Source: Lysobacter sp.
GTDB lineage: Bacteria > Pseudomonadota > Gammaproteobacteria > Xanthomonadales > Xanthomonadaceae
DNA: 64,000 nucleotides
NCBI GenBank assembly: GCA_011526085.1
Contig: WYBC01000030.1
Span: forward strand, 62,001-126,000
Direction: 5' to 3'
Under the pieces are notes generated by a model. It searched no databases. It was not told the origin of the DNA and was given only the letters and a program-made list of their open reading frames with translations. Position numbers and translations under genes: made by a program. Below, piece by piece: positions 1 to 64,000 of the stretch (within the stretch, counting starts at the first letter, position 1; each line of letters starts with the position of its first letter).

Positions 1-816
<816 letters not shown>

Positions 817-927
817 AGGGCGAACCCAAAGTGCGACGATATCGAAGCCGCGCCTGCGGGTGATGGCAATGAATCCGTGGTTCCAAATGCCATTGGCGAT
901 AGGAAAATCAGCGGACAGAAGTCCGTT

Positions 928-1419
928 CTACCGGGTGGACGATTCTTCGTCCGCCAGGAGGATGCTGATCCGCCCGTTGGTTTCCAGCGTCGCCACCCGG
1001 ATGTGCTCGATCTCGCTGCATCCGGTCTCGCGCATGGCTTCGAGGAAATCGGCGTTGCTCACCAGTTCTCGCCGCAGCACCTGCCGGAACACCTTGCCGT
1101 CGCGCGCCAGAATCACCGGCTCGCCTTCGATCAGCTTGCGTGCGCCGGGGCTGCGCGCGGCGACGAAAGCGACGCCGTAGTTCAGCGCGATCAGGCAGAC
1201 CGCGAGAATGCCGGCGCCTGCCAGCGAGTTGTCGCCGCCGTTCAATCCGTTCTGCACCGCGTTGCCGAGCAGAATCAGCAGGACCAGGTCGAACGGCGTG
1301 AACTGGCCGACCGCGCGTTTGCCGGAGAGGCGCACCAGCAGCATCACCAGCAGATAGATCACGGCAGCGCGCAGGACGAATTCCCACCAGGGCGCGGACA
1401 ACCGGAACAGATCGGACAT
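928..1419 (-). CDS. DUF421 (YetF-type) inner-membrane protein
   Basis: 163 residues. Three hydrophobic segments in the first ~85 residues (around WWEFVLRAAVIYLLVMLLV, FDLVLLILLGNAVQ and AGILAVCLIALNYGVAFVA) are followed by the family's soluble C-terminal domain with the GEPVILARDGKV strand and ..LRRELVSNADFLEAMRETG. YetF/DUF421 proteins are membrane proteins of unknown biochemical role. I chose the ATG at 1419 because a GGGGAG ribosome site precedes it and the preceding 36 in-frame residues are Arg-rich and non-homologous. It is monocistronic, facing hemF tail to tail. Confidence 0.88.
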   Translation of the reverse strand: MSDLFRLSAPWWEFVLRAAVIYLLVMLLVRLSGKRAVGQFTPFDLVLLILLGNAVQNGLNGGDNSLAGAGILAVCLIALNYGVAFVAARSPGARKLIEGEPVILARDGKVFRQVLRRELVSNADFLEAMRETGCSEIEHIRVATLETNGRISILLADEESSTR

Positions 1420-1540
1420 CGGAAGCACTCCCCACGACGAGGCGGCCAGTCTCGCGCCGCGTCGGGGCAATGGGAAGCGCGCTGTTCGACGCCTGCGCAT
1501 CGAATCGCGCCTGCCGGATCGCGGCATAAATCGCAGGCAA

Positions 1541-1660
1541 TAAAAAGCCCCGCAGGCGGGGGAACCGGCGGGGCTTGGAACGTGACTTGGGGAGAGTCGT
1601 TCGTTCCGGGGACCACCCTAGGGGAGAGGGGGGTCGACGACAGACGTTGCATCTGTCGCG
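1541..1660 (-). ncRNA. Candidate sX13-family small RNA (C-rich loops)
   Basis: No gene fits 1420-1910. On the minus strand there is a 5' hairpin (arms 1652-1658 and 1638-1644), then two stem-loops whose 7-nt loops both read CTCCCC(T/A) (1612-1634 and 1584-1598), then a strong Rho-independent terminator (arms 1568-1576 and 1545-1553, T tract 1542-1546) whose loop is also C-rich. About 115-120 nt, three C-rich loops and a place just downstream of polA match what I recall of sX13, a trans-acting virulence regulator of Xanthomonas that binds G-rich mRNA sites. The structure is seen; the family name and the 5' end are inference. No clear -10/-35 was identified. Confidence 0.7.
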
Positions 1661-1775
1661 AGTAGTTGACCACGATCGCCACGCCGAGTTCGTAAAGATT
1701 CCGATATGCAGACGGGTGAATTCAGGACGGATTCATGCCTCGTGCAATTTCCGTTCAGTTTCGCAGGAAATCCCT

Positions 1776-1801
1776 GAAAAACCTGTCGGAATGAGCAGGT
1801 T
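1776..1801 (-). terminator. Rho-independent terminator of polA
   Basis: On the minus strand AACCTG (1796-1801) pairs with CAGGTT (1780-1785), followed by a short T run (1776-1779 plus the tail of the stem). It lies about 110 bp past the polA stop. A second small hairpin (CCTGT/ACAGG, 1806-1823) sits just upstream of it in the transcript. Confidence 0.6.
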
Positions 1802-1910
1802 GGACCCTGTCGAAAGTAACAGGTTCGACCGGCGGACATCGGATCGCGACGATGATCGGCGCGGCCGCCAACGCGTCGCCGCGCGCGACGCGCCCGAAGC
1901 ACGGCAGCCT

Positions 1911-4676
1911 TCAGTGGGCCTCGTCCCAGTTGTCGCCGACCCCGCTGTCGATCACCAGCGGAACCCGCAGGTCCGCCGCGGCGCTCATCCGCCGGGTCGC
2001 TTCCGCGATCAGGGTGTCGACGAAACCGGCGTCGCACTCGAACACCAGTTCGTCGTGCACCTGCAGCAACATCTTCGCTGCGTCGGCGTGGCCGGCGATC
2101 CAGCGGTCGATCTCGATCATCGCGCGCTTGATGATGTCGGCGGCGGTGCCCTGCATCGGTGCGTTGATCGCGGCACGCTCGGCGCCGGCGCGCAGGCCCT
2201 GGTTGCGGGCGTTGATGTTGTCCAGGTACAGCCGGCGCCCGAACACGGTTTCGACATAGCCCTGCTCGTGCGCCTCCTTGCGGGTGCGATCCATGAAGTC
2301 GCGCACGCCGGGATAGCGGTTGAAGTAGAGCGCGATGTAGTCCTGCGCTTCACCGCGACCGATGTCGAGCTGCTTCGCGAGGCCGAAGGCGCTCATGCCG
2401 TACATCAGGCCGAAGTTGATCGCCTTGGCGGCGCGGCGTTCGTTGCCGCTCACCTCTTCCAGCGGTTTGCCGAACACTTCCGCCGCGGTGGCGCGGTGGA
2501 TGTCGGCGCCGGATGCGAACGCGCGGACCAGGGCCGGATCCTCGGACAGGTGGGCCATGATCCGCAGCTCGATCTGCGAATAGTCGCAGGCGACCAGCTT
2601 GCGGCCCGGCGGCGCGATGAAGGCCTTGCGGATGCGGCGGCCATCGTCGGTGCGGATCGGAATGTTCTGCAGGTTCGGATCGTTGGACGAGAGACGGCCG
2701 GTGGCGGCGCCGGCCTGGTGATAGCTGGTGTGCACCCGGCCGGTGTCGCGGTTGATCATGTCCGGCAGCTTGTCGGTGTAGGTGCTGCGCAGTTTCGCGA
2801 GGCCGCGATATTCGAGGATGATCCGCGGCAGTTCGTGCTGGTCGGCGATGGCCTCCAGCGCTTCCTCGTTCGTCGACGGCTGGCCGGTGGGCGTCTTCAC
2901 CAGCGCCGGCAGCTTGAGTTCGTCGAACAGCAGCGCCTGCAACTGCTTGGGCGAATCGAGATTGAACGTGCGGCCGGCGAGTTCGGTCGCCTTCTGCTGC
3001 GCGGCGAGCATGCGGCGCGACAGATCCGCGCTCTGCCGGCGCAGTTCCTCGGCGTCGATCAGGATGCCGTTGGCTTCCATCCGCGCCAGCACCGGCACCA
3101 GCGGCACTTCGATGGTGCGATAGACCCGTTCGAGATCGGGAATCTCCGCGAGCTTCGCCGACAGCACGCGATGCAGGCGCAGGGTGATGTCGGCGTCCTC
3201 GGCGGCGTAGCGGGTCGCGTCGTCGATCGCGACTTCCGAAAACGGAATCTGTTTCGCGCCCTTGCCGGCCACGTCCTCGAACTTGATGGTGTCGTAGCCG
3301 AGGTAGCGTCTGGCCAGCGAATCCATGTCGTGGCGGGTGGCGCTGGAGTTCCAGACGAAGCTTTCCAGCATGGTGTCGTCGGCGTAGCCGTCGACGTCGA
3401 TGCCGTGGCGGCGCAGCACGTGCAGGTCGTACTTGCCGTGCTGGCCCAGTTTGCGATGCTTCGGACTTTCCAGCAGCGGACGCAGCGCGTCGAGGGTCTC
3501 GCGCAGGTCGAGCTGCGCCGGCGCGCCGGGATAGGTGTGGCCGACCGGGATGTAGCAGCCGTTGCCGGGCGCGGTGGAGAAACTCAGGCCGACCAGATTC
3601 GCCTGCATCGCGTCGAGCGCGTCGGTCTCGGTGTCGAACGCGAATTCCTCCGCGGCGTCGAGCATCGCGATCCAGGCGTTCAGGCGTTCGCGGGTCTGCA
3701 CGGTCTCGTAGTCGCCCTTCACCGACAGCGACGGATCCGGCGCTTCGTCCGACGGTTGCGCGGCGCGGGCATAGCCGGCGGCGGTGTTGCGCAGGCTGGC
3801 GTCGTTCGCGCCGGCCGCGGCTTCGTCGCCGGCGCCGCCGAGTTCCTTCAGCGCCTGGTTGAAGCCGTAGCGCGCGTAGAGCCGGCGCAGGTCCTCGACA
3901 TGGCGCTCGCGCAGCGCCAGCGTGGCCGGGCCGCCCTCGAGTTCGACATCGGTCTTGATCGTCGCCAGCTGGCGGTTCAGCGGCAGCCTCGGCAGCGCCG
4001 CGCGCAGGTTGTCGCCGATCTTGCCCTTGATCGCATCGGCGTTGGCGATGACGTTGTCCAGGGTGCCGTATTCGTTGAGCCATTTCGCGGCGGTCTTCGG
4101 GCCGCATTTCTCCACGCCCGGGATGTTGTCGACGGTGTCGCCCATCAGCGACAGCAGGTCGACGATCTGGTCGGCGCGCACGCCGAACTTCTCGATCACC
4201 GCGGGGTCGCCGTCGAGGCGGCTGCCGCTCATGGTGTTGACCAGGGTCACGCCGGGCCGGACCAGCTGCGCGAAATCCTTGTCGCCGGTGGAGATGGTGA
4301 CGGTCATGCCCTCGGCGGCGCCCTGCACGGCGAGCGTGCCGATCACGTCGTCGGCTTCCACGCCGGGCACGCGCAGGATCGGCAGGCCCAGCGCCTGCAC
4401 GATCGCCATCATCGGCTCGATCTGCGCGCGCAGATCGTCGGGCATCGGCGGGCGGTTGGCCTTGTACTGCGGGTCGAGGTCGTCGCGGAAGGTCGGGCCG
4501 GAAGCGTCGACCACGAACGCGATGTACTCGGGCTGCTCCTTGATGTGCGCGCGCAGCATGTTGACGATGCCGAACAGCGCGCCGGTGGGTTCGCCCTTGG
4601 CGTTGCTCAGCGGCGGCAGCGCGTGGAAGGCGCGGTAGAGGTAGGAGGAACCGTCGATCAGTACGAGTCGTGTCAT
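1911..4676 (-). CDS. polA: DNA polymerase I
   Basis: 921 residues, the full length for the family. An N-terminal 5'-nuclease domain begins LVLIDGSSYLYRAFHALPP. It is followed by a 3'-5' exonuclease domain that keeps its acidic residues (FAFDTETDAL, YADDTMLESF, YAAEDADITLRLH), so proofreading looks intact. The polymerase domain has motif A (ACDYSQIELRIMAHLSEDP), motif B (AAKAINFGLMYGMS) and motif C (QVHDELVFE). It fills Okazaki-fragment and repair gaps. The neighbours (DUF2782 lipoprotein divergent upstream, C-rich-loop sRNA downstream) fit the xanthomonad arrangement. Confidence 0.98.
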   Translation of the reverse strand: MTRLVLIDGSSYLYRAFHALPPLSNAKGEPTGALFGIVNMLRAHIKEQPEYIAFVVDASGPTFRDDLDPQYKANRPPMPDDLRAQIEPMMAIVQALGLPILRVPGVEADDVIGTLAVQGAAEGMTVTISTGDKDFAQLVRPGVTLVNTMSGSRLDGDPAVIEKFGVRADQIVDLLSLMGDTVDNIPGVEKCGPKTAAKWLNEYGTLDNVIANADAIKGKIGDNLRAALPRLPLNRQLATIKTDVELEGGPATLALRERHVEDLRRLYARYGFNQALKELGGAGDEAAAGANDASLRNTAAGYARAAQPSDEAPDPSLSVKGDYETVQTRERLNAWIAMLDAAEEFAFDTETDALDAMQANLVGLSFSTAPGNGCYIPVGHTYPGAPAQLDLRETLDALRPLLESPKHRKLGQHGKYDLHVLRRHGIDVDGYADDTMLESFVWNSSATRHDMDSLARRYLGYDTIKFEDVAGKGAKQIPFSEVAIDDATRYAAEDADITLRLHRVLSAKLAEIPDLERVYRTIEVPLVPVLARMEANGILIDAEELRRQSADLSRRMLAAQQKATELAGRTFNLDSPKQLQALLFDELKLPALVKTPTGQPSTNEEALEAIADQHELPRIILEYRGLAKLRSTYTDKLPDMINRDTGRVHTSYHQAGAATGRLSSNDPNLQNIPIRTDDGRRIRKAFIAPPGRKLVACDYSQIELRIMAHLSEDPALVRAFASGADIHRATAAEVFGKPLEEVSGNERRAAKAINFGLMYGMSAFGLAKQLDIGRGEAQDYIALYFNRYPGVRDFMDRTRKEAHEQGYVETVFGRRLYLDNINARNQGLRAGAERAAINAPMQGTAADIIKRAMIEIDRWIAGHADAAKMLLQVHDELVFECDAGFVDTLIAEATRRMSAAADLRVPLVIDSGVGDNWDEAH

Positions 4677-4796
4677 CCGTGGATTCTACCCCCGACCCGC
4701 CGCCGCCGAACCGTGCGGAATGCGGTGCGCGCGTCGGCGCGGACGGTTCACGCCGGCGGACGTATGATGCGATTCCCCCATCCGCCGGAGATCGCC

Positions 4797-5087
4797 ATGC
4801 GCCGTTCACTTCCGTTCGTGCTGTCGCTGGCATTCGCACTGGGCGGCTGCGCCAGCACCGGCGGCGGCAACGCCGCCATGGATGTCCCGCCCGATGCCGT
4901 GCCCGCGACCCGGGTGATGGACAACGGCGACGAGATCACCGAGTACCGCGTCGCCGGCCAGTTGCGGATGGTGAAGGTGCAGCCGGCGCGCGGTCCGGCC
5001 TATTACCTGTACGACCGCAACGGCGACGGCCGCCTCGATGAAGAGAAGGGCGTGTCGCCGGTGTATTTCAAACTGTTCGAGTGGTGA
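4797..5087 (+). CDS. DUF2782-type small lipoprotein
   Basis: 96 residues. A signal peptide of about 18 residues ends in LGGC-AS, a lipobox, so the mature protein should be lipid-anchored. The rest has the small DUF2782 domain: GDEITEYRVAGQLRMVKVQP, then YYLYDRNGDGRLD, which has the look of an EF-hand-like D-x-N-x-D loop. In gammaproteobacteria DUF2782 genes commonly sit beside polA, as here (divergent). A GGAG site lies upstream of the ATG at 4797. Function is unknown. Confidence 0.85.
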   Translation: MRRSLPFVLSLAFALGGCASTGGGNAAMDVPPDAVPATRVMDNGDEITEYRVAGQLRMVKVQPARGPAYYLYDRNGDGRLDEEKGVSPVYFKLFEW

Positions 5088-5179
5088 GGCCCGCAGCCAC
5101 GTCGCCGATGTCGTGGTCGCGCGGGCGGCGGTCGCATGCGCGTACACCACCACGACATCGCTAGTCGTCGCACGACGGC

Positions 5180-5929
5180 TCACGCCACCCGCGCGCACAC
5201 CCACGCATCCACCCGCGCGACGCCCGCCCGCAGCAGTGCGTCGGCCGCGGCATGCAGGGTGGCCCCTGTGGTCATCACGTCGTCGATCAGCGCCACGTGC
5301 GCCGGCAGGGCGATGCCCGGGCGCACCGCGAACGCGCCCTTGAGGTTGCGCCGCCGGGCCACGGCATCGAGCCGCGACTGCGGGGCGGTCTCGCGGACGC
5401 GCGCCAGCAGGTCGTCGCGCAGCGGCAGAGCCAGGGCGCGGGCCAGCGGCCGCGCCAGTTCCAGGGTCTGATCGAAGCCGCGGACGCGCAGCCGGCGGCG
5501 ATGCAGCGGCAGGGGGATCACCGCCTCCGGCCGTGCGGCCCCGGCCAGGGCTTCGGCCATCAGGTCGGCGCAGAGCCGCCCGGCGGCCAGATCGTCGTGG
5601 AACTTCAGCCGCGGCAGCAGGCGGTCCAGCGGCGCTTCGTAGCGGAAGACCGCATGGGTCTCGGTCAACGGCGGCGGCCGGCGCCGGCAGCGGCCGCAGG
5701 CCTCGACGGGCTGGAGCATGGGCAAGGGCAGGCCGCAGCGCAGGCAGGCGCAGCGGTTCCAGGGCAGGTCGCGGGTGCAGGCCGGGCAGAGGTCCCGCCC
5801 ACCGGGGGCGATGGTCGCTGCGCAGCCCAGGCAGTGCGCTGGCCACAGCCGCCCCGGGAGGGCGGCCAGCCGGCGCAGGACGAGCCTGCTCAGGACCGAG
5901 GACAGATCGAGGTTGACAGGGCTGAACAT
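5180..5929 (-). CDS. comF: ComF-family phosphoribosyltransferase-like protein
   Basis: 249 residues. The N-terminal half carries two zinc-ribbon pairs (CLGC...CPAC, CLRC...CGRC). The C-terminal PRTase fold has the PRPP loop [13 protein letters not shown] at about residues 212-224 and the typical [18 protein letters not shown] segment. ComF proteins are linked to DNA uptake in competent bacteria; GntX in E. coli is homologous. The gene diverges from bioB, its start lying about 50 bp from the bioB start, an arrangement frequent in gammaproteobacteria. The reaction it catalyses is not known. Confidence 0.93.
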
Positions 5930-5941
5930 GCTTTCCAGACT
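5913..5941 (+). promoter_or_regulatory. Possible sigma-70 promoter of the biotin operon
   Basis: TTGACA at 5913-5918, a 17-bp spacer and CAGACT at 5936-5941 lie 38 bp before the bioB start and overlap the comF start region. The -35 is perfect and the -10 weak. I see no BirA-type operator palindrome here. Confidence 0.35.
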
Positions 5942-5978
5942 GCCTGTCCCTCAAGGACGTGTCCGTCAGGAAACCCCG

Positions 5979-7040
5979 ATGCCTGCTGTCAGCGCTTTCA
6001 GCCCCCTGCGTCACGACTGGCAACGCGCCGAAGTGGAAGCGCTGTTCGCGCTGCCTTTCCCGGTGCTGCTGCAGCAGGCGGGCGAGGTGCATCGGGCGCA
6101 TTTCGACCCGGCCGAGGTCCAGGTCAGCACCCTGCTGTCGGTGAAGACCGGCGGCTGCCCCGAGGACTGCGCTTATTGCCCGCAGGCCCAGCGCTATCAC
6201 ACCGGCGTCGACGCGACCAAGCTCATGGATACCGTTGCGGTGGTGGAGAAGGCGAAGCAGGCCAAGGCCGCAGGCGCCTCCCGCTTCTGCATGGGCGCCG
6301 CCTGGCGCTCGCCGAAGGACCGCGACATCCCGAAGGTCGCCGAGATGATCCGCGAGGTGAAGGCGCTGGGGCTCGAAACCTGCGCCACCCTCGGCATGCT
6401 CAGCGGCGAACAGGCCACGGCGCTGAAGGCCGCCGGCCTCGACTACTACAACCACAATCTGGACACCGCGCCGGAGTTCTACGGCGAGATCGTCCAGACC
6501 CGCGAATTCCAGGACCGCCTCGACACCCTCGGCCATGTCCGCGACGCCGGCATGAAGACCTGCTGCGGCGGCATCGTCGGCATGGGCGAGTCGCGCTCGC
6601 AGCGCGCCGGCCTGCTGCAGATCCTGGCCAATCTGCCGGCACATCCGGATTCGGTGCCAATCAACCGCCTCGTGCAGGTCGAAGGCACGCCGCTGCACGG
6701 CACCGCCGAACTGGATCCGTTCGAGTTCGTGCGCACGATCGCGGTGGCCCGGATCATGATGCCGAAATCGATGGTGCGGCTGTCCGCCGGCCGCGAGACC
6801 ATGTCCGACGAACTGCAGGCGCTGTGTTTCCTCGCCGGCGCCAATTCGATCTTCTACGGCGAAAAACTGCTGACCACCGGCAACCCCGACACCGAGCGCG
6901 ACCTCGCGCTGTTCGCGCGCCTGGGCCTGCGGCCGATGCCGGTGGTGGAAACCGCGAACACCTTCCATGCCGACATCGTCGACACCGCTCTCGCCGGCGG
7001 CGACGGTGGCGATGGTCCGCCCTGCACCCGAGCCGCCTGA
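5979..7040 (+). CDS. bioB: Biotin synthase
   Basis: 353 residues. Radical-SAM enzyme inserting sulphur into dethiobiotin, the last step of biotin synthesis. The cluster motif CPEDCAYC is present, with the preceding [12 protein letters not shown]; the [2Fe-2S] ligand regions CMGAAW, CATLGM and CCGG follow, and R in MVRLSAGRE. The ATG at 5979 gives [14 protein letters not shown], matching the usual length; the frame stays open further upstream but antisense to comF and without homology. First gene of the bio operon, 13 bp before bioF. Confidence 0.97.
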
Positions 7041-7053
7041 TCGAGCACCTGCC

Positions 7054-8262
7054 ATGACCCGCCCGCGCCTCACCGAACGCATCCTCGCCGCCCGCGTGCA
7101 ACGCACGATCCAGGGCCGCGTGCGCCAGCGACGCACGGTGACGCGACGCGACGGCGTGCGCTGCGAGGTCGACGGCCGCTGGCTGACCAATTTCGCCGGC
7201 AACGATTATCTCGGCCTGTCGCAGCATTTCGGCGTGGTCGACGCGCTGCAGGCCAGCGCCTCGCGCGATGGCGTCGGCAGCGGCGCCTCGCACCTGGTCA
7301 GCGGCCATCACGCCAATCACGACGCGCTGGAGAAGGAACTGGCCGACTGGATCGGCGCGCCTCGCGCGCTGCTGTTCGGCAGCGGTTACCTCGCCAATCT
7401 CGCGGTGCTGCAATCGCTGCTCGGCGAAGACGACGTCTGCGTGCAGGACCGGCTCAACCACGCCAGCCTGATCGACGCCGCGCGGCTGGCCGGCTGCAAA
7501 CTCCGCCGCTATCCGCACGCCGATCCCGAAGGCGCGCTGCGCCAGCTGCGCACCGTGCCCGACGGTGCGGCGATGATCGTCACCGACGGCGTGTTCAGCA
7601 TGGACGGCGATGTCGCGCCGCTGCGCGAACTGTCGCTGGTCGCGCGCGTGCAGCAGGCGTTGATCTACGTCGACGATGCGCACGGCGTGGGCGTCGTCGG
7701 CCCCGATGGCCGCGGCTGCGTGGCCGAGGCCGGGCTCGAGGCCGCCGGTGTGCTGCAGCTCGCCACGCTGGGCAAGGCCCTCGGCGGTTACGGCGCGGTC
7801 GTGCTCGGCAGCGAGGAGATCATCGGTCATCTCGCCGAAACCGCGCGTCCGTACATCTACACCACCGCGCTGCCGTCGGCGCAGGCCGCGGCCACGCTGG
7901 CGGCGGTGAAGCTCGCGCGCCGCGATCACTGGCGCCGGGAAAAACTGCAGGGCCTGATCGCGCATTTCCGTCAGACCGCGATGTTCCGCGATCTGCCGCT
8001 GTTGCCGTCGACCGGTCCGATCCAGCCGCTGATGTGCGGCGACGAGAAGCGCGCCACCGCGCTCGCCACCGCGCTCGAAGCGCAGGGCTTCTGGGTGCCG
8101 GCGATCCGTCCGCCCACGGTCCCCGACGGCAAGGCGCGGCTGCGCATCACCCTGTCGTCGCTGCACACCCAGGCCGAAGTCGACGCGCTGATCGATGCCC
8201 TGAGCTGGGCCCGCGACGCGGTCGAGATGGGCTTCGGCGCGGCTGGAGCCGCGGTGGCGTGA
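7054..8262 (+). CDS. bioF: 8-amino-7-oxononanoate synthase
   Basis: 402 residues. PLP enzyme condensing pimeloyl-ACP with alanine. Visible: [12 protein letters not shown] near the N-terminus, [51 protein letters not shown] and the Schiff-base lysine in [14 protein letters not shown]. Its stop overlaps the next start (TGATG at 8260-8264), showing translational coupling within the bio operon. Confidence 0.97.
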
Positions 8263-8645
8263 TGCCGATGGCGGTTTCGCGAGACGATCGCGACGCGCGC
8301 ATTCCGGTCTGGATCGCGCTGTCGGAGTTGTATCTGGATACCGACGTGTCGGTCTTCCACGATGCGATCGCGGAGACGCTCGCCGCATCGCCGTATTTGC
8401 CGGCCGAACTGCGCGACATCTTGATGGACGACGTGCACCCGGCGCTCCATGCCAATCTCATGTCGGTCGCCGGCGAATGGGCCGGTTTCGACGAGGCCTG
8501 GCTGATCGAACGGATCGAAGCGGTCGGCCGCCAGCCGCGCTGGCGTCGCCGCATGAGCCGCTGGTTCGCGCGCGACATCGACGCGCAGTGGCGCGCGCTC
8601 GAACCGATGATCCTCGCCGCACGGAACACCGAACCGCAACGATGA
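8262..8645 (+). CDS. Conserved small protein inside the biotin operon (DUF7079-like)
   Basis: 127 residues, acidic to neutral, no signal peptide or membrane segment. It begins [30 protein letters not shown] and resembles small proteins I associate with DUF7079, but that assignment is tentative. It overlaps bioF by 1 base and bioH by 4, so it is translated as part of the operon. A second ATG at 8268 is possible. No enzyme motif is visible, and no role in biotin synthesis is established. Confidence 0.8.
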   Translation: MPMAVSRDDRDARIPVWIALSELYLDTDVSVFHDAIAETLAASPYLPAELRDILMDDVHPALHANLMSVAGEWAGFDEAWLIERIEAVGRQPRWRRRMSRWFARDIDAQWRALEPMILAARNTEPQR

Positions 8646-9454
8646 GCGCGCGCCTGCACACCACGATCAGCGGCGAAGGCCCGCCGCTGGTCCTGATCCA
8701 CGGCTGGGCGATGCACGGCGGCGTGTTCGCGCCGCTGGTCGAACGCCTGCGCGATCGTTACACCCTGCATCTCGTCGACCTGCCCGGGCATGGCCTGAGC
8801 CGCGACGACGCCACGCCGCTGGCCTTCGATGCCGTCTGCGACGCGCTGCACGCGCAGTTGCCGGTGGCGCCGTGGATCGGCTGGTCGCTGGGCGGCATGT
8901 TCGCGCTGCATGCCGCGGTGCATGCGCCCGAACGCGTGCCGGCGCTGGTCGCGTTGTGCAGCAGCCCGTGTTTCGTGCGCGGCCCCGACTGGCGCTACGG
9001 TGTGTCCGCCGAGATCTTCCGCGACTTCGCCAAGGGGCTGGGCGACGATTATCGCGCCACCCTCGATCGCTTCGTCGCGCTCGAAGCCTTCGGTTCGGAC
9101 CACGCGAAGGACGAGATCCGCGCGCTGCGCGCCGAGCTGTTCGCCCGCGGCGAGCCCGCGGCGCGGGTGCTCGTCGACGGCCTGCAGATCCTCGAAACCG
9201 CGGACCAGCGTCCGCTGCTGCCGCAGCTGCGCGTCCCGAGCCTGTGGATCGCCGGTCGCCGCGACCGTCTGGTCGATCCGCGCGCGATGCGCGAGGCCGC
9301 GGAGATCGTCGAACGCGCGGGCCACGCGCCTGCGACCTTCGCGCAGATCGAACACGCCGGGCACGCGCCGTTCCTGACCCATGTCGATGAGGTCGTCGGG
9401 CATCTCGCCGAGTTCCTCGTCGACTTCCTCGCCGCGACCGGCGGCGACGCGTGA
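8642..9454 (+). CDS. bioH: Pimeloyl-ACP methyl ester carboxylesterase
   Basis: 270 residues, alpha/beta hydrolase. It removes the methyl group from pimeloyl-ACP methyl ester, ending the BioC-initiated route. The oxyanion region LIHGWAMHGGVF, nucleophile elbow GWSLGG, acid in AGRRDRLVDPRAM and histidine in HAGHAPFLTH form the triad. Start and stop both overlap neighbours by 4 bases (ATGA at 8642, GTGA at 9451). Confidence 0.95.
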   Translation: MSARLHTTISGEGPPLVLIHGWAMHGGVFAPLVERLRDRYTLHLVDLPGHGLSRDDATPLAFDAVCDALHAQLPVAPWIGWSLGGMFALHAAVHAPERVPALVALCSSPCFVRGPDWRYGVSAEIFRDFAKGLGDDYRATLDRFVALEAFGSDHAKDEIRALRAELFARGEPAARVLVDGLQILETADQRPLLPQLRVPSLWIAGRRDRLVDPRAMREAAEIVERAGHAPATFAQIEHAGHAPFLTHVDEVVGHLAEFLVDFLAATGGDA

Positions 9455-10386
9455 ACGCTCCCGCCGACGCGGCGTTGTTCGACCGGCGCCACGTGCGCCG
9501 TGCGTTCTCGCGCGCGTCGTCGAGTTACGCCGATGCCGCGAAGCTGCAGCACGAAGTCGAAGCACGACTGCTGGAATCGCTGGACTACTACGCCGAAGGC
9601 CGCGCCGCCGACGCGCAGGCGCCGGCCGTCGTCGTCGATCTGGGCTGCGGTCCCGGCGGTGCGTCGCGGGCGATGCGCGCGCGCTGGCCGAAGGCGCGGG
9701 TGCTGTCGCTCGATCTCGCCCTGCCGATGCTGCGCGCGCATGTCGACGCGCCCGCCGGCCTGCTCGATGCGCTCCGTCAGCGCCTCGCGCGCGCGCCCGA
9801 CCGCGTCTGCGCAGACGCCCGCGCGCTGCCGCTGGCCGAGCACAGCGTCGATCTGCTGTTCTCGAACCTGTGCCTGCAGTGGATCGAGGATCTGCCCGCG
9901 GTGTTCGCGGGGTTCCGTCGCGTGCTGAAGCCGGGCGGCATGCTTGTCGTCTCGACCTTCGGCCCCGACACGCTGTACGAACTGCGCGGCGCCTTCGCCA
10001 CCGCCGACGCGGTGCCGCACGTCAGCCCGTTCGCGTCCATCGCGCAGTTCGGCGACGCGCTCATCGCCAGCGGCTTCCGCAATCCGGTGCTCGATCGCGA
10101 CGAACTGGTCACCCGCTACGACGATCTGCCGGCGCTGATGCGCGAACTGCGCGCGATCGGCGCCACCAACGCATTGCGCGCGCGCCGCCACACCCTCACC
10201 GGCAAGGCCCGCTTCGCCGCCGCCGCGAACGCCTACGAACCGCTGCGCGACAACGGCCGCCTCCCGGCCACGTGGGAAATCATCACCGCCCTCGCCTGGG
10301 CGCCCGAACACGGCGTACCGATCCGCGAAGGCGGCGAGGACATCGCCCGCTTTCCGGCCAGCGGGATTCCGGTGCGGCGACGTTGA
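9451..10386 (+). CDS. bioC: Malonyl-ACP O-methyltransferase
   Basis: 311 residues. SAM-dependent methyltransferase that caps malonyl-ACP so that fatty acid synthase can build the pimeloyl chain. It starts with FDRRHVRRAFSRASSSY, a BioC hallmark, followed by motif I VVDLGCGPGGASRAM, DLALPMLRAH, and the SNLCLQWIEDLPAVF and KPGGMLVVSTFGPDTL blocks. GTG start overlapping bioH by 4 bases. With bioB, bioF and bioH it covers the BioC-BioH pathway; bioA and bioD are outside the window. Confidence 0.96.
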   Translation: MNAPADAALFDRRHVRRAFSRASSSYADAAKLQHEVEARLLESLDYYAEGRAADAQAPAVVVDLGCGPGGASRAMRARWPKARVLSLDLALPMLRAHVDAPAGLLDALRQRLARAPDRVCADARALPLAEHSVDLLFSNLCLQWIEDLPAVFAGFRRVLKPGGMLVVSTFGPDTLYELRGAFATADAVPHVSPFASIAQFGDALIASGFRNPVLDRDELVTRYDDLPALMRELRAIGATNALRARRHTLTGKARFAAAANAYEPLRDNGRLPATWEIITALAWAPEHGVPIREGGEDIARFPASGIPVRRR

Positions 10387-10781
10387 TCGATCCGTTCGCC
10401 GTCGTCGTTCTGGCCGCGGTCGCGACCTATCTCGTCTGGCTTGGTTTGGCCTGTCTTTTCGCGCCTGCCCGCGCCGCGCGTTTCCTGACCGGGTTCGCGA
10501 CATCGCCGGCCACGCATATCCTGGAAATGGTGTTGCGCCTGCTGGCCGGCTGGGCCTTTCTGCGGTACGCGCCGCGCACGAATTTTCCCGCGGCCTTCGT
10601 CGGCATCGGCGTCGTCCTCGTCGTCACCACGGGCTTGCTGCTGCTGGTCCCGTGGCGATGGCATCGCCGTTTCGCGCAGCGTGCCGTCCCGGCCGCGCTG
10701 CCATTTCTGACCCTGATCGGCATCGTATCGCTGGCGTGCGGCGGTGCGCTGCTGATGGCGACGCTGGGCCGCGCCGGCTGA
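10383..10781 (+). CDS. Small four-helix membrane protein, TTG start, end of bio operon
   Basis: 132 residues with about four hydrophobic helices (VVLAAVATYLVWLGLACLF, MVLRLLAGWAFLRY, FVGIGVVLVVTTGLLLLV, ALPFLTLIGIVSLACGGALL). The TTG at 10383-10385 overlaps the bioC stop (TTGA), and no ATG/GTG occurs before residue ~41, so the unusual start is chosen from context. I do not recognise the family. Position suggests cotranscription with bioC; transport of biotin or a precursor would be a guess only. Confidence 0.75.
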   Translation: MIDPFAVVVLAAVATYLVWLGLACLFAPARAARFLTGFATSPATHILEMVLRLLAGWAFLRYAPRTNFPAAFVGIGVVLVVTTGLLLLVPWRWHRRFAQRAVPAALPFLTLIGIVSLACGGALLMATLGRAG

Positions 10782-10884
10782 GGGTCGAGGCGAAGACGCG
10801 TCCCGCGGACGGCCCCGCTTGTTGATCGCCGACGGCGTTGGCTATGCTCGCGACAGGCGCTGCACAATCACACGGAGACCCGTC

Positions 10885-11376
10885 ATGCCCCGATTCTCCG
10901 CACAGCGTTTCGCATTTCTCTTCATCTTCATGCTGATGGCCGCCAGCGCCGCCGCGGCGAAACCGCCTTCGCTGCCGGCCTGCCTCAAGGCATCGGCGAA
11001 GACCGGCGCGCCCTTGCCCGCGGTGACCTACAGCGACATGCACGGACTGTGGGGCGGCACGACACTGACGCTCGAAGTCGATGGCCGCTACACCCGCGTC
11101 CAGGCGGAGCCCGGGCAGCCGCCGCAGCGCGTCGACGCACGCGTGGATCCCGCGCGACATCGCGCCCTGGTCGGCCTGTTGATCGAATTGAAGATCTGGC
11201 AGCAGCGCGTGCCCAAGCGCATCGCGGTGCCCGACGAAAGCACCGCATCGCTGCGCATCCGCTGCGGAACCGCCGAAGCCGCGATCTGGGAGTGGTACAA
11301 CGATCTCGACAAGCATCGCCGCATCGCCCGGGCGCGCGATGCGGTGCGGGCGTTGGAGTCGGCAACTGCACCGTGA
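10885..11376 (+). CDS. Exported hypothetical protein
   Basis: 163 residues with a clear signal peptide (hydrophobic FAFLFIFMLMAASAAAA, cleavage likely before KPPS). The mature part has two cysteines (LPACLK, IRCGTAE) that could pair, and a segment, YSDMHGLWGGTTLTLEVDGRYTR, suggesting a small beta-rich periplasmic domain. An ACGGAG ribosome site precedes the ATG. Family not recognised. Confidence 0.75.
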   Translation: MPRFSAQRFAFLFIFMLMAASAAAAKPPSLPACLKASAKTGAPLPAVTYSDMHGLWGGTTLTLEVDGRYTRVQAEPGQPPQRVDARVDPARHRALVGLLIELKIWQQRVPKRIAVPDESTASLRIRCGTAEAAIWEWYNDLDKHRRIARARDAVRALESATAP

Positions 11377-11593
11377 ATCGCGGCGGTTTTCGGTGTGGGA
11401 AACAGGCCGGCGGATCGCGTCGGCTTGCCTGTCGTCAGCACGAACGCCGAAACTGGCTATCGGAGACAGCCAGGTATCCACCGATGCTGCGGAATATCCG
11501 CGATTGACTGCCCGGAATCGTCCGTGGCAGCCTCCGCGTTATGCCCCGGTTTGGGGTTTAATCGTAATTAGGCAGCCATAGGAAGCAACAAGG

Positions 11594-12256
11594 ATGTCAA
11601 AGATTTTTTCAAAACGATTTAAAGAGCTTGAAGATCAGCTAGCGCCATCTATGGCTCTGTCATTCGGACTGCATGTTGCTGGCGCTGCGCAAAATCAACG
11701 GTCTGTCGACGCAGATTTTGTCCTTAACTGGAGTGTCAAGGCTAAAAACCTAATCGCAAATTCATGTGGAGAAGATTCTCAGCATTTCAAGGCTTTTGAA
11801 AAGGCTCAGAAATTTACATTTAGTGACAACAATTTTTCAGTGCTCAGGAGGCTTATGGCGGTTTTCTTGGCTGCAAAGGAAGACTTTGAAGGCGGATATG
11901 TAAAATCAATCAGATCATTAATCGAAGCAGAAGTTTTTGATGATGAATTAGAGCAAGCGGCAGAATTGCTAAGTTCCGGCTATATTTCTGCTGCTGCAGT
12001 AATTTCAGGAATAGTTCTAGAGTCGAGACTTAGAAGCCTTTGTTTGGCTCACAACATTCCAATCGGAAAAATGGACAAGATGAACGTGGATCTTGCCAAA
12101 GCTGGCGTACACAATATGATTGTTCAAAAGAAGATTACGGCACTAGCAGGAATAAGAAATAGTGCAGCACACGGCAAAGGCAATGATTTCACAAGCGCCG
12201 ACGTACAATCCATGATCGATGAAGTAAGGCGATACGTGCAACAACCTGTCAACTGA
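11594..12256 (+). CDS. HEPN-like protein, integron cassette 1
   Basis: 220 residues, codon use and G+C (about 40%) unlike the surroundings. No signal peptide. The C-terminal ~100 residues form a mostly helical domain: AAVISGIVLESRLRSLC, then LAKAGVHNMIVQKKITALAGIRNSAAHGKG. The RNSAAH string fits the R-x4-H motif of HEPN domains, which are often ribonuclease toxins or abortive-infection effectors; here it could equally be a non-catalytic HEPN/DUF4145-like domain. The next cassette gene has the same C-terminal layout. The N-terminal half is not recognised. An AAGG ribosome site precedes the ATG. Confidence 0.8.
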   Translation: MSKIFSKRFKELEDQLAPSMALSFGLHVAGAAQNQRSVDADFVLNWSVKAKNLIANSCGEDSQHFKAFEKAQKFTFSDNNFSVLRRLMAVFLAAKEDFEGGYVKSIRSLIEAEVFDDELEQAAELLSSGYISAAAVISGIVLESRLRSLCLAHNIPIGKMDKMNVDLAKAGVHNMIVQKKITALAGIRNSAAHGKGNDFTSADVQSMIDEVRRYVQQPVN

Positions 12257-12272
12257 AATCTCTAGACTAGAT

Positions 12273-12385
12273 GCGTAACAATTCATTCAACCTAACCGCG
12301 CATCGTGGCGTCGGCCACGTGCCTGCGCTACGCTAGCACGCGTCCGCCACCACGTTTGGGGGCGGCTTAATTCAGGCGTTAGCTG
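12273..12385 (+). other. Integron attC recombination site
   Basis: The left end reads GCGTAAC followed by AATTCATTCAA (12273-12290) and the right end GGCTTAATTCAGGC followed by GTTAGCT (12364-12385). These are the R''-L'' and L'-R' parts of a classical 60-bp-element attC site. Between them lies a 73-bp partly palindromic stretch, giving 113 bp overall, inside the attC range. The expected crossover is G/TTAGCT after base 12379, so cassette 2 starts at 12380. Confidence 0.88.
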
Positions 12386-12398
12386 TGCAGGAGAGTAC

Positions 12399-13139
12399 AT
12401 GGACGCTGCAGAAGCAATAAAAAAAGAGTTCAAGAGCCTGTTGGCCGCTCAAGAAGAGTTGCTGAAACTTCTACAGGATTGTAAGGACACTATCGAGTTT
12501 GGAACGACTTATCAGCATTGGTACTCACGCGCCTATAAGCTCGTCCAATCTTTAGCTCCAGAACGTCTCCACGAGTTCGTTTCCTACTATCTAATTGATC
12601 CGAAGCGCAAAATTACGGATGCCGGAAACTACGTCATTCAGGATTACATCAAGGCCATCGGCGCTCGCACAAACCACTATGACAAGCCGCTCTGGGACGT
12701 AAACAACCTAACGGCGATTCGTTTTCTTAATCAAACGCAGATCATCAGTTCTTTGTCGAGCCGCATTGACAGCGTCCTACAAGACGTTACAGGGCATCTT
12801 TTCGCAGAGATCCAAGACTCGGAGCTTTCCGCCGCAACTCAACTCAAAAAGGTTAGCCTTAGAGCCGCAGGCGCACTCGCGGGGGTCGTTCTAGAGCGCC
12901 ATCTGCAGCGTGTTGCGGAGAACCGTGGTGTCGCTCCAACCAAGAAGAGTCCCACCATTTCCGATCTGAACGATCCACTCAAGCAGGCGGGCGTTTATGA
13001 CGTGCCCACTTGGCGCAAAGTCCAGTTGCTCGCGGACATTCGTAACATCTGCAGCCATCAAAAAAGCACTGAGCCAACTGTAGAACAGGTCGACGAGCTT
13101 ATTGCTGGGGTCAACTCCATAATAAAAAGCGTGTTCTAG
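12399..13139 (+). CDS. HEPN-like protein, integron cassette 2
   Basis: 246 residues, about 50% G+C. The first ~150 residues are helical and unrecognised. The C-terminal domain repeats the pattern of cassette 1: AAGALAGVVLERHLQRVAE, then LKQAGVYDVPTWRKVQLLADIRNICSHQKS, with RNICSH giving R-x4-H. It is therefore a distant relative of the cassette 1 protein over the HEPN-like half. An AGGAGAG site sits 8 bp before the ATG and only 19 bp after the crossover point, as usual for cassettes. Confidence 0.82.
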   Translation: MDAAEAIKKEFKSLLAAQEELLKLLQDCKDTIEFGTTYQHWYSRAYKLVQSLAPERLHEFVSYYLIDPKRKITDAGNYVIQDYIKAIGARTNHYDKPLWDVNNLTAIRFLNQTQIISSLSSRIDSVLQDVTGHLFAEIQDSELSAATQLKKVSLRAAGALAGVVLERHLQRVAENRGVAPTKKSPTISDLNDPLKQAGVYDVPTWRKVQLLADIRNICSHQKSTEPTVEQVDELIAGVNSIIKSVF

Positions 13140-13163
13140 CAAGTAGCCTGTAAGGCTGCAGGT

Positions 13164-13235
13164 CGCACCCGGGAATTCAGACAGTACGGCGATCGTTATC
13201 CCGGGTGCGCGCCTTGCGCTTACCCGGGCTACGCC
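13164..13235. repeat. CCCGGG palindromic REP-like element
   Basis: An 11-bp inverted repeat, CGCACCCGGGA (13164-13174) and TCCCGGGTGCG (13199-13209), overlaps a second palindrome ending in TTACCCGGGCTACGCC. Sequences of the form GTAGCCCGGGTAAGCG...GCACCCGGG are common dispersed extragenic elements in proteobacteria. It occupies the place where the attC of cassette 2 would be expected. The remainder of 13140-13309 shows no gene. Confidence 0.6.
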
Positions 13236-13309
13236 CTCGGGGATCGAACGTTTCTCGTGCGATCTGGGTGGAAAATCGCAGCGGATGGGGAATCGAGCAG
13301 GCTGCTGCT

Positions 13310-13735
13310 TCAACCCACCTGCGCGATCCAGTCCTGCAGGTTGTAGTAATTCGTGACGCGCGCGATCCTGCCGTCGCGCAGTTCGAAGAACGCGCCGCCG
13401 GGGAGTACGTATTTCTGTCCGCGCGCGGGCGGCAGGCCTTCGTCCGCGACGAGATATTCGCCATGCACGACGTATTCGGCCGCGGCGCGCGCGCCATCCG
13501 GGCAGGCCATCACCACGATGTCGCGCAACTGTTCGCGATAACTGCGGTCCATCCGCGCCAGAAAGGCGGCGAAGGCGTCGCGGCCGGTTTCGCGCGCGCC
13601 CTGGTTGAGGTCGTGGGCCACGTCGTCGGTGAGCAACGCCAGCATCGCGTTCCAGTCGCTGCGGTTGAAGGCGGCGTAGTAGTCGAGCACGAGGGTGGTG
13701 GCGCGATCGTGAGCGCGGGTGCCGTCGATGATCAT
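13310..13735 (-). CDS. NTF2-like / SnoaL-type (ketosteroid isomerase-fold) protein
   Basis: 141 residues forming a single SnoaL/NTF2-like cone: VLDYYAAFNRSDWNAMLALLTDDVAHDLNQG near the start, RDAFAAFLARM, and AEYVVHGEYLVADEGLPPARG. Such proteins bind small ligands or isomerise steroids or polyketides; the substrate cannot be told. It is the last gene of a three-gene unit: its ATG at 13735 overlaps the stop of the YdcF-like gene by 4 bases. Confidence 0.85.
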   Translation of the reverse strand: MIIDGTRAHDRATTLVLDYYAAFNRSDWNAMLALLTDDVAHDLNQGARETGRDAFAAFLARMDRSYREQLRDIVVMACPDGARAAAEYVVHGEYLVADEGLPPARGQKYVLPGGAFFELRDGRIARVTNYYNLQDWIAQVG

Positions 13736-14427
13736 GGCGAATCTCCCTGGAGGCGGCGCGACAGGCCGGCGGACACTTCTGCGAGCAGGTCGCGGTGGAA
13801 GAAATACACCTCGGCGGCGAGGAAGCGCCAGCGGGTGTCGAAGCTGCGGTAGCGGCTGGTGGGTGTGGCCGAGCCCAGGCAGTCGATGCCGATCTCCGCG
13901 CAGATGCGCAGCGCGCGCGACAGGTGCAGCGGGTCGCTGACCACGACGGCGCGGGTGAGTTTGCGGCTGCGCATCAGCGCGGCGGCCTGGCCGAGGTTGT
14001 CGCGGGTGTTGCGGGATACGGTTTCGATCAGGATCGCCCGGTCGGGCACGCCCTGGCTCAAGGCATAGCGACGGCCGACCTGCGATTCCGCGAAGCGCGC
14101 GCCGGCGCCGCCGAAACCGCCGGTGAAGATCAGGGTCGGTGCGATGTCGCGCTTGTACAGCGCGATGCCGTGGCGCAGCCGCTCCTCGAACACCGGCGAC
14201 GGCCGCGCGTCGTAGGCGGCCGCGCCCAGCACGATGATGGCGTCGGCGCGGACATCGTCGCCTGCAGCGTCGTCGCGCCCGCCGACGTGGACGATGTAGG
14301 CGGCCACGCCGACGATCCACAGCAATGCGAGCAGCAGCAGCCTGCGCAGCCAGCGGAACGGCCCGCGCCGCCGTCGCCGACGGCCGTCGGCGCGCTGGAT
14401 CAACGGCGGCAGCGCGCCGCGGCTCAC
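13732..14427 (-). CDS. YdcF/SanA-type DUF218 membrane-anchored protein
   Basis: 231 residues. One N-terminal membrane anchor (LLLLALLWIVGVAAYIVHVGG) is followed by the DUF218 domain: DAIIVLGAAAYDARPSPVFEERLRHGIALYK, LIFTGGFG, SRNTRDNLGQAAALM and VVVSDPLHLSRALRI. DUF218 proteins (YdcF, SanA, ElyC) act in envelope biogenesis; some bind SAM. GTG start at 14427 overlaps the stop of the upstream dehydratase by 4 bases. Confidence 0.88.
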   Translation of the reverse strand: MSRGALPPLIQRADGRRRRRRGPFRWLRRLLLLALLWIVGVAAYIVHVGGRDDAAGDDVRADAIIVLGAAAYDARPSPVFEERLRHGIALYKRDIAPTLIFTGGFGGAGARFAESQVGRRYALSQGVPDRAILIETVSRNTRDNLGQAAALMRSRKLTRAVVVSDPLHLSRALRICAEIGIDCLGSATPTSRYRSFDTRWRFLAAEVYFFHRDLLAEVSAGLSRRLQGDSP

Positions 14428-15452
14428 GCCATCGCCTGCCACGGCAGGGCGTCGAGATCGACGTTGCCGCCCGAGAGCACGATGCCGACGCGTCGCCCGG
14501 CGAAGCGTTCGCGATGCTGCAGCACCGCCGCGAAGGCGATCGCGCCGGAGGGTTCGACCACCAGTTTCAGGCGTTCCCAGAGCAGCCGCATCGCGGCCAC
14601 GGTCGCGGCGTCGTCGATGGCCGCGAGGTCGTCGACATGCCGCTGCAGCAGCGCCAGCGTCCGCGGCGCGAGGTGTCCGCGCAGGCCGTCGCAGACGGTG
14701 CGCGCGGTCATGTTGGTGATGCAGCGGCCTTCGCGCAGCGAGGCGATGGCGTCGGCGGCGCCGGCCGGTTCCGCGCCGATCACCTCGATCTGCGGGCGCA
14801 GGGTCTTCGCGGCGAGCGAGCAGCCCGACAGCAGGCCGCCGCCGCCGACCGGCGCGAGCAGGGCGTCGAGCGCGGGTTCGCTGCGCAGCAGCTCCAGCGC
14901 CACCGTGCCCTGGCCGGCGATGACGTCGGCGTCGTCGAAGGGGTGGACGAGATGGGCGCCGCTCTCGGCCCGCAGCGCCGCGGCCGCGGCCTCGCGGGCG
15001 GCCATGGTCGGCGCGCAGCGCACGATGCGCGCGCCGTAGCCGGCGATGCCCGCCAGCTTCACCGCCGGTGCGCCCTCCGGGACCACCACGGTCGCCGGGA
15101 CGCCGCGCAGGCGGCTGGCGAGGGCGACGGCCGCGCCGTGGTTGCCCGAGCTCTGGGTGAGGATGCCGCGGGCCGCGGTGGTGGCGTCGAGGGCGAAGAT
15201 CGCGTTGCAGGCGCCGCGGAACTTGAACGCGCCCACCCGCTGCAGGTTCTCGCACTTGAAATGGAGCTCGCACCCGGCGAGTTCGTCCAGCGACCGCGAG
15301 CGCAGCACCGGCGTCCGCTTGGCGTGCGGGGCGATCCGCGCGGCGGCGGCCAGCACATCGGCGAAGGCGGGCAGCATGGGGCCGGGCAGCACGGGGCCGG
15401 GCGATGCGTCGCCGTGCGGCTGGGGATCGGGCGTCGGCGCGGCGGCGGTCAT
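14424..15452 (-). CDS. Threonine/serine dehydratase or serine racemase (PLP fold II)
   Basis: 342 residues. The PLP lysine sits in RVGAFKFRGA, the asparagine-rich substrate loop is SSGNHGAAVA, the phosphate-binding glycine loop is GGGGLLSG, and the C-terminal end is VLSGGNVD. The ACT-like regulatory domain of biosynthetic IlvA is absent, so a catabolic dehydratase or serine/threonine racemase is more likely than isoleucine synthesis. First gene of the unit continuing into the YdcF-like and SnoaL-like genes. About 20 Pro-rich N-terminal residues are non-conserved. Confidence 0.88.
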   Translation of the reverse strand: MTAAAPTPDPQPHGDASPGPVLPGPMLPAFADVLAAAARIAPHAKRTPVLRSRSLDELAGCELHFKCENLQRVGAFKFRGACNAIFALDATTAARGILTQSSGNHGAAVALASRLRGVPATVVVPEGAPAVKLAGIAGYGARIVRCAPTMAAREAAAAALRAESGAHLVHPFDDADVIAGQGTVALELLRSEPALDALLAPVGGGGLLSGCSLAAKTLRPQIEVIGAEPAGAADAIASLREGRCITNMTARTVCDGLRGHLAPRTLALLQRHVDDLAAIDDAATVAAMRLLWERLKLVVEPSGAIAFAAVLQHRERFAGRRVGIVLSGGNVDLDALPWQAMA

Positions 15453-15600
15453 GCCGCAATCGTAGCAGGCGAGGCCAGCGCGACCGGGCGCCCGCGAACC
15501 CGTCCGGGAGGGCTTCGCTTAAGGACGGGTTCAATCGATCGGGCGGATGCTCGACACTGCGACGGACCGATCCGTCGGCGACATTCCACAGGGGTCCACC

Positions 15601-16254
15601 ATGTTCCGTCTTGGTCTGCTTGCGACACTCTCCGCGCTGATTCTGACCGGTTGCGTCAGTACCTACGCCTATCGCGATGGCGACGGCGGCGATTACTACT
15701 ATTCCGACTCCGAGATCGAGTACTACGACGCCTATGGTCAGCCCTACAGCACCATAGGCTACGGCTATCCGGGCGGCTGGTACGGCAGCATCGGGTATGG
15801 CTACGGCTACGCGCCCTATCTCTATTACCCGCCGCATTACTGGCACCCGCGCCGTCATCCCCGGCCGCCGTACGGGCATCAGCCGCCGCCGCCGGGTCCG
15901 CCGCCGGGCGTGATCGTGAATCCTCCGGGCGGCAACCCGTCGGGTGGCGGTGGTGGTGGCGGGAATTTCCGCGATCGCGACCACGACCGCGAAGGCGGCC
16001 CGTGGCGTTACATGGACGATATCGCGCGGCGTCCCAGGACGCCCGAACCGCCGCCGCCGGGCGTGGTGGTGGGCGGCAGCAAACCGAGGACGCCGGTGTC
16101 GGTTTCGCAGCCGCCGCGGCGGGTGCCTTCGCCGTCGCCGGGTGCGAGCAATCCGCCGCCGCGCCCGCAGATGGAATCGCCGCGGCCCTCGCCACCGCCC
16201 GGCGGTCGGATCGGACCGCGGGAACGAGAATCCCGTCGCGATACGACGCCCTGA
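15601..16254 (+). CDS. Tyr/Pro-rich outer-envelope lipoprotein
   Basis: 217 residues. Signal peptide with lipobox LTGCVS (Cys about residue 18). The mature protein is low-complexity: an acidic Tyr-rich stretch, then Gly/Tyr repeats (IGYGYPGGWYGSIGYGYGY), then a long Pro/Gly/Arg-rich tail with GGGGGGG. It is probably a disordered surface or periplasmic lipoprotein. I chose the ATG at 15601 because the signal peptide begins there; an upstream in-frame ATG adds residues with no signal character. Function unknown. Confidence 0.8.
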   Translation: MFRLGLLATLSALILTGCVSTYAYRDGDGGDYYYSDSEIEYYDAYGQPYSTIGYGYPGGWYGSIGYGYGYAPYLYYPPHYWHPRRHPRPPYGHQPPPPGPPPGVIVNPPGGNPSGGGGGGGNFRDRDHDREGGPWRYMDDIARRPRTPEPPPPGVVVGGSKPRTPVSVSQPPRRVPSPSPGASNPPPRPQMESPRPSPPPGGRIGPRERESRRDTTP

Positions 16255-16409
16255 AAGCGCTTGCCAAGAGACCGAATTGGTCGCAAGCTAACGACGAATG
16301 ACCGGTTGCGTCGGAATACGACGTACCACGGTAAGAATCGCCGACCCCGGCGGGGAAATCCGGATCCCCCCTGTTCCGCTCCCCGTCGGGCGTCGGCACC
16401 TAACTCAGC

Positions 16410-16449
16410 GGCGCATGCGACCTCAACGGTGCATGCGCCGTTTTCGTTT
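16410..16449 (+). terminator. Rho-independent terminator after the Tyr/Pro-rich lipoprotein gene
   Basis: A perfect 9-bp stem GGCGCATGC / GCATGCGCC (16410-16418, 16431-16439) is followed by GTTTTCGTTT. It lies 155 bp beyond the lipoprotein stop; 16255-16409 contains C-rich hairpin-prone sequence but no gene I can support. Confidence 0.75.
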
Positions 16450-16504
16450 CGGACGACGGCAACGGCCGCGACGCGGGCCGGTCCCGATGGACCGGATCGC
16501 GGGC

Positions 16505-16616
16505 AAAAAAAGGGGCCGAATGTCCCCCGACATTCGGCCCCTGGCTCCCTCAGCGCGCACGTGGCCAGCCCTGTTCCACCCCGGCCAGCGCTTTCGCGCC
16601 TGCCGCACTGAGTGCC
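16505..16616 (-). ncRNA. Putative sigma-54-dependent small RNA divergent from mnmG
   Basis: On the minus strand a consensus -24/-12 element (16621-16643) is followed about 112 nt later by a very strong terminator: a 12-bp stem GGGGCCGAATGT / ACATTCGGCCCC (16512-16541) and seven T's (16505-16511). There is no credible start codon or ribosome site between them. The transcript contains three GGA triplets (two single-stranded, one in the terminator loop), reminiscent of CsrA/RsmA-binding sRNAs, but the count is too low to name it. Start predicted near 16616. Confidence 0.6.
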
Positions 16617-16620
16617 AATT

Positions 16621-16643
16621 GGTATAAGCAGGTTGCGTGCCAA
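16621..16643 (-). promoter_or_regulatory. Sigma-54 (-24/-12) promoter for the putative sRNA
   Basis: Minus strand reads TTGGCACGCAACCTGCTTA. The invariant GG (16641-16640) and GC (16629-16628) are 10 bp apart, with the consensus TGGCAC at -24. No enhancer-binding site was identified upstream, where the mnmG leader lies. Confidence 0.6.
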
Positions 16644-16732
16644 CTTTGGTCGCGCACCTGCAAAACGGGCCGACGGCGATACACTTCGATCAGACGCGCG
16701 GCCGCATCGCGACAACCGACAAAAATTTCTGC

Positions 16733-18616
16733 ATGAACGACTTCTACACCTTCGACGTGATCGTGATCGGTGGCGGCCACGCCGGGACCGAGGCCGCGCT
16801 CGCGTCGGCGCGCGCCGGCGCGCGCACGCTACTGTTGACCCACAACATCGAGACCGTGGGCGCGATGAGCTGCAACCCGGCGATCGGCGGCATCGGCAAG
16901 GGCCATCTGGTCAAGGAGATCGATGCGCTCGGCGGGATCATGGCCCGCGCCGCGGATGCGGCCGGCATCCAGTGGCGCCGCCTGAACGCGTCGAAGGGAC
17001 CGGCGGTGCGTGCGACGCGCTGCCAGGCCGACCGTTCGCGGTATCGCAGTTTCATCCGCCGCGCGGTGGAGACCGCGCCGAACCTGACCGTGTTCCAGTC
17101 CGCCGTCGACGACCTCATCCTGGAAGGCGATGCGGTCCGCGGCGCCGTCACCAACACCGGCCTGCGCTTCCGTGCCGGTGCGGTGGTGCTGACCGCCGGC
17201 ACCTTCCTCGCCGGCAAGATCCACATCGGCGAGACCCAGTACGCCGCCGGGCGCATGGGCGATCCGCCGGCGGCCACGCTGGCCGTGCGCCTGCGCGAGC
17301 GCCCGTTCGCCATCGACCGCCTGAAGACCGGCACGCCGCCGCGCATCGACGGCCGCAGTCTCGACTATTCGCGGATGGAAGCGCAGCCCGGCGACGATCC
17401 GCGGCCGGTGTTCTCGTTCATGGGCAGCGCCGCCGATCATCCGCCGCAGGTGCCGTGCTGGATCACGCATACCAGCGAGCGCACCCACGAGATCATCCGC
17501 AACGCGCTGCACCGCTCGCCGCTGTACAGTGGCCAGATCGAAGGTATCGGCCCGCGTTACTGTCCGTCGATCGAAGACAAGGTGGTGCGTTTCGCGGAGA
17601 AGGCCAGTCATCAGATCTTCGTCGAGCCCGAAGGCCTGGACGTGTTCGAGATCTATCCGAACGGCATCTCCACCTCGCTGCCGTTCGACGTGCAGTTCGA
17701 TCTCGTGCGCAGCATCCGCGGTTTCGAGCAGGCGCACATCACCCGCGCCGGCTATGCCATCGAATACGACTTCTTCGATCCGCGCGGGCTGAAGACCTCG
17801 CTGGAGACCAAGCTCGTCGAGGGCCTGTTCTTCGCCGGCCAGATCAACGGCACCACCGGCTACGAGGAAGCGGCGGCGCAGGGCCTGATCGCCGGCCTCA
17901 ACGCGGCGCGCCACGTGCGTGGGCTGGCGGCATGGTCGCCGCGGCGCGACGAGGCCTACATCGGCGTGCTGATCGACGATCTGATCACCCACGGCACCAC
18001 CGAGCCGTATCGCATGTTCACCAGTCGCGCCGAATACCGGCTGCAGCTGCGCGAAGACAACGCCGATCTGCGGCTCACCGGGACCGGCCGCACCCTGGGC
18101 CTGGTCGACGACGCGCGCTGGGCGCGCTTCTCGCGCAAGCGCGATGCGGTCGCGGCCGAGACCGCGCGGCTCGGTGCGGTGTGGGCGGCGCCGAACAACG
18201 CGCTCGGTCGCGAAGCGGTGGCGACGCTGGGCATCGACCTGAGCCGCGAGACGCACGCGCTCGATCTGCTGCGCCGGCCGGAACTCGATTACGCGCGGTT
18301 GATGACCGTGCCGCTGCTGGGCCCGGGCGTCGACGACGCCGATGTCGCCGAGCAGGTCGAGATCGAGGCCAAGTATTCGGGCTATCTCGCCCGCCAGCGC
18401 GAGGAGATCGCGCGCCAGCAGCGCCACGAACACACCGCGATTCCCGCCGACTTCGATTACGCCCTGGTGCGCGGGTTGTCGAACGAGGTGCAGCAGAAGC
18501 TCGCCCGCGTGCGGCCCGAAACCGTCGGCCAGGCGCAGCGCATCCCGGGCATGACGCCGGCGGCGATCTCGCTGCTGCTGGTGCATCTCACCAAACGGCG
18601 CGGTGCGGCGGCCTGA
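16733..18616 (+). CDS. mnmG: tRNA uridine-34 carboxymethylaminomethyl modification enzyme, MnmG subunit
   Basis: 627 residues, full length. FAD-binding partner of MnmE that modifies U34 of several tRNAs. Dinucleotide motif [14 protein letters not shown] at the N-terminus, [24 protein letters not shown], the catalytic-region CW/THT segments, and [18 protein letters not shown]; the C-terminal MnmE-binding helical domain is complete. The ATG at 16733 gives the canonical [15 protein letters not shown] start. Its ribosome site is weak; an upstream in-frame ATG at 16637 would add 32 unrelated residues. Confidence 0.97.
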
Positions 18617-18629
18617 GGCCGTCGCGGGC

Positions 18630-19085
18630 TCAGCCGAACAGGCGATGCAGGGTGCGCTGCATCCAGCCGCCGCTCTGATGATTGCGGCTGAAATGGTCGA
18701 GGTAACGCTTCACCTGTTCGGAATACGCCTTGTCGTCGCTGCGGATGTGGTTGAACAGCCAGCGCGACAGCATCGAGCGCAGCTCATCGGCCACATCCTC
18801 GCCGGCATCGAAGCGCAGCTTGTACTCGTTCACGCGCCGCGTGAACATGTCGTGCACGCGTTTGTGCGCGGCGCAGAACTGATAGCCGGCTTCTTCCATC
18901 AGCTCTTCTTCGAACGCGAAGTGCGACATCGTGTAATCGACGAGCTCGCCGATCGCGTCGGCGATCGCGTCCTGATCGTGGCCGGCCGCGCCGAGCGCAT
19001 TGATCAGATCGACGATCCGTTCGTGTTGCCGGTCGATCACGGCGATGCCGGTGTCGAGTTCCGGTGTCCAGACGAGTGCTTTCAT
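18630..19085 (-). CDS. Bacteriohemerythrin
   Basis: 151 residues. Oxygen- or iron-binding four-helix bundle with the di-iron ligands in place: H21 ([12 protein letters not shown]), H55 and E59 (HFAFEEE), H74 and H78 (HKRVHDMF), then H and D in the [13 protein letters not shown] segment. It starts [11 protein letters not shown], typical of the family. Likely an O2 carrier or sensor, possibly linked to microaerobic metabolism. Convergent with mnmG. Confidence 0.94.
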
Positions 19086-19255
19086 GAGCGATTCCAGCGT
19101 ATGGGTCGTGGTGGTGGCGTACTCTCTCCATCGCGCCGTCGCGACGTCTTGAGCCGAGTCAAAATGCGAGCGACCACACCCGCATGCGCGGGACGAAAAA
19201 CGCGAACCGTGAGGCGTTTCGCGCTTCGTTTCCGCGGTTTCCGGGCGAGATCACG

Positions 19256-19777
19256 ATGCGCCGCATCCTGATCGTGGGGCCCGGCGGCGGCGGCAAATCG
19301 ACCCTGGCCCGACGCATCGCGTCGCGGCTGGATCTGCCGTTGATCCATCTCGATGCCCGCTACTGGCGCCCGGGTTGGGTGGCGCCACCGAAGGACGCCT
19401 GGCGACAAACGGTCGAGCGCCTGACGCAGGGCGAGCGCTGGGTGATGGACGGCAACTACGGCGGCACGCTCGCGCTGCGCCTCGATGCCTGCGACACCGC
19501 GATCCTGATGGACATGCCGCCGCACGTCTGCCTGTGGCGGATCCTGCGGCGGCGCTGGACCCACCGCGGCGTCTCGCGTCCCGACATGGCGCCGGGGTGT
19601 CCGGAGACCATCGACCCGCGGTTCCTGGGGTGGATCGCGCTCTACCGCTGGCGCCATCGTCCGGCGGTGCTCGCCCGATTCGCCGAGGCCGCGGCCATGG
19701 GCAAGCGGACGGTGGTGCTGGATTCGGATGCGGCCGTCGAAGCGTTCCTCGCGGCATTGCCCGCCGCAGGCGGATGA
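19256..19777 (+). CDS. P-loop kinase-like protein (topology-modulation/FlaR-type)
   Basis: 173 residues. Walker A GPGGGGKST right at the N-terminus, then LDLPLIHLDARYWRPGW and WVMDGNYGGTLALRLDACDTAILMDMP, the pattern of adenylate-kinase-like proteins annotated as topology modulation protein or FlaR. The substrate is unknown. The ATG at 19256 places the P-loop at residues 8-16, as in the family; a longer frame upstream adds a basic stretch without homology. Confidence 0.85.
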   Translation: MRRILIVGPGGGGKSTLARRIASRLDLPLIHLDARYWRPGWVAPPKDAWRQTVERLTQGERWVMDGNYGGTLALRLDACDTAILMDMPPHVCLWRILRRRWTHRGVSRPDMAPGCPETIDPRFLGWIALYRWRHRPAVLARFAEAAAMGKRTVVLDSDAAVEAFLAALPAAGG

Positions 19778-19809
19778 TGCGCCCGCGGCGGATGGCGTAC
19801 GCTTGGCGC

Positions 19810-21105
19810 ATGCGCACACGTCTCCGCCCCGCTCTCGTCCTGGTCCTCGCCGCCCTCGCTGGTTGCGGCGAGGAGGTTCCACCGCCCAAGCCGCTGGTCG
19901 CGGGCGATCTGACCATCGAGGCCTGGCCGCTGCCGGCGATGCCCGGTTCGGCGCAGCCCGACCTGGTCGTGGCGCCGGATGGCCGCCTGCTGCTCAGCTG
20001 GATCAACACCCAGCCCGGGCGCAGGCCGGCGTTCCAGTTCGCCGAGTCCTATCCCGACGGCCGCTGGGCCACCGCGCGCACCATCGCGGTCGGCAACTCG
20101 ATGTTCGTGAACTGGGCCGACACGCCGCACATCGCGGCCACGGCCGATCGCGCGCTGTGGGCGCACTGGCTGCAGAAATCCGCGGACGCGCCCTACGCCT
20201 ACGATGTCATGCTGGTGCGGTCGCTCGATCACGGCATGAACTGGAGCGCCCCGCGCAAGGTCCACGACGACGACACCACCACCGAGCACGGCTTCGTCGC
20301 ATTCTGGCCGCAGGGCGACGATGCCCTCGGCGTGGCCTGGCTGGACGGTCGCAACACCGGTGGCGGCGATCACGACGGCCACGGCGACAAGGCCGGCGAA
20401 CACGGCAATGCGTCTCACGGCGAGAGCCGCGGCGGCGCGATGACCGTGCGCGCGGCGGTGTTCGACGCGGCGCTGCGCCCGTCCGCGGCCGCCGAAATCG
20501 ATGCCAGCGCCTGCGATTGCTGCCAGACCGACGCCGCCGCGATCGGAGATGGCGCGCTGCTGGTCTATCGCGACCGCAGCGACAAGGAAATCCGCGACAT
20601 GTATGCCACCCGCTTCGACGGCGAGGCCTGGTCGAAGCCCGTGCGCGTGCACGCCGACGACTGGACCATGCCGGCCTGCCCGGTCAACGGCCCGTCGGTG
20701 GCGGCGAACGGCGATACCGCCGTGGTGGCCTGGTACACCGCGCCGGACGATACGCCGACGGTCAAGCTGGCGCGTTCGACCGATGGCGGCGCGAGTTTCG
20801 GCGCCCCGCTCACGGTGGATCGTGGCGCGGAAGTGCAGGGCCGGGTCGCGGTCGCGAGCGACGCGCGGCAGGTGTGGCTGGTCTGGATGCGCGAGGACGC
20901 AGGCAAGCAGTCGCTGTGGTTGACGCGTTATTCGCCCGACCTCGCGACGGAACTGCAGCGCACCCGGCTCGCCGACGTGCAGGGCAGCGGCCGCGGCACC
21001 GGATTCCCGCGGCTCGCGCTGCGCGGCGACGCCGCGCACGTGGTGTGGACCGATGTCGTCGATGGCCAGCCGCAGTTGCGCGGCATCCGGCTGACGGCGC
21101 GATAG
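19810..21105 (+). CDS. Sialidase-fold (BNR-repeat) lipoprotein with CDCC motif
   Basis: 431 residues. Lipobox LAGCGEE (Cys about residue 18). The mature part carries repeated Asp-box-like strands (SLDHGMNWSAPRKV, STDGGASFGAP, FAESYPDGRWATARTI), suggesting a six-bladed propeller like exo-sialidases. The sialidase arginine triad cannot be confirmed, so enzymatic sialidase activity is not claimed. Two oddities: a His/Asp/Gly-rich insert (GGGDHDGHGDKAGEHGNASH) and an ACDCCQTD cluster that could bind metal. It overlaps nothing and follows the P-loop protein by 32 bp. Confidence 0.78.
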   Translation: MRTRLRPALVLVLAALAGCGEEVPPPKPLVAGDLTIEAWPLPAMPGSAQPDLVVAPDGRLLLSWINTQPGRRPAFQFAESYPDGRWATARTIAVGNSMFVNWADTPHIAATADRALWAHWLQKSADAPYAYDVMLVRSLDHGMNWSAPRKVHDDDTTTEHGFVAFWPQGDDALGVAWLDGRNTGGGDHDGHGDKAGEHGNASHGESRGGAMTVRAAVFDAALRPSAAAEIDASACDCCQTDAAAIGDGALLVYRDRSDKEIRDMYATRFDGEAWSKPVRVHADDWTMPACPVNGPSVAANGDTAVVAWYTAPDDTPTVKLARSTDGGASFGAPLTVDRGAEVQGRVAVASDARQVWLVWMREDAGKQSLWLTRYSPDLATELQRTRLADVQGSGRGTGFPRLALRGDAAHVVWTDVVDGQPQLRGIRLTAR

Positions 21106-21123
21106 CCTTCCCGGCGGCGGTGT

Positions 21124-23025
21124 CTACGCCGCCGCTTCGCAGGCTTCCGCGGCGGCGAGATCGCGCTGGTAGAGCTCGCGCTGCGCCATCGCCTTGTGGA
21201 TCTCGGCGCGATTGAGGTAATGGCTGGCCTCGGCCGGATCCAATGCGATCACCCGATCCATGTCGGCCAGCGCGAGATCGTGGCGACCCGCTTCGAAATG
21301 CAGCACCGCGCGATTGACGCGCGCGGGCAGCAGGTCGGGCGCCAGCGCGATGGCATTGTCGTAGTCGCGCAGCGCGCCTTCGCGGTCGCCCGCTTCTTCG
21401 CGCAACTCGGCGCGCAGCGCATGCACGTCCGGCTGAAGCGGGTTCAGCTCCAGGCTCGCGTCGAAACACGCGATGGCCTCATCCGTCATGCCGAGATTCA
21501 GCGCGCACATGCCCTTGTTGAAATGCACTTCGGGATAGGGCGCGCTGTATTCGACGGCCATGTCGTACATCCGCGCCGCCTCCTCGAAGCGTTCGCCGCG
21601 CTGGAGGATGTTGCCGATCTCGTTGTAGTACTCCGAATAGTGCGGGTCCATCTCGATGGCCTTGTGGTAATAGTCCATCGCCTCGTCGCCGCGACCGAGC
21701 ATGGCGTAGACCTGCGCCGTGTTGTATTGCAGCACCGAGCGATGGAGCATGTGGCGCTCCTCTCCCAGCTCGCGCGTCAACAGGTCGTAACCGGACTGAC
21801 AGAGCGACAGCGCCTCCTCGTGTCTGCCCTGGCGCACCCGGAGGAACGCCAGACCATTGCCGATGAAGACCTTGAGGAAGACGTAGTCCTCGCGCTTGGC
21901 CTCGTCCTCCGCCGCGTCGATGGCGTCCATCGCCGCGAGGATATGATGTTCCGCGCGCGGCAGATCCGGCGTCTTGAGATAGCGCAGATAGGTCATCGAC
22001 AGCAGGTAGTGCATCTTGGCGCGGTATTCGGACAGCACGATGTGCGGCTCCGCGCGTTCCAGCACGATCCGCAGCGCTTCCTCCTCGCGGCCGGTGGTCG
22101 CCAGTCCGGTATAGAAATTGCCGATATAGTCCCAGCGGTTGATCTGATCGTCGCCCATCAGCGCATCGAAATGCGGCAACACGCTGTCGATGAAACTCGA
22201 GGATTCGTGGTAATAGCCGTAATGGTTGTTGATGCACAGCGCGCGCAGCGCCACGCGCGCGGCTTCGATCGTGTCCCCGGTGCGCCGGTAGTGCGCGAGC
22301 AGGGTGGGATAATGGTCCTCCCAGTTCGAGATCCGGTTCGCGCGCAGGGCGTCGTGGATCGCCGCGAGCTCGTCCGCATCGGGCCGTGGCGGCGGCAGCG
22401 GTGACAGGCCCAGGGCTTCGAGCGTCAGTCCGCTGTCGTCGAATCCCAGGCGTGCCGCGGATGTCGCCTGTGCCTGCGTTTGCGTATCCGCATCGACGAG
22501 CACGCCGATGCCGGGTGCGCCGCGTCGCGCGAGTTCGGCGAAGAACCGACGGCCCAGATGCTGGGTCTCGCCGAAGCCTTCGACCACGACCAGCCACGAT
22601 TGCTCCGGCGCGACCAGGCGTTTCCACGCCACGATCATGCCGACCAGGCCGTGGACGAGCCGATAGGCGCGATCCAGCGGATAGTTGCGGGTCCGTTCCG
22701 TACCTCCCGCGAGGTCGGTCAGGTTGGCGTACTTCAGCGGAATCCGCTGGCGGTGCGTCGGCAGCACGCGATTGAGCTCGTAATTGTGCTTCGCGATCAA
22801 CGCATGCTCGCCGCGCGCCTCCAGGTCGAGAAAGGCCGCTTCGACCAGGTCGCGCGCACCGCTCCACGCGCCGCCGCGACTGAAATCGGCGTGGACATGG
22901 AATATGCGGGACTGCGATCCGACCGTCGGCATCGGCGCATGCACGGCGCCGGGCATTCCCGGCTGGGACAGTCGGAACAGCGTCGCCGCGGTGTGCGGCG
23001 CGACGGCATCGTGATCCTGGCGCAT
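21124..23025 (-). CDS. TPR-repeat protein with degenerate NTPase-like N-terminus (peptide/protease locus)
   Basis: 633 residues. Residues ~40-200 contain HVHADFSRGGAWSGARDLVEA and a hydrophobic strand ending in acid, WLVVVEGFGETQHLG, resembling the Walker B of a STAND/NTPase-type module, but no Walker A is visible. From ~residue 280 to the end there is a run of tetratricopeptide repeats (for example YNTAQVYAMLGRGDEAMDYYHKAIEMDPHY, written in part). It starts 10 bp after the stop of the HExxH membrane protein with an AAAGGA site, so the two are cotranscribed. Its role may be partner recruitment for the locus. Function unknown. Confidence 0.82.
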   Translation of the reverse strand: MRQDHDAVAPHTAATLFRLSQPGMPGAVHAPMPTVGSQSRIFHVHADFSRGGAWSGARDLVEAAFLDLEARGEHALIAKHNYELNRVLPTHRQRIPLKYANLTDLAGGTERTRNYPLDRAYRLVHGLVGMIVAWKRLVAPEQSWLVVVEGFGETQHLGRRFFAELARRGAPGIGVLVDADTQTQAQATSAARLGFDDSGLTLEALGLSPLPPPRPDADELAAIHDALRANRISNWEDHYPTLLAHYRRTGDTIEAARVALRALCINNHYGYYHESSSFIDSVLPHFDALMGDDQINRWDYIGNFYTGLATTGREEEALRIVLERAEPHIVLSEYRAKMHYLLSMTYLRYLKTPDLPRAEHHILAAMDAIDAAEDEAKREDYVFLKVFIGNGLAFLRVRQGRHEEALSLCQSGYDLLTRELGEERHMLHRSVLQYNTAQVYAMLGRGDEAMDYYHKAIEMDPHYSEYYNEIGNILQRGERFEEAARMYDMAVEYSAPYPEVHFNKGMCALNLGMTDEAIACFDASLELNPLQPDVHALRAELREEAGDREGALRDYDNAIALAPDLLPARVNRAVLHFEAGRHDLALADMDRVIALDPAEASHYLNRAEIHKAMAQRELYQRDLAAAEACEAAA

Positions 23026-23035
23026 GGGACGTCCT

Positions 23036-24253
23036 TTACGTGCGCTTCGCGCTGATGGCGGGTTTGATCCACATGTACAGACCCGCCAGCAGGATGGCGG
23101 TGGAGATGGTGGCGAAGATCGCGATGTCGATCGCCGCGCTGGCTGGCATGTAGGGGTTGTGGTAAGTCTCCACCGCGCGTTCGAAATAGCGGTAGAGCGT
23201 CGGAATCAGGATCAGCACGAGGAATCCGATCGACGCGATTCGGCCGAGCAGCCAGATCGCGAAGAAGGTCCTCGCGATGATCACCTGCTGCGGCTTGAGG
23301 GGCTCGGTCCGCTTGCCGAGCAGGCCGAAGGAGAAGGCGTGCAGCTGGTTCTGGTAGAAGTGATAGGCCTGCGCGTTGAGATCGGCGTAACCGAAATAAT
23401 TGCAGATGAGGTAGTACACGTCGGTCCGCAGGAAGATGTTGAACTGCCACGTGATCGAGATGGTGATCTGCAGGGCCAGCGCCTGCAGCAGCTGGATCGC
23501 GAATCCGTTCGGGGAATTGGCGAACAGCCACTTGAGGATCAGGGTGATGGCCGCGATGCTGAAAACGTCCACCAGCATGCCCGCGGCCATCGGCAGATAG
23601 CGTTTCTCCCGCGGCAGCGCGAGCAATCCGGTCATGTCCGCTTCCGCCACGATGTCCCACAGCCGGTTGCTGAAGCCGAGGCGCGAATCCACGCCCTGTC
23701 GCGCCGCCGCCAGCATGTGCCCGAGTTCGTGCAGCGACGCGGTGAATGCGTACATGAGCAGCAACACGACGAGAGTGAGCGTGAGATTGCGTTCGAGATA
23801 GAACGCTTCGAGATTCAACCGCAGCTGCGGGTCCTGGATGGCCGAATACGCCGCATAGCCGACGATGCCGAGATAGAGCGCCAGCGATGGCCAGGAGAAC
23901 ACCATCCTGGCGATGCGCGGATTCGCGCGGAAGACCAGGCGCTTGTCGGTGTTGCGTACGGCTTCGACGGATTCCTGGAATCTGTGCCGTTCGGCTTCGG
24001 GATGGATGAACCCGATCTCCAGCAGCGTATCGATGAATTCGCGGACGTCGATCGACTCTTCGGACGTCTGCGCCAGCGTCGTCTCGATCGTCGCGACCGA
24101 TGCCCCGCCCTGCAGCATCCGGATGATGTTCAGTCCTTCTTCCGGGAACTGGTAGAACTCGTCGAGTTCCGCGTTGCCGATGTAGTAGCTTTCGCCTTCC
24201 TTCTGCACGGAAAGAGGAATCACGAAATAGGTTTCGTCCTTGTCGCCGAGCAT
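23036..24253 (-). CDS. Membrane M50-like metalloprotease protein with PqqD-like N-terminal domain
   Basis: 405 residues. Residues 1-85 look like a PqqD/RRE-type winged helix (YYIGNAELDEFYQFPEEG, then IDTLLEIGFI), a domain that in RiPP systems binds leader peptides. The rest has about seven membrane helices. HELGH at residues 175-179 is a zinc-protease HExxH motif at the end of the second helix, and a later AAGMLVDVFS segment is where M50 proteins place the third ligand. Family relatives (YydH-like, DapP-like) act in peptide maturation. AGGAAAGG site before the ATG. It lies between the 37-residue Cys peptide and the TPR gene. Confidence 0.85.
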   Translation of the reverse strand: MLGDKDETYFVIPLSVQKEGESYYIGNAELDEFYQFPEEGLNIIRMLQGGASVATIETTLAQTSEESIDVREFIDTLLEIGFIHPEAERHRFQESVEAVRNTDKRLVFRANPRIARMVFSWPSLALYLGIVGYAAYSAIQDPQLRLNLEAFYLERNLTLTLVVLLLMYAFTASLHELGHMLAAARQGVDSRLGFSNRLWDIVAEADMTGLLALPREKRYLPMAAGMLVDVFSIAAITLILKWLFANSPNGFAIQLLQALALQITISITWQFNIFLRTDVYYLICNYFGYADLNAQAYHFYQNQLHAFSFGLLGKRTEPLKPQQVIIARTFFAIWLLGRIASIGFLVLILIPTLYRYFERAVETYHNPYMPASAAIDIAIFATISTAILLAGLYMWIKPAISAKRT

Positions 24254-24451
24254 GGGGCCTTTCCTGAGACGTGTCCTCGATCCGACATGCGCACGCCGCG
24301 CGTTGGCGCGCGCGCGGTGTGCAGGTTCAACCGAAGGGTTCCATTCTGCCGCGCTGAAACGAACCGCCGCATGCGCGGCGGCTCGGCGGCCCGTTTGCGT
24401 TGCGCCGGACGGGTTCCGTTCGATGCAGCGCGGGTCGCGGGTGGAACGCTA

Positions 24452-24565
24452 TCAGCGATCGATGACCGGGCAGCCCGGGAAATCCGGGAAGCAGCGGCAG
24501 ATCGGATACATCGCGACCGCGGTGGTCTTCAGCTTCTGGACTTTCACGACCGAAATCTTCTTCAT
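24452..24565 (-). CDS. 37-residue Cys-containing peptide, candidate RiPP precursor
   Basis: The gene has an ideal AAGGAGAG ribosome site 7 bp before ATG 24565. The peptide begins MKKISVVKVQKLKTTAVAMY (basic, Cys-free, leader-like) and ends with a compact stretch from residue 20 containing C23, C25 and C32, three prolines in ..FPDFPGCP.. and the end VIDR. It lies 198 bp upstream of, and on the same strand as, the RRE-like/HExxH protein. No double-glycine site and no Sec signal are visible. I do not recognise the family; precursor status is inferred from size, leader-core look and neighbours. The flanks 24254-24451 and 24566-24817 hold no other gene I can support. Confidence 0.7.
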   Translation of the reverse strand: MKKISVVKVQKLKTTAVAMYPICRCFPDFPGCPVIDR

Positions 24566-24817
24566 GAAACTCTCCTTGGTTCGATTGAAGTGCGTTGGTC
24601 GAACGGCACTCTTGCCATCCTGATGGCACGCCAGGCGGCGCAAGGGCCGGCTCTAGGCGGACGGGTCGTGTCGGGAAGTCGCGATGTCCTTGGCGGAGAT
24701 TCGTTCATTCCATGACGAGTGATGCGCCGAGCGCGAACACAGTTAGCACATCGCCGGCAGCGGGCGCAAGGAACGATTGTGCTGCGTCGCACCATCGATG
24801 CGGCCAATCGATTCCGT

Positions 24818-25915
24818 TCAGCCGAGGTGTTCCAGCGCCAGATATTCCGCGCTCTGCATTTCGATCAGGCGCGATGCGGTGCGTTCGAACGCGGCGGCCA
24901 GGCGCTCGCCGCGATACAGCGCGTGCGGTGCGGCATCCGCGCTGCACACGAGATTGACGCGGCGATCGTACAGTTCGTCGATCAGCGTGACGAAGCGACG
25001 CGCGGCGTCGTCGTTCTGCGCGTCGAACGCGGGGATGCCGCCGAGCAGCACGGTGTGGAATTCGGTGGCGATCTCGATGTAGTCGGCGCTGCCGCGCGGA
25101 CCTTCGCACAGTTCGCCGAAATCGAACCACGCCATGCCCTTGGTGCGCGCGCGCACCGCGATGCGGCGGCCGTCGATGTCGATGCCCGCATCGCGGTGGC
25201 CGTCGTCGCCGTGCAGTTCGTGCCAGCGCGATTCCAGCCAGACGTCGCTGTCGGCGTCGAGCGGCGCGCGGTAGACGGGCGAGCGGGTCAACGCGCGCAG
25301 CCGGTAGTCGTTCGGCGAATCGAGATGGACCACGTTGCAGTGGCGTTCGATCAGCGCGATCGCCGGCAGGAAGCGCGCGCGCTGCAGACCGTCCCTGTAG
25401 AGGTCGGAAGGCGCCGCGTTCGAACTGGTGACGAGGATGATGCCTTCTTCGAACAGGCGTTCCAGCAACCGGCCCAGCAGCATCGCGTCGCCGATGTCGC
25501 TGACGAAGAATTCGTCGAGCACCAGCACCCGCAGCGAGGTGCGCCACTCGCGCGCGATCGCCGCCAGCGGATCGCGCTCGCCGGCATGCGCGCGCAGGCG
25601 TTCGTGCACTTCGCGCATGAAGCGATGGAAATGGGTGCGCCGCTTCTCGCGGATCGGCAGCCCGGAATGGAACAGGTCGATCAGGAAGGTCTTGCCACGG
25701 CCGACGCCGCCCCACAGATACAGGCCGTTCGGCGAAGGCGTTACCGGTTTGCCGAACAGCGCGTCGAGCAGGCCCTTGCGCGGCTGCGGTGCGGACAGGA
25801 TCGCATGCAGGCGGTCGAGTTCGCGCAGCGCGCCGTGTTGCGCGGGGTCGTCGTTCCAGTCGCCGCGGGCCACGCCTTCTGCGTAGCGCGCGGATGGCGC
25901 CGCGGCGTCGCTCAT
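24818..25915 (-). CDS. zapE: Cell division protein ZapE (AFG1-type ATPase)
   Basis: 365 residues. Walker A in YLWGGVGRGKTFLIDLF, Walker B in VLVLDEFFVSDIGDA, sensor region LVTSSNAAPSDLYRDGLQR, and the family tail RTKGMAWFDFGELCEGPRG. ZapE is an ATPase recruited late to the Z ring. The ATG at 25915 overlaps the stop of the upstream hydrolase gene (4 bases), so the two are coupled. Confidence 0.94.
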   Translation of the reverse strand: MSDAAAPSARYAEGVARGDWNDDPAQHGALRELDRLHAILSAPQPRKGLLDALFGKPVTPSPNGLYLWGGVGRGKTFLIDLFHSGLPIREKRRTHFHRFMREVHERLRAHAGERDPLAAIAREWRTSLRVLVLDEFFVSDIGDAMLLGRLLERLFEEGIILVTSSNAAPSDLYRDGLQRARFLPAIALIERHCNVVHLDSPNDYRLRALTRSPVYRAPLDADSDVWLESRWHELHGDDGHRDAGIDIDGRRIAVRARTKGMAWFDFGELCEGPRGSADYIEIATEFHTVLLGGIPAFDAQNDDAARRFVTLIDELYDRRVNLVCSADAAPHALYRGERLAAAFERTASRLIEMQSAEYLALEHLG

Positions 25916-26586
25916 GATGCGGTGCCGGTCTCCGGCAGGTGCCGCTGCACGCCGTGCTTGATCGCGCCGCGCAGATCCATGAGTTTGCGATGGAAGAAGT
26001 GGCTGGTCTCGGGCATCCGCACGATCTCGGCCTGCGCGCCGATGCGCTGCAGCCAGTCGTACACCGCCTGCGGGTCGACGATCTCGTCTTCCTCGCCCTG
26101 GATCACCAGCCACGGCATCGTCGGCGTGGCGATGCGTTCGAACTCCCAGCGTCCGGCCGGCGGCGCGATCGACACCAGCATCGCCGGCCGCAGTTCCATC
26201 GCGGCGCGCAGGCTGACGTAGGCGCCGAAGCTGAAGCCGGCGAGCCACAGTGCGGCGTCCGGGCGCGCGGCGCGCACCCAGGCGGCCACCGCGCGCAGAT
26301 CGTCGAGTTCGCCCTCGCCGTGGTCGAACGCGCCTTCGGACCTGCCGACACCGCGGAAATTGAAGCGGACGGTGGCGACGCCGAGCTCGCGCAGGCTGCG
26401 CGCGGCCATCGTCACCACCTTGTTGTGCATGCTGCCGCCTTCGGTGGGCAGCGGGTGGCACAGCACCGCCACCACCGGCACGGCGGCGACGTCGGCTTCG
26501 GGCGGATCGACCGCGACCTCGAGCGCACCCGCCGGTCCCGGCAGGGTCAACACGGTCGCAACGGCGGGGAAGGCGGGCGAGGTCAT
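25912..26586 (-). CDS. Alpha/beta hydrolase (dienelactone-hydrolase-like small esterase)
   Basis: 224 residues. CHPLPTEGGSMHNKVV is the typical oxyanion segment of this short hydrolase family. The nucleophile elbow is GFSFGAYVS, the acid lies in IQGEEDEIVDPQAV and the histidine in PETSHFFHRK. The natural substrate is unknown. Cotranscribed with zapE, 4-base overlap. Confidence 0.88.
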   Translation of the reverse strand: MTSPAFPAVATVLTLPGPAGALEVAVDPPEADVAAVPVVAVLCHPLPTEGGSMHNKVVTMAARSLRELGVATVRFNFRGVGRSEGAFDHGEGELDDLRAVAAWVRAARPDAALWLAGFSFGAYVSLRAAMELRPAMLVSIAPPAGRWEFERIATPTMPWLVIQGEEDEIVDPQAVYDWLQRIGAQAEIVRMPETSHFFHRKLMDLRGAIKHGVQRHLPETGTAS

Positions 26587-26611
26587 GTGGGGATGATAGC
26601 CGCCGGGGCGC

Positions 26612-28336
26612 TCAGGGCCGGCGCAGGCGCAGACCGACCACCAGCGGATCGTGGTCCGAGCTGCGCCAGGGGCCGCGGTCGCCGGGGCGCGTCTGATAGC
26701 CGCGGTTGTCGGGTTCGTCGGCGTTGCTGTGCCATTCCGCCGCGCCGACGAGCCGTGCGGCCAGCCCCGGGCTGAGCAGCGCGTGGTCCAGGCGTCCGGT
26801 CTGGGCATCGTAGACGTAGCTGTACGGGGTTTCGCCATGGGCGCCTTCGAAGGCGTCGCGCCAGCCGGCCGCGACCAGCGCGCGTACCGGGTCTTCCATG
26901 GTGTAGGCATTCAGATCGCCGACGATCATCATCAGATCGCTGCCGCTGCGCGTCGGATCGGTCCGCAGCCAGGCGTCGAGGCGTCGCGCGGATTCGGTGC
27001 GGGTGGGGTTCCAGCAGCTCTGGCCATCCTTCTGGTCGGCCTCGGCGCCGGTCGCGCCGCCGCAGCCTTTCGACTTGAAGTGATTGGCCACCACCGTGAA
27101 CACCGGGCCGTCGCCGGCGCGGAAGCTCTGCGCCAGCGGCGGGCGGCTGCGGCTGCCGAAGAGATCATCGGCCAGCGCGGCGGCGGCGCCGACGGGCTGC
27201 GCACGGGAAGCGCGATAGATCATACCGACCCGGATCTGGTCGCCGCCGGCGGGGGCTTCGCTGGCGATGAACCGCCAGTCGCCGTCGCCGGCCCGGTTCA
27301 GGGCGTCGACCAGCTGCGTAACCGCGGATTCCGGGCCGAATCCGTCGTTCTCCAGCTCCATCAGCGCGGCGATGTCCGGATCCAGGCCGCGGATCGTCGC
27401 GACCAGCCGGCCGAGCTGGGTGTCCAGTTCGGCCTGGGTGCGCGCACCGCGAGGGGTCGGGAACCCGCCGCCGCGGCCGTCGCCGTTGAAGAAGTTCTCC
27501 AGATTGAAGCTGGCGATGCGCACGTCGCCGCCGACCTTCGGTGGCTTCGGTGCCCGCGCGGGCCGGAATTTCGGGGGTGTGGTCGGCATCAGCAGGTAGC
27601 CGCCCCCGCGCTGATCGATCACGCCTTCCAGCCGCACAACCCGGCTGCCGCTGCGAAGATCGGTGTCTTTCGGCAGGAACCACACCGTTTCCGGGCGTTC
27701 CGCGGTGCTGCCGTCGTCCACCCGCAGGGTGCGCCGGGCATTGTCGGCCGCGAAGGCCCGGGCGGCCTCGCCCGGGGCCACGGCGTCGCTGGGCGTACGC
27801 AGCCGTTCGCCGAAATTGACGATCAATTCGCCCTGTTTTTCCAGGCGATGGGTCCCGGCGACGGTCAGCGGCGCGGCGATCCGCACGCGCATGCCCTCAA
27901 GGCGTTCCCAGTCGTTCGGCGCGGTCGCGATCCGGATCGCGCGCGGCATGTCGAGGGCGGCTGTCAGCGGGGCGGGCGATACCCTCTGCAGGGCGGTCAG
28001 CGTGCCGCGCCCGGCGTCGAGTTCGGCGACGGTGCCGCGGATGCGGAGCGATTGACCGACCGCGATCGGCGGTCCGGATGCGCCCTCGGCCTCGATGAAG
28101 ACGGCATCGGAAGTCGCCGCGTCGCCATCGCCGCCGTCCTGCAGATACCAGCCGCGCCGGCCGCCATCGACCGCGGCGGTGACGATGCCCTGCACCGTCA
28201 CCGTCTCGCCGACGCGCGGGCTGCGTTCGCCGGCGCCCTGCACATCGCCGATGCGGAGGGTGTCCTGTGCGGCGCCGGTGGCGGCCCAGATCAGACACAG
28301 CAGCGGCAGGAATCGGAACGGGACGGGTCGGCGCAT
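26612..28336 (-). CDS. Secreted endonuclease/exonuclease/phosphatase-family nuclease
   Basis: 574 residues. Signal peptide (FLPLLCLIWAATGAAQ). Residues ~25-270 hold OB-fold-like strands (TVQGIVTAAVDGGRRGWYLQDGG, IRGTVAEL). The C-terminal EEP domain has SFNLENFFNGDG, AALMELENDGF, NHFKSKG, MMIVGDLNAY and the final SSDHDPL histidine. This layout matches extracellular ExeM/NucH-type nucleases that degrade external DNA. The start at 28336 was chosen for the signal peptide. Confidence 0.9.
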   Translation of the reverse strand: MRRPVPFRFLPLLCLIWAATGAAQDTLRIGDVQGAGERSPRVGETVTVQGIVTAAVDGGRRGWYLQDGGDGDAATSDAVFIEAEGASGPPIAVGQSLRIRGTVAELDAGRGTLTALQRVSPAPLTAALDMPRAIRIATAPNDWERLEGMRVRIAAPLTVAGTHRLEKQGELIVNFGERLRTPSDAVAPGEAARAFAADNARRTLRVDDGSTAERPETVWFLPKDTDLRSGSRVVRLEGVIDQRGGGYLLMPTTPPKFRPARAPKPPKVGGDVRIASFNLENFFNGDGRGGGFPTPRGARTQAELDTQLGRLVATIRGLDPDIAALMELENDGFGPESAVTQLVDALNRAGDGDWRFIASEAPAGGDQIRVGMIYRASRAQPVGAAAALADDLFGSRSRPPLAQSFRAGDGPVFTVVANHFKSKGCGGATGAEADQKDGQSCWNPTRTESARRLDAWLRTDPTRSGSDLMMIVGDLNAYTMEDPVRALVAAGWRDAFEGAHGETPYSYVYDAQTGRLDHALLSPGLAARLVGAAEWHSNADEPDNRGYQTRPGDRGPWRSSDHDPLVVGLRLRRP

Positions 28337-28425
28337 GGGTGGCCCCTGTGACGGAAAGGACAACGCCGCCCGGAGGCGGCGTTGCGGACGTGCTGCGGCG
28401 CTGACGCTGCGGCGCCGGGACCTGA

Positions 28426-28938
28426 TCAGACTTGTTCGAGCATCCAGTCGACCGTGGCCTTGACCTGATCGTCGGTCAGGGCCGGGTTGCCGCCCTTGGC
28501 GGGCATCACGCCGGCGCTGCCGGTGAAGCCTTCGATCGCATGCTTGTACAGCGTGTCCTTGCCCTGGCCGGCGCGGGCGCCGATGCCTGCGGCGTCGAGC
28601 TTCGGCGCGCCGCCGGCGCCCGAGTTGTGGCAGCCCGCGCACAGATTGCCGTAGATCACCGAGCCGTCGAGGGTACCGCCATAGGCGACCTGCGATGCGG
28701 CGGCGGCCTTGGCGGCTTCGTCGGCGGCGGCCTTGGCGGCTTCGCCGCTGGCGCCGGCGTAGACCTGGCCGGTCGGCGCGATGCGGGCTTCGGTGCGCTT
28801 CACCTCGACCGGATTCGCCTGCTCCGGCAGCTCATGGTGGAGGTAGGCCGCGAACAGGATCAGGCCCAGCGTCACCGCCATGAGGAAGGCGATGACCATC
28901 GAAAAGCGCTTCAGAAAGTCCAGATCGTAATTGCGCAC
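28426..28938 (-). CDS. Membrane-anchored cytochrome c5-type protein
   Basis: 170 residues. N-terminal anchor in FLKRFSMVIAFLMAVTLGLILFAAYL, an Ala/Lys linker (AAKAAADEAAKAAAA), then one haem site CAGCH and an axial methionine in GVMPAKGG. Probable periplasmic electron carrier near the terminal oxidases. The GTG at 28938 (VRNYDLDFLKRF) matches the xanthomonad family's usual MRNYDLDFLKRFS start. Divergent from the FNR-family regulator gene. Confidence 0.9.
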   Translation of the reverse strand: MRNYDLDFLKRFSMVIAFLMAVTLGLILFAAYLHHELPEQANPVEVKRTEARIAPTGQVYAGASGEAAKAAADEAAKAAAASQVAYGGTLDGSVIYGNLCAGCHNSGAGGAPKLDAAGIGARAGQGKDTLYKHAIEGFTGSAGVMPAKGGNPALTDDQVKATVDWMLEQV

Positions 28939-28992
28939 GAACTCACCCGGGAACAGAGCATGATGGAACCGCCGCGATGGCGGGACGGCCGG

Positions 28993-29021
28993 TTGAGGCC
29001 GCACAATCCGGGCAGTATAAG
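28993..29021 (+). promoter_or_regulatory. Sigma-70 promoter of the FNR-family gene
   Basis: TTGAGG (28993-28998), 17 bp, TATAAG (29016-29021), about 140 bp before the regulator's start. The minus strand over the same bases reads TATACT, which could serve as -10 for the divergent cytochrome gene. No TTGAT-N4-ATCAA FNR box was found between the two genes. Confidence 0.5.
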
Positions 29022-29166
29022 GGTTGTGACGGCCCGGATTCGAGCCCGGGCACCGCGAAAGCCGCCGGATCGGTCCGGAGGCGGGCGTCGCCGGTCTCCC
29101 GGTGGCGATCTTTAGTACGGAAGTCGGGTTCGGCTTCGCGCCGGCCCGTGGCACACTAGGCGCGCC

Positions 29167-29928
29167 ATGAGCGATTCCTCCGTCCTCGATCTGATCCAAC
29201 TGCGCCGCGGTTGCACCTACTGCTCCGTCCGCCAGCTCTGCCTGCCGGGCGGGATCGGCTCGGACGAACTGCAGCGTCTGGACCAGATCGTGCAGCGCCG
29301 CCGGCCGGTGGCCCGCGGCGAGCGCCTGTTCCGCCTCGGCGATCCGCTGGCCGCGGTCTTCATCGCCCGCGACGGCGCCTTCAAGTCGGTCAGCATCAGC
29401 GAGGACGGCGAAGAGCAGGTGCTCGGCTTCCATCTGCCGGGCGAACTGATCGGTCTGGATGCGCTCGGCAGCGGCCAGCATCGCTGCGAAGGCGTGGCCC
29501 TCACCGCGGCCACGGTCTGCGAAGTGCCCTACGACCAGTTGTCCGAGGTCGCGGCGCAGGTCCCAAGCCTGCAGCAGCAGTTGTTCCGCGTGATCGGCCA
29601 GAGCGTGGATCGCGATCAGGACCATCTCGGCATCCTGGTCCGTCGCCAGGCCAACGAACGCATCGCCCTGTTCCTGCACAGCCTCGGCGAGCGCTATCGC
29701 AACGTCGGCCAGTCCGACCGCTTGTTCCAGTTGCCCATGAGCCGCGAGGACATCGCGCGCTTCCTCGGCCTCGCGCTGGAAACCGTGAGCCGCGGCTTCA
29801 CCCGGCTGCAGGACGACGGCGTCATCGACGTGACCGGGCGTCGTGTCGAAATCTTGAACGTGGCCGAACTTTTGCGGCTCGCCCACGGCGCCGAATCGTC
29901 CGGCGACGGCAAGCAGCGACGCGCCTGA
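29167..29928 (+). CDS. fnr: FNR-family oxygen-responsive transcription regulator
   Basis: 253 residues. N-terminal cysteines C16-x2-C19-x5-C25 (CTYCSVRQLC) plus C107 (QHRCEG) match the four [4Fe-4S] ligands of E. coli FNR. A cyclic-nucleotide-binding fold and a long dimer helix follow. The Crp-type HTH is MSREDIARFLGLALETVSR, whose E..SR contacts recognise the FNR half site TTGAT. It should switch respiratory genes when oxygen falls; the divergent cytochrome c5 gene is a natural target. Confidence 0.93.
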   Translation: MSDSSVLDLIQLRRGCTYCSVRQLCLPGGIGSDELQRLDQIVQRRRPVARGERLFRLGDPLAAVFIARDGAFKSVSISEDGEEQVLGFHLPGELIGLDALGSGQHRCEGVALTAATVCEVPYDQLSEVAAQVPSLQQQLFRVIGQSVDRDQDHLGILVRRQANERIALFLHSLGERYRNVGQSDRLFQLPMSREDIARFLGLALETVSRGFTRLQDDGVIDVTGRRVEILNVAELLRLAHGAESSGDGKQRRA

Positions 29929-29970
29929 CTATCGCCGCTTCGCGCGGCACGTGAAAGCGCATCACAGGCG

Positions 29971-31572
29971 TCAACCCGCGGGATCGACGTCCCGCACGCG
30001 CTCCCAGTCCAGACCGAACCGCGCCAGATACTTGCGCAGCCGGTCGGCGTCGTTGGTGCTGCTGCGACGCGCGCGGGAGGCGGCGAACAGCATGCGCCCC
30101 GCTTCCGACAGCGATTTCGCCCGCGCGCAGACGCGCACCGCATCTTCGAGCTGCACCCGATCGAAGCGATCGAGCGACGCCGCCTCGTCGCCGAGCAGCG
30201 CGTCCAGCAGCGTTCCGCCGTCGTGGGTGCGCCACAGCGCACGCAGCCGCGCGATTTCCTCGTCCACCAGCGCCACCTGGATGCGCCCGGCATCGGCCAG
30301 CGTCGCCATCCGCATCACCGAGGCGCCGAGGTCGCGGAAATTGCCGCGCCATCGCGCATCGGCGCTGGTGGCGAAGCGCAGATAGCGCGTCCGCGCTTCG
30401 CGGTTGAAGGCCACGCGCTGCCCTTGTTCGCGCGACCAGCGTTCGAGTTCGAAATCGAGGTTGGGTTCGATGTCTTCCGGGCGTTCGGCCAGGCCCGGCA
30501 GGCGATAGGTCCACAGATTCAACCGTGCCAGCAGGTCGTCGCGGAAGCGTCCGCGTGCCACCGCGTCCTGCAGATCGCGGTTGGTGCCGGCGATCAGCTG
30601 GAAATCGCTCTCCACGTCCTTGTCGCCGCCCACCGGCGGGAAGCGCTTCTCTTCCAGCGCGCGCAGCAGCAGCGCCTGCTCGTCCAGGCCGAGTTCGCCG
30701 ATCTCGTCGAGGAACAACAGCCCGCGATCCGCGGAGCGCAGCAGTCCGGCGCGATCGCTGCCGGCGCCGGTGTAGGCGCCTTTCACGTGGCCGAACAGCG
30801 CGCTCATCGCGCCGTCGCCGCGCAGCGTGGCGCAGTTCACTTCGACGAAACGTCCCGGCAATTGATGCTTGAGTTTCTTCAGCTCGAACACGCGCTTCGC
30901 CAGTTGGCTCTTGCCCGCGCCGGTCGGGCCCATCAGCAGCATCGGCGCCTTCGAACGCGTGGCCACGGTTTCGATCTGTTCGATCATCCGGTTGAACGCG
31001 GCGTTGCGGGTGGCGATGCCGCTTTTCAGCAGATCGCGGTCTTCCAGCCGCTGCTGCGCGAAACGCTGCGCGATGCGGTCGTAGCGCGAGAGATCCAGAT
31101 CGATGATCGCGAAGCTGCCGGGATCGCCGCCGCCCTGCTTGCGCGGTGGCGAGGTCTGCAGCAGGCGGCCCGGAAAATGGCGGCTCTCCGCGAGCAGGAA
31201 CCAGCAGATCTGCGCGACATGGCTGCCGGTGGTGATGTGGATGTAGTAGTCCTCGTCCTCCGGGCGGAACTCGTAGCCGCGCAGGAAATCGTGCAGCGTC
31301 GCGTACACGCCCTCGAAATCCCACGGGTCGGCGAGGTAGGTGTCGTGCCGGCGCACCGCGGTGTCGGGCGAGATCTGCGCGAAGTCGTCCTGCACGATCC
31401 GCGCGAGCTTGCCGTAGCGGCGCTCGTCCACCAGCAGTTCCAACTGGTCCACGAGGAAGTCCTCGTGCTGGCCCAGCGAGACCGTGGGCCGCCATTTTTC
31501 CCACCGCCCGGGACCGCCGCCGGCATCCAGCTGGGTGCCGAGCATGCCGAAGATGACCTGACGCCTGCGCAT
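29971..31572 (-). CDS. rtcR: RtcR, sigma-54 activator of the RNA-repair operon
   Basis: 533 residues. The N-terminal ~170 residues form the CARF-type RtcR domain (VIFGMLGTQLDAGG, YYIHITTGSHVAQICWFLLAE). The AAA+ domain has Walker A LLMGPTGAGKSQLAK, the sigma-54 loop GAYTGA (GAFTGA variant) and Walker B RGLLFLDEIGEL; a C-terminal helical DNA-binding region ends the protein. RtcR is thought to be activated by RNA fragments with modified ends binding the CARF domain. Divergent from rsr, whose promoter is of -24/-12 type. Confidence 0.95.
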   Translation of the reverse strand: MRRRQVIFGMLGTQLDAGGGPGRWEKWRPTVSLGQHEDFLVDQLELLVDERRYGKLARIVQDDFAQISPDTAVRRHDTYLADPWDFEGVYATLHDFLRGYEFRPEDEDYYIHITTGSHVAQICWFLLAESRHFPGRLLQTSPPRKQGGGDPGSFAIIDLDLSRYDRIAQRFAQQRLEDRDLLKSGIATRNAAFNRMIEQIETVATRSKAPMLLMGPTGAGKSQLAKRVFELKKLKHQLPGRFVEVNCATLRGDGAMSALFGHVKGAYTGAGSDRAGLLRSADRGLLFLDEIGELGLDEQALLLRALEEKRFPPVGGDKDVESDFQLIAGTNRDLQDAVARGRFRDDLLARLNLWTYRLPGLAERPEDIEPNLDFELERWSREQGQRVAFNREARTRYLRFATSADARWRGNFRDLGASVMRMATLADAGRIQVALVDEEIARLRALWRTHDGGTLLDALLGDEAASLDRFDRVQLEDAVRVCARAKSLSEAGRMLFAASRARRSSTNDADRLRKYLARFGLDWERVRDVDPAG

Positions 31573-31634
31573 GATCGAATCCGATAAGAAACGATCCAAA
31601 TATATATGAAATACCGCACAGCGACGCGGGCGGA

Positions 31635-31690
31635 AATCCATGAAATCCGAATAAATACCTTTGAAAACAATGGATTGATTCAATTCGGAT
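31635..31690. promoter_or_regulatory. Candidate RtcR upstream activating sites
   Basis: In the AT-rich rtcR-rsr gap two interleaved inverted repeats are visible: AATCCAT (31635-31641) with ATGGATT (31670-31676), and ATCCGAA (31645-31651) with TTCGGAT (31684-31690). They end 5 bp upstream of the -24 element, so they are close for enhancer sites; binding is inferred from position only. Confidence 0.4.
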
Positions 31691-31694
31691 GAGG

Positions 31695-31711
31695 TTGGCA
31701 CGGCGATTGCA
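31695..31711 (+). promoter_or_regulatory. Sigma-54 promoter of the rsr-Y RNA-rtcBA operon
   Basis: TTGGCAC-N5-TTGCA: GG at 31697-31698 and GC at 31709-31710, 10 bp apart, a near-perfect consensus. Transcription should start near 31722, 35 bp before the rsr ATG. It pairs logically with divergent rtcR. Confidence 0.88.
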
Positions 31712-31756
31712 ATGCATGGGGCAAACCGGAACGGGCATTCCCGACAGGACGACACC

Positions 31757-33307
31757 ATGGCCAACCTCTCCCTCTTCGCTTCCAGCCGCCGCGCCCTGCC
31801 GGCGGCCACCGCCCGCAACGAGGCCGGCGGACTCGCCCATGCCCGCAGCCCGCGCGCCGCGCTGGCGCTGTACGCGGCCACCGGTTGCCTCAACAGCACC
31901 TTCTACGCGAGCGATGCCGAGCAGTTGGACCGCGTACTGGCGTTGTGCGCCGGGGTCGAGCCGCGATTCGTCGCGCAGACCGCGATCCATGCCCGCCGCA
32001 TCGGCGCGATGAAGGACATGCCGGCGCTGCTGCTGGCCAGCCTGTCGGTGCGCGATCGCGCGCTGTTCGCCGCCGCGTTCCCGCAGGTCGTGGACAACGG
32101 CCGCCTGCTGCGCAACGTCGTGCAGATCCTGCGCAGCGGCCGCGTCGGTCGAAAGTCGCTGGGGTCGCTGCCGAAGCGTCTGGTGCGCGAGTGGCTGGAT
32201 CGCGCGTCCGAGAAGCAGCTGTTGAGCGCCGCGATCGGCAATGCGCCGTCGCTCGCCGACGTGATCCGGATGGTGCACCCGAAGCCGGCGGATGCCGGGC
32301 GCGAGGCGCTGTACGCCTGGATCCTCGGCAAGCCGCACGATCCGGCGCAACTGCCGGAGACGGTGCGCGCCTACGAGGCGTTCAAGCGCGACCCGGCCAA
32401 CGCCGAGCTGCCCGACCTGCCGTTCCAGTACTTCACCTCGCTGGCGCTGGATCGCGCGCAGTGGGCGACGCTGGCCCGCCGTGCCTCGTGGCAGAGCCTG
32501 CGCCAGAACCTCAACACCTTCGCCCGCAACGGCGTGTTCGAGGACAAGGCCGCGCTCTACGAGGTGGTGGCGAAGCTGACCGATGCCGATGCCATCCGCC
32601 GTGCCCGCGTGTTTCCGTATCAGCTGTTGACCGCGTATCAGGCCACCGAAGGTCTGCCGCGCGAGATCGGCGAGGCGCTGCAGGACGCGATGGAAATCGC
32701 GACCCGCAACGTGCCGGCGCTGCAGGGCGACGTGGTGGTGGCGGTGGACGTGTCGGGGTCGATGGCCTCGCCGGTCACCGGCGTCCGCAAGGGTGCGACC
32801 ACCAGGACCCGCTGCGTGGACGTGGCGGCGCTGATCGCGGCCTGCGTGCAGCGCAACAGCCCGTTGGCCCGCGTGATGCCGTTCGACACCGCCGTGCGCG
32901 ACGTGCGTCTGAACCCGCGCGACAGCGTGATGACCCAGGCGCGGCTGCTGGCGCAGCTGTGTGGTGGCGGCACCAACGTCAGCGCGCCGCTGGCGCAGTT
33001 GAACCGTGAAAAGGCGAAGGTCGATCTGCTGGTGCTGGTGTCCGACAACGAAAGCTGGCGCGACACCCGCGGCGAAGGCGCGACCGAAACCATGCGCCAG
33101 TGGGCGCAGATCCGGTTGCGTTGTCCGCAGGCGAAGCTGGTGTGCATCGATCTGCAGCCGTACGCCACCAGCCAGACGGTGGAGCGTGCGGACGTGATCC
33201 ACGTTGGCGGCTTCAGCGATGCGGTGTTCGATCTGCTCGCGAATTTCGCGGCGGAAGGCGCCGGCGCGCAGCGCTGGGTCGACAGGATCGCCGGCATCGA
33301 CGTGTGA
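31757..33307 (+). CDS. rsr: Rsr, Ro60-orthologue TROVE-domain RNA-binding protein
   Basis: 516 residues. The N-terminal two thirds are the HEAT-like TROVE ring (LYAATGCLNSTFYASDAEQL, AIHARRIGAMKDMPALLLA, LLRNVVQILRSGRVGRKSLG). The C-terminal von Willebrand A domain has the MIDAS motif DVSGSMASP, with later GGGTN and SDNES. Bacterial Rsr binds Y RNAs and cooperates with exoribonucleases in RNA decay after stress. Immediately downstream are two Y-RNA-like genes. First gene of the RtcR/sigma-54 operon. Confidence 0.95.
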   Translation: MANLSLFASSRRALPAATARNEAGGLAHARSPRAALALYAATGCLNSTFYASDAEQLDRVLALCAGVEPRFVAQTAIHARRIGAMKDMPALLLASLSVRDRALFAAAFPQVVDNGRLLRNVVQILRSGRVGRKSLGSLPKRLVREWLDRASEKQLLSAAIGNAPSLADVIRMVHPKPADAGREALYAWILGKPHDPAQLPETVRAYEAFKRDPANAELPDLPFQYFTSLALDRAQWATLARRASWQSLRQNLNTFARNGVFEDKAALYEVVAKLTDADAIRRARVFPYQLLTAYQATEGLPREIGEALQDAMEIATRNVPALQGDVVVAVDVSGSMASPVTGVRKGATTRTRCVDVAALIAACVQRNSPLARVMPFDTAVRDVRLNPRDSVMTQARLLAQLCGGGTNVSAPLAQLNREKAKVDLLVLVSDNESWRDTRGEGATETMRQWAQIRLRCPQAKLVCIDLQPYATSQTVERADVIHVGGFSDAVFDLLANFAAEGAGAQRWVDRIAGIDV

Positions 33308-33316
33308 GTTGCAATG

Positions 33317-33359
33317 CCCGGCCGGCAATGGGGCCGGCCGGGCCGGGGGAGATTTTTTT
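33317..33359 (+). terminator. Hairpin with distal T tract between rsr and the Y RNAs
   Basis: Perfect 10-bp stem CCCGGCCGGC / GCCGGCCGGG (33317-33326, 33333-33342), then 10 bases, then seven T's (33353-33359). The gap before the T's is unlike a standard terminator, so partial attenuation or a processing signal is as likely. It would separate rsr mRNA from the Y RNAs. Confidence 0.45.
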
Positions 33360-33443
33360 GGCGGTTGCGAATGCCCGTCGGACTACATTCGGTTGCAGCC
33401 GGTTCGATTCCGGCAAGTCCGGCGTCTTCTTGTCGCAGCCACC
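33360..33443 (+). ncRNA. Y RNA-like RNA 1 (YrlB-like)
   Basis: Outer stem GGTTGCGA (33363-33370) with TCGCAGCC (33433-33440). Inner 9-bp stem CGTCGGACT (33376-33384) with AGTCCGGCG (33416-33424). Within it is a perfect tRNA T-arm mimic: 5-bp stem GCCGG/CCGGC around loop TTCGATT (33398-33414). It shares GCGAATGC on the 5' side and CTTCTTGTCGC on the 3' side with the next RNA, presumably the Rsr-binding stem. Order rsr, two Yrl RNAs, rtcBA matches the rsr-yrlBA-rtcBA operon known in Salmonella. Confidence 0.75.
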
Positions 33444-33456
33444 CGTCGTTTCATCG

Positions 33457-33595
33457 CTGTCGATGATCGCGAATGCTTTGGGAACTACAGACTCTTAATC
33501 TCCAGGTCGCGGGTTCGAGTCCCGCCCGTCGAAAGACGGTAGCTCAGTCGGATAGAGCGGGACGTTCCCTCACTTCTTGTCGCGGTCATCGGCAG
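33457..33595 (+). ncRNA. Y RNA-like RNA 2 with permuted tRNA module (YrlA-like)
   Basis: A 16-bp outer stem (33457-33472 with 33580-33595, two G-U pairs), an internal loop, then GGGAAC/GTTCCC (33480-33485, 33564-33569). Inside, tRNA parts occur in permuted order: anticodon-like hairpin AGACTCTTAATCT (33489-33501, loop like tRNA-Lys CUU), T arm GCGGG-TTCGAGT-CCCGC (33509-33525), acceptor-like stem CCGTC/GACGG closed by GAAA (33526-33539), D arm GCTC/GAGC (33542-33558). The GCGAATGC and CTTCTTGTCGC Y-stem strings recur as in RNA 1. No free acceptor end exists, so it cannot be charged as a normal tRNA. Confidence 0.85.
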
Positions 33596-33620
33596 TCTTC
33601 TTTCACAGGAATCATCGTCA

Positions 33621-33645
33621 TGCAATGCAATGCAATGCAATGCAA
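33621..33645 (+). repeat. Five tandem TGCAA pentanucleotides
   Basis: TGCAA is repeated five times without error just before the small membrane-protein gene. An ATG at 33620 with an AGGA site reads through the repeat in frame with the downstream gene (adding MQCNAMQCNGSGH), so a change in copy number would shift that longer reading frame. Confidence 0.85.
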
Positions 33646-33658
33646 CGGGAGCGGTCAC

Positions 33659-33988
33659 ATGTCCGAAATCTGGGCGATCATCGTCGGTGGATTCCTGCTG
33701 CTGATCGTGTATGCCATCGTCTCTTCGAAGAAGAGCGAGAAACGGCTTCGCGAAGCGCGCGAAAAAATGCTTCCCCACCTCGAGGAAGCGATCGTGACGG
33801 ATCGCAGGCACCATTTGTTCCTGTCCGACGGGCGCAGGTTCATGGACGTCCGGATCCTGGGCGCCACCGATCCGAAGTTGGCGCCGTCTCCACTCGGAGA
33901 TTGGGGGTCGATGCTCGTGATCCTGCTGGATTCCGGGAAGAAGGCGTTCATCCGCCCATCCTCGGTGCGCTGTATCGAGGAAGCCTGA
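33659..33988 (+). CDS. Small single-pass membrane protein in the RNA-repair operon
   Basis: 109 residues. N-terminal membrane segment (IWAIIVGGFLLLIVYAIV), basic-acidic helix (KKSEKRLREAREKMLPHLEEAI), then a small soluble domain with RHHLFLSDGRRFMDVRILG and MLVILLDSGKKAFIRPSSVRCIEE, which looks beta-rich. ATG 33659 has a GGGAGC site; a longer form starting at 33620 runs through the TGCAA repeat. Not recognised as a known RNA-repair component. Confidence 0.75.
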   Translation: MSEIWAIIVGGFLLLIVYAIVSSKKSEKRLREAREKMLPHLEEAIVTDRRHHLFLSDGRRFMDVRILGATDPKLAPSPLGDWGSMLVILLDSGKKAFIRPSSVRCIEEA

Positions 33989-34145
33989 CAGCTCATCGCC
34001 CTTCGCGCCGATTCATCGTCGTCAGCCGCAGGCGCGGCCTCGATGTCGTCGTGCGCGAGGTGCTGCCTGGGCCGGTAGAGCTCGGAGAAACGTTCCATCC
34101 CTCTCGTCGCGGCCGGCGATCTTTTCACACATGCGAGAATGCGAC

Positions 34146-35372
34146 ATGACCACCCACCACTACGATGTCATCCAGGAAGCCGGCGCCGCGCCGATCAAGC
34201 TGTGGACCCGCGGGGTGCCGCTGGAGGACGAGGCACGCAAGCAGTTGCAGAACATCGCGAAGCTGCCTTTCATCCATCGCTGGATCGCGGTGATGCCCGA
34301 CGTGCATCTCGGCAAGGGCGCGACCGTGGGATCGGTGGTGCCGACCATCGGCGCCATCGTCCCGGCGGCGGTGGGCGTGGATATCGGCTGCGGCATGATC
34401 GCGGCGCGCACCACGTTGACCGCGAGCGATCTGCCCGACAATCTCGCCGACATCCGCAGCGCCATCGAGCGCGCCGTGCCGCACGGCCGCAGCCCCGCAC
34501 GCGGCGGACGCGACAAGGGCGCCTGGGACAGCGCGCCGGCGCTCGCGATCGAGGGCTGGTCGCAGCTGGTCGCCGATTTCGAGAAGATCTGCGAGCGCCA
34601 TCCGCGGTTGAAGAACACCAACAACCTCAAGCACCTCGGGACCCTCGGCACCGGCAACCACTTCATCGAGATCTGCCTCGACGAGGACCAGCGCGTCTGG
34701 TTCATGCTGCACTCCGGTTCGCGCGGCGTCGGTAACGCCATCGGCAGCCATTTCATCGAACTGGCCAAGCAGGAAATGCGCCGCTGGATGATCAATCTGC
34801 CGGACCAGGATCTCGCGTATCTTCCGGAAGGCAGCGCGCACTATGCCGACTACGTCTTCGCGGTGAATTGGGCGCAGCGCTACGCGCGCATGAACCGCGA
34901 GATCATGATGCGGCACGTGGTGGAGGCGGTGCGCAAGGCGATTCCGAAGCCGTTCGAGGCCCAGGCCGAAGCGGTGAACTGCCACCACAACTACGTGCAG
35001 ATGGAGCACCACTTCGGCAAGAACGTGCACGTCACCCGCAAGGGCGCCGTGAGCGCGCGCAAGGGCGAGCTTGGGATCATTCCGGGCAGCATGGGTGCGA
35101 AGAGCTTCATCGTGCGCGGGCTCGGCAACGAGGACAGCTTCTGCAGCTGCAGCCACGGCGCCGGCCGGGTGATGAGCCGTACCCAGGCGAAGAAGCTGAT
35201 CAGCCTGGACGATCACATCGCCGCGACCGCCCACGTCGAATGCCGCAAGGATGCCGACGTGGTCGACGAGTCGCCCGCGGCGTACAAGTCCATCGACGCG
35301 GTGATGGCGGCGCAACAGGATCTCGTCGAGATCGTGCACACCCTGCGTCAGGTCGTGTGCGTCAAGGGTTGA
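34146..35372 (+). CDS. rtcB: RNA-splicing ligase RtcB
   Basis: 408 residues. GTP- and Mn-dependent ligase joining 2',3'-cyclic phosphate (or 3'-phosphate) to 5'-OH RNA. Metal and guanylylation residues are in place: MPDVHLGKGATVG, VGVDIGCGM (cysteine metal ligand), GTLGTGNHFIE, CHHNYV, PGSMGAKSFIV, and the nucleophile histidine in CSCSHGAGR. An ATG 15 bp upstream in frame (34131) is an alternative start. Confidence 0.97.
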   Translation: MTTHHYDVIQEAGAAPIKLWTRGVPLEDEARKQLQNIAKLPFIHRWIAVMPDVHLGKGATVGSVVPTIGAIVPAAVGVDIGCGMIAARTTLTASDLPDNLADIRSAIERAVPHGRSPARGGRDKGAWDSAPALAIEGWSQLVADFEKICERHPRLKNTNNLKHLGTLGTGNHFIEICLDEDQRVWFMLHSGSRGVGNAIGSHFIELAKQEMRRWMINLPDQDLAYLPEGSAHYADYVFAVNWAQRYARMNREIMMRHVVEAVRKAIPKPFEAQAEAVNCHHNYVQMEHHFGKNVHVTRKGAVSARKGELGIIPGSMGAKSFIVRGLGNEDSFCSCSHGAGRVMSRTQAKKLISLDDHIAATAHVECRKDADVVDESPAAYKSIDAVMAAQQDLVEIVHTLRQVVCVKG

Positions 35373-35972
35373 ATGACCGTGGTCTCGATGAACAAGGCGA
35401 GTATCTATACGATCTCATTCGAATTCGCGTCTTCCGTGGAAACGAATGATGACCAGGTCCTCGTCATGCTTGATGGGCGTTGCTTGATCGGTGGGGCCGG
35501 ATCAAATCGGATCGGCATCGATCCGCCCGCGTTTTTCGGTCAGCGATCGTTGATGGAAGGTGGCGAGCTGTTGATTGGTCGCTGCGGCTGTGGGGCCATC
35601 GGTTGCGACGATGAGCGTATGCGAGTTGAGTTGGCCAGCGACAGCGTTATCTGGCGGGATCGACATGGAAGATCGCATGTCTTTGATCGAATTCAGTACA
35701 TGCATGCCATCGCAGAAGCAACATCTTCGACGCAATGGGAATCAGCACAGAGACGTGCCGAGCGCCTCGTTTCCCAGCTCGATTTTTCTCCACTGGAGGA
35801 AGCGGGCTACCATTTCGAATGGGCATCGGCACGAATCGGTTACGGCAAGATTGTCCTGTCGTTCGGAAACGGGGGTACACAGAGGATTTTCGAGATTGGC
35901 TGTGATCCGGATGACCCGGACGACGCAGTGAGAAACGTTCGACGCTGGATTGCTGAGTTCAGAGCGCAATAA
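35373..35972 (+). CDS. Unknown protein between rtcB and rtcA
   Basis: 199 residues, start directly abutting the rtcB stop (an internal ATG at 35388 is the alternative). Base composition is clearly lower in G+C than rtcB and rtcA. No signal peptide or membrane helix. Visible features: a central Cys cluster, GRCGCGAIGCDDERM, and several strand-like segments (SFEFASSV, YHFEWASARIGYGKIVLSF). I do not recognise the family. Position suggests cotranscription with the RtcR regulon; a recent insertion into the operon is plausible from its composition. Confidence 0.8.
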   Translation: MTVVSMNKASIYTISFEFASSVETNDDQVLVMLDGRCLIGGAGSNRIGIDPPAFFGQRSLMEGGELLIGRCGCGAIGCDDERMRVELASDSVIWRDRHGRSHVFDRIQYMHAIAEATSSTQWESAQRRAERLVSQLDFSPLEEAGYHFEWASARIGYGKIVLSFGNGGTQRIFEIGCDPDDPDDAVRNVRRWIAEFRAQ

Positions 35973-36037
35973 ATTTCGAAATCGATCTGGGAAAATACGG
36001 TAATCCGCGACTTTTAATAGACAGCAAGAAGCAAAAC

Positions 36038-37054
36038 ATGGACATGATCGAAATCGACGGCTCGGCCGGCGGCGGGCAGTTGCTGCGCACCGCGCTGAGC
36101 CTCGCCCTGTGCACCGGCACGGGTTTCACCATGCAGAAGATCCGGGCGAAGCGTTCGAAGCCCGGGCTGATGCGCCAGCATCTGACCGCGGTGAACGCCG
36201 CCGCGACGATCGGCAATGCCTACGTCGAAGGTGCGGAACTCGGCGCGACGACGCTGCGTTTCGAGCCCGGCGTCGTCGTGCCCGGCGATTATCGCTTCGC
36301 CACCGGCAGCGCCGGTTCGGCGACGCTGGTGCTGCAGACCGTGCTGCCGCCGCTGTGGCGCTGCGATGCGCCGTCGCGCCTGCGCCTGGAAGGCGGCACC
36401 CACAATCCGCTCGCGCCGAGCGCGGATTTCATCGCCGACACCTATCTGCCGTCGCTGGCGAAGTTCGGCATCGACGCCGGGATCGTGCTCGAACGCCCGG
36501 GCTTCTTCCCGGCCGGTGGCGGCATCCTGCATGCCACCGTCGCACCAGCGCCGGTGTTGCGGCATGCCGAGTTCATCGAGCGTGGCGCGCTGCAGTCCAT
36601 CGACGCGGTCGCGATGGTGTCCGGTCTCGCGTCGGGCATCGGCGAGCGTGAACTGCAGGCGGTGGCCAAGCGCCTGCACCTGCAGTCGAATGCGCTGCAT
36701 CTGCGCGAGGTGCGTCCGTCGCTGGGCCCGGGCAACGCGCTGCTGGTGCGGGTGCGGCATGCGCAGCATGCCGAGACCTTCACCGGTCACGGCGAGCGCG
36801 GGCTGTCCGCGGAAAAGGTGGCCGACCGGCTCGCCGACGAAGCGAAGGCCTATGTGCGCGGCAGCGCCTGCGTCGGCGAGCATCTCTCCGACCAGTTGCT
36901 GCTGCCGATGGCGCTCGCCGGTTCGGGCGCGTTCGTGGTCGCCGCGATCAGCGATCACCTGCAGAGCAATGCGCGCCTGATCGAGAAGTTCCTGCCGGTC
37001 GAGATCGACTGGGCCGAAACCGCGGGCGGCTGGCGGGTGACGGTCGCGTCCTGA
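36038..37054 (+). CDS. rtcA: RNA 3'-terminal phosphate cyclase
   Basis: 338 residues. Converts RNA 3'-phosphate to 2',3'-cyclic phosphate, making RtcB substrates. Signatures: IDGSAGGGQLLRTALSLALCTG at the start (quoted in part), RAKRSKPGLMRQHL, GGGILHATV, and the adenylylated histidine in GEHLSDQLLLPMAL. Separated from the upstream gene by 65 bp of AT-rich DNA. Convergent with kdpE, 9 bp apart. Confidence 0.96.
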   Translation: MDMIEIDGSAGGGQLLRTALSLALCTGTGFTMQKIRAKRSKPGLMRQHLTAVNAAATIGNAYVEGAELGATTLRFEPGVVVPGDYRFATGSAGSATLVLQTVLPPLWRCDAPSRLRLEGGTHNPLAPSADFIADTYLPSLAKFGIDAGIVLERPGFFPAGGGILHATVAPAPVLRHAEFIERGALQSIDAVAMVSGLASGIGERELQAVAKRLHLQSNALHLREVRPSLGPGNALLVRVRHAQHAETFTGHGERGLSAEKVADRLADEAKAYVRGSACVGEHLSDQLLLPMALAGSGAFVVAAISDHLQSNARLIEKFLPVEIDWAETAGGWRVTVAS

Positions 37055-37063
37055 GCCGACCGC

Positions 37064-37765
37064 TCAGGCGCGCGCGTCGCGCAGGCGCAGGCCGACGCCC
37101 GGTTCGGTGACGATCCAGCGCGGCGCGGCGGCATCGTCGCCGAGCTTGTGCCGCAGTTTCGCGACGAGGATCCGCAGGTAGTGGGTGTCGTCCTCATGGG
37201 TCGGCCCCCACACTTCGCGCAGCAGTTGCGGCTGGGTCACCACCCGGCCCGCGTTGCGCGCGAGCAGCGCGAGCAGCGTGAATTCCTTGCGCGTCAGGGC
37301 GACATCGCGACCGTCGGCCTGCACTTCGCGGCGTGCGAGATCCACGACCAGCCCGTCCAGCGCGTACACCGGCGCGTCGTGCTCGATGCCCGCGGCGCCC
37401 ATGCGCAGCAGCGCGCGGATGCGTGCCATCAGTTCCTGGATGCCGAAGGGCTTGGTGACGTAATCGTTCGCGCCGCCATCGAGCGCGGCGACCTTCTCGC
37501 GTTCATCGGCGCGCACGGTGAGCATGATCACCGGCACGTGCGACCACTGCCGCAACTCGCGCAGCACCGCATGGCCGTCGCGATCGGGCAGACCGATGTC
37601 GAGGATCACCAGATCCGCGCCCTGCGTCGCCAGCGCGGCGAGCCCCGCTTCACCGGTCTCCGCCTGGACCACGACATAGCCCTGCGCACGCAGGCTGATC
37701 TCGAGGAATTTCCGGATCTGCGGCTCGTCGTCGACGATCAGGATGCGGGCGGGGAGCGGGCTCAT
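37064..37765 (-). CDS. kdpE: KdpE response regulator
   Basis: 233 residues, OmpR family. Receiver domain with RILIVDDEPQIRKFLE, phospho-acceptor D in LVILDIGLPDRDG and K in NDYVTKPFG; winged-helix output ending in THYLRILVAKLRHKLGDD and a GLRLRD wing. Activates kdpFABC on potassium limitation. The ATG at 37765 is chosen because the upstream in-frame residues are Pro/Arg-rich and antisense-like. Last gene of the kdp operon, 10 bp after kdpD. Confidence 0.95.
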   Translation of the reverse strand: MSPLPARILIVDDEPQIRKFLEISLRAQGYVVVQAETGEAGLAALATQGADLVILDIGLPDRDGHAVLRELRQWSHVPVIMLTVRADEREKVAALDGGANDYVTKPFGIQELMARIRALLRMGAAGIEHDAPVYALDGLVVDLARREVQADGRDVALTRKEFTLLALLARNAGRVVTQPQLLREVWGPTHEDDTHYLRILVAKLRHKLGDDAAAPRWIVTEPGVGLRLRDARA

Positions 37766-37775
37766 GCGGAGGCGG

Positions 37776-40457
37776 TCATGCGGGGGCGGGCGGCGGTTGC
37801 AGTCTCGGCAGGGTAATGCGGATGGTGGTTCCGCGGCCATGCGCGCCGGGCAGGGCTTCGACGCTGCCGCCGTGGGCGCCGATCATGCCCTGGCAGATCG
37901 TCAGCCCCAGGCCGGTGCCCTCGCGCCCGCGGTCGCCGCGCTCGACGCTGTAGAACATGTCGAAGATCCGCCTGCGTTCGTCTTCCGGAATGCCCGGGCC
38001 GCTGTCGGTCACGTCGATGCGCAGCGCGCCCTGCGCATCGTCGCCGGCTTCGATCGTCACCGGGCTGTCCGGCGGCGAGAATTTCGCCGCGTTCTCGATC
38101 ACGTTGAACAGCGCCTGTTCGACCAGCGCCGGATGCACCCACAGCGGCGCCAGATCGTCGGCGATCCGCGATTCGCAGATCGCCCGCGGCTGATAGCGGC
38201 GCAGGCGGCCGACCGCCGAGCCGATCAGTTCGTCCACGCCGATCCAGTCGCGATTCAACGACAGCCCGCCATGACCCAAGCGGGTCATGTCCAGCAGATT
38301 CTGGATGTAGCGGTCGAGACGTTCGCCTTCGATCCGGATCGTGTCGAGCAGGTCGGCGCGGTCCTTGCCGTCCATGCGTTCGCCGTAATGCTCCAGGCTC
38401 GACGCGGCGCCGATGATCGACGCCAGCGGCGAGCGCAGGTCGTGCGAGACCGACGACAGCAGCGCGGAACGCAGTCGCTCGGTCTCGCCGGCGACGCGCG
38501 CGTCCTCCAGATCGGACACCAGCCGCGTGCGCAGCATCGCCTGGGCGATGTCGTCGATCATCGCTTCGGCCAGCCGACGCTGTTCGGCGGTCAGCCGGAC
38601 CATGCCGGGCACGAAGCGCAACCCGACCAGGCCCAGCGTGCGCGCGTTGCCGAGCAGCGGCAGGCACCACCAGTCCACGCTCGACAGCGTGTCGGTGTAG
38701 CGTCCGGCGGGCTGGCCGTGGCGCAGCACCCAGTCCGCGGCGGCGCTGGCCTTCTGGTCGATGCCGGTGGCGGCGTCGGGCGTCAGCGGCCCGGTGCCGA
38801 GATGGACCACGACATCCGCGTCCAGCGCGCGGCGCAGGGCCACGCGCGCGGCCTGCGCGACCTGCTGCGGATCGGCGGCGCTGGCGAGATCACGGCCGAG
38901 CGCCTGCAGCGCGGTCGCGTGCGCGTTCGCGGCGCGCAGCGCGAGCACCTGCGCCCGCAGCTTCGCCGCCAGACGCCCGGCCAGCAGCGCCGCGCCCAGG
39001 AACAGCAGCACCGTGGTCACGCCTTTCTGCGCGCTGATGTAGAACGTGAAGCGCGGCGCGATGAAGAAGAAGTTGTAGGCGAGGAAACACAGCACCGCCG
39101 CCAGGATCGCGGCGGCCATTCGGGTGCGCGTCGCGACCACCAGCACCGCGACGATGAAGATCATCGACAGATCGCCGAGGCCGAGCCAGCGCTCCGCGAC
39201 GCCGGCCGCGACGATCGCCAGTGCCGAACACAGCACCGCGAAACCGAGATCGCCGGCGCGCAGGGTGTCGCGGGTGTCGGCGAACGAACGTCGCGCCTGC
39301 GCCCGCGCCTCGGGTGGACTGACGATGGTCAGCTCGTAGTGCGCGCCGCGTTGAAGCAACTGTTGGGTGATGGTGCGATTGAGCATGCGCGCGAGCGGCC
39401 GTTCGCGGGTGCGGCCGACGATGATCGACGAGGCGCCGATCCGCGACGCATGGTCGAGCAGCGCATCGACCACGCCGGAGCCGTGCAGCAGTTCCGCGCC
39501 GCCGCCGAGCCGGCGCGCCAGCGCGAACGCGCGCTCGATTTCCTGCTGCACGTCCGCAGTGGATGCTCCGGTCTGCACGCTGACTACGGCCCATGGCGCG
39601 TCGCGCCGTTCCGCGATCCGGCGCGCGATCCGGACCAGATACTCCGACTGGCCGCGGCCGTCGATCGCCACCAGCACCTGCCGGCGCAGGTTCAAGGCGC
39701 GCTCGCCATGCGCGGTGCGGACCTCGCGCAGATCGCTGTCGACCCGGTCCGCCGCGGTCTGCATCGCCAGTTCGCGCAGCGCCGCGAGATTGCCGGGCAC
39801 GAAGAACGACTGCAGCGCCTGCGTCGCGTGATCGGGCAGGTAGACCTTGCCCTGGCGCAGGCGTTCGATCAGCTCGTCCGGCGGCAGGTCCACCAGCACG
39901 ATGTCGCGCAGCCGGTCGAACACCGAATCGGGCACGGTCTCGTTGACGCGCACGCCGGTGATCCGGTGGACCACGTCGTTGAGGCTTTCCAGGTGCTGGA
40001 TGTTGATCGTGGTGTGGACGTCGATGCCCGCGTCCAGCAGTTCCATCACGTCCTGCCAGCGTCGCTCGTGGCGGCTGCCGGGCGCGTTGCGGTGCGCCAG
40101 CTCGTCGACCAGCGCCACCTGCGGGCGGCGCGCCAGCAGCGCGTCGAGGTCGAGCTCGTCGAGCGTGCGCTCGCGATAGGTCGTGGTCCGGCGCGGCAGC
40201 ACGTCGAGCCCTTCCAGCATCGCCGCGGTGTCGGCGCGGCCGTGCGTCTCCACCAGCCCCACCACCACGTCGATGCCGCGCTGTTTCAGTTCGCGCGCGC
40301 GCGACAGCATCGCGAAGGTCTTGCCGACGCCGGGCGCCGCGCCGAGGAACACGGTCAGGTGCCCGCCGCGCTGGCGCTTGAGTTCGCCGATCAGGGCGTC
40401 GGCCTGCTGCCGACGCTGCGTCGCGCTGCGGGCGTCAGTCATGGCGTCGTCGTTCAT
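37776..40457 (-). CDS. kdpD: KdpD sensor histidine kinase
   Basis: 893 residues. N-terminal KdpD domain with Walker A LGAAPGVGKTFAM and VDELAHRNAPGSRHERRWQD, then a universal-stress-type domain, four membrane helices (about residues 405-510), a GAF-like region, and the kinase core: phospho-histidine in SSVSHDLRSPLASI, N box NVIENAAKFS, G boxes DSGPGIP and GTGLGL. Senses K+ and osmotic state and controls KdpE. A second ATG lies 15 bp into the gene. Confidence 0.96.
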   Translation of the reverse strand: MNDDAMTDARSATQRRQQADALIGELKRQRGGHLTVFLGAAPGVGKTFAMLSRARELKQRGIDVVVGLVETHGRADTAAMLEGLDVLPRRTTTYRERTLDELDLDALLARRPQVALVDELAHRNAPGSRHERRWQDVMELLDAGIDVHTTINIQHLESLNDVVHRITGVRVNETVPDSVFDRLRDIVLVDLPPDELIERLRQGKVYLPDHATQALQSFFVPGNLAALRELAMQTAADRVDSDLREVRTAHGERALNLRRQVLVAIDGRGQSEYLVRIARRIAERRDAPWAVVSVQTGASTADVQQEIERAFALARRLGGGAELLHGSGVVDALLDHASRIGASSIIVGRTRERPLARMLNRTITQQLLQRGAHYELTIVSPPEARAQARRSFADTRDTLRAGDLGFAVLCSALAIVAAGVAERWLGLGDLSMIFIVAVLVVATRTRMAAAILAAVLCFLAYNFFFIAPRFTFYISAQKGVTTVLLFLGAALLAGRLAAKLRAQVLALRAANAHATALQALGRDLASAADPQQVAQAARVALRRALDADVVVHLGTGPLTPDAATGIDQKASAAADWVLRHGQPAGRYTDTLSSVDWWCLPLLGNARTLGLVGLRFVPGMVRLTAEQRRLAEAMIDDIAQAMLRTRLVSDLEDARVAGETERLRSALLSSVSHDLRSPLASIIGAASSLEHYGERMDGKDRADLLDTIRIEGERLDRYIQNLLDMTRLGHGGLSLNRDWIGVDELIGSAVGRLRRYQPRAICESRIADDLAPLWVHPALVEQALFNVIENAAKFSPPDSPVTIEAGDDAQGALRIDVTDSGPGIPEDERRRIFDMFYSVERGDRGREGTGLGLTICQGMIGAHGGSVEALPGAHGRGTTIRITLPRLQPPPAPA

Positions 40458-40478
40458 GTCGCCATTGTCGCGCGGTCG

Positions 40479-41093
40479 TCACGGCAGCGCATCCAGCGCC
40501 AGGTTCAGCGCCACCACGTTCACCCGCGGCTGGCCGAGGACACCGAATTGCGGCGCCTCGGTGGCGCGGTCCACCAGCACCGCGACCGCGCGCTCGGGCA
40601 CGCCGCGGGCCTTCGCGACCCGCGCGATCTGTACCCGTGCCGCGTCCGGCGAAAGGTGCGGATCCAGGCCGCTGCCGGAGCGCGTCGCGAGATCCGGCGG
40701 GACATCGGCCCGTGCGACGCCTTCGCGCGCGGCGATGGCCGCGACGGCGGCGTCGACGGTTTCCATGAGTTCGGGATTGGTCAACGCCTGATTGCTGCCG
40801 GCCGCCGCCATCGGGTCATAGTTCGCCGCCGACGGACGCGAGCGGAAATAGCGCGCGTCGGCGAAGGGCTGGGCGACCCAGCGCGAGGCGACGGGTCTGC
40901 CGTCGCGAACGATCAGGCTGCCGGTGGACTGCTGCGGGAACAACAGTCCACCCAATGACGCGACGCTCGCCGAATACAGGAAACCGAAACCGGCCAGCGC
41001 GATCGCGGCCATGACCAGCGCCGGGCGCCAGGCGCCGCGGGCGATCAGGGCGTGCGAAGCGGTGTGGGAAGCGGCGTGTGAAGAGGTGTGCAT
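40479..41093 (-). CDS. kdpC: Potassium-transporting ATPase subunit KdpC
   Basis: 204 residues. One membrane helix (ALVMAAIALAGFGFLYSASVASLGGLLFP in part) and a periplasmic domain with GSLIVRDGRPVASRWVAQPF, YFRSRPSA, GSNQALTNPEL, ARSGSGLDPHLSP-like (here TRSGSGLDPHLSP) and VNVVALNLAL. Assembles with KdpA and KdpB. Its start follows the kdpB stop by one base. The extra His/Ser/Ala-rich N-terminal ~18 residues are unusual but harmless-looking. Confidence 0.95.
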   Translation of the reverse strand: MHTSSHAASHTASHALIARGAWRPALVMAAIALAGFGFLYSASVASLGGLLFPQQSTGSLIVRDGRPVASRWVAQPFADARYFRSRPSAANYDPMAAAGSNQALTNPELMETVDAAVAAIAAREGVARADVPPDLATRSGSGLDPHLSPDAARVQIARVAKARGVPERAVAVLVDRATEAPQFGVLGQPRVNVVALNLALDALP

Positions 41094-41094
41094 G

Positions 41095-43152
41095 TCAGCC
41101 TCCGAATGCGGAGAGGATCAGATCGATCAGCTTGATCGCGACGAACGGCAGCAGCATGCCGCCGACGCCGTACAGCAGCATGTTCCGGCGCAGCAGCGAC
41201 ACCGCGGATGCCGGGCGGAAGCGCACGCCCTTCAGCGCCAGCGGGATCAGTGCGGGAATGATCAGCGCGTTGAAGATCAGCGCCGACAGCACCGCGCTGC
41301 GCGGGCTCGACAGCTGCATCACGTTCAGCGCCGCCATCTGCGGGATGGCCGCGGCGAACATCGCCGGCAGGATCGCGAAGTACTTCGAGACATCGTTCGC
41401 CAGCGAGAATGTGGTCAGCGCGCCGCGGGTGATCAACTGCTGCTTGCCGACCTCGACCACCGCCAGCAGTTTCGCCGGATCGCTGTCGAGATCGACCATG
41501 TTGCCGGCTTCCTTCGCGGCCTGGGTGCCCGAATTCATCGCCAGGCCCACGTCGGCCTGCGCCAGCGCCGGGGCATCGTTGGTGCCGTCGCCGACCATCG
41601 CCACCAGCCGTCCTGCGGCCTGTTCCTCACGGATGCGCGCCAGCTTGTCTTCGGGCCGCGCTTCGGCGATGTAATCGTCGACACCGGCCTCGGCTGCGAT
41701 GGCGGCGGCGGTCAGCGGGTTGTCGCCGGTGATCATCACCGTGCGCACGCCCATCTCGCGCAGCCGCGCGAAGCGTTCCTTCACGCCGTGCTTCACCACG
41801 TCCGACAGTTCGATCACGCCGAGCACGTACGCGCTCTCGGCGACCACCAGCGGGGTGGCGCCGCTGCGGGCGATCTGTTCGACCCGCGCGCCGAGTTCCA
41901 CCGGCACGCTGCCGCCGAGCGCGTCCACGTGGCGCGCGATGGCGTCGCCTGCGCCCTTGCGGATGCTGCGCGCGAGCGTGCCTTCGCCGGCCGGCAGATC
42001 CACGCCGGACATCCGCGTCTGCGCGCTGAACTGCACGTAGCGCGCGTGTTCGGGATCGACGAGGGTCGCGCCCTGCGCGAGCGCCAGCTTCACCACCGAC
42101 TTGCCTTCGGGCGTCGGGTCCGCCAGCGACGCCAGCATCGCCGCATCGCGCAGCTGTTCGGCGGAAATCCCGCTCAACGCGTAGAACCGCGTCGCCTGGC
42201 GGTCGCCGTGGGTGATCGTGCCGGTCTTGTCGAGCAGCAGCACGTCCACGTCGCCCGCGATCTCCACCGCCTTGCCGGATTTCGCCAGCACGTTCGCCGA
42301 CAGCGCGCGGTTCATGCCGGCGATGCCGATCGCCGGCAGCAGGCCGCCGATGGTAGTCGGAATCAGGCACACCAGCAGCGCGATCAGCAGCAGCGGATCG
42401 AGCGTGGCGCCGACGAAACCGGCGATGAAGGGCAGCGAGGCGACGACGATCAGGAAGGTGAGCGTCATCGCCGCCAGCAGCATCGTCAGCGCGATCTCGT
42501 TCGGGGTCTTCTGCCGGTTGGCGCCTTCCACCAGCGCGATCATGCGATCGAGGAAGCTGCCGCCGGGTTCGGCGCTCACCGCGATCACGATTTCGTCCGA
42601 CAACACCTTGGTGCCGCCGATCACGCTGCTGCGGTCGGTGCCGGCCTCGCGCAGCACCGGCGCGGATTCGCCGGTGACCGCGGCTTCGTTCACCGTCGCC
42701 AGGCCTTTCACGATCTCGCCGTCGGCGGGAACGAGTTCGCCCGCGGACACGATGACGGTGTCGCCTTTGCGCAGCTGCGTGGCGGGCACGCGGGTTTCAT
42801 GGCCGTCCTCGTCGAGGCGACGTGCGACCAGATCCCGGCGCGCAGCGCGCAGCGATGCCGCCTGGCCGCGGCCGCGGGCTTCGGCGACGGCCTCGGCGAA
42901 ATTGCCGAACAGCACCGTGATCAGCAGGATCGCGGCGATCGCTAGACCGAAGCCGGGCGGCGCATGGCCGGCGAGCGTGATCAGCAGCGCGAGCAGCGTG
43001 CCGAGCAGCACGATCGCCATGACCGGGCTGCGCACGGCGTGCACGGGCGAGAGTTTGCGCACGGCGTCGATGCAGGCGGCGCGCAGGGCGGCGCGGTCGA
43101 GGCCGGCGATGCTGGCGCGCCGTTGCGCACCGGATGCGGTGGTGGGTTGCAT
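41095..43152 (-). CDS. kdpB: Potassium-transporting ATPase ATP-binding subunit KdpB
   Basis: 685 residues. P-type ATPase. Phosphorylated aspartate in [13 protein letters not shown], actuator TGES (VTGESAPVL), nucleotide-domain and hinge motif [28 protein letters not shown], and the membrane CLIPTTIGG segment. Powers K+ uptake through KdpA. Confidence 0.98.
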
Positions 43153-43159
43153 GGGAACC

Positions 43160-44869
43160 TCAGCGCGACAGGAGCTGCAGGTGATCGGCGATCGGGCCGA
43201 GCACCAGCGCAGGCATGAATTGCAGGATGGTCAGGATCACGACGATCGAGACTAGGGTGAGGGCGAAGGTCGGCGTCTCCACGCGCAGCGTGCCGGCGCC
43301 TTCGGGCGCGACGCGCTTCTTCGCCAGCAGGCCGGCGATCGCCAGCGGTACCAGCAGCGCCGGGAAGCGGCCGAGCGCCAGCACCAGCGATGCGGTGGTG
43401 TTCCACCACACGGTGTTGTCGCCCAGCCCTTCGAAGCCGGAACCGTTGTTCGCGAACGCCGAGGCGTATTCGTAGAAGACCTGCGAAATACCGTGGAAGC
43501 CCGGATTGGAGTTGCCGGTGAGCGCGGGCATCGCCAGCGTCGCCGCGGTGAAGCCGAGCAGGGCCAGCGGCTGCAGCAGTATCAGCAGCGCGAGCAGGCG
43601 CACTTCCGGCGCTTCGATCTTGCGCCCGAACAACTCCGGCGTGCGCCCGGTCATCAGCCCGGCGAGGAACACCGCCAGCAGCAGGTAGACGATGAACTGC
43701 AGCGCACCGCAGCCGATGCCGCCCCAGATCGCGTTCACCAGCATGTTCGCGATCTCGACGCCGCCGGTGAGCGGCGCCATCGAGTCGTGCATGGCGTTCA
43801 CCGAACCGTTGGAGGTCTGCGTGGTCAACGCGCCCCACAGCGCCGAAGCGTCGACGCCGTTGCGCACTTCCTTGCCTTCCATCGACGCGACGGTTGCCCG
43901 CGCCGGGAGCGCATGCTCCGCGAGCATCGCCGCGCCGGTCGACAGCAGCGACATGCCCAGCATCGTCGCGAACACGAACGTGCCGAAGCGCCGGCGGCCG
44001 GTGAACGGGCCGACCATGCAGGCGATGGCGACCGGGATCAGGAGGATCGCCAGCGTCTGCAGCAGGTTCGAGAACGGCGTCGGATTTTCCAGCGCGACCG
44101 TGCTGTTCGGGCCGTACCAGCCCCCGCCGTTGGTGCCGAGCTGCTTCACCGCGACCATCGGTGCGACCGGGCCCACCGGGATGTGCTGCGTCGCCATGCC
44201 GGCGCTGGCGTCGATGGGGGTCACGTCGGCGCCGCGCGCGAGCGTGGACGGCACGCCCTGCGAGGCCAGCAGCAGCGACCACACCAGGCACAGCGGCAGC
44301 AGGATGCGCAGCGCGCCGCGGGTGACGTCGACCCAGAGGTTGCCGACATCGCGGTCGACGCCCTCGCGGATGTCGCCGTTCGACTGCAGCGCTTCACGTC
44401 CGCCGAACAGCCCGCGCAGGGTCGCGACCAGCACCGCCAGGCCGAACATCGGCGTGATCACCTGCAGGCCGACGATGCCGACCATCTGCGACAGATACGA
44501 CAGCTGCGCCTGGCCGGAATAATGCTGCTGGTTGGTGTTGGTGAGGAACGACACCATGGTGTGCAGCGCCAAATCCCAGGTCATGCCCGGGACCCGGTCC
44601 GGATTCAGCGGCAGCGCGCCCTGGGCCATGAACAGGCCCCAGACGACGAGTCCGAGCACGAGGTTCGCCAGCAGGAAGTGGATGGCGTAGCCGCGCCAGG
44701 TCATGCCGCCCTGCGCGCTCGCGCCGAGCAGCCGGTACACGACGCGCTCCAGCGGCAGGAACAGGTGGTCGCCGGGGGCGGGATCGCCGCGCATCACCCG
44801 CGACATGTACTGCCCCAGCGGCCAGCCCAGCGCGATGGCCAGCGCCATCACCAATACGAATTCGATCAT
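43160..44869 (-). CDS. kdpA: Potassium-transporting ATPase potassium-binding subunit KdpA
   Basis: 569 residues, about ten membrane helices. Selectivity-loop sequences of the four repeats are visible: [49 protein letters not shown] and [11 protein letters not shown] (each quoted within limits). Channel-like subunit that selects K+ for the KdpB pump. Confidence 0.98.
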
Positions 44870-44877
44870 GGCGGGCC

Positions 44878-44970
44878 TCAGAATTTCTCGGGGTTCAGGA
44901 TCACGTACAGCAGGTACGCGGCCGCCAGCGCGATGCAGAGCGCGCAGGTTGCGATCAGCCAGGGTGGCAT
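44878..44970 (-). CDS. kdpF: KdpF accessory peptide
   Basis: 30 residues, essentially one membrane helix (ATCALCIALAAAYLLYVIL) ending NPEKF, which matches the YLLYALLRPERF-like ends of KdpF. Lies 8 bp upstream of kdpA on the same strand. Stabilises the KdpABC complex in E. coli. The start ATG at 44970 was chosen over longer in-frame options because they lack homology. Confidence 0.9.
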   Translation of the reverse strand: MPPWLIATCALCIALAAAYLLYVILNPEKF

Positions 44971-45081
44971 CGGGGTGTCCTCGGAATGCGGGATGCGATC
45001 GAGCGCCGGGGTGGCGTCTTTGCAGTGCGAAATTCTCGAACCGTCGCCCGCAAAGTCGCTATGCGGCGGCGGGCCCGCCGG

Positions 45082-45098
45082 CGTAAACATCGCGTAAA
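45082..45098 (-). promoter_or_regulatory. Candidate KdpE box upstream of kdpF
   Basis: The minus strand reads TTTACGCGATGTTTACG, two TTTACG hexamers with an 11-bp period (N5 spacer). The E. coli KdpE site is likewise a TTTAYA-N5-TTTACA direct repeat. It lies 112-128 bp before the kdpF start. The rest of the 234-bp kdpF-deoC gap shows no gene; a -10-like GAGAAT lies downstream of the box. Confidence 0.6.
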
Positions 45099-45204
45099 TT
45101 CGCCGGCCGCGGCTTTCCGTCGCCGGTTTGCGGCAGGTCAAGGCGGCGGCGGTGCGCGGTCTCTAGGCTTGCCGCTTCCGCTCACCGCCACCGAGGCCGT
45201 CGCC

Positions 45205-45954
45205 GTGTCCGCCACTCCGCATTCGCCCGCCACGCTCGCCGCGCGGTTGCTGCCGCTGCTCGATCTGACCAGCCTGGGCGAGGACGACGCGCCCGAAACG
45301 ATCCGTGCCTTGTGCGCGCGTGCGCTGCAGTCGCCGGTGGCCCCGGCCGCGCTGTGCGTGTATCCCGAGCACGTCACCACCGTGCGCGAGACGCTGCGCG
45401 GCACCGCGGTGAAGGTCGCGACGGTGGTGAATTTCCCGGATGGCGGCAGCGATCCCGCGCGGGTCGAACGCGAAACCCGGCGCGCGATCGCCGCCGGCGC
45501 CGACGAGATCGACATGGTGCTGGCGTACCGCGCGTTGCTCGACGGCGATGCGCGGTCGGCGCAGCGCGGCGTCGAAGCATGCCGGGCCGCCTGCGGCGAC
45601 GGCGTGCTGCTGAAGCTGATCATCGAAAGCGGCGAGCTGCGGACGCCCGCACGCATCCGCGAGGCCTGCCGGATCGGTCTGGAAGCCGGCGTCGATTTCC
45701 TCAAGACCTCCACCGGCAAGGTCACGGTGAACGCGACACCCGACGCGGCCGCGATCATGCTCGACGAGATCGCCGCGGCCGGCGGACGCTGCGGCTTCAA
45801 GGCCGCGGGCGGCATCCGCACGCTCGATGCGGCGAGGACCTACATCGATCTCGCCGCCGAACGGCTCGGCGACGCCTGGGTGACGCCCGCGCGGTTCCGG
45901 ATCGGCGCCAGCGGATTGTTCGACGCGATGCTCGCCGTACTCGCGGAGCGCTGA
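45205..45954 (+). CDS. deoC: Deoxyribose-phosphate aldolase
   Basis: 249 residues. Splits deoxyribose-5-phosphate into glyceraldehyde-3-phosphate and acetaldehyde. LLPLLDLTSLGEDD at the start, AALCVYPEHV, VATVVNFPDGG, ADEIDMVLAYRALLDGD, Schiff-base lysine in VDFLKTSTGK and second lysine in GFKAAGGIRT. The GTG at 45205 gives the standard N-terminus; no ATG fits. Confidence 0.95.
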   Translation: MSATPHSPATLAARLLPLLDLTSLGEDDAPETIRALCARALQSPVAPAALCVYPEHVTTVRETLRGTAVKVATVVNFPDGGSDPARVERETRRAIAAGADEIDMVLAYRALLDGDARSAQRGVEACRAACGDGVLLKLIIESGELRTPARIREACRIGLEAGVDFLKTSTGKVTVNATPDAAAIMLDEIAAAGGRCGFKAAGGIRTLDAARTYIDLAAERLGDAWVTPARFRIGASGLFDAMLAVLAER

Positions 45955-45956
45955 AC

Positions 45957-47186
45957 ATGCGTCGCGCCGTGTGGGTGGTGATGGATTCGCTGGGCCTGGG
46001 CGCCGCCCCGGACGCCGCCGCCTACGGCGATGCCGGCGCCGACACCTTCGGCCACATCGCCGCGGCCTGCGCCGAAGCGCCGCGCGGCCCGCTGCGACTG
46101 CCGACGCTCACGCGTCTCGGCCTGCCGCAGGCGCATGCGTTCGCGCGCGGTCGCGCCGCCGCCGGCTTCAGCGATCTGCCGCGCCCGGAAGGCTGCTGGG
46201 GCTACGCCGTCGAGCGCGCCTGCGGCAAGGACACCCCGTCCGGCCACTGGGAAACCGCGGGCGTCGTGCTGCAGCGGCCGTTCGGACTGTTTCCCGATCG
46301 CGAGCGCAGCTTCCCGCCCGAACTGTTGCGCGCGCTGATCGATGAAGCCGGACTGCCCGGCGTGCTCGGCGATTGCCATGTCTCCGGCACCGAGATTCTC
46401 GTGCGGCTCGGTGCCGAACACATCGCCAGCGGCAAACCCATCGTCTACACGTCCGCCGATTCGGTGCTGCAGATCGCGGCGCACGAAGACGCGTTCGGCC
46501 TGCAGCGCCTGTACGACCTGTGCGTCGTCGCGCGCCGGTTGCTGGCCCCGTACGACATCGGCCGGGTCATCGCGCGCCCGTTCGTCGGCAGCGCGGAGAC
46601 CGGCTTCACGCGCACCGGACATCGCCGCGATTACGCGCTGCCGCCGCCGGCACCGACGCTGTTCGATGCGGTGCAGGCCGCGGGCAGCGAGACCGTGTCG
46701 GTCGGCAAGATCGGCGACATCTTCGCGCACCGCGGCATCGCGCGGACGGTGCCGGCCCACGGTCACGACGCGCTGTTCGACGCCACGCTCGATGCGCTCG
46801 CGCAGGCCGGCGACGGCGCGCTGATCGCCGTCAACTTCGTCGACTTCGACAGCGTCTACGGCCATCGTCGCGATGCGCTCGGCTATGCCGCGGCGCTGGA
46901 AGCCTTCGACACGCGATTGCCCGCGCTGCTCGCCGCACTGCGACCGGACGATCTGCTCGCGATAAGCGCCGACCACGGCTGCGACCCGACCTGGCACGGC
47001 AGCGACCACACCCGCGAAACCGTGCCGCTGCTGGCCTGGGGTCCGACGCAGCGCGCGCGCTGCGTCGGCCGTCGCGAGAGTTTCGCCGACATCGGCCAGG
47101 GCATCGCCACCCATCTGCGTCTGCCGCCGCTGGCGGCGGGACGCTGCTTTCTCACCGACACCGCCGACCTTCCTGCACGCCCATGA
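45957..47186 (+). CDS. deoB: Phosphopentomutase
   Basis: 409 residues. Interconverts (deoxy)ribose-1- and 5-phosphate. Alkaline-phosphatase-like metal motifs: VVMDSLGLGAAPDA at the start, GKDTPSGHWE (phospho-threonine region), VNFVDFDSVYGHRRD, and SADHGCDPTWHGSDHTRE. Begins 2 bp after deoC and overlaps deoD by 4 bases. Confidence 0.97.
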   Translation: MRRAVWVVMDSLGLGAAPDAAAYGDAGADTFGHIAAACAEAPRGPLRLPTLTRLGLPQAHAFARGRAAAGFSDLPRPEGCWGYAVERACGKDTPSGHWETAGVVLQRPFGLFPDRERSFPPELLRALIDEAGLPGVLGDCHVSGTEILVRLGAEHIASGKPIVYTSADSVLQIAAHEDAFGLQRLYDLCVVARRLLAPYDIGRVIARPFVGSAETGFTRTGHRRDYALPPPAPTLFDAVQAAGSETVSVGKIGDIFAHRGIARTVPAHGHDALFDATLDALAQAGDGALIAVNFVDFDSVYGHRRDALGYAAALEAFDTRLPALLAALRPDDLLAISADHGCDPTWHGSDHTRETVPLLAWGPTQRARCVGRRESFADIGQGIATHLRLPPLAAGRCFLTDTADLPARP

Positions 47187-47893
47187 GCACACCGCATATC
47201 GATGCCGCGCCCGGCGCCATCGCCGACACCGTCCTGTTTCCCGGCGACCCGCTGCGCGCGCGTCATATCGCCCACACGTTCCTCGACGACGCGGTCGAGT
47301 TCAATGCGCGCCGCAACATGCTCGGCTACACCGGTCACTGGCGCGGCCGGCGCGTGTCGGTGATGGGCAGCGGCATGGGCATTCCCTCCAGTGCGATCTA
47401 CGCCACCGAACTGGCGCGCGTCTACGGCGTGCGCCGGATCGTGCGCATCGGCACCTGCGGCGGCGTCGGCGACGTCGCACTCGGCGACCTGCTGCTCGCG
47501 CAATCGGCCAGCAGCGATTCGCGCTTCAATCGCCTGCACTTCGGCGATCACGACCTCGCCGCCTGCGCCGATTTCGCGCTGCTGAAGGCTGTGGTCGATA
47601 CCGCCGCGCGCCGGCAGGTATCGGTGCGCGTCGCCCATGTGTTCAGCACCGACTGCTTCTACGACGGCGATCCCGAACTCGTCGCGCGCCTGCGTCGTCA
47701 CCGCATCGTCGGCATCGACATGGAATCCTCGGGCCTGTACGGCCTTGGCATGCGCGAAGGCGTGCAGTGCCTGTCGCTGCTGACGGTCAGCGATCACCTC
47801 GAACGCGGCGAACACATGCCCGCGGCCGAGCGTGAACAGGGCCTCGCGCGGATGGTGACGCTGGCGCTGGACAGCCTCGAAGGATGCGCCTGA
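47183..47893 (+). CDS. deoD: Purine nucleoside phosphorylase, DeoD type
   Basis: 236 residues. Phosphorolysis of purine nucleosides to base plus (deoxy)ribose-1-phosphate. LFPGDPLRARHIA, VMGSGMGIPSSAIY, RIGTCGGVG, VGIDMESSGLYGL and LTVSDHL (catalytic Asp) are all present. With deoB and deoC it completes salvage of deoxyribose to glycolysis; the three are coupled (ATGA overlap at 47183). Confidence 0.96.
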   Translation: MSTPHIDAAPGAIADTVLFPGDPLRARHIAHTFLDDAVEFNARRNMLGYTGHWRGRRVSVMGSGMGIPSSAIYATELARVYGVRRIVRIGTCGGVGDVALGDLLLAQSASSDSRFNRLHFGDHDLAACADFALLKAVVDTAARRQVSVRVAHVFSTDCFYDGDPELVARLRRHRIVGIDMESSGLYGLGMREGVQCLSLLTVSDHLERGEHMPAAEREQGLARMVTLALDSLEGCA

Positions 47894-47894
47894 C

Positions 47895-49811
47895 ATGAGC
47901 GGCGATCCGTCCCTCCATCCCTGCTTCCTCGGCCCATACGCGGAGAACGACGATCTGCTGGAATCGCTGGTGGTCGGCTTCCTCCGCGATCACGTCTACT
48001 GGCGGCGCAATCTGCATCCGGAAGACGCCCCGGCGATTCCCACCGGCGCCAACCGGCGCGCCGATTACATCGATTTCGAATCGCGGCTGCGGCGCGAACT
48101 GCACAGCCTGTCGGCCGCGCTGAAGCGCAGCGTGCCGTTCCACAGCCCGCGCTACATCGGCCACATGGTCAGCGACCTGTTGTTGCCCGGGTTGACCGCG
48201 CAGATGCTGGCGCTGCCCTACAACCCGAACAACGTCAGCGCCGACGCCGCGCCGGTGACGATCGATCTCGAACTCAAGGTCGGCCTGCAACTGGCGGCGA
48301 TGGTCGGTTACGCGGCCGATCCCGCGCACGAGGACTGCGCGTTCGGCCATCTCACCTCCGGTGGCACGCTCGCGAACCTGCAGGGGTTGCGGCTGGCTCT
48401 GTCGCTGAAGGCGTTCCCGGTCGCGCTGCGCGCTGCCGGCGTGCCGCTGCCGGGTATTCCCGACGATGACTGGGCCGCGTTCAATCTGCTGCCGAGCGCG
48501 TCGACCGCGCTGTTCGCGCAGTGGTGCGCGTGGCTGGCGTCATTGCCTGCGGCCGAACGCACGCCCTGGTCGCGGCGGGTCGAAGCGGCGCGGATCGAAT
48601 CCCTCGGCATCGCCGGGTTCTTCGCGAAGCACGCCGCGCTGTCGGTGCCGCGGGTGTTCGCCCCCGCCACCGCGCACTACTCGTGGAGCAAGGGCATGAA
48701 GATGCTCGGCCTGGGGCGCGATCAGCTGCAGCTGATCCCGGGCAAGGCGATGCGGTTGGACCTCGATGCGCTGGAAGAGGCGTTGCATGCCTGCCTGCGC
48801 GATCGGCAACCGGTGTTGATGACCGTCGGCGTGCTCGGCAGCACCGAATTCGGCACCATCGATCCGATCGACGGACTCGCCGATCTGCGCGATCGCATGC
48901 ATCGCGACGGGCTCGGCATGGCCCTGCATCTCGACGCCGCCTGGGGCGGTTATCTCGCGACCCTGTTCCGCGACACCAACGGCGGATTGCGCAGCGCCGA
49001 TGCGGTCGGCGCCGAGTTCGCCCGCTTCCCGAGTACCGCCGTGCACGCGGCGGTGGGCGCGATGTCGCGGATGGATTCCATCACCATAGACCCGCACAAG
49101 CTCGGCTACATTCCCTATGGCGCCGGCGCGTTCCTGTGCCGCGACCAGCGCGCGATCGCATTGCTGTCGGAAGGCGCCGACTATGTGTTCGACCAGGCCA
49201 GCGGCGACGATTTCTTCACCCGCCATCGCCAACTGGGCCGCTACATTCCCGAAGGCTCGAAGCCCGGCGCCAACGCCGCTGCGGTGTACGTCACCCATCG
49301 CGTGCTGCCGCTGGACTACAGCCATTTCGGACGCCTGCCCGCGCAGAGCATCCGCAACACCGAAGCGTTCATCGCTGCGGCCGAGGCGTTCGTCGCGCGC
49401 ATCGCACCGCTGGCGCATGCGCTGATTCCGTTCGCGCCGGACAGCAACCTCGTCTGCCTCGCGATGAACCCGCGCGGCAACCACGATCTCGCGACGATGA
49501 ACCGCTTCATGCGCCAACTGCACCGCGCACTCAGCGCCGACCACGACCGCCCGCTGCAGCTCGGCGAACACTTCGGATCGATCACCACGCTCAAGCGCGA
49601 CACCATGGGCGCCGCCGACACCGCCCGCGTGCTCGCAGCCCTGCATCTGCCCCCGGACGCTCTCGACGACGCCGACGACGAACGCGACCGCATCGTCATC
49701 CTGCGCCACACCCTGATGAACCCGTTCCTGCTCGACGAAAACGGCGCCAGCGTCTATATCGACGGCTATTTCGATTACCTGGAAAAGCGGTTGGCGGAGG
49801 CGTTCCGGTAG
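47895..49811 (+). CDS. Group II PLP-dependent amino acid decarboxylase
   Basis: 638 residues, longer than most group II decarboxylases. PLP lysine in DSITIDPHKLGYIPYGAGAFL; aspartate pairing the ring nitrogen in HLDAAWGGY; HMVSDLLLPG and TSGGTLANLQGLR match glutamate/aromatic-amino-acid decarboxylase relatives. The substrate cannot be predicted. Starts 1 bp after deoD, so it may be cotranscribed, though the link to nucleoside salvage is unclear. Confidence 0.88.
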   Translation: MSGDPSLHPCFLGPYAENDDLLESLVVGFLRDHVYWRRNLHPEDAPAIPTGANRRADYIDFESRLRRELHSLSAALKRSVPFHSPRYIGHMVSDLLLPGLTAQMLALPYNPNNVSADAAPVTIDLELKVGLQLAAMVGYAADPAHEDCAFGHLTSGGTLANLQGLRLALSLKAFPVALRAAGVPLPGIPDDDWAAFNLLPSASTALFAQWCAWLASLPAAERTPWSRRVEAARIESLGIAGFFAKHAALSVPRVFAPATAHYSWSKGMKMLGLGRDQLQLIPGKAMRLDLDALEEALHACLRDRQPVLMTVGVLGSTEFGTIDPIDGLADLRDRMHRDGLGMALHLDAAWGGYLATLFRDTNGGLRSADAVGAEFARFPSTAVHAAVGAMSRMDSITIDPHKLGYIPYGAGAFLCRDQRAIALLSEGADYVFDQASGDDFFTRHRQLGRYIPEGSKPGANAAAVYVTHRVLPLDYSHFGRLPAQSIRNTEAFIAAAEAFVARIAPLAHALIPFAPDSNLVCLAMNPRGNHDLATMNRFMRQLHRALSADHDRPLQLGEHFGSITTLKRDTMGAADTARVLAALHLPPDALDDADDERDRIVILRHTLMNPFLLDENGASVYIDGYFDYLEKRLAEAFR

Positions 49812-49873
49812 TCGCTGCGCGGGTGCACCGTGCCACGGCCCGTCGGATAGACTGGCCGCCTTCGGGGGCCCGC

Positions 49874-50647
49874 ATGCACTGGATACTGCAAACCAATCTG
49901 TTCCAGGAAGCCGAGTGGTCGCGTCTGGTGGCGACGCTGGAGCAGTTCGGCCTGCCTTACAGCGTGCATCGGGTCGTTCCGTTCGTGGGCGAGCTCGAAC
50001 CCCTTCCCGTGCTGCAGGCGGCCAAGGCCGTGTGCTTCGGTTCTTATTCCATGCGCCACTCCGCCAGAAAATACCGCTGGGATCCTGGCGTCTACGACCT
50101 GTTCGACCAGGACTTCCTCGCCCAGAAAGCGGCGTGGGGCGAGCGCATGCTCAATGCGGATTCCCGCGTTCTGGGGTTCGAGGAGGTGCAGCTCGAACAT
50201 CCGACGTTCCTGCGTCCCATCGACGACTCGAAGTATTTCGCCGGACGCGTGTTCGACCCGGAAGAATTCGAAGCGTGGCGACGGCGCGTGTGCGATCTCG
50301 ACGAGGACGACGGCACCAGTCTGTCGCCCACGACTCGGGTGCAGGTGTGCACGCCCAAGACCATCCACGCTGAATACCGGTTCTGGATCGTGGGCGGGAA
50401 GATCGTCACGAAGTCGCTGTACAAGCTGGGGCGCCGCGTCGTTTATGCCAGCGATGTCGACGAACGCATGGATCATTTCGTCCTGCAGGCCGTGGCGGAC
50501 TGGCAACCGCACCGCGCGTTCGTCATCGATGTGTGCGACACCCCGGAAGGCCCGCGCATCGTGGAAATCAACACCATCAACGCGGCAGGATTTTATGCGG
50601 GAGACGTCCAGCGGCTGGTGGCGGCGCTGGAGGAGCTGGAGGGTTGA
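49874..50647 (+). CDS. ATP-grasp (DUF4343-type) protein
   Basis: 257 residues. N-terminal MHWILQTNLFQEAEWSRLVATL and FGSYSMRHSARK, then an ATP-grasp-like C-terminal part with AEYRFWIVGGKIVTKSLYKLG and the metal/ATP acid motif RIVEINTINAAGFY. Family members of this type are found near phage and peptide-modification genes but have no assigned reaction. The last chromosomal gene before the island; its stop is 85 bp from the att repeat. Confidence 0.82.
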   Translation: MHWILQTNLFQEAEWSRLVATLEQFGLPYSVHRVVPFVGELEPLPVLQAAKAVCFGSYSMRHSARKYRWDPGVYDLFDQDFLAQKAAWGERMLNADSRVLGFEEVQLEHPTFLRPIDDSKYFAGRVFDPEEFEAWRRRVCDLDEDDGTSLSPTTRVQVCTPKTIHAEYRFWIVGGKIVTKSLYKLGRRVVYASDVDERMDHFVLQAVADWQPHRAFVIDVCDTPEGPRIVEINTINAAGFYAGDVQRLVAALEELEG

Positions 50648-50732
50648 GCGACGGCGGGTGCGTCGACTCCGATCGTCCGGTCCATGCGAACGACTTGCGG
50701 TTTTTCGAGCAAGCATCGGATCGGCGACGATC

Positions 50733-50743
50733 TGGGCCCACCA
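50733..50743. repeat. Island-distal attachment site (att core)
   Basis: TGGGCCCACCA, identical to the 3' acceptor end of the tRNA-Ile gene; the match continues imperfectly for about 10 more bases (shared CGAAC). A shared CGACGAT also lies just outside both cores. Marks the left end of the island. Confidence 0.85.
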
Positions 50744-50806
50744 TCAACCGAACACTTGCGATAAGTGCCTGAATCGAAAGTCTATTTGCGACTACTTTAG
50801 AAAAAC

Positions 50807-50827
50807 GTACTCGCAAACGTACTCACT
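50807..50827. repeat. Putative integrase arm site, left end
   Basis: GTACTCGCAAACGTACTCACT lies 64 bp inside the left att core (first 20 bases are the motif). Related copies with TACTCAC lie at 57659-57681 (inverted) and 57703-57723 near the right end, as expected for arm-type integrase sites. Confidence 0.6.
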
Positions 50828-51233
50828 TTTTCGCTCGCTTGGCGGCACTCGCCGCCCGGGTGTCGCTGCGGCGGATCGCCGTTCGTCGGATCGCAGCGAC
50901 GGGACGCGCCCGGTGTACCCAACCGGCACCGCGGGGCCGCGATATGCGCGGACGGTCGATCGCGGAGCGCGCGTCCGCAGCATAGGCGACGAGTGCCGAC
51001 GGCAGGGCGGCCCGCTCCGGATTCCCGGGCACGGCTCCCCGGGCTGCGCGCGCCGCCTCGCCGCGGGTCGGAGAGACTACCCCGCGCGACCGCGCCCGGC
51101 TGGGCCGAAGCCGTCGCAGCGGCGTCCGGCAGGCCGGGGGCGATTCGGATTTTCGTTCGCCCCGATGACTGCGCTACGCTGGCGCATCGCCTGTCCGGGC
51201 GCACGGACGATCCGAACGCTTCAGGGGGAAACA
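50828..51233. other. GC-rich non-coding stretch of the island
   Basis: About 400 bp with no supported gene on either strand. It is rich in short CG palindromes; a 145-codon minus-strand frame across it is Arg/Pro/Ser-rich and lacks a ribosome site. It may hold the promoter for the three cargo genes that follow, but I find no convincing -35/-10 pair. Confidence 0.4.
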
Positions 51234-51533
51234 ATGGCTCCGGTTTACAAGGTGCTGGAAGGAATCTGCAGCATCTTAGAGTGCATAGCGTTCGAGTACT
51301 TTGGCGAGGCCAAAGGGGAGCTGATGGTCTTAAGCCGTCAGCTCGAAACAGATCCGTCTTACGCCATTGAGGGGAAGGACGAGGTAGCGACTGACCTTCG
51401 TCAGGTGCTCGCCATGATAAGTGGTGACCAGCGCCGAGCAGGAATTAGCAAGCTTGTCAGAACAAGTCGAACCCTTTGGAAATCTGCAAATAGTGAGAGC
51501 CACGGGGCGACCAACTCAGGAGACGAATTATGA
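51234..51533 (+). CDS. Unknown island protein (99 residues)
   Basis: Ribosome site AGGGGG 6 bp before ATG. Predicted all-helical cytoplasmic protein (VLEGICSILECIAFEYFGEA, ELMVLSRQLETD, DLRQVLAMISGDQRRAGISK). Lower G+C than the host. Overlaps the next gene by 4 bases (ATGA at 51530), so the two are coupled. Family not recognised. Confidence 0.75.
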   Translation: MAPVYKVLEGICSILECIAFEYFGEAKGELMVLSRQLETDPSYAIEGKDEVATDLRQVLAMISGDQRRAGISKLVRTSRTLWKSANSESHGATNSGDEL

Positions 51534-51766
51534 TTTGGCAAATACTTTTTGGCGTTGCTGTTGTCATTCTCTTGCTTCACTGGGGCTCTCGAAATGCAGT
51601 TTGGGGCACTGCTACTTTCGGAGTTATCGCGGGACTCGTTGTTGCATTCTTTGGCGATGACTTTGAGTGGTGGACTGTAGGCAAAGCCTTGACAATTGCC
51701 ACCTTCATCGGCGCAGCCCTTGAGTGGATACCGCGGATTTTTCAGAGAAAATCCGACAACAGATAG
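51530..51766 (+). CDS. Small two-helix membrane protein on island
   Basis: 78 residues with hydrophobic stretches MIWQILFGVAVVILLLHW and TFGVIAGLVVAFFGDDF plus a weaker third near KALTIATFIGAALEW. Ends in a basic tail. Coupled to the preceding gene. Together they resemble small effector/membrane pairs on islands, but no family is recognised. Confidence 0.75.
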   Translation: MIWQILFGVAVVILLLHWGSRNAVWGTATFGVIAGLVVAFFGDDFEWWTVGKALTIATFIGAALEWIPRIFQRKSDNR

Positions 51767-51799
51767 ACTCAAAAGACGCCACTAGGCTGGGAGGGCTAT

Positions 51800-52180
51800 A
51801 TGCGAATTCTAGTTCTGTTGCTTTTTCTCTCTTGCGGGTCTGTACTTAGCAAAGAGCCGAGCAAAGCTAACACAGACCCATTTCAGCTTTACACCGAAGT
51901 TATGAGCGGGAGCCGAAGCATAAAGTCACTAACTCCAGAGGAACAGCAGCACTTCATGCTAATTCACGGCTTGCTCGCAAACTCTTGCTCTCGACTACAA
52001 GGCGCTTGTAAGGCCGCATGCGATGCATCCAGCCAACTCGAAGACGCTGCTAACGAACTGGCTCGCTGCGCGAAAAGGCGCGACTTCGGAGATGACTGTG
52101 GCCGGTATGCCCGCGAAGTCAGATATGCGGCAGAAAACTATGAATCGGCAGTCAGTGATGCGGATGATGAGTGTGACTGA
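51800..52180 (+). CDS. Exported Cys-rich protein on island
   Basis: 126 residues. Signal peptide MRILVLLLFLSCGSVLS; the Cys in it could be a weak lipobox (FLSC). The mature part is helical with six cysteines (NSC, GAC, AAC, ARC, DDC, DEC), so likely disulphide-stabilised in the periplasm. GGGAGG site before ATG. The last 43 bp overlap the convergent HGG-motif gene. Family not recognised. Confidence 0.72.
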   Translation: MRILVLLLFLSCGSVLSKEPSKANTDPFQLYTEVMSGSRSIKSLTPEEQQHFMLIHGLLANSCSRLQGACKAACDASSQLEDAANELARCAKRRDFGDDCGRYAREVRYAAENYESAVSDADDECD

Positions 52181-52767
52181 TACTGTCGTAGATTCGCTAT
52201 CGCACGCGCCCGCCCTTCATCCGTCCGTGGCCCGGTACTGCATCCCCCGTGCCACCTGCATCGCCGCTTGCCCGGCACGCTCAGGGCTTCGCAGGGCAGG
52301 CCGTCGCGCCGTCGCCTTGCCCCGCAGATGACGCGCACCGTACCGGTGTTCCGTTGGGGCTTCAGAACCAGCCGCGCGCGTACTTGGGCGACGCTGGCCG
52401 GCGTGGCGGTCTCCGTGACCGGAGTCGTTCGCGCGGGCGTGCATGCGCGCGATGCGCGCATTATTTCCGGTCGCGCCAGCGGCAGGCGATCCGGAGTCGT
52501 TCGCGTGTGCGCGGGTCGATTGGCAGCGTCCGGCGCCTGCCGCACCGCTGCGGGCGCATCTGTTTCCGCCTGTTTTGGATTCTGGGCCTGCCACCATTCG
52601 ACGATGATCGAATCCAGAATGCCGCTGTAGTTGTTGGCGGGGTAGTAGCGGCTGCGCCGGGCTTCGATCGCCGCCAAAGCCTCGGGACTGGGGTAGTAGT
52701 CGATCCGCGGCCGACGCGCGCGGCGGGCGCGTTGGTTCGCGTTGGCGTTGGGATGGCGGCCGGGCAT
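52138..52767 (-). CDS. HGGxSTGP-motif island protein
   Basis: 209 residues. N-terminal segment RIDYYPSPEALAAIEARRSR and ILDSIIVEWWQ, a low-complexity middle, and a C-terminal zinc-like module VICGARRRRDGLPCEALSV followed by CRWHGGCSTGPRTDEGRARA. This C-terminal motif is common in short proteins of phages and integrative elements; function unknown. Starts 3 bp after the stop of the repeat-encoded small frame, so it is likely in one operon with the DUF3987 gene. Confidence 0.75.
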   Translation of the reverse strand: MPGRHPNANANQRARRARRPRIDYYPSPEALAAIEARRSRYYPANNYSGILDSIIVEWWQAQNPKQAETDAPAAVRQAPDAANRPAHTRTTPDRLPLARPEIMRASRACTPARTTPVTETATPASVAQVRARLVLKPQRNTGTVRVICGARRRRDGLPCEALSVPGKRRCRWHGGCSTGPRTDEGRARAIANLRQYQSHSSSASLTADS

Positions 52768-52770
52768 GGG

Positions 52771-52995
52771 TCAGCCTCCCCGCGGTCGCGGGATCGCCCG
52801 CCCGGCCTTCCGATGCCTGTATCGACAGCCAGTGGTCTGCGAATGCTGCGAATCGTGCGAATCACTCGCAGCAGCGCGTGGCCTGTTGGCTTGCGAATTC
52901 CGCGAATCTTGCGAATATCGACGCGAGCGCGTCCCGCGATTCGCAACATTCGCAGGATTCGCAGCGTGCGAGGTCTGGACTGTATGGCCGATCAT
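52771..52995 (-). CDS. Small repeat-encoded protein coupled to the DUF3987 gene
   Basis: 74 residues. ATG 52995 overlaps the DUF3987 stop by 4 bases and its stop lies 3 bp before the next start, strongly suggesting translation. Much of it (ANPANVANRG, SQDSRNSQ, SDSHDSQHSQ) is encoded by the 9-bp iteron-like repeats. Similar NSQ/ANPAN-rich small proteins are familiar to me from satellite elements, but the DNA repeats themselves may be the selected feature. Confidence 0.5.
   Translation of the reverse strand: MIGHTVQTSHAANPANVANRGTRSRRYSQDSRNSQANRPRAAASDSHDSQHSQTTGCRYRHRKAGRAIPRPRGG
52838..52963. repeat. Nine iteron-like TGCGAAT repeats in three triplets
   Basis: TGCGAAT (one copy CGCGAAT) starts at 52838, 52847, 52856 and again at 52892, 52901, 52910, and as the inverted ATTCGCA at 52939, 52948, 52957. 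Spacing within every triplet is exactly 9 bp. The array lies immediately downstream of the DUF3987 gene. Candidate replication-origin iterons or regulator-binding array. Confidence 0.8.
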
Positions 52996-54446
52996 GCGCC
53001 GTCCTCGCTCACGACGCGCCAGACATGGGCGCGGCGCCTTCCGTCCGCGACGGCACCGCCTTCGATTGGTTCCGCCCAGCCATGCGCCGCGAGCGTGTCG
53101 GCAGCCGTCCGGAAGGTGTCGGCGTCGCGGATCGGACCCGGGCCGTTACGCAGTACGTCCGCGGAGTACAAAAGCGTTTTCCCCTTTGCTCGGCACCACT
53201 CCAGCAACAGTTCGGCATTGCGCAGGTGCGTCGGAATGCGGGCCGTGCCGACGATGCGCGCCGCTTCGGCCAAGTGGTACTGCGCCAGACGAGCCGCCCG
53301 CTCGATCGTATCGATCGCGATCGTCTGCGGCTCGCCGTTCTCGACCAGCGTCAGCACGCCCGCGATCCGGAGCACTTGCGCGCCGGCCTTGCTCGCCCAG
53401 GCTTTCACCTCGGCATATTCGCTGGCCATGTCGCGTTCGATCGCGTCGGCGATTGCGATCCAGCACTGTTTCGCGTCGGGGCATATCGTCAAGGTGCGCG
53501 GGTCCAGTTCGTTGCGAGTATCAGCGCGCAGCGGTGGCGGCATCCGCAGCAGCGCGCGCATGCGCTCCCAATAGGCCACCATCGCGGGATCGATCGACAG
53601 GTCGGCTTCCACATAGCGCCGGCTGCCGATGGTGGACTGCGGCCACGACAGCAGACAGCGCGCAAGGAAACCTTGCCCCGTCAGCAAGTCGTCCGAGAGC
53701 ACACGTTCGGCAATGATCGGCTGCATCATGACGTGCAGCGCCAGCCGGCGGCCAAAGTACTTGGCCGCGCCATCGCCCGACCGCACCCGCGAGAACTCGC
53801 CGCTATCCCACAACCGCGAGAATCCGGCGGCGGACTTGGTGCGGTTGTCGCGATTCATCGCGTGACCGCCGAGGAAGTCGCCCGCGTCGTCGTTGAACAG
53901 CCCGAGGCTAGGCCGCCCGGTCTGGTAGAGCTTTTGCAGACCTTCCAGCGTCGGTTCGCTCAACAGCAGCAGGGGCGACAGCGGCGGTTCGGGCGCCGCG
54001 CCCGCGTTCGCCATCGCTTCGCGGATCGCAGTGGCGTCGGCCTTGCTTTCGGCCTTGCGCATCGCAGCCTTGTGGGCGCCCGCTGCGATCTCGAAAGCCG
54101 TCTGCGCCTGTCGGTATTCGTCGGCCGCATCGCGTTCATGGTCGCGATGCGCGCGCAGCGCCCATTGATCCGCCGCGCTCTTTCGCTCGCCCGACTCGGC
54201 GACGGTCACATGCCACAGACTCAGCGGTTCACGGCGGCCGTCGATCTCGACATCGGCCTGCGATTGCGCCGCGAGACTGGCCGCCGACAGCAGCGATTGA
54301 CCGCATAGCGCCGCCGGGCATTGCAGGACCGCGCGCAAGCGTTCAGCAGCGGCGCCCAGACATTCGCCGAGCGCGTCGAGGGGGTAGGCCGCGGGCGCCG
54401 CGGAAGGGCGGCGTAGCGGCTCCGGCGTCGTGCGCACGGCGTTCAT
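52992..54446 (-). CDS. DUF3987 protein (island replication/helicase-primase type)
   Basis: 484 residues. Segments LWHVTVAESGERKSAADQW (degenerate P-loop position), LLLSEPTLEGLQKLYQTG, GLFNDDAGDFLGGHAMNRDN and ISERVLSDDLLTGQGFLAR-like (here IIAERVLSDDLLTGQGFLAR in part) match DUF3987 proteins of integrative elements, distantly related to DnaB/RepA-type ATPases. C-terminal winged-helix-like end. Start ATG 54446 with GGAG; it overlaps a 58-codon upstream gene. Confidence 0.85.
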   Translation of the reverse strand: MNAVRTTPEPLRRPSAAPAAYPLDALGECLGAAAERLRAVLQCPAALCGQSLLSAASLAAQSQADVEIDGRREPLSLWHVTVAESGERKSAADQWALRAHRDHERDAADEYRQAQTAFEIAAGAHKAAMRKAESKADATAIREAMANAGAAPEPPLSPLLLLSEPTLEGLQKLYQTGRPSLGLFNDDAGDFLGGHAMNRDNRTKSAAGFSRLWDSGEFSRVRSGDGAAKYFGRRLALHVMMQPIIAERVLSDDLLTGQGFLARCLLSWPQSTIGSRRYVEADLSIDPAMVAYWERMRALLRMPPPLRADTRNELDPRTLTICPDAKQCWIAIADAIERDMASEYAEVKAWASKAGAQVLRIAGVLTLVENGEPQTIAIDTIERAARLAQYHLAEAARIVGTARIPTHLRNAELLLEWCRAKGKTLLYSADVLRNGPGPIRDADTFRTAADTLAAHGWAEPIEGGAVADGRRRAHVWRVVSEDGA

Positions 54447-54619
54447 GGTCTGTACTCCGCAAGGTCGTGAATGCGGTGGCGGCAGTTCACCGGCATGCGG
54501 CAGCCGTGCCGGCTCCAGCGTTCGGCTGTACTTTTGAGGACGTGGAGCAATTGAGGCGAAACGGCATCCACGGAACCCCGACGCAGGCATGCGTCGAGGT
54601 TCTCTCTTTTGCGGGTCAT
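54443..54619 (-). CDS. 58-residue coupled small protein
   Basis: ATG 54619 with a GGAG site, stop overlapping the DUF3987 start by 4 bases and only 4 bp after the previous stop, so it fills the gap between two coupled genes exactly. The product begins MTRKRENLDACLRRGSVDAV and is basic, with three cysteines. No family recognised. Existence is inferred from spacing and ribosome site. Confidence 0.55.
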   Translation of the reverse strand: MTRKRENLDACLRRGSVDAVSPQLLHVLKSTAERWSRHGCRMPVNCRHRIHDLAEYRP

Positions 54620-54623
54620 GGCG

Positions 54624-54836
54624 TTACTCCGTCAATAGGCGCTTGGCGGAATCGATCGCAACGATCGCACGATCCAAAGCGTCAGCCGCTTCGATATCCG
54701 CGGCGTCAGGGGCGTGGGTGGATTCGGCGATACGTTGGAGCTGTAGACGTGCAAGGTCCGCCGAGAATGCGGCGGATTCCAGCATGGCGCGCGCATCGCG
54801 TCGCAGCAGACGCGGGGGCGTGGTGGCGACGTTCAT
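54624..54836 (-). CDS. Small helical island protein (70 residues)
   Basis: Starts MNVATTPPRLLRRDARAMLE and is predicted helical (LARLQLQRIAES, AADALDRAIVAIDSAKRLL). Its ATG overlaps the alpA stop by 4 bases. Such short genes between alpA and the replication gene are usual in this type of element; function unknown. Confidence 0.65.
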   Translation of the reverse strand: MNVATTPPRLLRRDARAMLESAAFSADLARLQLQRIAESTHAPDAADIEAADALDRAIVAIDSAKRLLTE

Positions 54837-55060
54837 CGGCTCGCCCCTTGATCTCGCGCGGCGATTCGGTTCGCAATCCATGCGTCGATCTCTGCCGAGT
54901 TCCACGCGCTCGCTCTGGTCCCGAGTTTGATCGGGCGCGGGAAGTCCCCGAGTGCGATGCGGCGATAGATTTCGGAGCGTGACATTCCCGTGCGCGCTTT
55001 GACGGCGGGCAGGCGTTCGAGCGTGAGGCCGGTCGTGGGTTGTTGGGTGGGGGTCGTCAT
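54833..55060 (-). CDS. alpA: AlpA-family excisionase/regulator
   Basis: 75 residues. MerR-like HTH typical of AlpA: LPAVKARTGMSRSEIYRRIA, then GDFPRPIKLGTRASAW and NSAEIDAWIANRIAARD. AlpA proteins act as excisionase and/or activator of the integrase gene in P4-like elements. First gene of the AlpA-to-HGG operon. Confidence 0.9.
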   Translation of the reverse strand: MTTPTQQPTTGLTLERLPAVKARTGMSRSEIYRRIALGDFPRPIKLGTRASAWNSAEIDAWIANRIAARDQGASR

Positions 55061-55184
55061 GGGCTTTTCCTACGTTGCCCGGGAGCTTCCCGGACTTCGC
55101 GGACGAGCCTATTTTTCAGAGGAATGAGGTTCTAGGACAGAACCTCAGAAAGTTCGACACGTTCTGTCCAAGAGATTGATATTT

Positions 55185-55934
55185 CTAAGATTTCGTGGGC
55201 AGACGAGCAAGCAAGCTGATTGTCTCTTTCACGCGCGCAGCACGGCGGCTTTTGAATTTGCCTACGTATTTCTTGATTGCCCTGTCAGGGTCCTTATTCC
55301 AGCCTACCGCCGCGTAGCAAATACCCACAACCGTCCAAAAGCCGCATCCGGGTGACGTACTTGGCTGCAAGTCCTTCGGGTATTCCGGGCGCTGAGGTTG
55401 GTCTTGCATCTCGATAGCTGCGGCGGACTCTGATTCTTCGCAGCGTGTCCCTCTGCCATAGCTAGGGCCATCCGAGTGAGCCAGAAACCAGCCGTAGACC
55501 AATGCATTGTGTATTTTTTCGATCGGCGCAGGATCGGCCGAGCGTTGACGAATAGGCTGTCCGGCAGGAATTTGAGCGAGCCCGTATTGTGCAGCCTCTT
55601 GTAATGCCCGCAGGCGAGGAACGAGATGAATCATTGCCGTGTGACCTTTGTCACGCGGTCTTTGTTTCCAGTAAGAGGTTTCGATCAATGCACCGGCTTT
55701 GGCATGTTCCAGATCAATCGTGCAAGCAATTGAGGTCAGCTTTGTAAGCAGGGCGGCGGACAATGATTCAACATCTGCCAGCACATCGCGTGTCTCGCCG
55801 TTCTTGGGCTGCTTGACGAAAACTTGACGCACTGTCAGCAGAGCCTTTCGCAGCTCTGAAATTTGCTCATCGCATACGCCGCGCTTCTTCAGCTCGCGTA
55901 GCTGTCCTGGGGTAAAGTCAGGGCGTATTCCCAT
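55185..55934 (-). CDS. Unknown island cargo protein (249 residues)
   Basis: Lower G+C than the host genome. Starts MGIRPDFTPGQLRELKKRGV; helical throughout with no signal peptide or membrane helix. A C-terminal part GCGFWTVVGICYAAVGWNKDPDRAIKKYVGKFK is distinctive. It lies between alpA and the DUF3077-like gene, where such islands usually carry accessory genes. No nuclease, NTPase or toxin motif is visible; family not recognised. The flanking gaps (55061-55184, 55935-56048) show nothing. Confidence 0.75.
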   Translation of the reverse strand: MGIRPDFTPGQLRELKKRGVCDEQISELRKALLTVRQVFVKQPKNGETRDVLADVESLSAALLTKLTSIACTIDLEHAKAGALIETSYWKQRPRDKGHTAMIHLVPRLRALQEAAQYGLAQIPAGQPIRQRSADPAPIEKIHNALVYGWFLAHSDGPSYGRGTRCEESESAAAIEMQDQPQRPEYPKDLQPSTSPGCGFWTVVGICYAAVGWNKDPDRAIKKYVGKFKSRRAARVKETISLLARLPTKS

Positions 55935-56048
55935 CTTCGCGGCTCCGTTGGCTTGGGGGATTCCCGCACCGGCCGCAGCGGATGCATGCTGCGGTCGGGC
56001 GAGTTTCGAGCCTACAAGCGGCTGCGGGACGCCGGAAGACTTGACCCG

Positions 56049-56369
56049 TTACGTGTCTCTGCCAGACGCTGCGCGCAACGCGCGTGCCGTCTCCAGCGCA
56101 AATTCGCATAGATAGGCCGTGCTGCCATCGGTGCCGTTTTCGATCGATCCGCCCAACAGACGCCGAACGGCGTCTTCCAAGTCTGCCGCTTCCCGGCAGG
56201 CGGTGGCGCAATCGATCCCCTCGGCCACGGCCAACAGGTGCCGACCCTCTGCAGGGATCACGCGGAACGCGACAGGGGCCGTCTCGGCACGCGGGCGGGG
56301 GCGAGGCCCCGAAGCGGTACGGCGCGCGCTGTGGCGCTTGCTGGGGGCTGCTAGAGTGCGTTTAGCCAT
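56049..56369 (-). CDS. DUF3077-like small island protein
   Basis: 106 residues. A basic Arg/Ser/Pro-rich N-terminus precedes FRVIPAEGRHLLAVAEGIDCATACREAADLEDAVRRLL (quoted in part as FRVIPAEG and CATACREAADL), which resembles DUF3077 proteins seen with P4-type integrases. Function unknown. Located 68 bp downstream of the integrase gene on the same strand. Confidence 0.7.
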   Translation of the reverse strand: MAKRTLAAPSKRHSARRTASGPRPRPRAETAPVAFRVIPAEGRHLLAVAEGIDCATACREAADLEDAVRRLLGGSIENGTDGSTAYLCEFALETARALRAASGRDT

Positions 56370-56437
56370 GATCGTTCCTCGCTGAACGGTTGTGGTGAGG
56401 GCGGCCGGGGTGTGACAGCACCCCGGCCGTCCGCTGG

Positions 56438-57658
56438 TCACCGGCGTGCGCCGGATGCTTGTCGCAGGGGCACGACGTTGCCCCCTTCGCGTAACTGGTC
56501 CAGATAGTCCGCCCATGCCTGCATCATCTTGCGGCGTTCGGGCAGGTGGGCGGTGCGGTTGTAGGCGCGGCCGTTCGGGTCGCGGACGGCGTGCGCGAGT
56601 TGGTGTTCGATGTAGTCCGGCCGGAAGCCCAGCACTTCGTCCAGAATCGTGCGCGCCATCGCGCGGAAGCCGTGGCCGGTCATGGTGTCGCGATCGATGC
56701 CCATGTATCGCAGGGCGGCATTGATCGTGTTCTCGCTCATCGGACGTCGCGGGCTGCGAACGCCGGGAAAGACGTACTCGCCGCGCCCGGTGAGCGGATG
56801 CAGGTCGCGCAGGATCGCGACGGCTTGCGAGGACAGCGGGACGATATGCGGGGTGCCGGTCTTGGTGGCGGTGTAGCGCCATTCGGCGGCGTCGAGGTCG
56901 ATATCGGCCCAGCGCGCCGTCCGCAGTTCGCCCGGACGGGCGAACACCAGCGGCGCCAGATTCAGGGCGGCGACCGTCACCGGGCTGCCCCGATAGCTGC
57001 GGATCGTGCGCAGCAGTTCGCCCACCCGCGCGGGTTCCGTGACGCTGGCGAAGTGCCGGACGCGCGGCTGTTCGAGCGCGCCCACCAGATCGGCCGCCGG
57101 GTTGCGCTGGGCGCGGCCGGTGGCGATGGCATAGCGGAAGACTTGGCCGGCGAGCGCGCGGGCGCGGTGGGCGGTTTCGATCACGCCGCGCTGTTCGATC
57201 TTGCGCAGGGCAGACAGCAGGGCCGGTGCAGTCACGTCGGCCACTGGCAAGCTGCCGATGCTCGCAAGATCCTTTTCGACCAATCGACGCTCACGCTTCA
57301 CCGACCCCACGCTTAGCCCTTCCTTCGCCCGCTTCGCCAACCATTCGGCCGCAACCGCTGCGAATGTGGTCTCGGCATGCTCCAGCTTCGCCGCACGTTC
57401 GACGCGCGCGACGTGCGCGGGGTTTGCCCCGCCTTTCACCAGCATGCGCAATCGGTCGCGTTCGGCGCGCGCTTCGGCGAGGGACACGGCCGGGTATTCG
57501 CCCAAGCCGACCATGCTGGCCTTGCCTGCGTAGCGATAGCGATAGCGCCACACGCGCGCACCGTTGGTGCGCACTTCGATGCACAGACCATTGGTATCTG
57601 CGACACGGTAGAGCGTCGCTTTCGCCTTCAACGTGCGGAGCTTGGTATCGGTCAGCAT
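56438..57658 (-). CDS. int: P4-type tyrosine site-specific integrase
   Basis: 406 residues. N-terminal DUF4102-type arm-binding domain (LTDTKLRTLKAKATLYRVAD, GLCIEVRTNGARVWRYRYRY, YPAVSLAEARAERDRLR), core-binding domain, and catalytic domain with the first arginine in FARPGELRTARW, then H-x-x-R in MTGHGFRAMARTI and the tail region HLAHAVRDPNGRAYNRT-like. The catalytic tyrosine lies in RAYNRTAHLPERRKMMQAWADYL. Start ATG 57658 sits inside an arm-site repeat; the integrase abuts its tRNA target. Confidence 0.95.
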   Translation of the reverse strand: MLTDTKLRTLKAKATLYRVADTNGLCIEVRTNGARVWRYRYRYAGKASMVGLGEYPAVSLAEARAERDRLRMLVKGGANPAHVARVERAAKLEHAETTFAAVAAEWLAKRAKEGLSVGSVKRERRLVEKDLASIGSLPVADVTAPALLSALRKIEQRGVIETAHRARALAGQVFRYAIATGRAQRNPAADLVGALEQPRVRHFASVTEPARVGELLRTIRSYRGSPVTVAALNLAPLVFARPGELRTARWADIDLDAAEWRYTATKTGTPHIVPLSSQAVAILRDLHPLTGRGEYVFPGVRSPRRPMSENTINAALRYMGIDRDTMTGHGFRAMARTILDEVLGFRPDYIEHQLAHAVRDPNGRAYNRTAHLPERRKMMQAWADYLDQLREGGNVVPLRQASGARR

Positions 57659-57724
57659 GTGAGTAAGCCGGTTGTGAGTACGCACCGCAGGGTGGGGCGC
57701 CTGTACTCACAGCCTTACTCACTC
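57659..57724. repeat. Putative integrase arm sites, right end (inverted pair)
   Basis: GTGAGTAAGCCGGTTGTGAGTAC (57659-57681, its reverse complement is GTACTCACAA...TTACTCAC) faces GTACTCACAGCCTTACTCAC (57703-57722). Both resemble the left-end copy at 50807. The first overlaps the integrase leader, so integrase may repress its own gene. Confidence 0.6.
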
Positions 57725-57769
57725 TTTGCAGGGATGCAAGGGCACCCCCTAGGACTCCAAGAGACAGAA

Positions 57770-57790
57770 AAGCCCGCGTTATGCGGGCTT
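57770..57790 (-). terminator. Terminator downstream of tRNA-Ile
   Basis: Stem AAGCCCGC / GCGGGCTT (57770-57777, 57783-57790) with GTTAT loop; on the minus strand the tail is TTTTCTG. It lies 46 bp past the tRNA 3' end but inside the island, so the island supplies a new terminator to the tRNA. Confidence 0.65.
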
Positions 57791-57835
57791 CTTGTGTGTG
57801 TCCGGGACGGTTTGGGATGCACTGGTTCGACGATG

Positions 57836-57911
<76 letters not shown>

Positions 57912-58048
57912 GTGCGTTGGAGATGTTAGCAAAGCCCGGTGGAAGGCTGGGTTCCGATCTGCGTCTGGCCGGTGCGGGAACGTCCGGCAAGGAGTCGCGC
58001 CTTCCGGCGCTCCTGCAAAAAGCTTGGATATTGCGGGCGCACAAATGC

Positions 58049-58072
58049 GGAGCCCGCCTTGCGGCGGGCTCC
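58049..58072 (-). terminator. Probable rpoD terminator
   Basis: Perfect 10-bp stem GGAGCCCGCC / GGCGGGCTCC (58049-58058, 58063-58072) just past the rpoD stop. The minus-strand tail is GCATTTGTG, T-poor, so termination may be partial. Remaining 57912-58048 holds only a short GCGCC/GGCGC hairpin. Confidence 0.5.
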
Positions 58073-58124
58073 GTGGGATCGCGGTGGGATCGTTTCGATC
58101 GCCGCGACCGGTGGCGGCATGGCG

Positions 58125-59972
<1,848 letters not shown>

Positions 59973-60076
59973 GGGCACGCCACCGTGGGAAAAGTGAACC
60001 CGTAATTATAACAGCCCGGGGGTCGGGCTGGGCGCCGGAACGGGAGGCATCGGCGCGGGATCGGGTCGGAACCCGT

Positions 60077-60125
60077 TCGAAATCCCTTCGAACTCGCCTC
60101 GAACGTCCATCGAACCTGAATCGAA
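60077..60125. repeat. Five TCGAA boxes at exact 11-bp period upstream of rpoD
   Basis: TCGAA starts at 60077, 60088, 60099, 60110 and 60121; the intervening 6 bases differ each time. This places one box per helical turn on the same DNA face, 105-153 bp before the rpoD start. It looks like a regulator-binding array. The rest of the 269-bp rpoD-dtd gap holds nothing recognisable. Confidence 0.75.
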
Positions 60126-60241
60126 GTCCGGTCGGCAGCGGGTACGCGTCGGACAGGGGAGGTCGGCAGGACCCGATGTGGTGTGCGGCGGATGGCGATT
60201 CAAGCGCTGCCGGGGAATATGACCCCGTCGCGGACCCGGAT

Positions 60242-60682
60242 TCAGGCCCGGAGCAGGAAGGTGACCGGCCCGTCGTTGACCAGAGCGACCTGCATGTTCG
60301 CGCCGAAACGACCGGTTTCGACCGATGCCGTGTGTTTTTCGCGGCAGTAATCAACCATTTCGGCGAAGATGCGCTCCGCTTCCGCGGGTGGTGCGGCGGT
60401 GCTGAAGCTCGGGCGCAGGCCGGAACGGGTGTCGGCGGCGAGGGTGAACTGGCTGACCAGCAGCAGGCCGCCACCGGTGTCGGTCAGGGAGAGGTTCATC
60501 TTGCCGTCGGCATCGGAGAACACCCGGTAGCGCAGGAGGCGGTCGCCCAGCTTCGCGATCTGCGCCGGGCCGTCGCCGGGCTCCACGCCGACGAGGGCCA
60601 GCAGCCCCGGGCCGATGGCGCCCACGGTCTCGCCATCGACGATGACGCGGGCTTCGGTGACGCGCTGGATCAGGGCGAGCAT
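60242..60682 (-). CDS. dtd: D-aminoacyl-tRNA deacylase
   Basis: 146 residues, standard length. Removes D-amino acids from mischarged t[20 protein letters not shown] at the start, [21 protein letters not shown] (SQ-x-T catalytic motif), and the cis-proline cross-subunit motif in NDGPVTFLL. The ATG at 60682 matches the family start MLALIQRV. Confidence 0.96.
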
Positions 60683-60772
60683 GGCGGTTCGCGGGCGGTG
60701 TGGGCCCGCAATCGTAGACGTTGACCGGGTGTGCGGACACGAGTGGCGCGCCGCCTCCCGTAGACTTCGGCG

Positions 60773-61690
60773 ATGACTGACGCCTTCGCCCGCCTGTTGT
60801 ATCTCGTCGCCAGCGCCATCGGCCGCCTGCCGTGGCCCCTGCTGCGCGCGCTGGCCGACGCCATCGCCTGGCTGTGGCGGCGCAGCGGCGGGCGCGAGAG
60901 CCGGGTGGCCGGGCGCAATCTCGAACTGGCCTATCCGGACATGCCTGCGGCCGAACGCGAGGCCCTGCAGCGCGCGATCCTGCGCACCACCGCGCGGCAG
61001 ACCCTGGAGACGCTGCGGCTGTGGACCCGGCCGCATGCGGAAAACCTGCGGATGATCCGCGAGGCGCAGGGCGTGGAGCTGTTCGATGCGGCCATCGCCG
61101 CCGGCAAGGGCGTGATCGTGGCCGCGCCGCATTACGGCAACTGGGAGCTGTTGAACCAGTGGCTGGCGGCGCACACCGAGCTGGCGATCCTGTACCGGCC
61201 GCCGGATTCGGCCCTGGGCGAGGCCTTCCTGCGCCGGGTGCGCGCCGATGGGGCCGATCGGGTCGTCCAGATCCGCGCCGAGGCCGCGGGCATCCGCCAG
61301 TTGTTCAAGCGCCTCCGCGACGGCGGCGTGACCGGGATCCTGCCGGACCAGCAGCCGAAGAAGGGCGACGGCGAGTTCGCCGACTTCTTCGGCCGTCCGG
61401 CCTACACGATGACCCTGCTGCCGCGGCTCGCGGAGCGCAGCGGCGCCGCGGTGCTGTTCGCGTACTGCGAGCGCATCGGCGACCTCGCGTTCGCGCTGCG
61501 GATCGAGCCGGCGCCCGCGGAGATCGCTTCGGGCGATACGATGGTCGCGACCGCGGCGCTGAACGCGGCGGTGGAGCGTATCGCCCGCCGCGATCCGGCG
61601 CAGTACCAGTGGACCTACAAGCGCTACACCCTGCATCCGTCGATGAATCCGTACTTCAACCCGTACCGCGACCTGGAAGGCCGTGCATGA
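60773..61690 (+). CDS. Lipid A acyltransferase (LpxL/HtrB family)
   Basis: 305 residues. Inner-membrane late acyltransferase of lipid A synthesis. N-terminal hydrophobic anchor, the catalytic H-x4-E in [17 protein letters not shown]-like segment (here [13 protein letters not shown]), [15 protein letters not shown] and the [14 protein letters not shown] region. Which acyl chain (lauroyl or other) it adds cannot be told. Overlaps the following gene by 4 bases. Confidence 0.92.
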
Positions 61691-62301
61691 CCCAGCCGTT
61701 TCACGACAGTCCCCCCGCGCTTCCCGATGCCGTGCCCGCGGACATGCCGCCTGCGGGCGCGGGTGCCGAAGCCGCGCCGCAGCGCGATCCCGACGCCCGT
61801 GCCGATGCCGGCTGGGACGGGCCGCGCGGATGGCAGCCGTTGCCGAAACGCGCGTACCGGGTGTTCCTGTACGTGTCGCTGCTGGTCGCGGCGATGCCGG
61901 CGACGATGGCGACCATGATCCTCGACGATGTGCTGGCGCGGCGCGAATGGGGCTGGATGGCGATCGCGGCGATGTGGGTCGCGACCTTCGTCGTCGCGCT
62001 GTGGGTCGCGCACAAGCGCTACCGCTACACCTTCTGGATCCTCGACGAGGACGGCTTCGCGGTGCGTCGCGGCCGGCTGTGGCAATGGGAAACGCGCGTG
62101 CCCAGTTCGCGGGTGCAGCATCTCGACCTCAAGCGCGGGCCGCTGGAGCGCGCGCACAATCTGGCTTCGCTGGTGTTGCACACCGCGGGTACGCGGCTGA
62201 GCGCGGTGAGCATTTCCGGGCTGGACGACGCCGACGCCGAGCGCCTGCGCGACCACTTCAGCCGCCAGATCGACCGACAGGCCGACGATGACCACGCCTG
62301 A
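61687..62301 (+). CDS. PH-domain (YdbS-type) membrane protein
   Basis: 204 residues. An acidic, Pro/Ala-rich N-terminus, two membrane helices ([39 protein letters not shown]), then a bacterial PH domain ([53 protein letters not shown] in part). Precedes and overlaps its YdbT-type partner by 14 bp, the usual pair. Function unknown; linked in Bacillus to bacteriocin resistance. Confidence 0.88.
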
Positions 62302-63811
62302 GTCCGTCGACGACGCGCCGATCGAGCTGCCGTCCGAGGCGCAGCCCGAGCGCCGGCTGCATCCGATGTCGTGGCTGTTCGTGCTGATCCAGCAGCTGAA
62401 GCAGTTCATCGTGCCGATCCTCGCCCTGTTCCTGTTCGGGCGCGGCGACCGCAACGACCTGTGGTCGCTGGTCGCGATCTGCATCCTCGGCGCGATCTCG
62501 ATCTGGCAGTTCTACACCTACCGTTTCCGCATCGGCGAGGACAGCCTGCAGATCCGCAGCGGCCTGCTGCAGCGCAGCCTGCGCCAGATCCCGTTCGCGC
62601 GCATCCACAACGTCGGCCTGCACCAGACCCTGCTGCACCGGATTTTCGGCGTGGCCGAGGTGCGGCTGGAATCCGCCGGCGGCATCAAGCCGGAAGCGGA
62701 GATGCGCGTGCTGAAGCTCGACGATGCGCTGGCGCTGGAAGCGCTGGTGCGCCGCCGCCGCGGCACCTCCGCCGCGGTCGCGGCATCCGAAGCGGCGGCG
62801 GACACCGGCGAGGTGCTGCATACGCTGCCCACCGCGGAAGTCGTCCGCGTGGGCCTGATCTCCAACCGCGGCATGATCGTGGTCGGCGGTGCGTTCGCGG
62901 CGTTGTCGCAGATCAGTCCGGACCTGGTGGAGCGCGTGCTCGAACTCGTGGCCTTCGGCATGTTCGGCGTGGTCGACAGCTACGGTCGCGGCCATGAGGC
63001 GGCCGCGGTGCTGCTCATGCTGCTGGCGTTCATCGTGATGATCCGGCTGTTCTCGGTCCTGATCGCCGTCCTGCAGTACAGCGGCTTCCGGCTGGAGGAG
63101 CATGGTCGCCGGCTCACGCTCGAACGGGGCCTGCTCACCCGCATCCGCACCAGCACGCCGCGCCGTCGCATCCAGTCGTGGACGCTGCGCGAAGGCATGC
63201 TGCACCGCTGGTTCGGCCGGCGCACGCTGGAAGTGGGCACGGCGGTGCTCGACAACGGTTCGCACAGCCAGCCGCGCTCGCTGCGCGAGGTCGCGCCGGT
63301 CGCCACGCCCGAACGTTGCGATGCCCTGATCCGCCATCTCGCGCCGCAGCTGCAGTGGCCGCCGCAGGTCTGGCATCCGTTGCATCGCTTGGCGTTCTGG
63401 CGGCTGTTCGTGCCGCAGCTGCTGCTGGCCGCCGCACTCGGTGCGATCGCGCTGTTCGAGTTCGGTGCGCTCGGCCTGATCTTCGTCGCCCTGTGGGTGC
63501 CGTGGATCGCCTACATCGCCTGGCAGAACGCGCGCCATGCCGGTTACGCCGTCGACGGCCTCACGATCGCCGCCCGCGGCGGCTGGTGGACGCGCGAATG
63601 GCGGTTCGCCGAGATCGGCAAACTGCAGGCGATCCGTCTGGGCCAGTCGCCGCTCGATCGCAGGCTCGGCATGGCCCATCTGCTGCTCGACACCGCCGGC
63701 GGCAACGCCCTGGCGCAGCCGCTGCGCCTGCGTTTCCTGCCCGAGGCCGAGGCGCGCGCGCTGCATGAAGCCCTGGGCCGCGAGATCGCGCGCAGTGCGT
63801 TGCGGTGGTAG
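62288..63811 (+). CDS. PH-domain (YdbT-type) membrane protein
   Basis: 507 residues with several membrane helices and three PH-like modules. Each contains a G-x-L-x-R/RI segment: IRSGLLQRSLRQIPFARIHNV, LERGLLTRIRTSTPRRRIQSW and ARGGWWTREWRFAEIGKLQAI (quoted within limits). The proteins of this pair probably form a membrane complex. Stop codon 189 bp before the window end. Confidence 0.88.
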   Translation: MTTPESVDDAPIELPSEAQPERRLHPMSWLFVLIQQLKQFIVPILALFLFGRGDRNDLWSLVAICILGAISIWQFYTYRFRIGEDSLQIRSGLLQRSLRQIPFARIHNVGLHQTLLHRIFGVAEVRLESAGGIKPEAEMRVLKLDDALALEALVRRRRGTSAAVAASEAAADTGEVLHTLPTAEVVRVGLISNRGMIVVGGAFAALSQISPDLVERVLELVAFGMFGVVDSYGRGHEAAAVLLMLLAFIVMIRLFSVLIAVLQYSGFRLEEHGRRLTLERGLLTRIRTSTPRRRIQSWTLREGMLHRWFGRRTLEVGTAVLDNGSHSQPRSLREVAPVATPERCDALIRHLAPQLQWPPQVWHPLHRLAFWRLFVPQLLLAAALGAIALFEFGALGLIFVALWVPWIAYIAWQNARHAGYAVDGLTIAARGGWWTREWRFAEIGKLQAIRLGQSPLDRRLGMAHLLLDTAGGNALAQPLRLRFLPEAEARALHEALGREIARSALRW

Positions 63812-63870
63812 GTCGGGCCCTGGCCCGACATTGCGATATCGCCGGTCGCGCTGGGCCGCGATCGAAGCCT

Positions 63871-63946
63871 TTGTAGGAGCGACGCAAGTCGCGACAGATC
63901 AAGGAACTCTTCCCGCAGCCTGTCGCGACTTGCGTCGCTCCTACAA
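63871..63946. repeat. GTAG-headed REP palindrome with 27-bp perfect arms
   Basis: Arms 63871-63897 and 63920-63946 are exact reverse complements, each starting or ending with TTGTAGGAGCGACGCAAGTC. The 22-bp spacer is not palindromic. Such GTAG REPs are mobilised by RAYT transposases and are common in Xanthomonadaceae; none of those transposases is in the window. The rest of 63812-64000 shows no gene. Confidence 0.85.
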
Positions 63947-64000
63947 ACAGCCGTCGCTCCCGCAGAGGCAGGGCACAGCGCACCACTGTCGTGGGTGCGG

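Follow-up and report, generated by a model that had tools for sequence, protein, structure and literature searches.

M50 membrane proteases act on the precursors of pearlins and epipeptides (PMC10885120), and in the daptides the leader-removing enzyme is given as an RRE-dependent intramembrane peptidase (PMC10036551). According to these two sources, daptide precursor ORFs, often several, lie beside an RRE N-terminally fused to an intramembrane site-2 protease (MpaP); epipeptides (EpeX/YydF) combine a small peptide with maturation by an M50 protease (EpeP/YydH), and the pearlin proteins TglG and TmoG are M50 membrane proteases acting on a ribosomal peptide. A locus resembling these systems in such traits is present in the window, i.e., the whole stretch of 64,000 nucleotides of Lysobacter sp. 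DNA analysed here, and comprises the following features:

24452..24565, minus strand: precursor-like peptide gene of 37 codons, MKKISVVKVQKLKTTAVAMYPICRCFPDFPGCPVIDR
24254..24451, minus strand: peptide-to-M50 gap of 198 bp, with a GC-rich hairpin and then a T-rich stretch (24382-24366); possible attenuator
23036..24253, minus strand: RRE-M50 protein gene, 405 aa; predicted RRE/PqqD fold at about residues 9-88, then a membrane zinc-protease domain
21124..23025, minus strand: TPR partner gene, 633 aa; N-terminal domain AAA_16-like but degenerate, lacking a P-loop, followed by a TPR superhelix
21109..24817, no strand assigned: insert, the AFG1-like and the BNR-like gene in the same-genus genome G061 having none of this stretch between them

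An earlier note, made from the letters of this DNA, had described a 37-residue Cys peptide gene, a HELGH membrane protein on the same strand and a TPR protein 10 bp later, and all three descriptions hold. The peptide gene runs from 24565 to 24452 on the minus strand, with Cys at positions 23, 25, and 32 and AAGGAGAG standing 5' of its ATG; HELGH occupies residues 175-179 of the 405-aa protein; and the TPR gene, which starts 10 bp past the M50 stop, encodes five TPR_1 stretches (Pfam E 1.2e-30).

In our opinion, the trio is probably a minimal, mobile RiPP-type cassette, representing a family for which we found no description: literature searches, with supplements outside their reach, retrieved none for the trio, and the leader strings retrieved one unrelated virus paper only. 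Nor did a word search of PMC12710340 and PMC7470986, in their main text, find M50 or TPR.

Insertion site and distribution of the trio

In the same-genus genome, the two flanking genes are 32 bp apart; thus, the trio looks like a self-contained 3.7-kb insert. The flanks of the window match L087 up to L087 positions 1191 and 1224, and the three genes look as if they were inserted as a unit at one site.

The relatives of the locus come from one named genome collection, where they were gathered via the M50 protein. The scan with the window M50 protein alone did not retrieve anything; a four-member M50 profile retrieved 54 loci, many of them close kin, which are spread over six bacterial phyla with a patchy and rare distribution. 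The earlier note had made its reading depend on the presence of a short peptide beside the M50 homologues; 52 of the 54 loci have such a short ORF upstream, with a basic leader of 15 residues of the same kind. The distance between the M50 and TPR genes ranges from -14 to +142 bp in the 50 loci measured and is -4 in 13 of them, the gene starts having been picked by a rule favouring -4. The trees of the two proteins, built on 40 loci (L067 and L071 were omitted), have 31 of 37 splits in common, with a Mantel rho of 0.93 that was reached by none of 2000 permutations. The peptide, the M50 protein and the TPR protein are, therefore, a co-inherited unit. The reading of the earlier note is supported, none of the three findings that it had named as refuting having turned up, with a correction: the TPR protein has to be counted as a constant partner too, almost on a par with the peptide. 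Its gene adjoins the M50 gene in 50 of the 54 loci, and the two protein trees are congruent.

Some loci harbor only a part of the set: L067 and L071 have the M50 gene without peptide or TPR, and Nonomuraea L079 has a TPR homologue (open frame of about 612 codons) with no M50 match or leader-type peptide within 12.4 kb. Four further M50 matches (G013, G030, G176, and G022) were discarded as other M50 proteins, with no convincing TPR gene or leader peptide within the 3.4-3.6 kb inspected; the class-level matches G587 and G683, whose open frames span 718 and 738 aa, were discarded likewise.

The peptide family

The window peptide is made up of a basic leader that closes with Lys-Thr-Thr (residues 1-15) and a core (residues 16-37), AYPIWLCLPWWPQL, carrying Y20, C23, C25, and C32; its gene is the sole match at E <= 10 in its own genome. 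Altogether, 84 leader-type peptides were collected, that is, the one of the window and 83 from 54 other loci (52 of L023-L076, plus L008 and L019). In L072-L074 the conserved part begins within a longer frame, and the L019 peptide has an N-terminal extension.

A strict leader pattern gave 75 matches lying 1.15-2.3 kb before the M50 stop across 52 of the 54 M50-found loci, and six extra matches farther upstream in three of those arrays; there was no match elsewhere in the 846 kb or in five shuffles, with the proviso that the pattern was devised post hoc from the very loci on which it was scored. According to the 74 distinct peptides, the leaders are conserved and the cores variable: entropy is lower in the leader, Thr at residue 15 is invariant, and the cores vary both in sequence and in length (10-25 residues). 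Of the 74 distinct cores, 73 contain Cys, a residue that no leader has, the single Cys-free core being that of the Streptomyces plasmid locus L019; a Tyr followed by a Cys within seven residues (Y.{0,6}C) is present in 72 of 74, against a mean of 34.6 and a maximum of 49 in 2000 shuffling trials. Precursor copies may occur in tandem, up to 10 at a single locus, and the arrays of L044, L047, L068, and L075 have differing cores. Three leader types were recognised, each corresponding to one clade of the M50 tree, with two changes in all.

The 37-codon frame, whose conservation in relatives the earlier note had regarded as decisive, is conserved, above all in the leader. Among 14 pairs of relatives, synonymous codon changes exceed non-synonymous ones in the leader region of nine, two pairs have none, and three (including the window versus L008 and versus L023) show the reverse; outside the leader, non-synonymous changes prevail in 12 of the 14 pairs. 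As for the gap between the peptide and M50 genes, it contains two terminator-like sites versus a shuffle mean of 2.1, and its folding z is only -1.7; thus, its reading as an attenuator is weak.

The two proteins and their genomic neighbours

The PqqD/RRE-like N-terminus proposed by the earlier note was recovered by sensitive methods, not by plain Pfam, in which both PF05402 (E 0.11) and M50 (E 0.00061) remain below the curated cut-offs for the window protein. A 45-member profile compared with the PDB placed two RRE proteins on top, TfuB1 (E 0.0039) and TbiB1 (E 0.053), and the AlphaFold model (pLDDT 90.8) gave RRE matches in Foldseek at a probability of about 1, yet with E-values of 0.08-0.3 (top matches TigE, TfuB1, TbiB1, and MccB), nothing at E <= 0.001 and no M50/S2P structure among the best 50. 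According to profile search and predicted structure, the N-terminus of the M50 protein is an RRE. The catalytic residues H175, E176, H179, and D278 are invariant in all 45 M50 sequences aligned, i.e., the window protein and 44 of 55 (mainly near-copies, and L019, were omitted; L025 lies outside the set because its frame is broken into two pieces in different frames), and the HExxH motif falls in a membrane helix, covering residues 157-175 by hydropathy and 157-185 in the AlphaFold model.

The alignment of the TPR partner included the window protein and 41 of 51 sequences, mainly near-copies, and L019, being left out. Its N-terminal domain, aligned for 21 of 52 sequences, is AAA_16-like in 9 of 21 relatives, and residues 1-200 contain no P-loop in 51 relatives or in the window protein.

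The absence of radical SAM, YcaO, LanB/M, and ABC genes nearby, claimed by the earlier note, agrees with Pfam on the 10 neighbouring ORFs (16637-31899), which are all of other kinds; neither a modification enzyme nor a transporter was detected among them, and neighbour clustering did not disclose any further constant gene beside the trio across the loci. Hence, the attribute "post-translationally modified" is unproven. The claim refers to the window locus; as a correction, the Actinomycetota relatives bring candidate chemistry genes: a flavin-reductase-like gene in 24 of the 54 loci, spotted by eye and profile and missed by the clustering, and YcaO, TfuA, and B12-radical-SAM genes upstream at the Actinoplanes-type locus L074 (Pfam), with look-alike ORFs at two more loci.

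Proposed mechanism, alternatives and comparison with known systems

From these data we infer leader binding, cleavage, export, any modification of Tyr or Cys and the role of the product along the following lines. The ribosome would make a precursor of 25-40 residues (N-terminally longer at a few loci), whose 15-residue basic, alternating leader (e.g., MKKIxVRKxxxVRLT or MKKISxxKVQKLKTT) would dock on the N-terminal RRE of the membrane protein. Cleavage near the leader/core junction by the M50 intramembrane protease would free a core of 10-25 residues with its Tyr...Cys pair, which the protease might also release across the membrane. The M50 protein may, in other words, cut or export the peptide, as the earlier note had supposed. 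The TPR protein, as the constant partner of the protease, could serve the precursor or the product as a scaffold or chaperone, or be its receptor, and some Actinomycetota would add tailoring genes (flavin reductase-like, or YcaO/TfuA/radical SAM). A bolder version, which we regard as doubtful, is that of a RiPP class with only two universal proteins, namely an intramembrane protease guided by its RRE and an AAA_16/TPR protein of degenerate type, where Tyr and Cys of the core are joined or modified without a known RiPP maturase and the TPR protein is a new modifying enzyme or scaffold.

Gram-positive pheromone systems employ Eep-type proteases and TPR receptors. The trio might likewise be a signalling cassette, in which the M50 protein matures a peptide sensed by the TPR protein, the product being a signal and not a natural product. 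The identity of the constant genes (peptide, protease, and TPR protein), the STAND-like, though degenerate, N-terminal domain of the latter and the failure to find a universal maturase are in line with this idea, which we consider possible but not probable. However, RRNPP-type receptors consist of HTH and TPR domains, and neither an HTH nor any other DNA-binding domain appears among the best 25 Pfam matches of the window TPR protein; clustering revealed no other constant gene beside the trio, and both the arrays whose tandem copies differ in core and the YcaO, TfuA, and radical SAM genes beside L074 look more like genes for a product.

A housekeeping role for the M50 protein, as an RseP-type regulatory protease, with the short ORF being an unrelated translated leader or chance ORF, appears very improbable. 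The M50 part does match RseP (E 0.24) and an archaeal S2P (E 0.55) weakly, the Pfam RRE score alone is weak, and in 3 of 14 pairs, those of the window with L008 and L023 included, non-synonymous changes outnumber synonymous ones in the leader; but this idea is already contradicted by a place-specific leader conserved over six phyla and by leader types that track the M50 tree, and also disagrees with the predicted RRE fold and with changes that are mostly synonymous in the leader (9/14) and mostly non-synonymous in the rest (12/14). We would hardly expect, either, a defence or toxin module, where a STAND-like protein and a protease activate a small toxic peptide upon phage attack, even if the AAA_16-TPR architecture resembles that of STAND proteins and the distribution is patchy and rare, with a single-site insertion: PADLOC on six proteins returned no specific match and just weak generic ones in the TPR region, relatives were not found in viral contigs (one pattern used) or phage records, and the P-loop is absent from the region inspected in 51 relatives and the window protein.

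If the trio is a RiPP-type cassette, its recurrence in very different bacteria suggests that it may be an undescribed route to small peptides, a cross-phylum, horizontally moving family that searches keyed on known maturases would miss, given precursors as short as 25-40 codons, RRE and M50 scores that stay below threshold, and neighbours called "hypothetical" or "TPR", as in one annotated relative. The near-universal Tyr...Cys pair amid variable cores poses a clear chemical question. Since a three-gene unit of 3.7 kb is easily moved to a laboratory host, leader binding, cleavage, and product are directly testable.

The comparison with the described systems separates the trio from each of them. 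The daptide model NF041824 matches the window RRE-M50 protein weakly (24.4 bits versus a cut-off of 300); the daptide leader motif ELExMEAP and the invariant C-terminal Thr are missing, none of the 74 distinct peptides holding ELE or ending in Thr; the decarboxylase, aminotransferase, methyltransferase, and DUF-RRE genes are absent from the 10 neighbouring ORFs by Pfam, which a DUF-RRE could escape, and none is constant in the relatives by clustering; a TPR protein is present instead. A constant STAND-like TPR partner would be unusual at such a locus. With NF058609, the model used for the YydH/LiaK-type protease of epipeptides, a Nostoc relative scores 12.4 bits versus a cut-off of 225 and the window protein gives no match; no radical SAM epimerase was detected among the 10 neighbouring ORFs, and an RRE and a TPR protein occur instead. 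In pearlins, cleavage removes one modified residue at the C-terminus, whereas in the trio it would be the whole variable core; no pearlin-type gene was recognised among the neighbouring ORFs scanned at the window. The ThiF + M50 operons of Streptomyces, Nonomuraea, and Actinophytocola (L020-L022, L071) have M50 cousins with PqqD-like N-termini, but a ThiF-like E1 protein precedes the M50 protein in place of a TPR protein following it, and a leader-type peptide was not found there. Lastly, the lasso B2 transglutaminase-like protease and C cyclase genes are absent from the 10 ORFs scanned, and among proteins of solved structure the lasso B1 RRE proteins TfuB1 and TbiB1 come nearest to the N-terminal domain in the profile search and belong to the nearest ones in the structural comparison; in their solved structures the RRE is a separate protein, whereas here it is fused to the M50 protease.

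Organization and occurrence of the trio

The three genes lie on the same strand of the window, and the last two are separated by 10 bp:

24565-24452, minus strand: peptide gene of 37 codons, with a good ribosome site
24253-23036, minus strand: gene for the RRE-M50 membrane protein
23025-21124, minus strand: gene for the TPR protein

The peptide gene has no second match in its own genome at E <= 10. Elsewhere in the window, matches to the Xanthomonadaceae sRNAs asX1 and sX13 score at or above the Rfam gathering threshold, and a gene for an RtcR-type sigma-54 regulator (29971-31899, minus strand; PF06956, E 1.5e-77) lies near a YrlA Y-RNA-like gene (33466-33589, plus strand) just over its gathering score; the two perhaps represent an RNA-repair locus.

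Among 198 family genomes, strong matches to the M50 protein (E < 1e-40) were retrieved from the window's own genome, G173 and G189, and weak ones from four others. The same three genomes gave TPR protein matches at E <= 1e-20 among the matches listed for 396 relatives, a scan scoring at most three candidates per genome, so that misses are possible. Both G173 and G189 harbor an upstream short ORF that shares its start with the window peptide (MKKISILKVQKLKTTSVAAYPIWFCLPWPRL and MKKFAIREVETVKTTAALYECRACFPDWFCDWIDMAA, respectively), and a Streptomyces plasmid (L019) has the gene order of the window, with a peptide ending in MRKISVRRTEPIKVTSAPFSHQPAIVPV.

A profile of four M50 sequences was searched against 84,980 species genomes, in a scan that relies on two short exact patterns and can miss members. 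It yielded 54 named loci from Pseudomonadota, Myxococcota, Cyanobacteriota, Chloroflexota, Bacillota and Actinomycetota, and one in a MAG labelled Woesearchaeota. The TPR gene adjoins the M50 gene in 50 of the 54; in L041 and L051, which lack it, the contig ends about 2 kb past the M50 gene, while none was found by the M50 gene of L067 and L071. The gap between the two genes (50 loci measured) ranges from -14 to +142 bp and is -4 in 13 loci, under a start-choice rule favouring -4. The trio is conserved. It also seems to be rare: in a phylum-wide sample of 398 genomes, with up to five candidates scored in each, the matches listed for a TPR N-domain profile came from a single genome, that of the window. 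In a Sphingomonas oligophenolica record (L025, 7788-9216), the M50 frame is broken and the peptide and TPR frames are open.

Leader and core of the peptides

With a strict leader pattern, 52 of the 54 loci (all but L067 and L071) yielded 75 peptides located 1.15-2.3 kb ahead of the M50 stop, and the arrays of L047, L068 and L075 contained another six at a greater distance upstream. This pattern had no match elsewhere in the 846 kb, on both strands, nor in five block-shuffled sets; as the pattern was drawn up after inspection of the same loci, these counts measure specificity and are not an independent test. Adding the window, L008 and L019 gives 84 peptides (74 distinct) of 25-40 residues from the conserved start. 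In the distinct set, positions 2-4, 7 and 13-15 are the least variable, residue 15 is always Thr (74/74), and the leader never contains Cys (0/74).

The cores, of 10-25 residues, are variable; 73 of the 74 contain Cys, and in 48 of these it is a single residue. A Tyr that has a Cys within the next seven residues is present in 72 of the 74 cores, against a mean of 34.6 and a maximum of 49 in 2000 trials with shuffled cores, a figure that is not a probability, the rows being related to each other. The pair is present in all 15 distinct Thr-Thr-type cores, from five phyla. In an ungapped codon comparison of 14 pairs of relatives, synonymous change exceeded non-synonymous change over residues 1-18 in nine pairs, the reverse held in three (window and L008, window and L023, L055 and L054) and two showed no change; past residue 18, non-synonymous change prevailed in 12 of the 14.

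Peptide genes are also found in tandem, with ten in L047 and six each in L044, L068 and L075. In a Nostoc locus (L029; 7186, 7422 and 7657), the M50 gene is preceded by a tandem row of three identical 29-residue peptides, the 18 bases before each start being nearly identical. The trio of the Streptomyces plasmid (L019, 7300-11368) lies among transposase genes, and its N-extended peptide without Cys may represent decay.

The RRE-M50 protein and its TPR partner

The Pfam matches of the window protein (M50, E 0.00061; PqqD, E 0.11) are both under the curated cut-off; at E <= 0.1, M50 is matched by 19 and PqqD by 9 of the 45 aligned members. When the 45-row profile was compared with PDB sequences, the lasso RREs TfuB1 (0.0039) and TbiB1 (0.053) ranked top over the N-terminal part, followed by RseP (0.24) and an archaeal S2P (0.55) over the HExxH helix, with other chains from 0.7 up. 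H175, E176, H179 and D278 are invariant in all 45 sequences; D278 we take, from S2P proteases, to be the third metal ligand. The AlphaFold model (pLDDT 90.8, pTM 0.86) gave, at the top of the Foldseek matches listed, TigE, TfuB1 and TbiB1 with their leaders, and MccB, with probabilities of 0.97-1.00, yet E-values of 0.08-0.3; McbBCD came next at 0.87, and unrelated channel proteins (probability < 0.1) were interspersed. No match reached E 0.001, and no S2P structure was among the best 50 listed.

In the TPR protein, a 42-row alignment revealed conserved N-terminal motifs (RLRGPYT, ETLTSLA..ERTR and LVV...AD.TD.EFLA.L.RR.DP in the Actinomycetota). Neither the window protein nor any of 51 relatives has GxxxxGK[ST] within its first 200 residues. 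Of 21 N-domains, nine match AAA_16, with a best E of 3.4e-5; the N-domain of the window protein is not among them. The model (pLDDT 90.8, pTM 0.90) shows strands and helices, whose order we read as RecA-like, followed by a long TPR superhelix; the best 50 Foldseek matches listed are mainly TPR proteins. The window protein has no strongly hydrophobic segment. In our reading it is a degenerate STAND-like protein that does not bind ATP, and therefore a scaffold, chaperone or receptor.

Inheritance, neighbors and possible function

In a quick-method M50 tree of 43 rows, the three leader types (QKLKTT, ET(V/L)(K/R)TT and RLT/KLT) each form one clade, with two changes in total; the ET..TT clade embeds Myxococcota, Cyanobacteriota, Chloroflexota, Bacillota and two Pseudomonadota. 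The M50 and TPR trees (40 shared rows) have 31 of 37 splits in common (rho 0.93). The window and G189 belong to one genus yet to different M50 clades, suggesting an outside origin for at least one of the two sets. The insertion site was compared in four genomes of the same genus. In G061, 32 bp separate the AFG1-like from the BNR-like gene; in the window this place is taken by the 3.7-kb trio (21109-24817). Nothing else was recognised in this insert, so the cassette looks self-contained. In G013 (L084, 7779-10154), the same genes flank 2.4 kb of other sequence, and the site may thus be a hotspot; the stretches extracted from G115 and G137 yielded no BNR-like gene.

Across the trio loci, neither a maturase nor a transporter was found to be universal. 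In 24 of the 54 loci, all from Actinomycetota, there is a flavin-reductase-like ORF, located after the TPR gene in 22 and before the peptide in the other two; three of these ORFs were checked with Pfam (PF01613). Genes for YcaO, TfuA and a B12-binding radical SAM protein lie upstream on the same strand in L074 (Pfam), with similar ORFs in L072 and L073 (by eye). None of these four kinds was present in the 10 neighbor ORFs scanned at the window. In seven loci (L046, L054, L055, L056, L058, L069 and L076), which come from Micromonospora, Streptomyces, Actinacidiphila and Lentzea, the trio has further neighbors in common, including in L046 an AAA_16-LuxR regulator (Pfam), perhaps a larger mobile neighborhood. 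In L020, L021, L022 and L071 (Streptomyces, Nonomuraea and Actinophytocola), the gene immediately before that of the RRE-M50 protein encodes a ThiF-like E1 protein whose N-terminus is PqqD-like by eye, and no trio-type leader peptide was found; this cousin operon may serve another peptide system. A shorter TPR homolog with an open frame was found in Nonomuraea (L079, 5812-7650), on a replicon carrying a ThiF and M50 operon elsewhere.

The basic, alternating, fixed-length leader, the RRE and the intact protease residues encoded by the neighboring gene fit a mechanism in which the leader would dock on the RRE and cleavage would occur close to the Thr-Ser-Ala-Ala or Lys-Thr-Thr junction. Counter to this RiPP-type reading are the failure to find a universal maturase or transporter, the one core without Cys, the two M50 loci that lack both peptide and TPR gene, the sub-threshold Pfam scores, and the L079 homolog, whose 12.4 kb contain neither an M50 match nor a leader peptide. 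The main rival is signalling, with the TPR protein as a receptor, which is compatible with RRE-guided cleavage as well.

NCBIfam has no family for the six peptides tested and gave sub-threshold matches or generic names only for the trio proteins tested; no description of the trio or its leader was found in the literature searched. A daptide locus was rejected, because the cut-off, leader motif, C-terminal Thr and partner enzymes all failed. Epipeptides and pearlins are acted on by M50 proteases (PMC10885120), and the RRE-fused site-2 protease of daptides is assigned a role in leader docking and cleavage (PMC10036551); the trio may resemble this step of the daptide pathway in its action.
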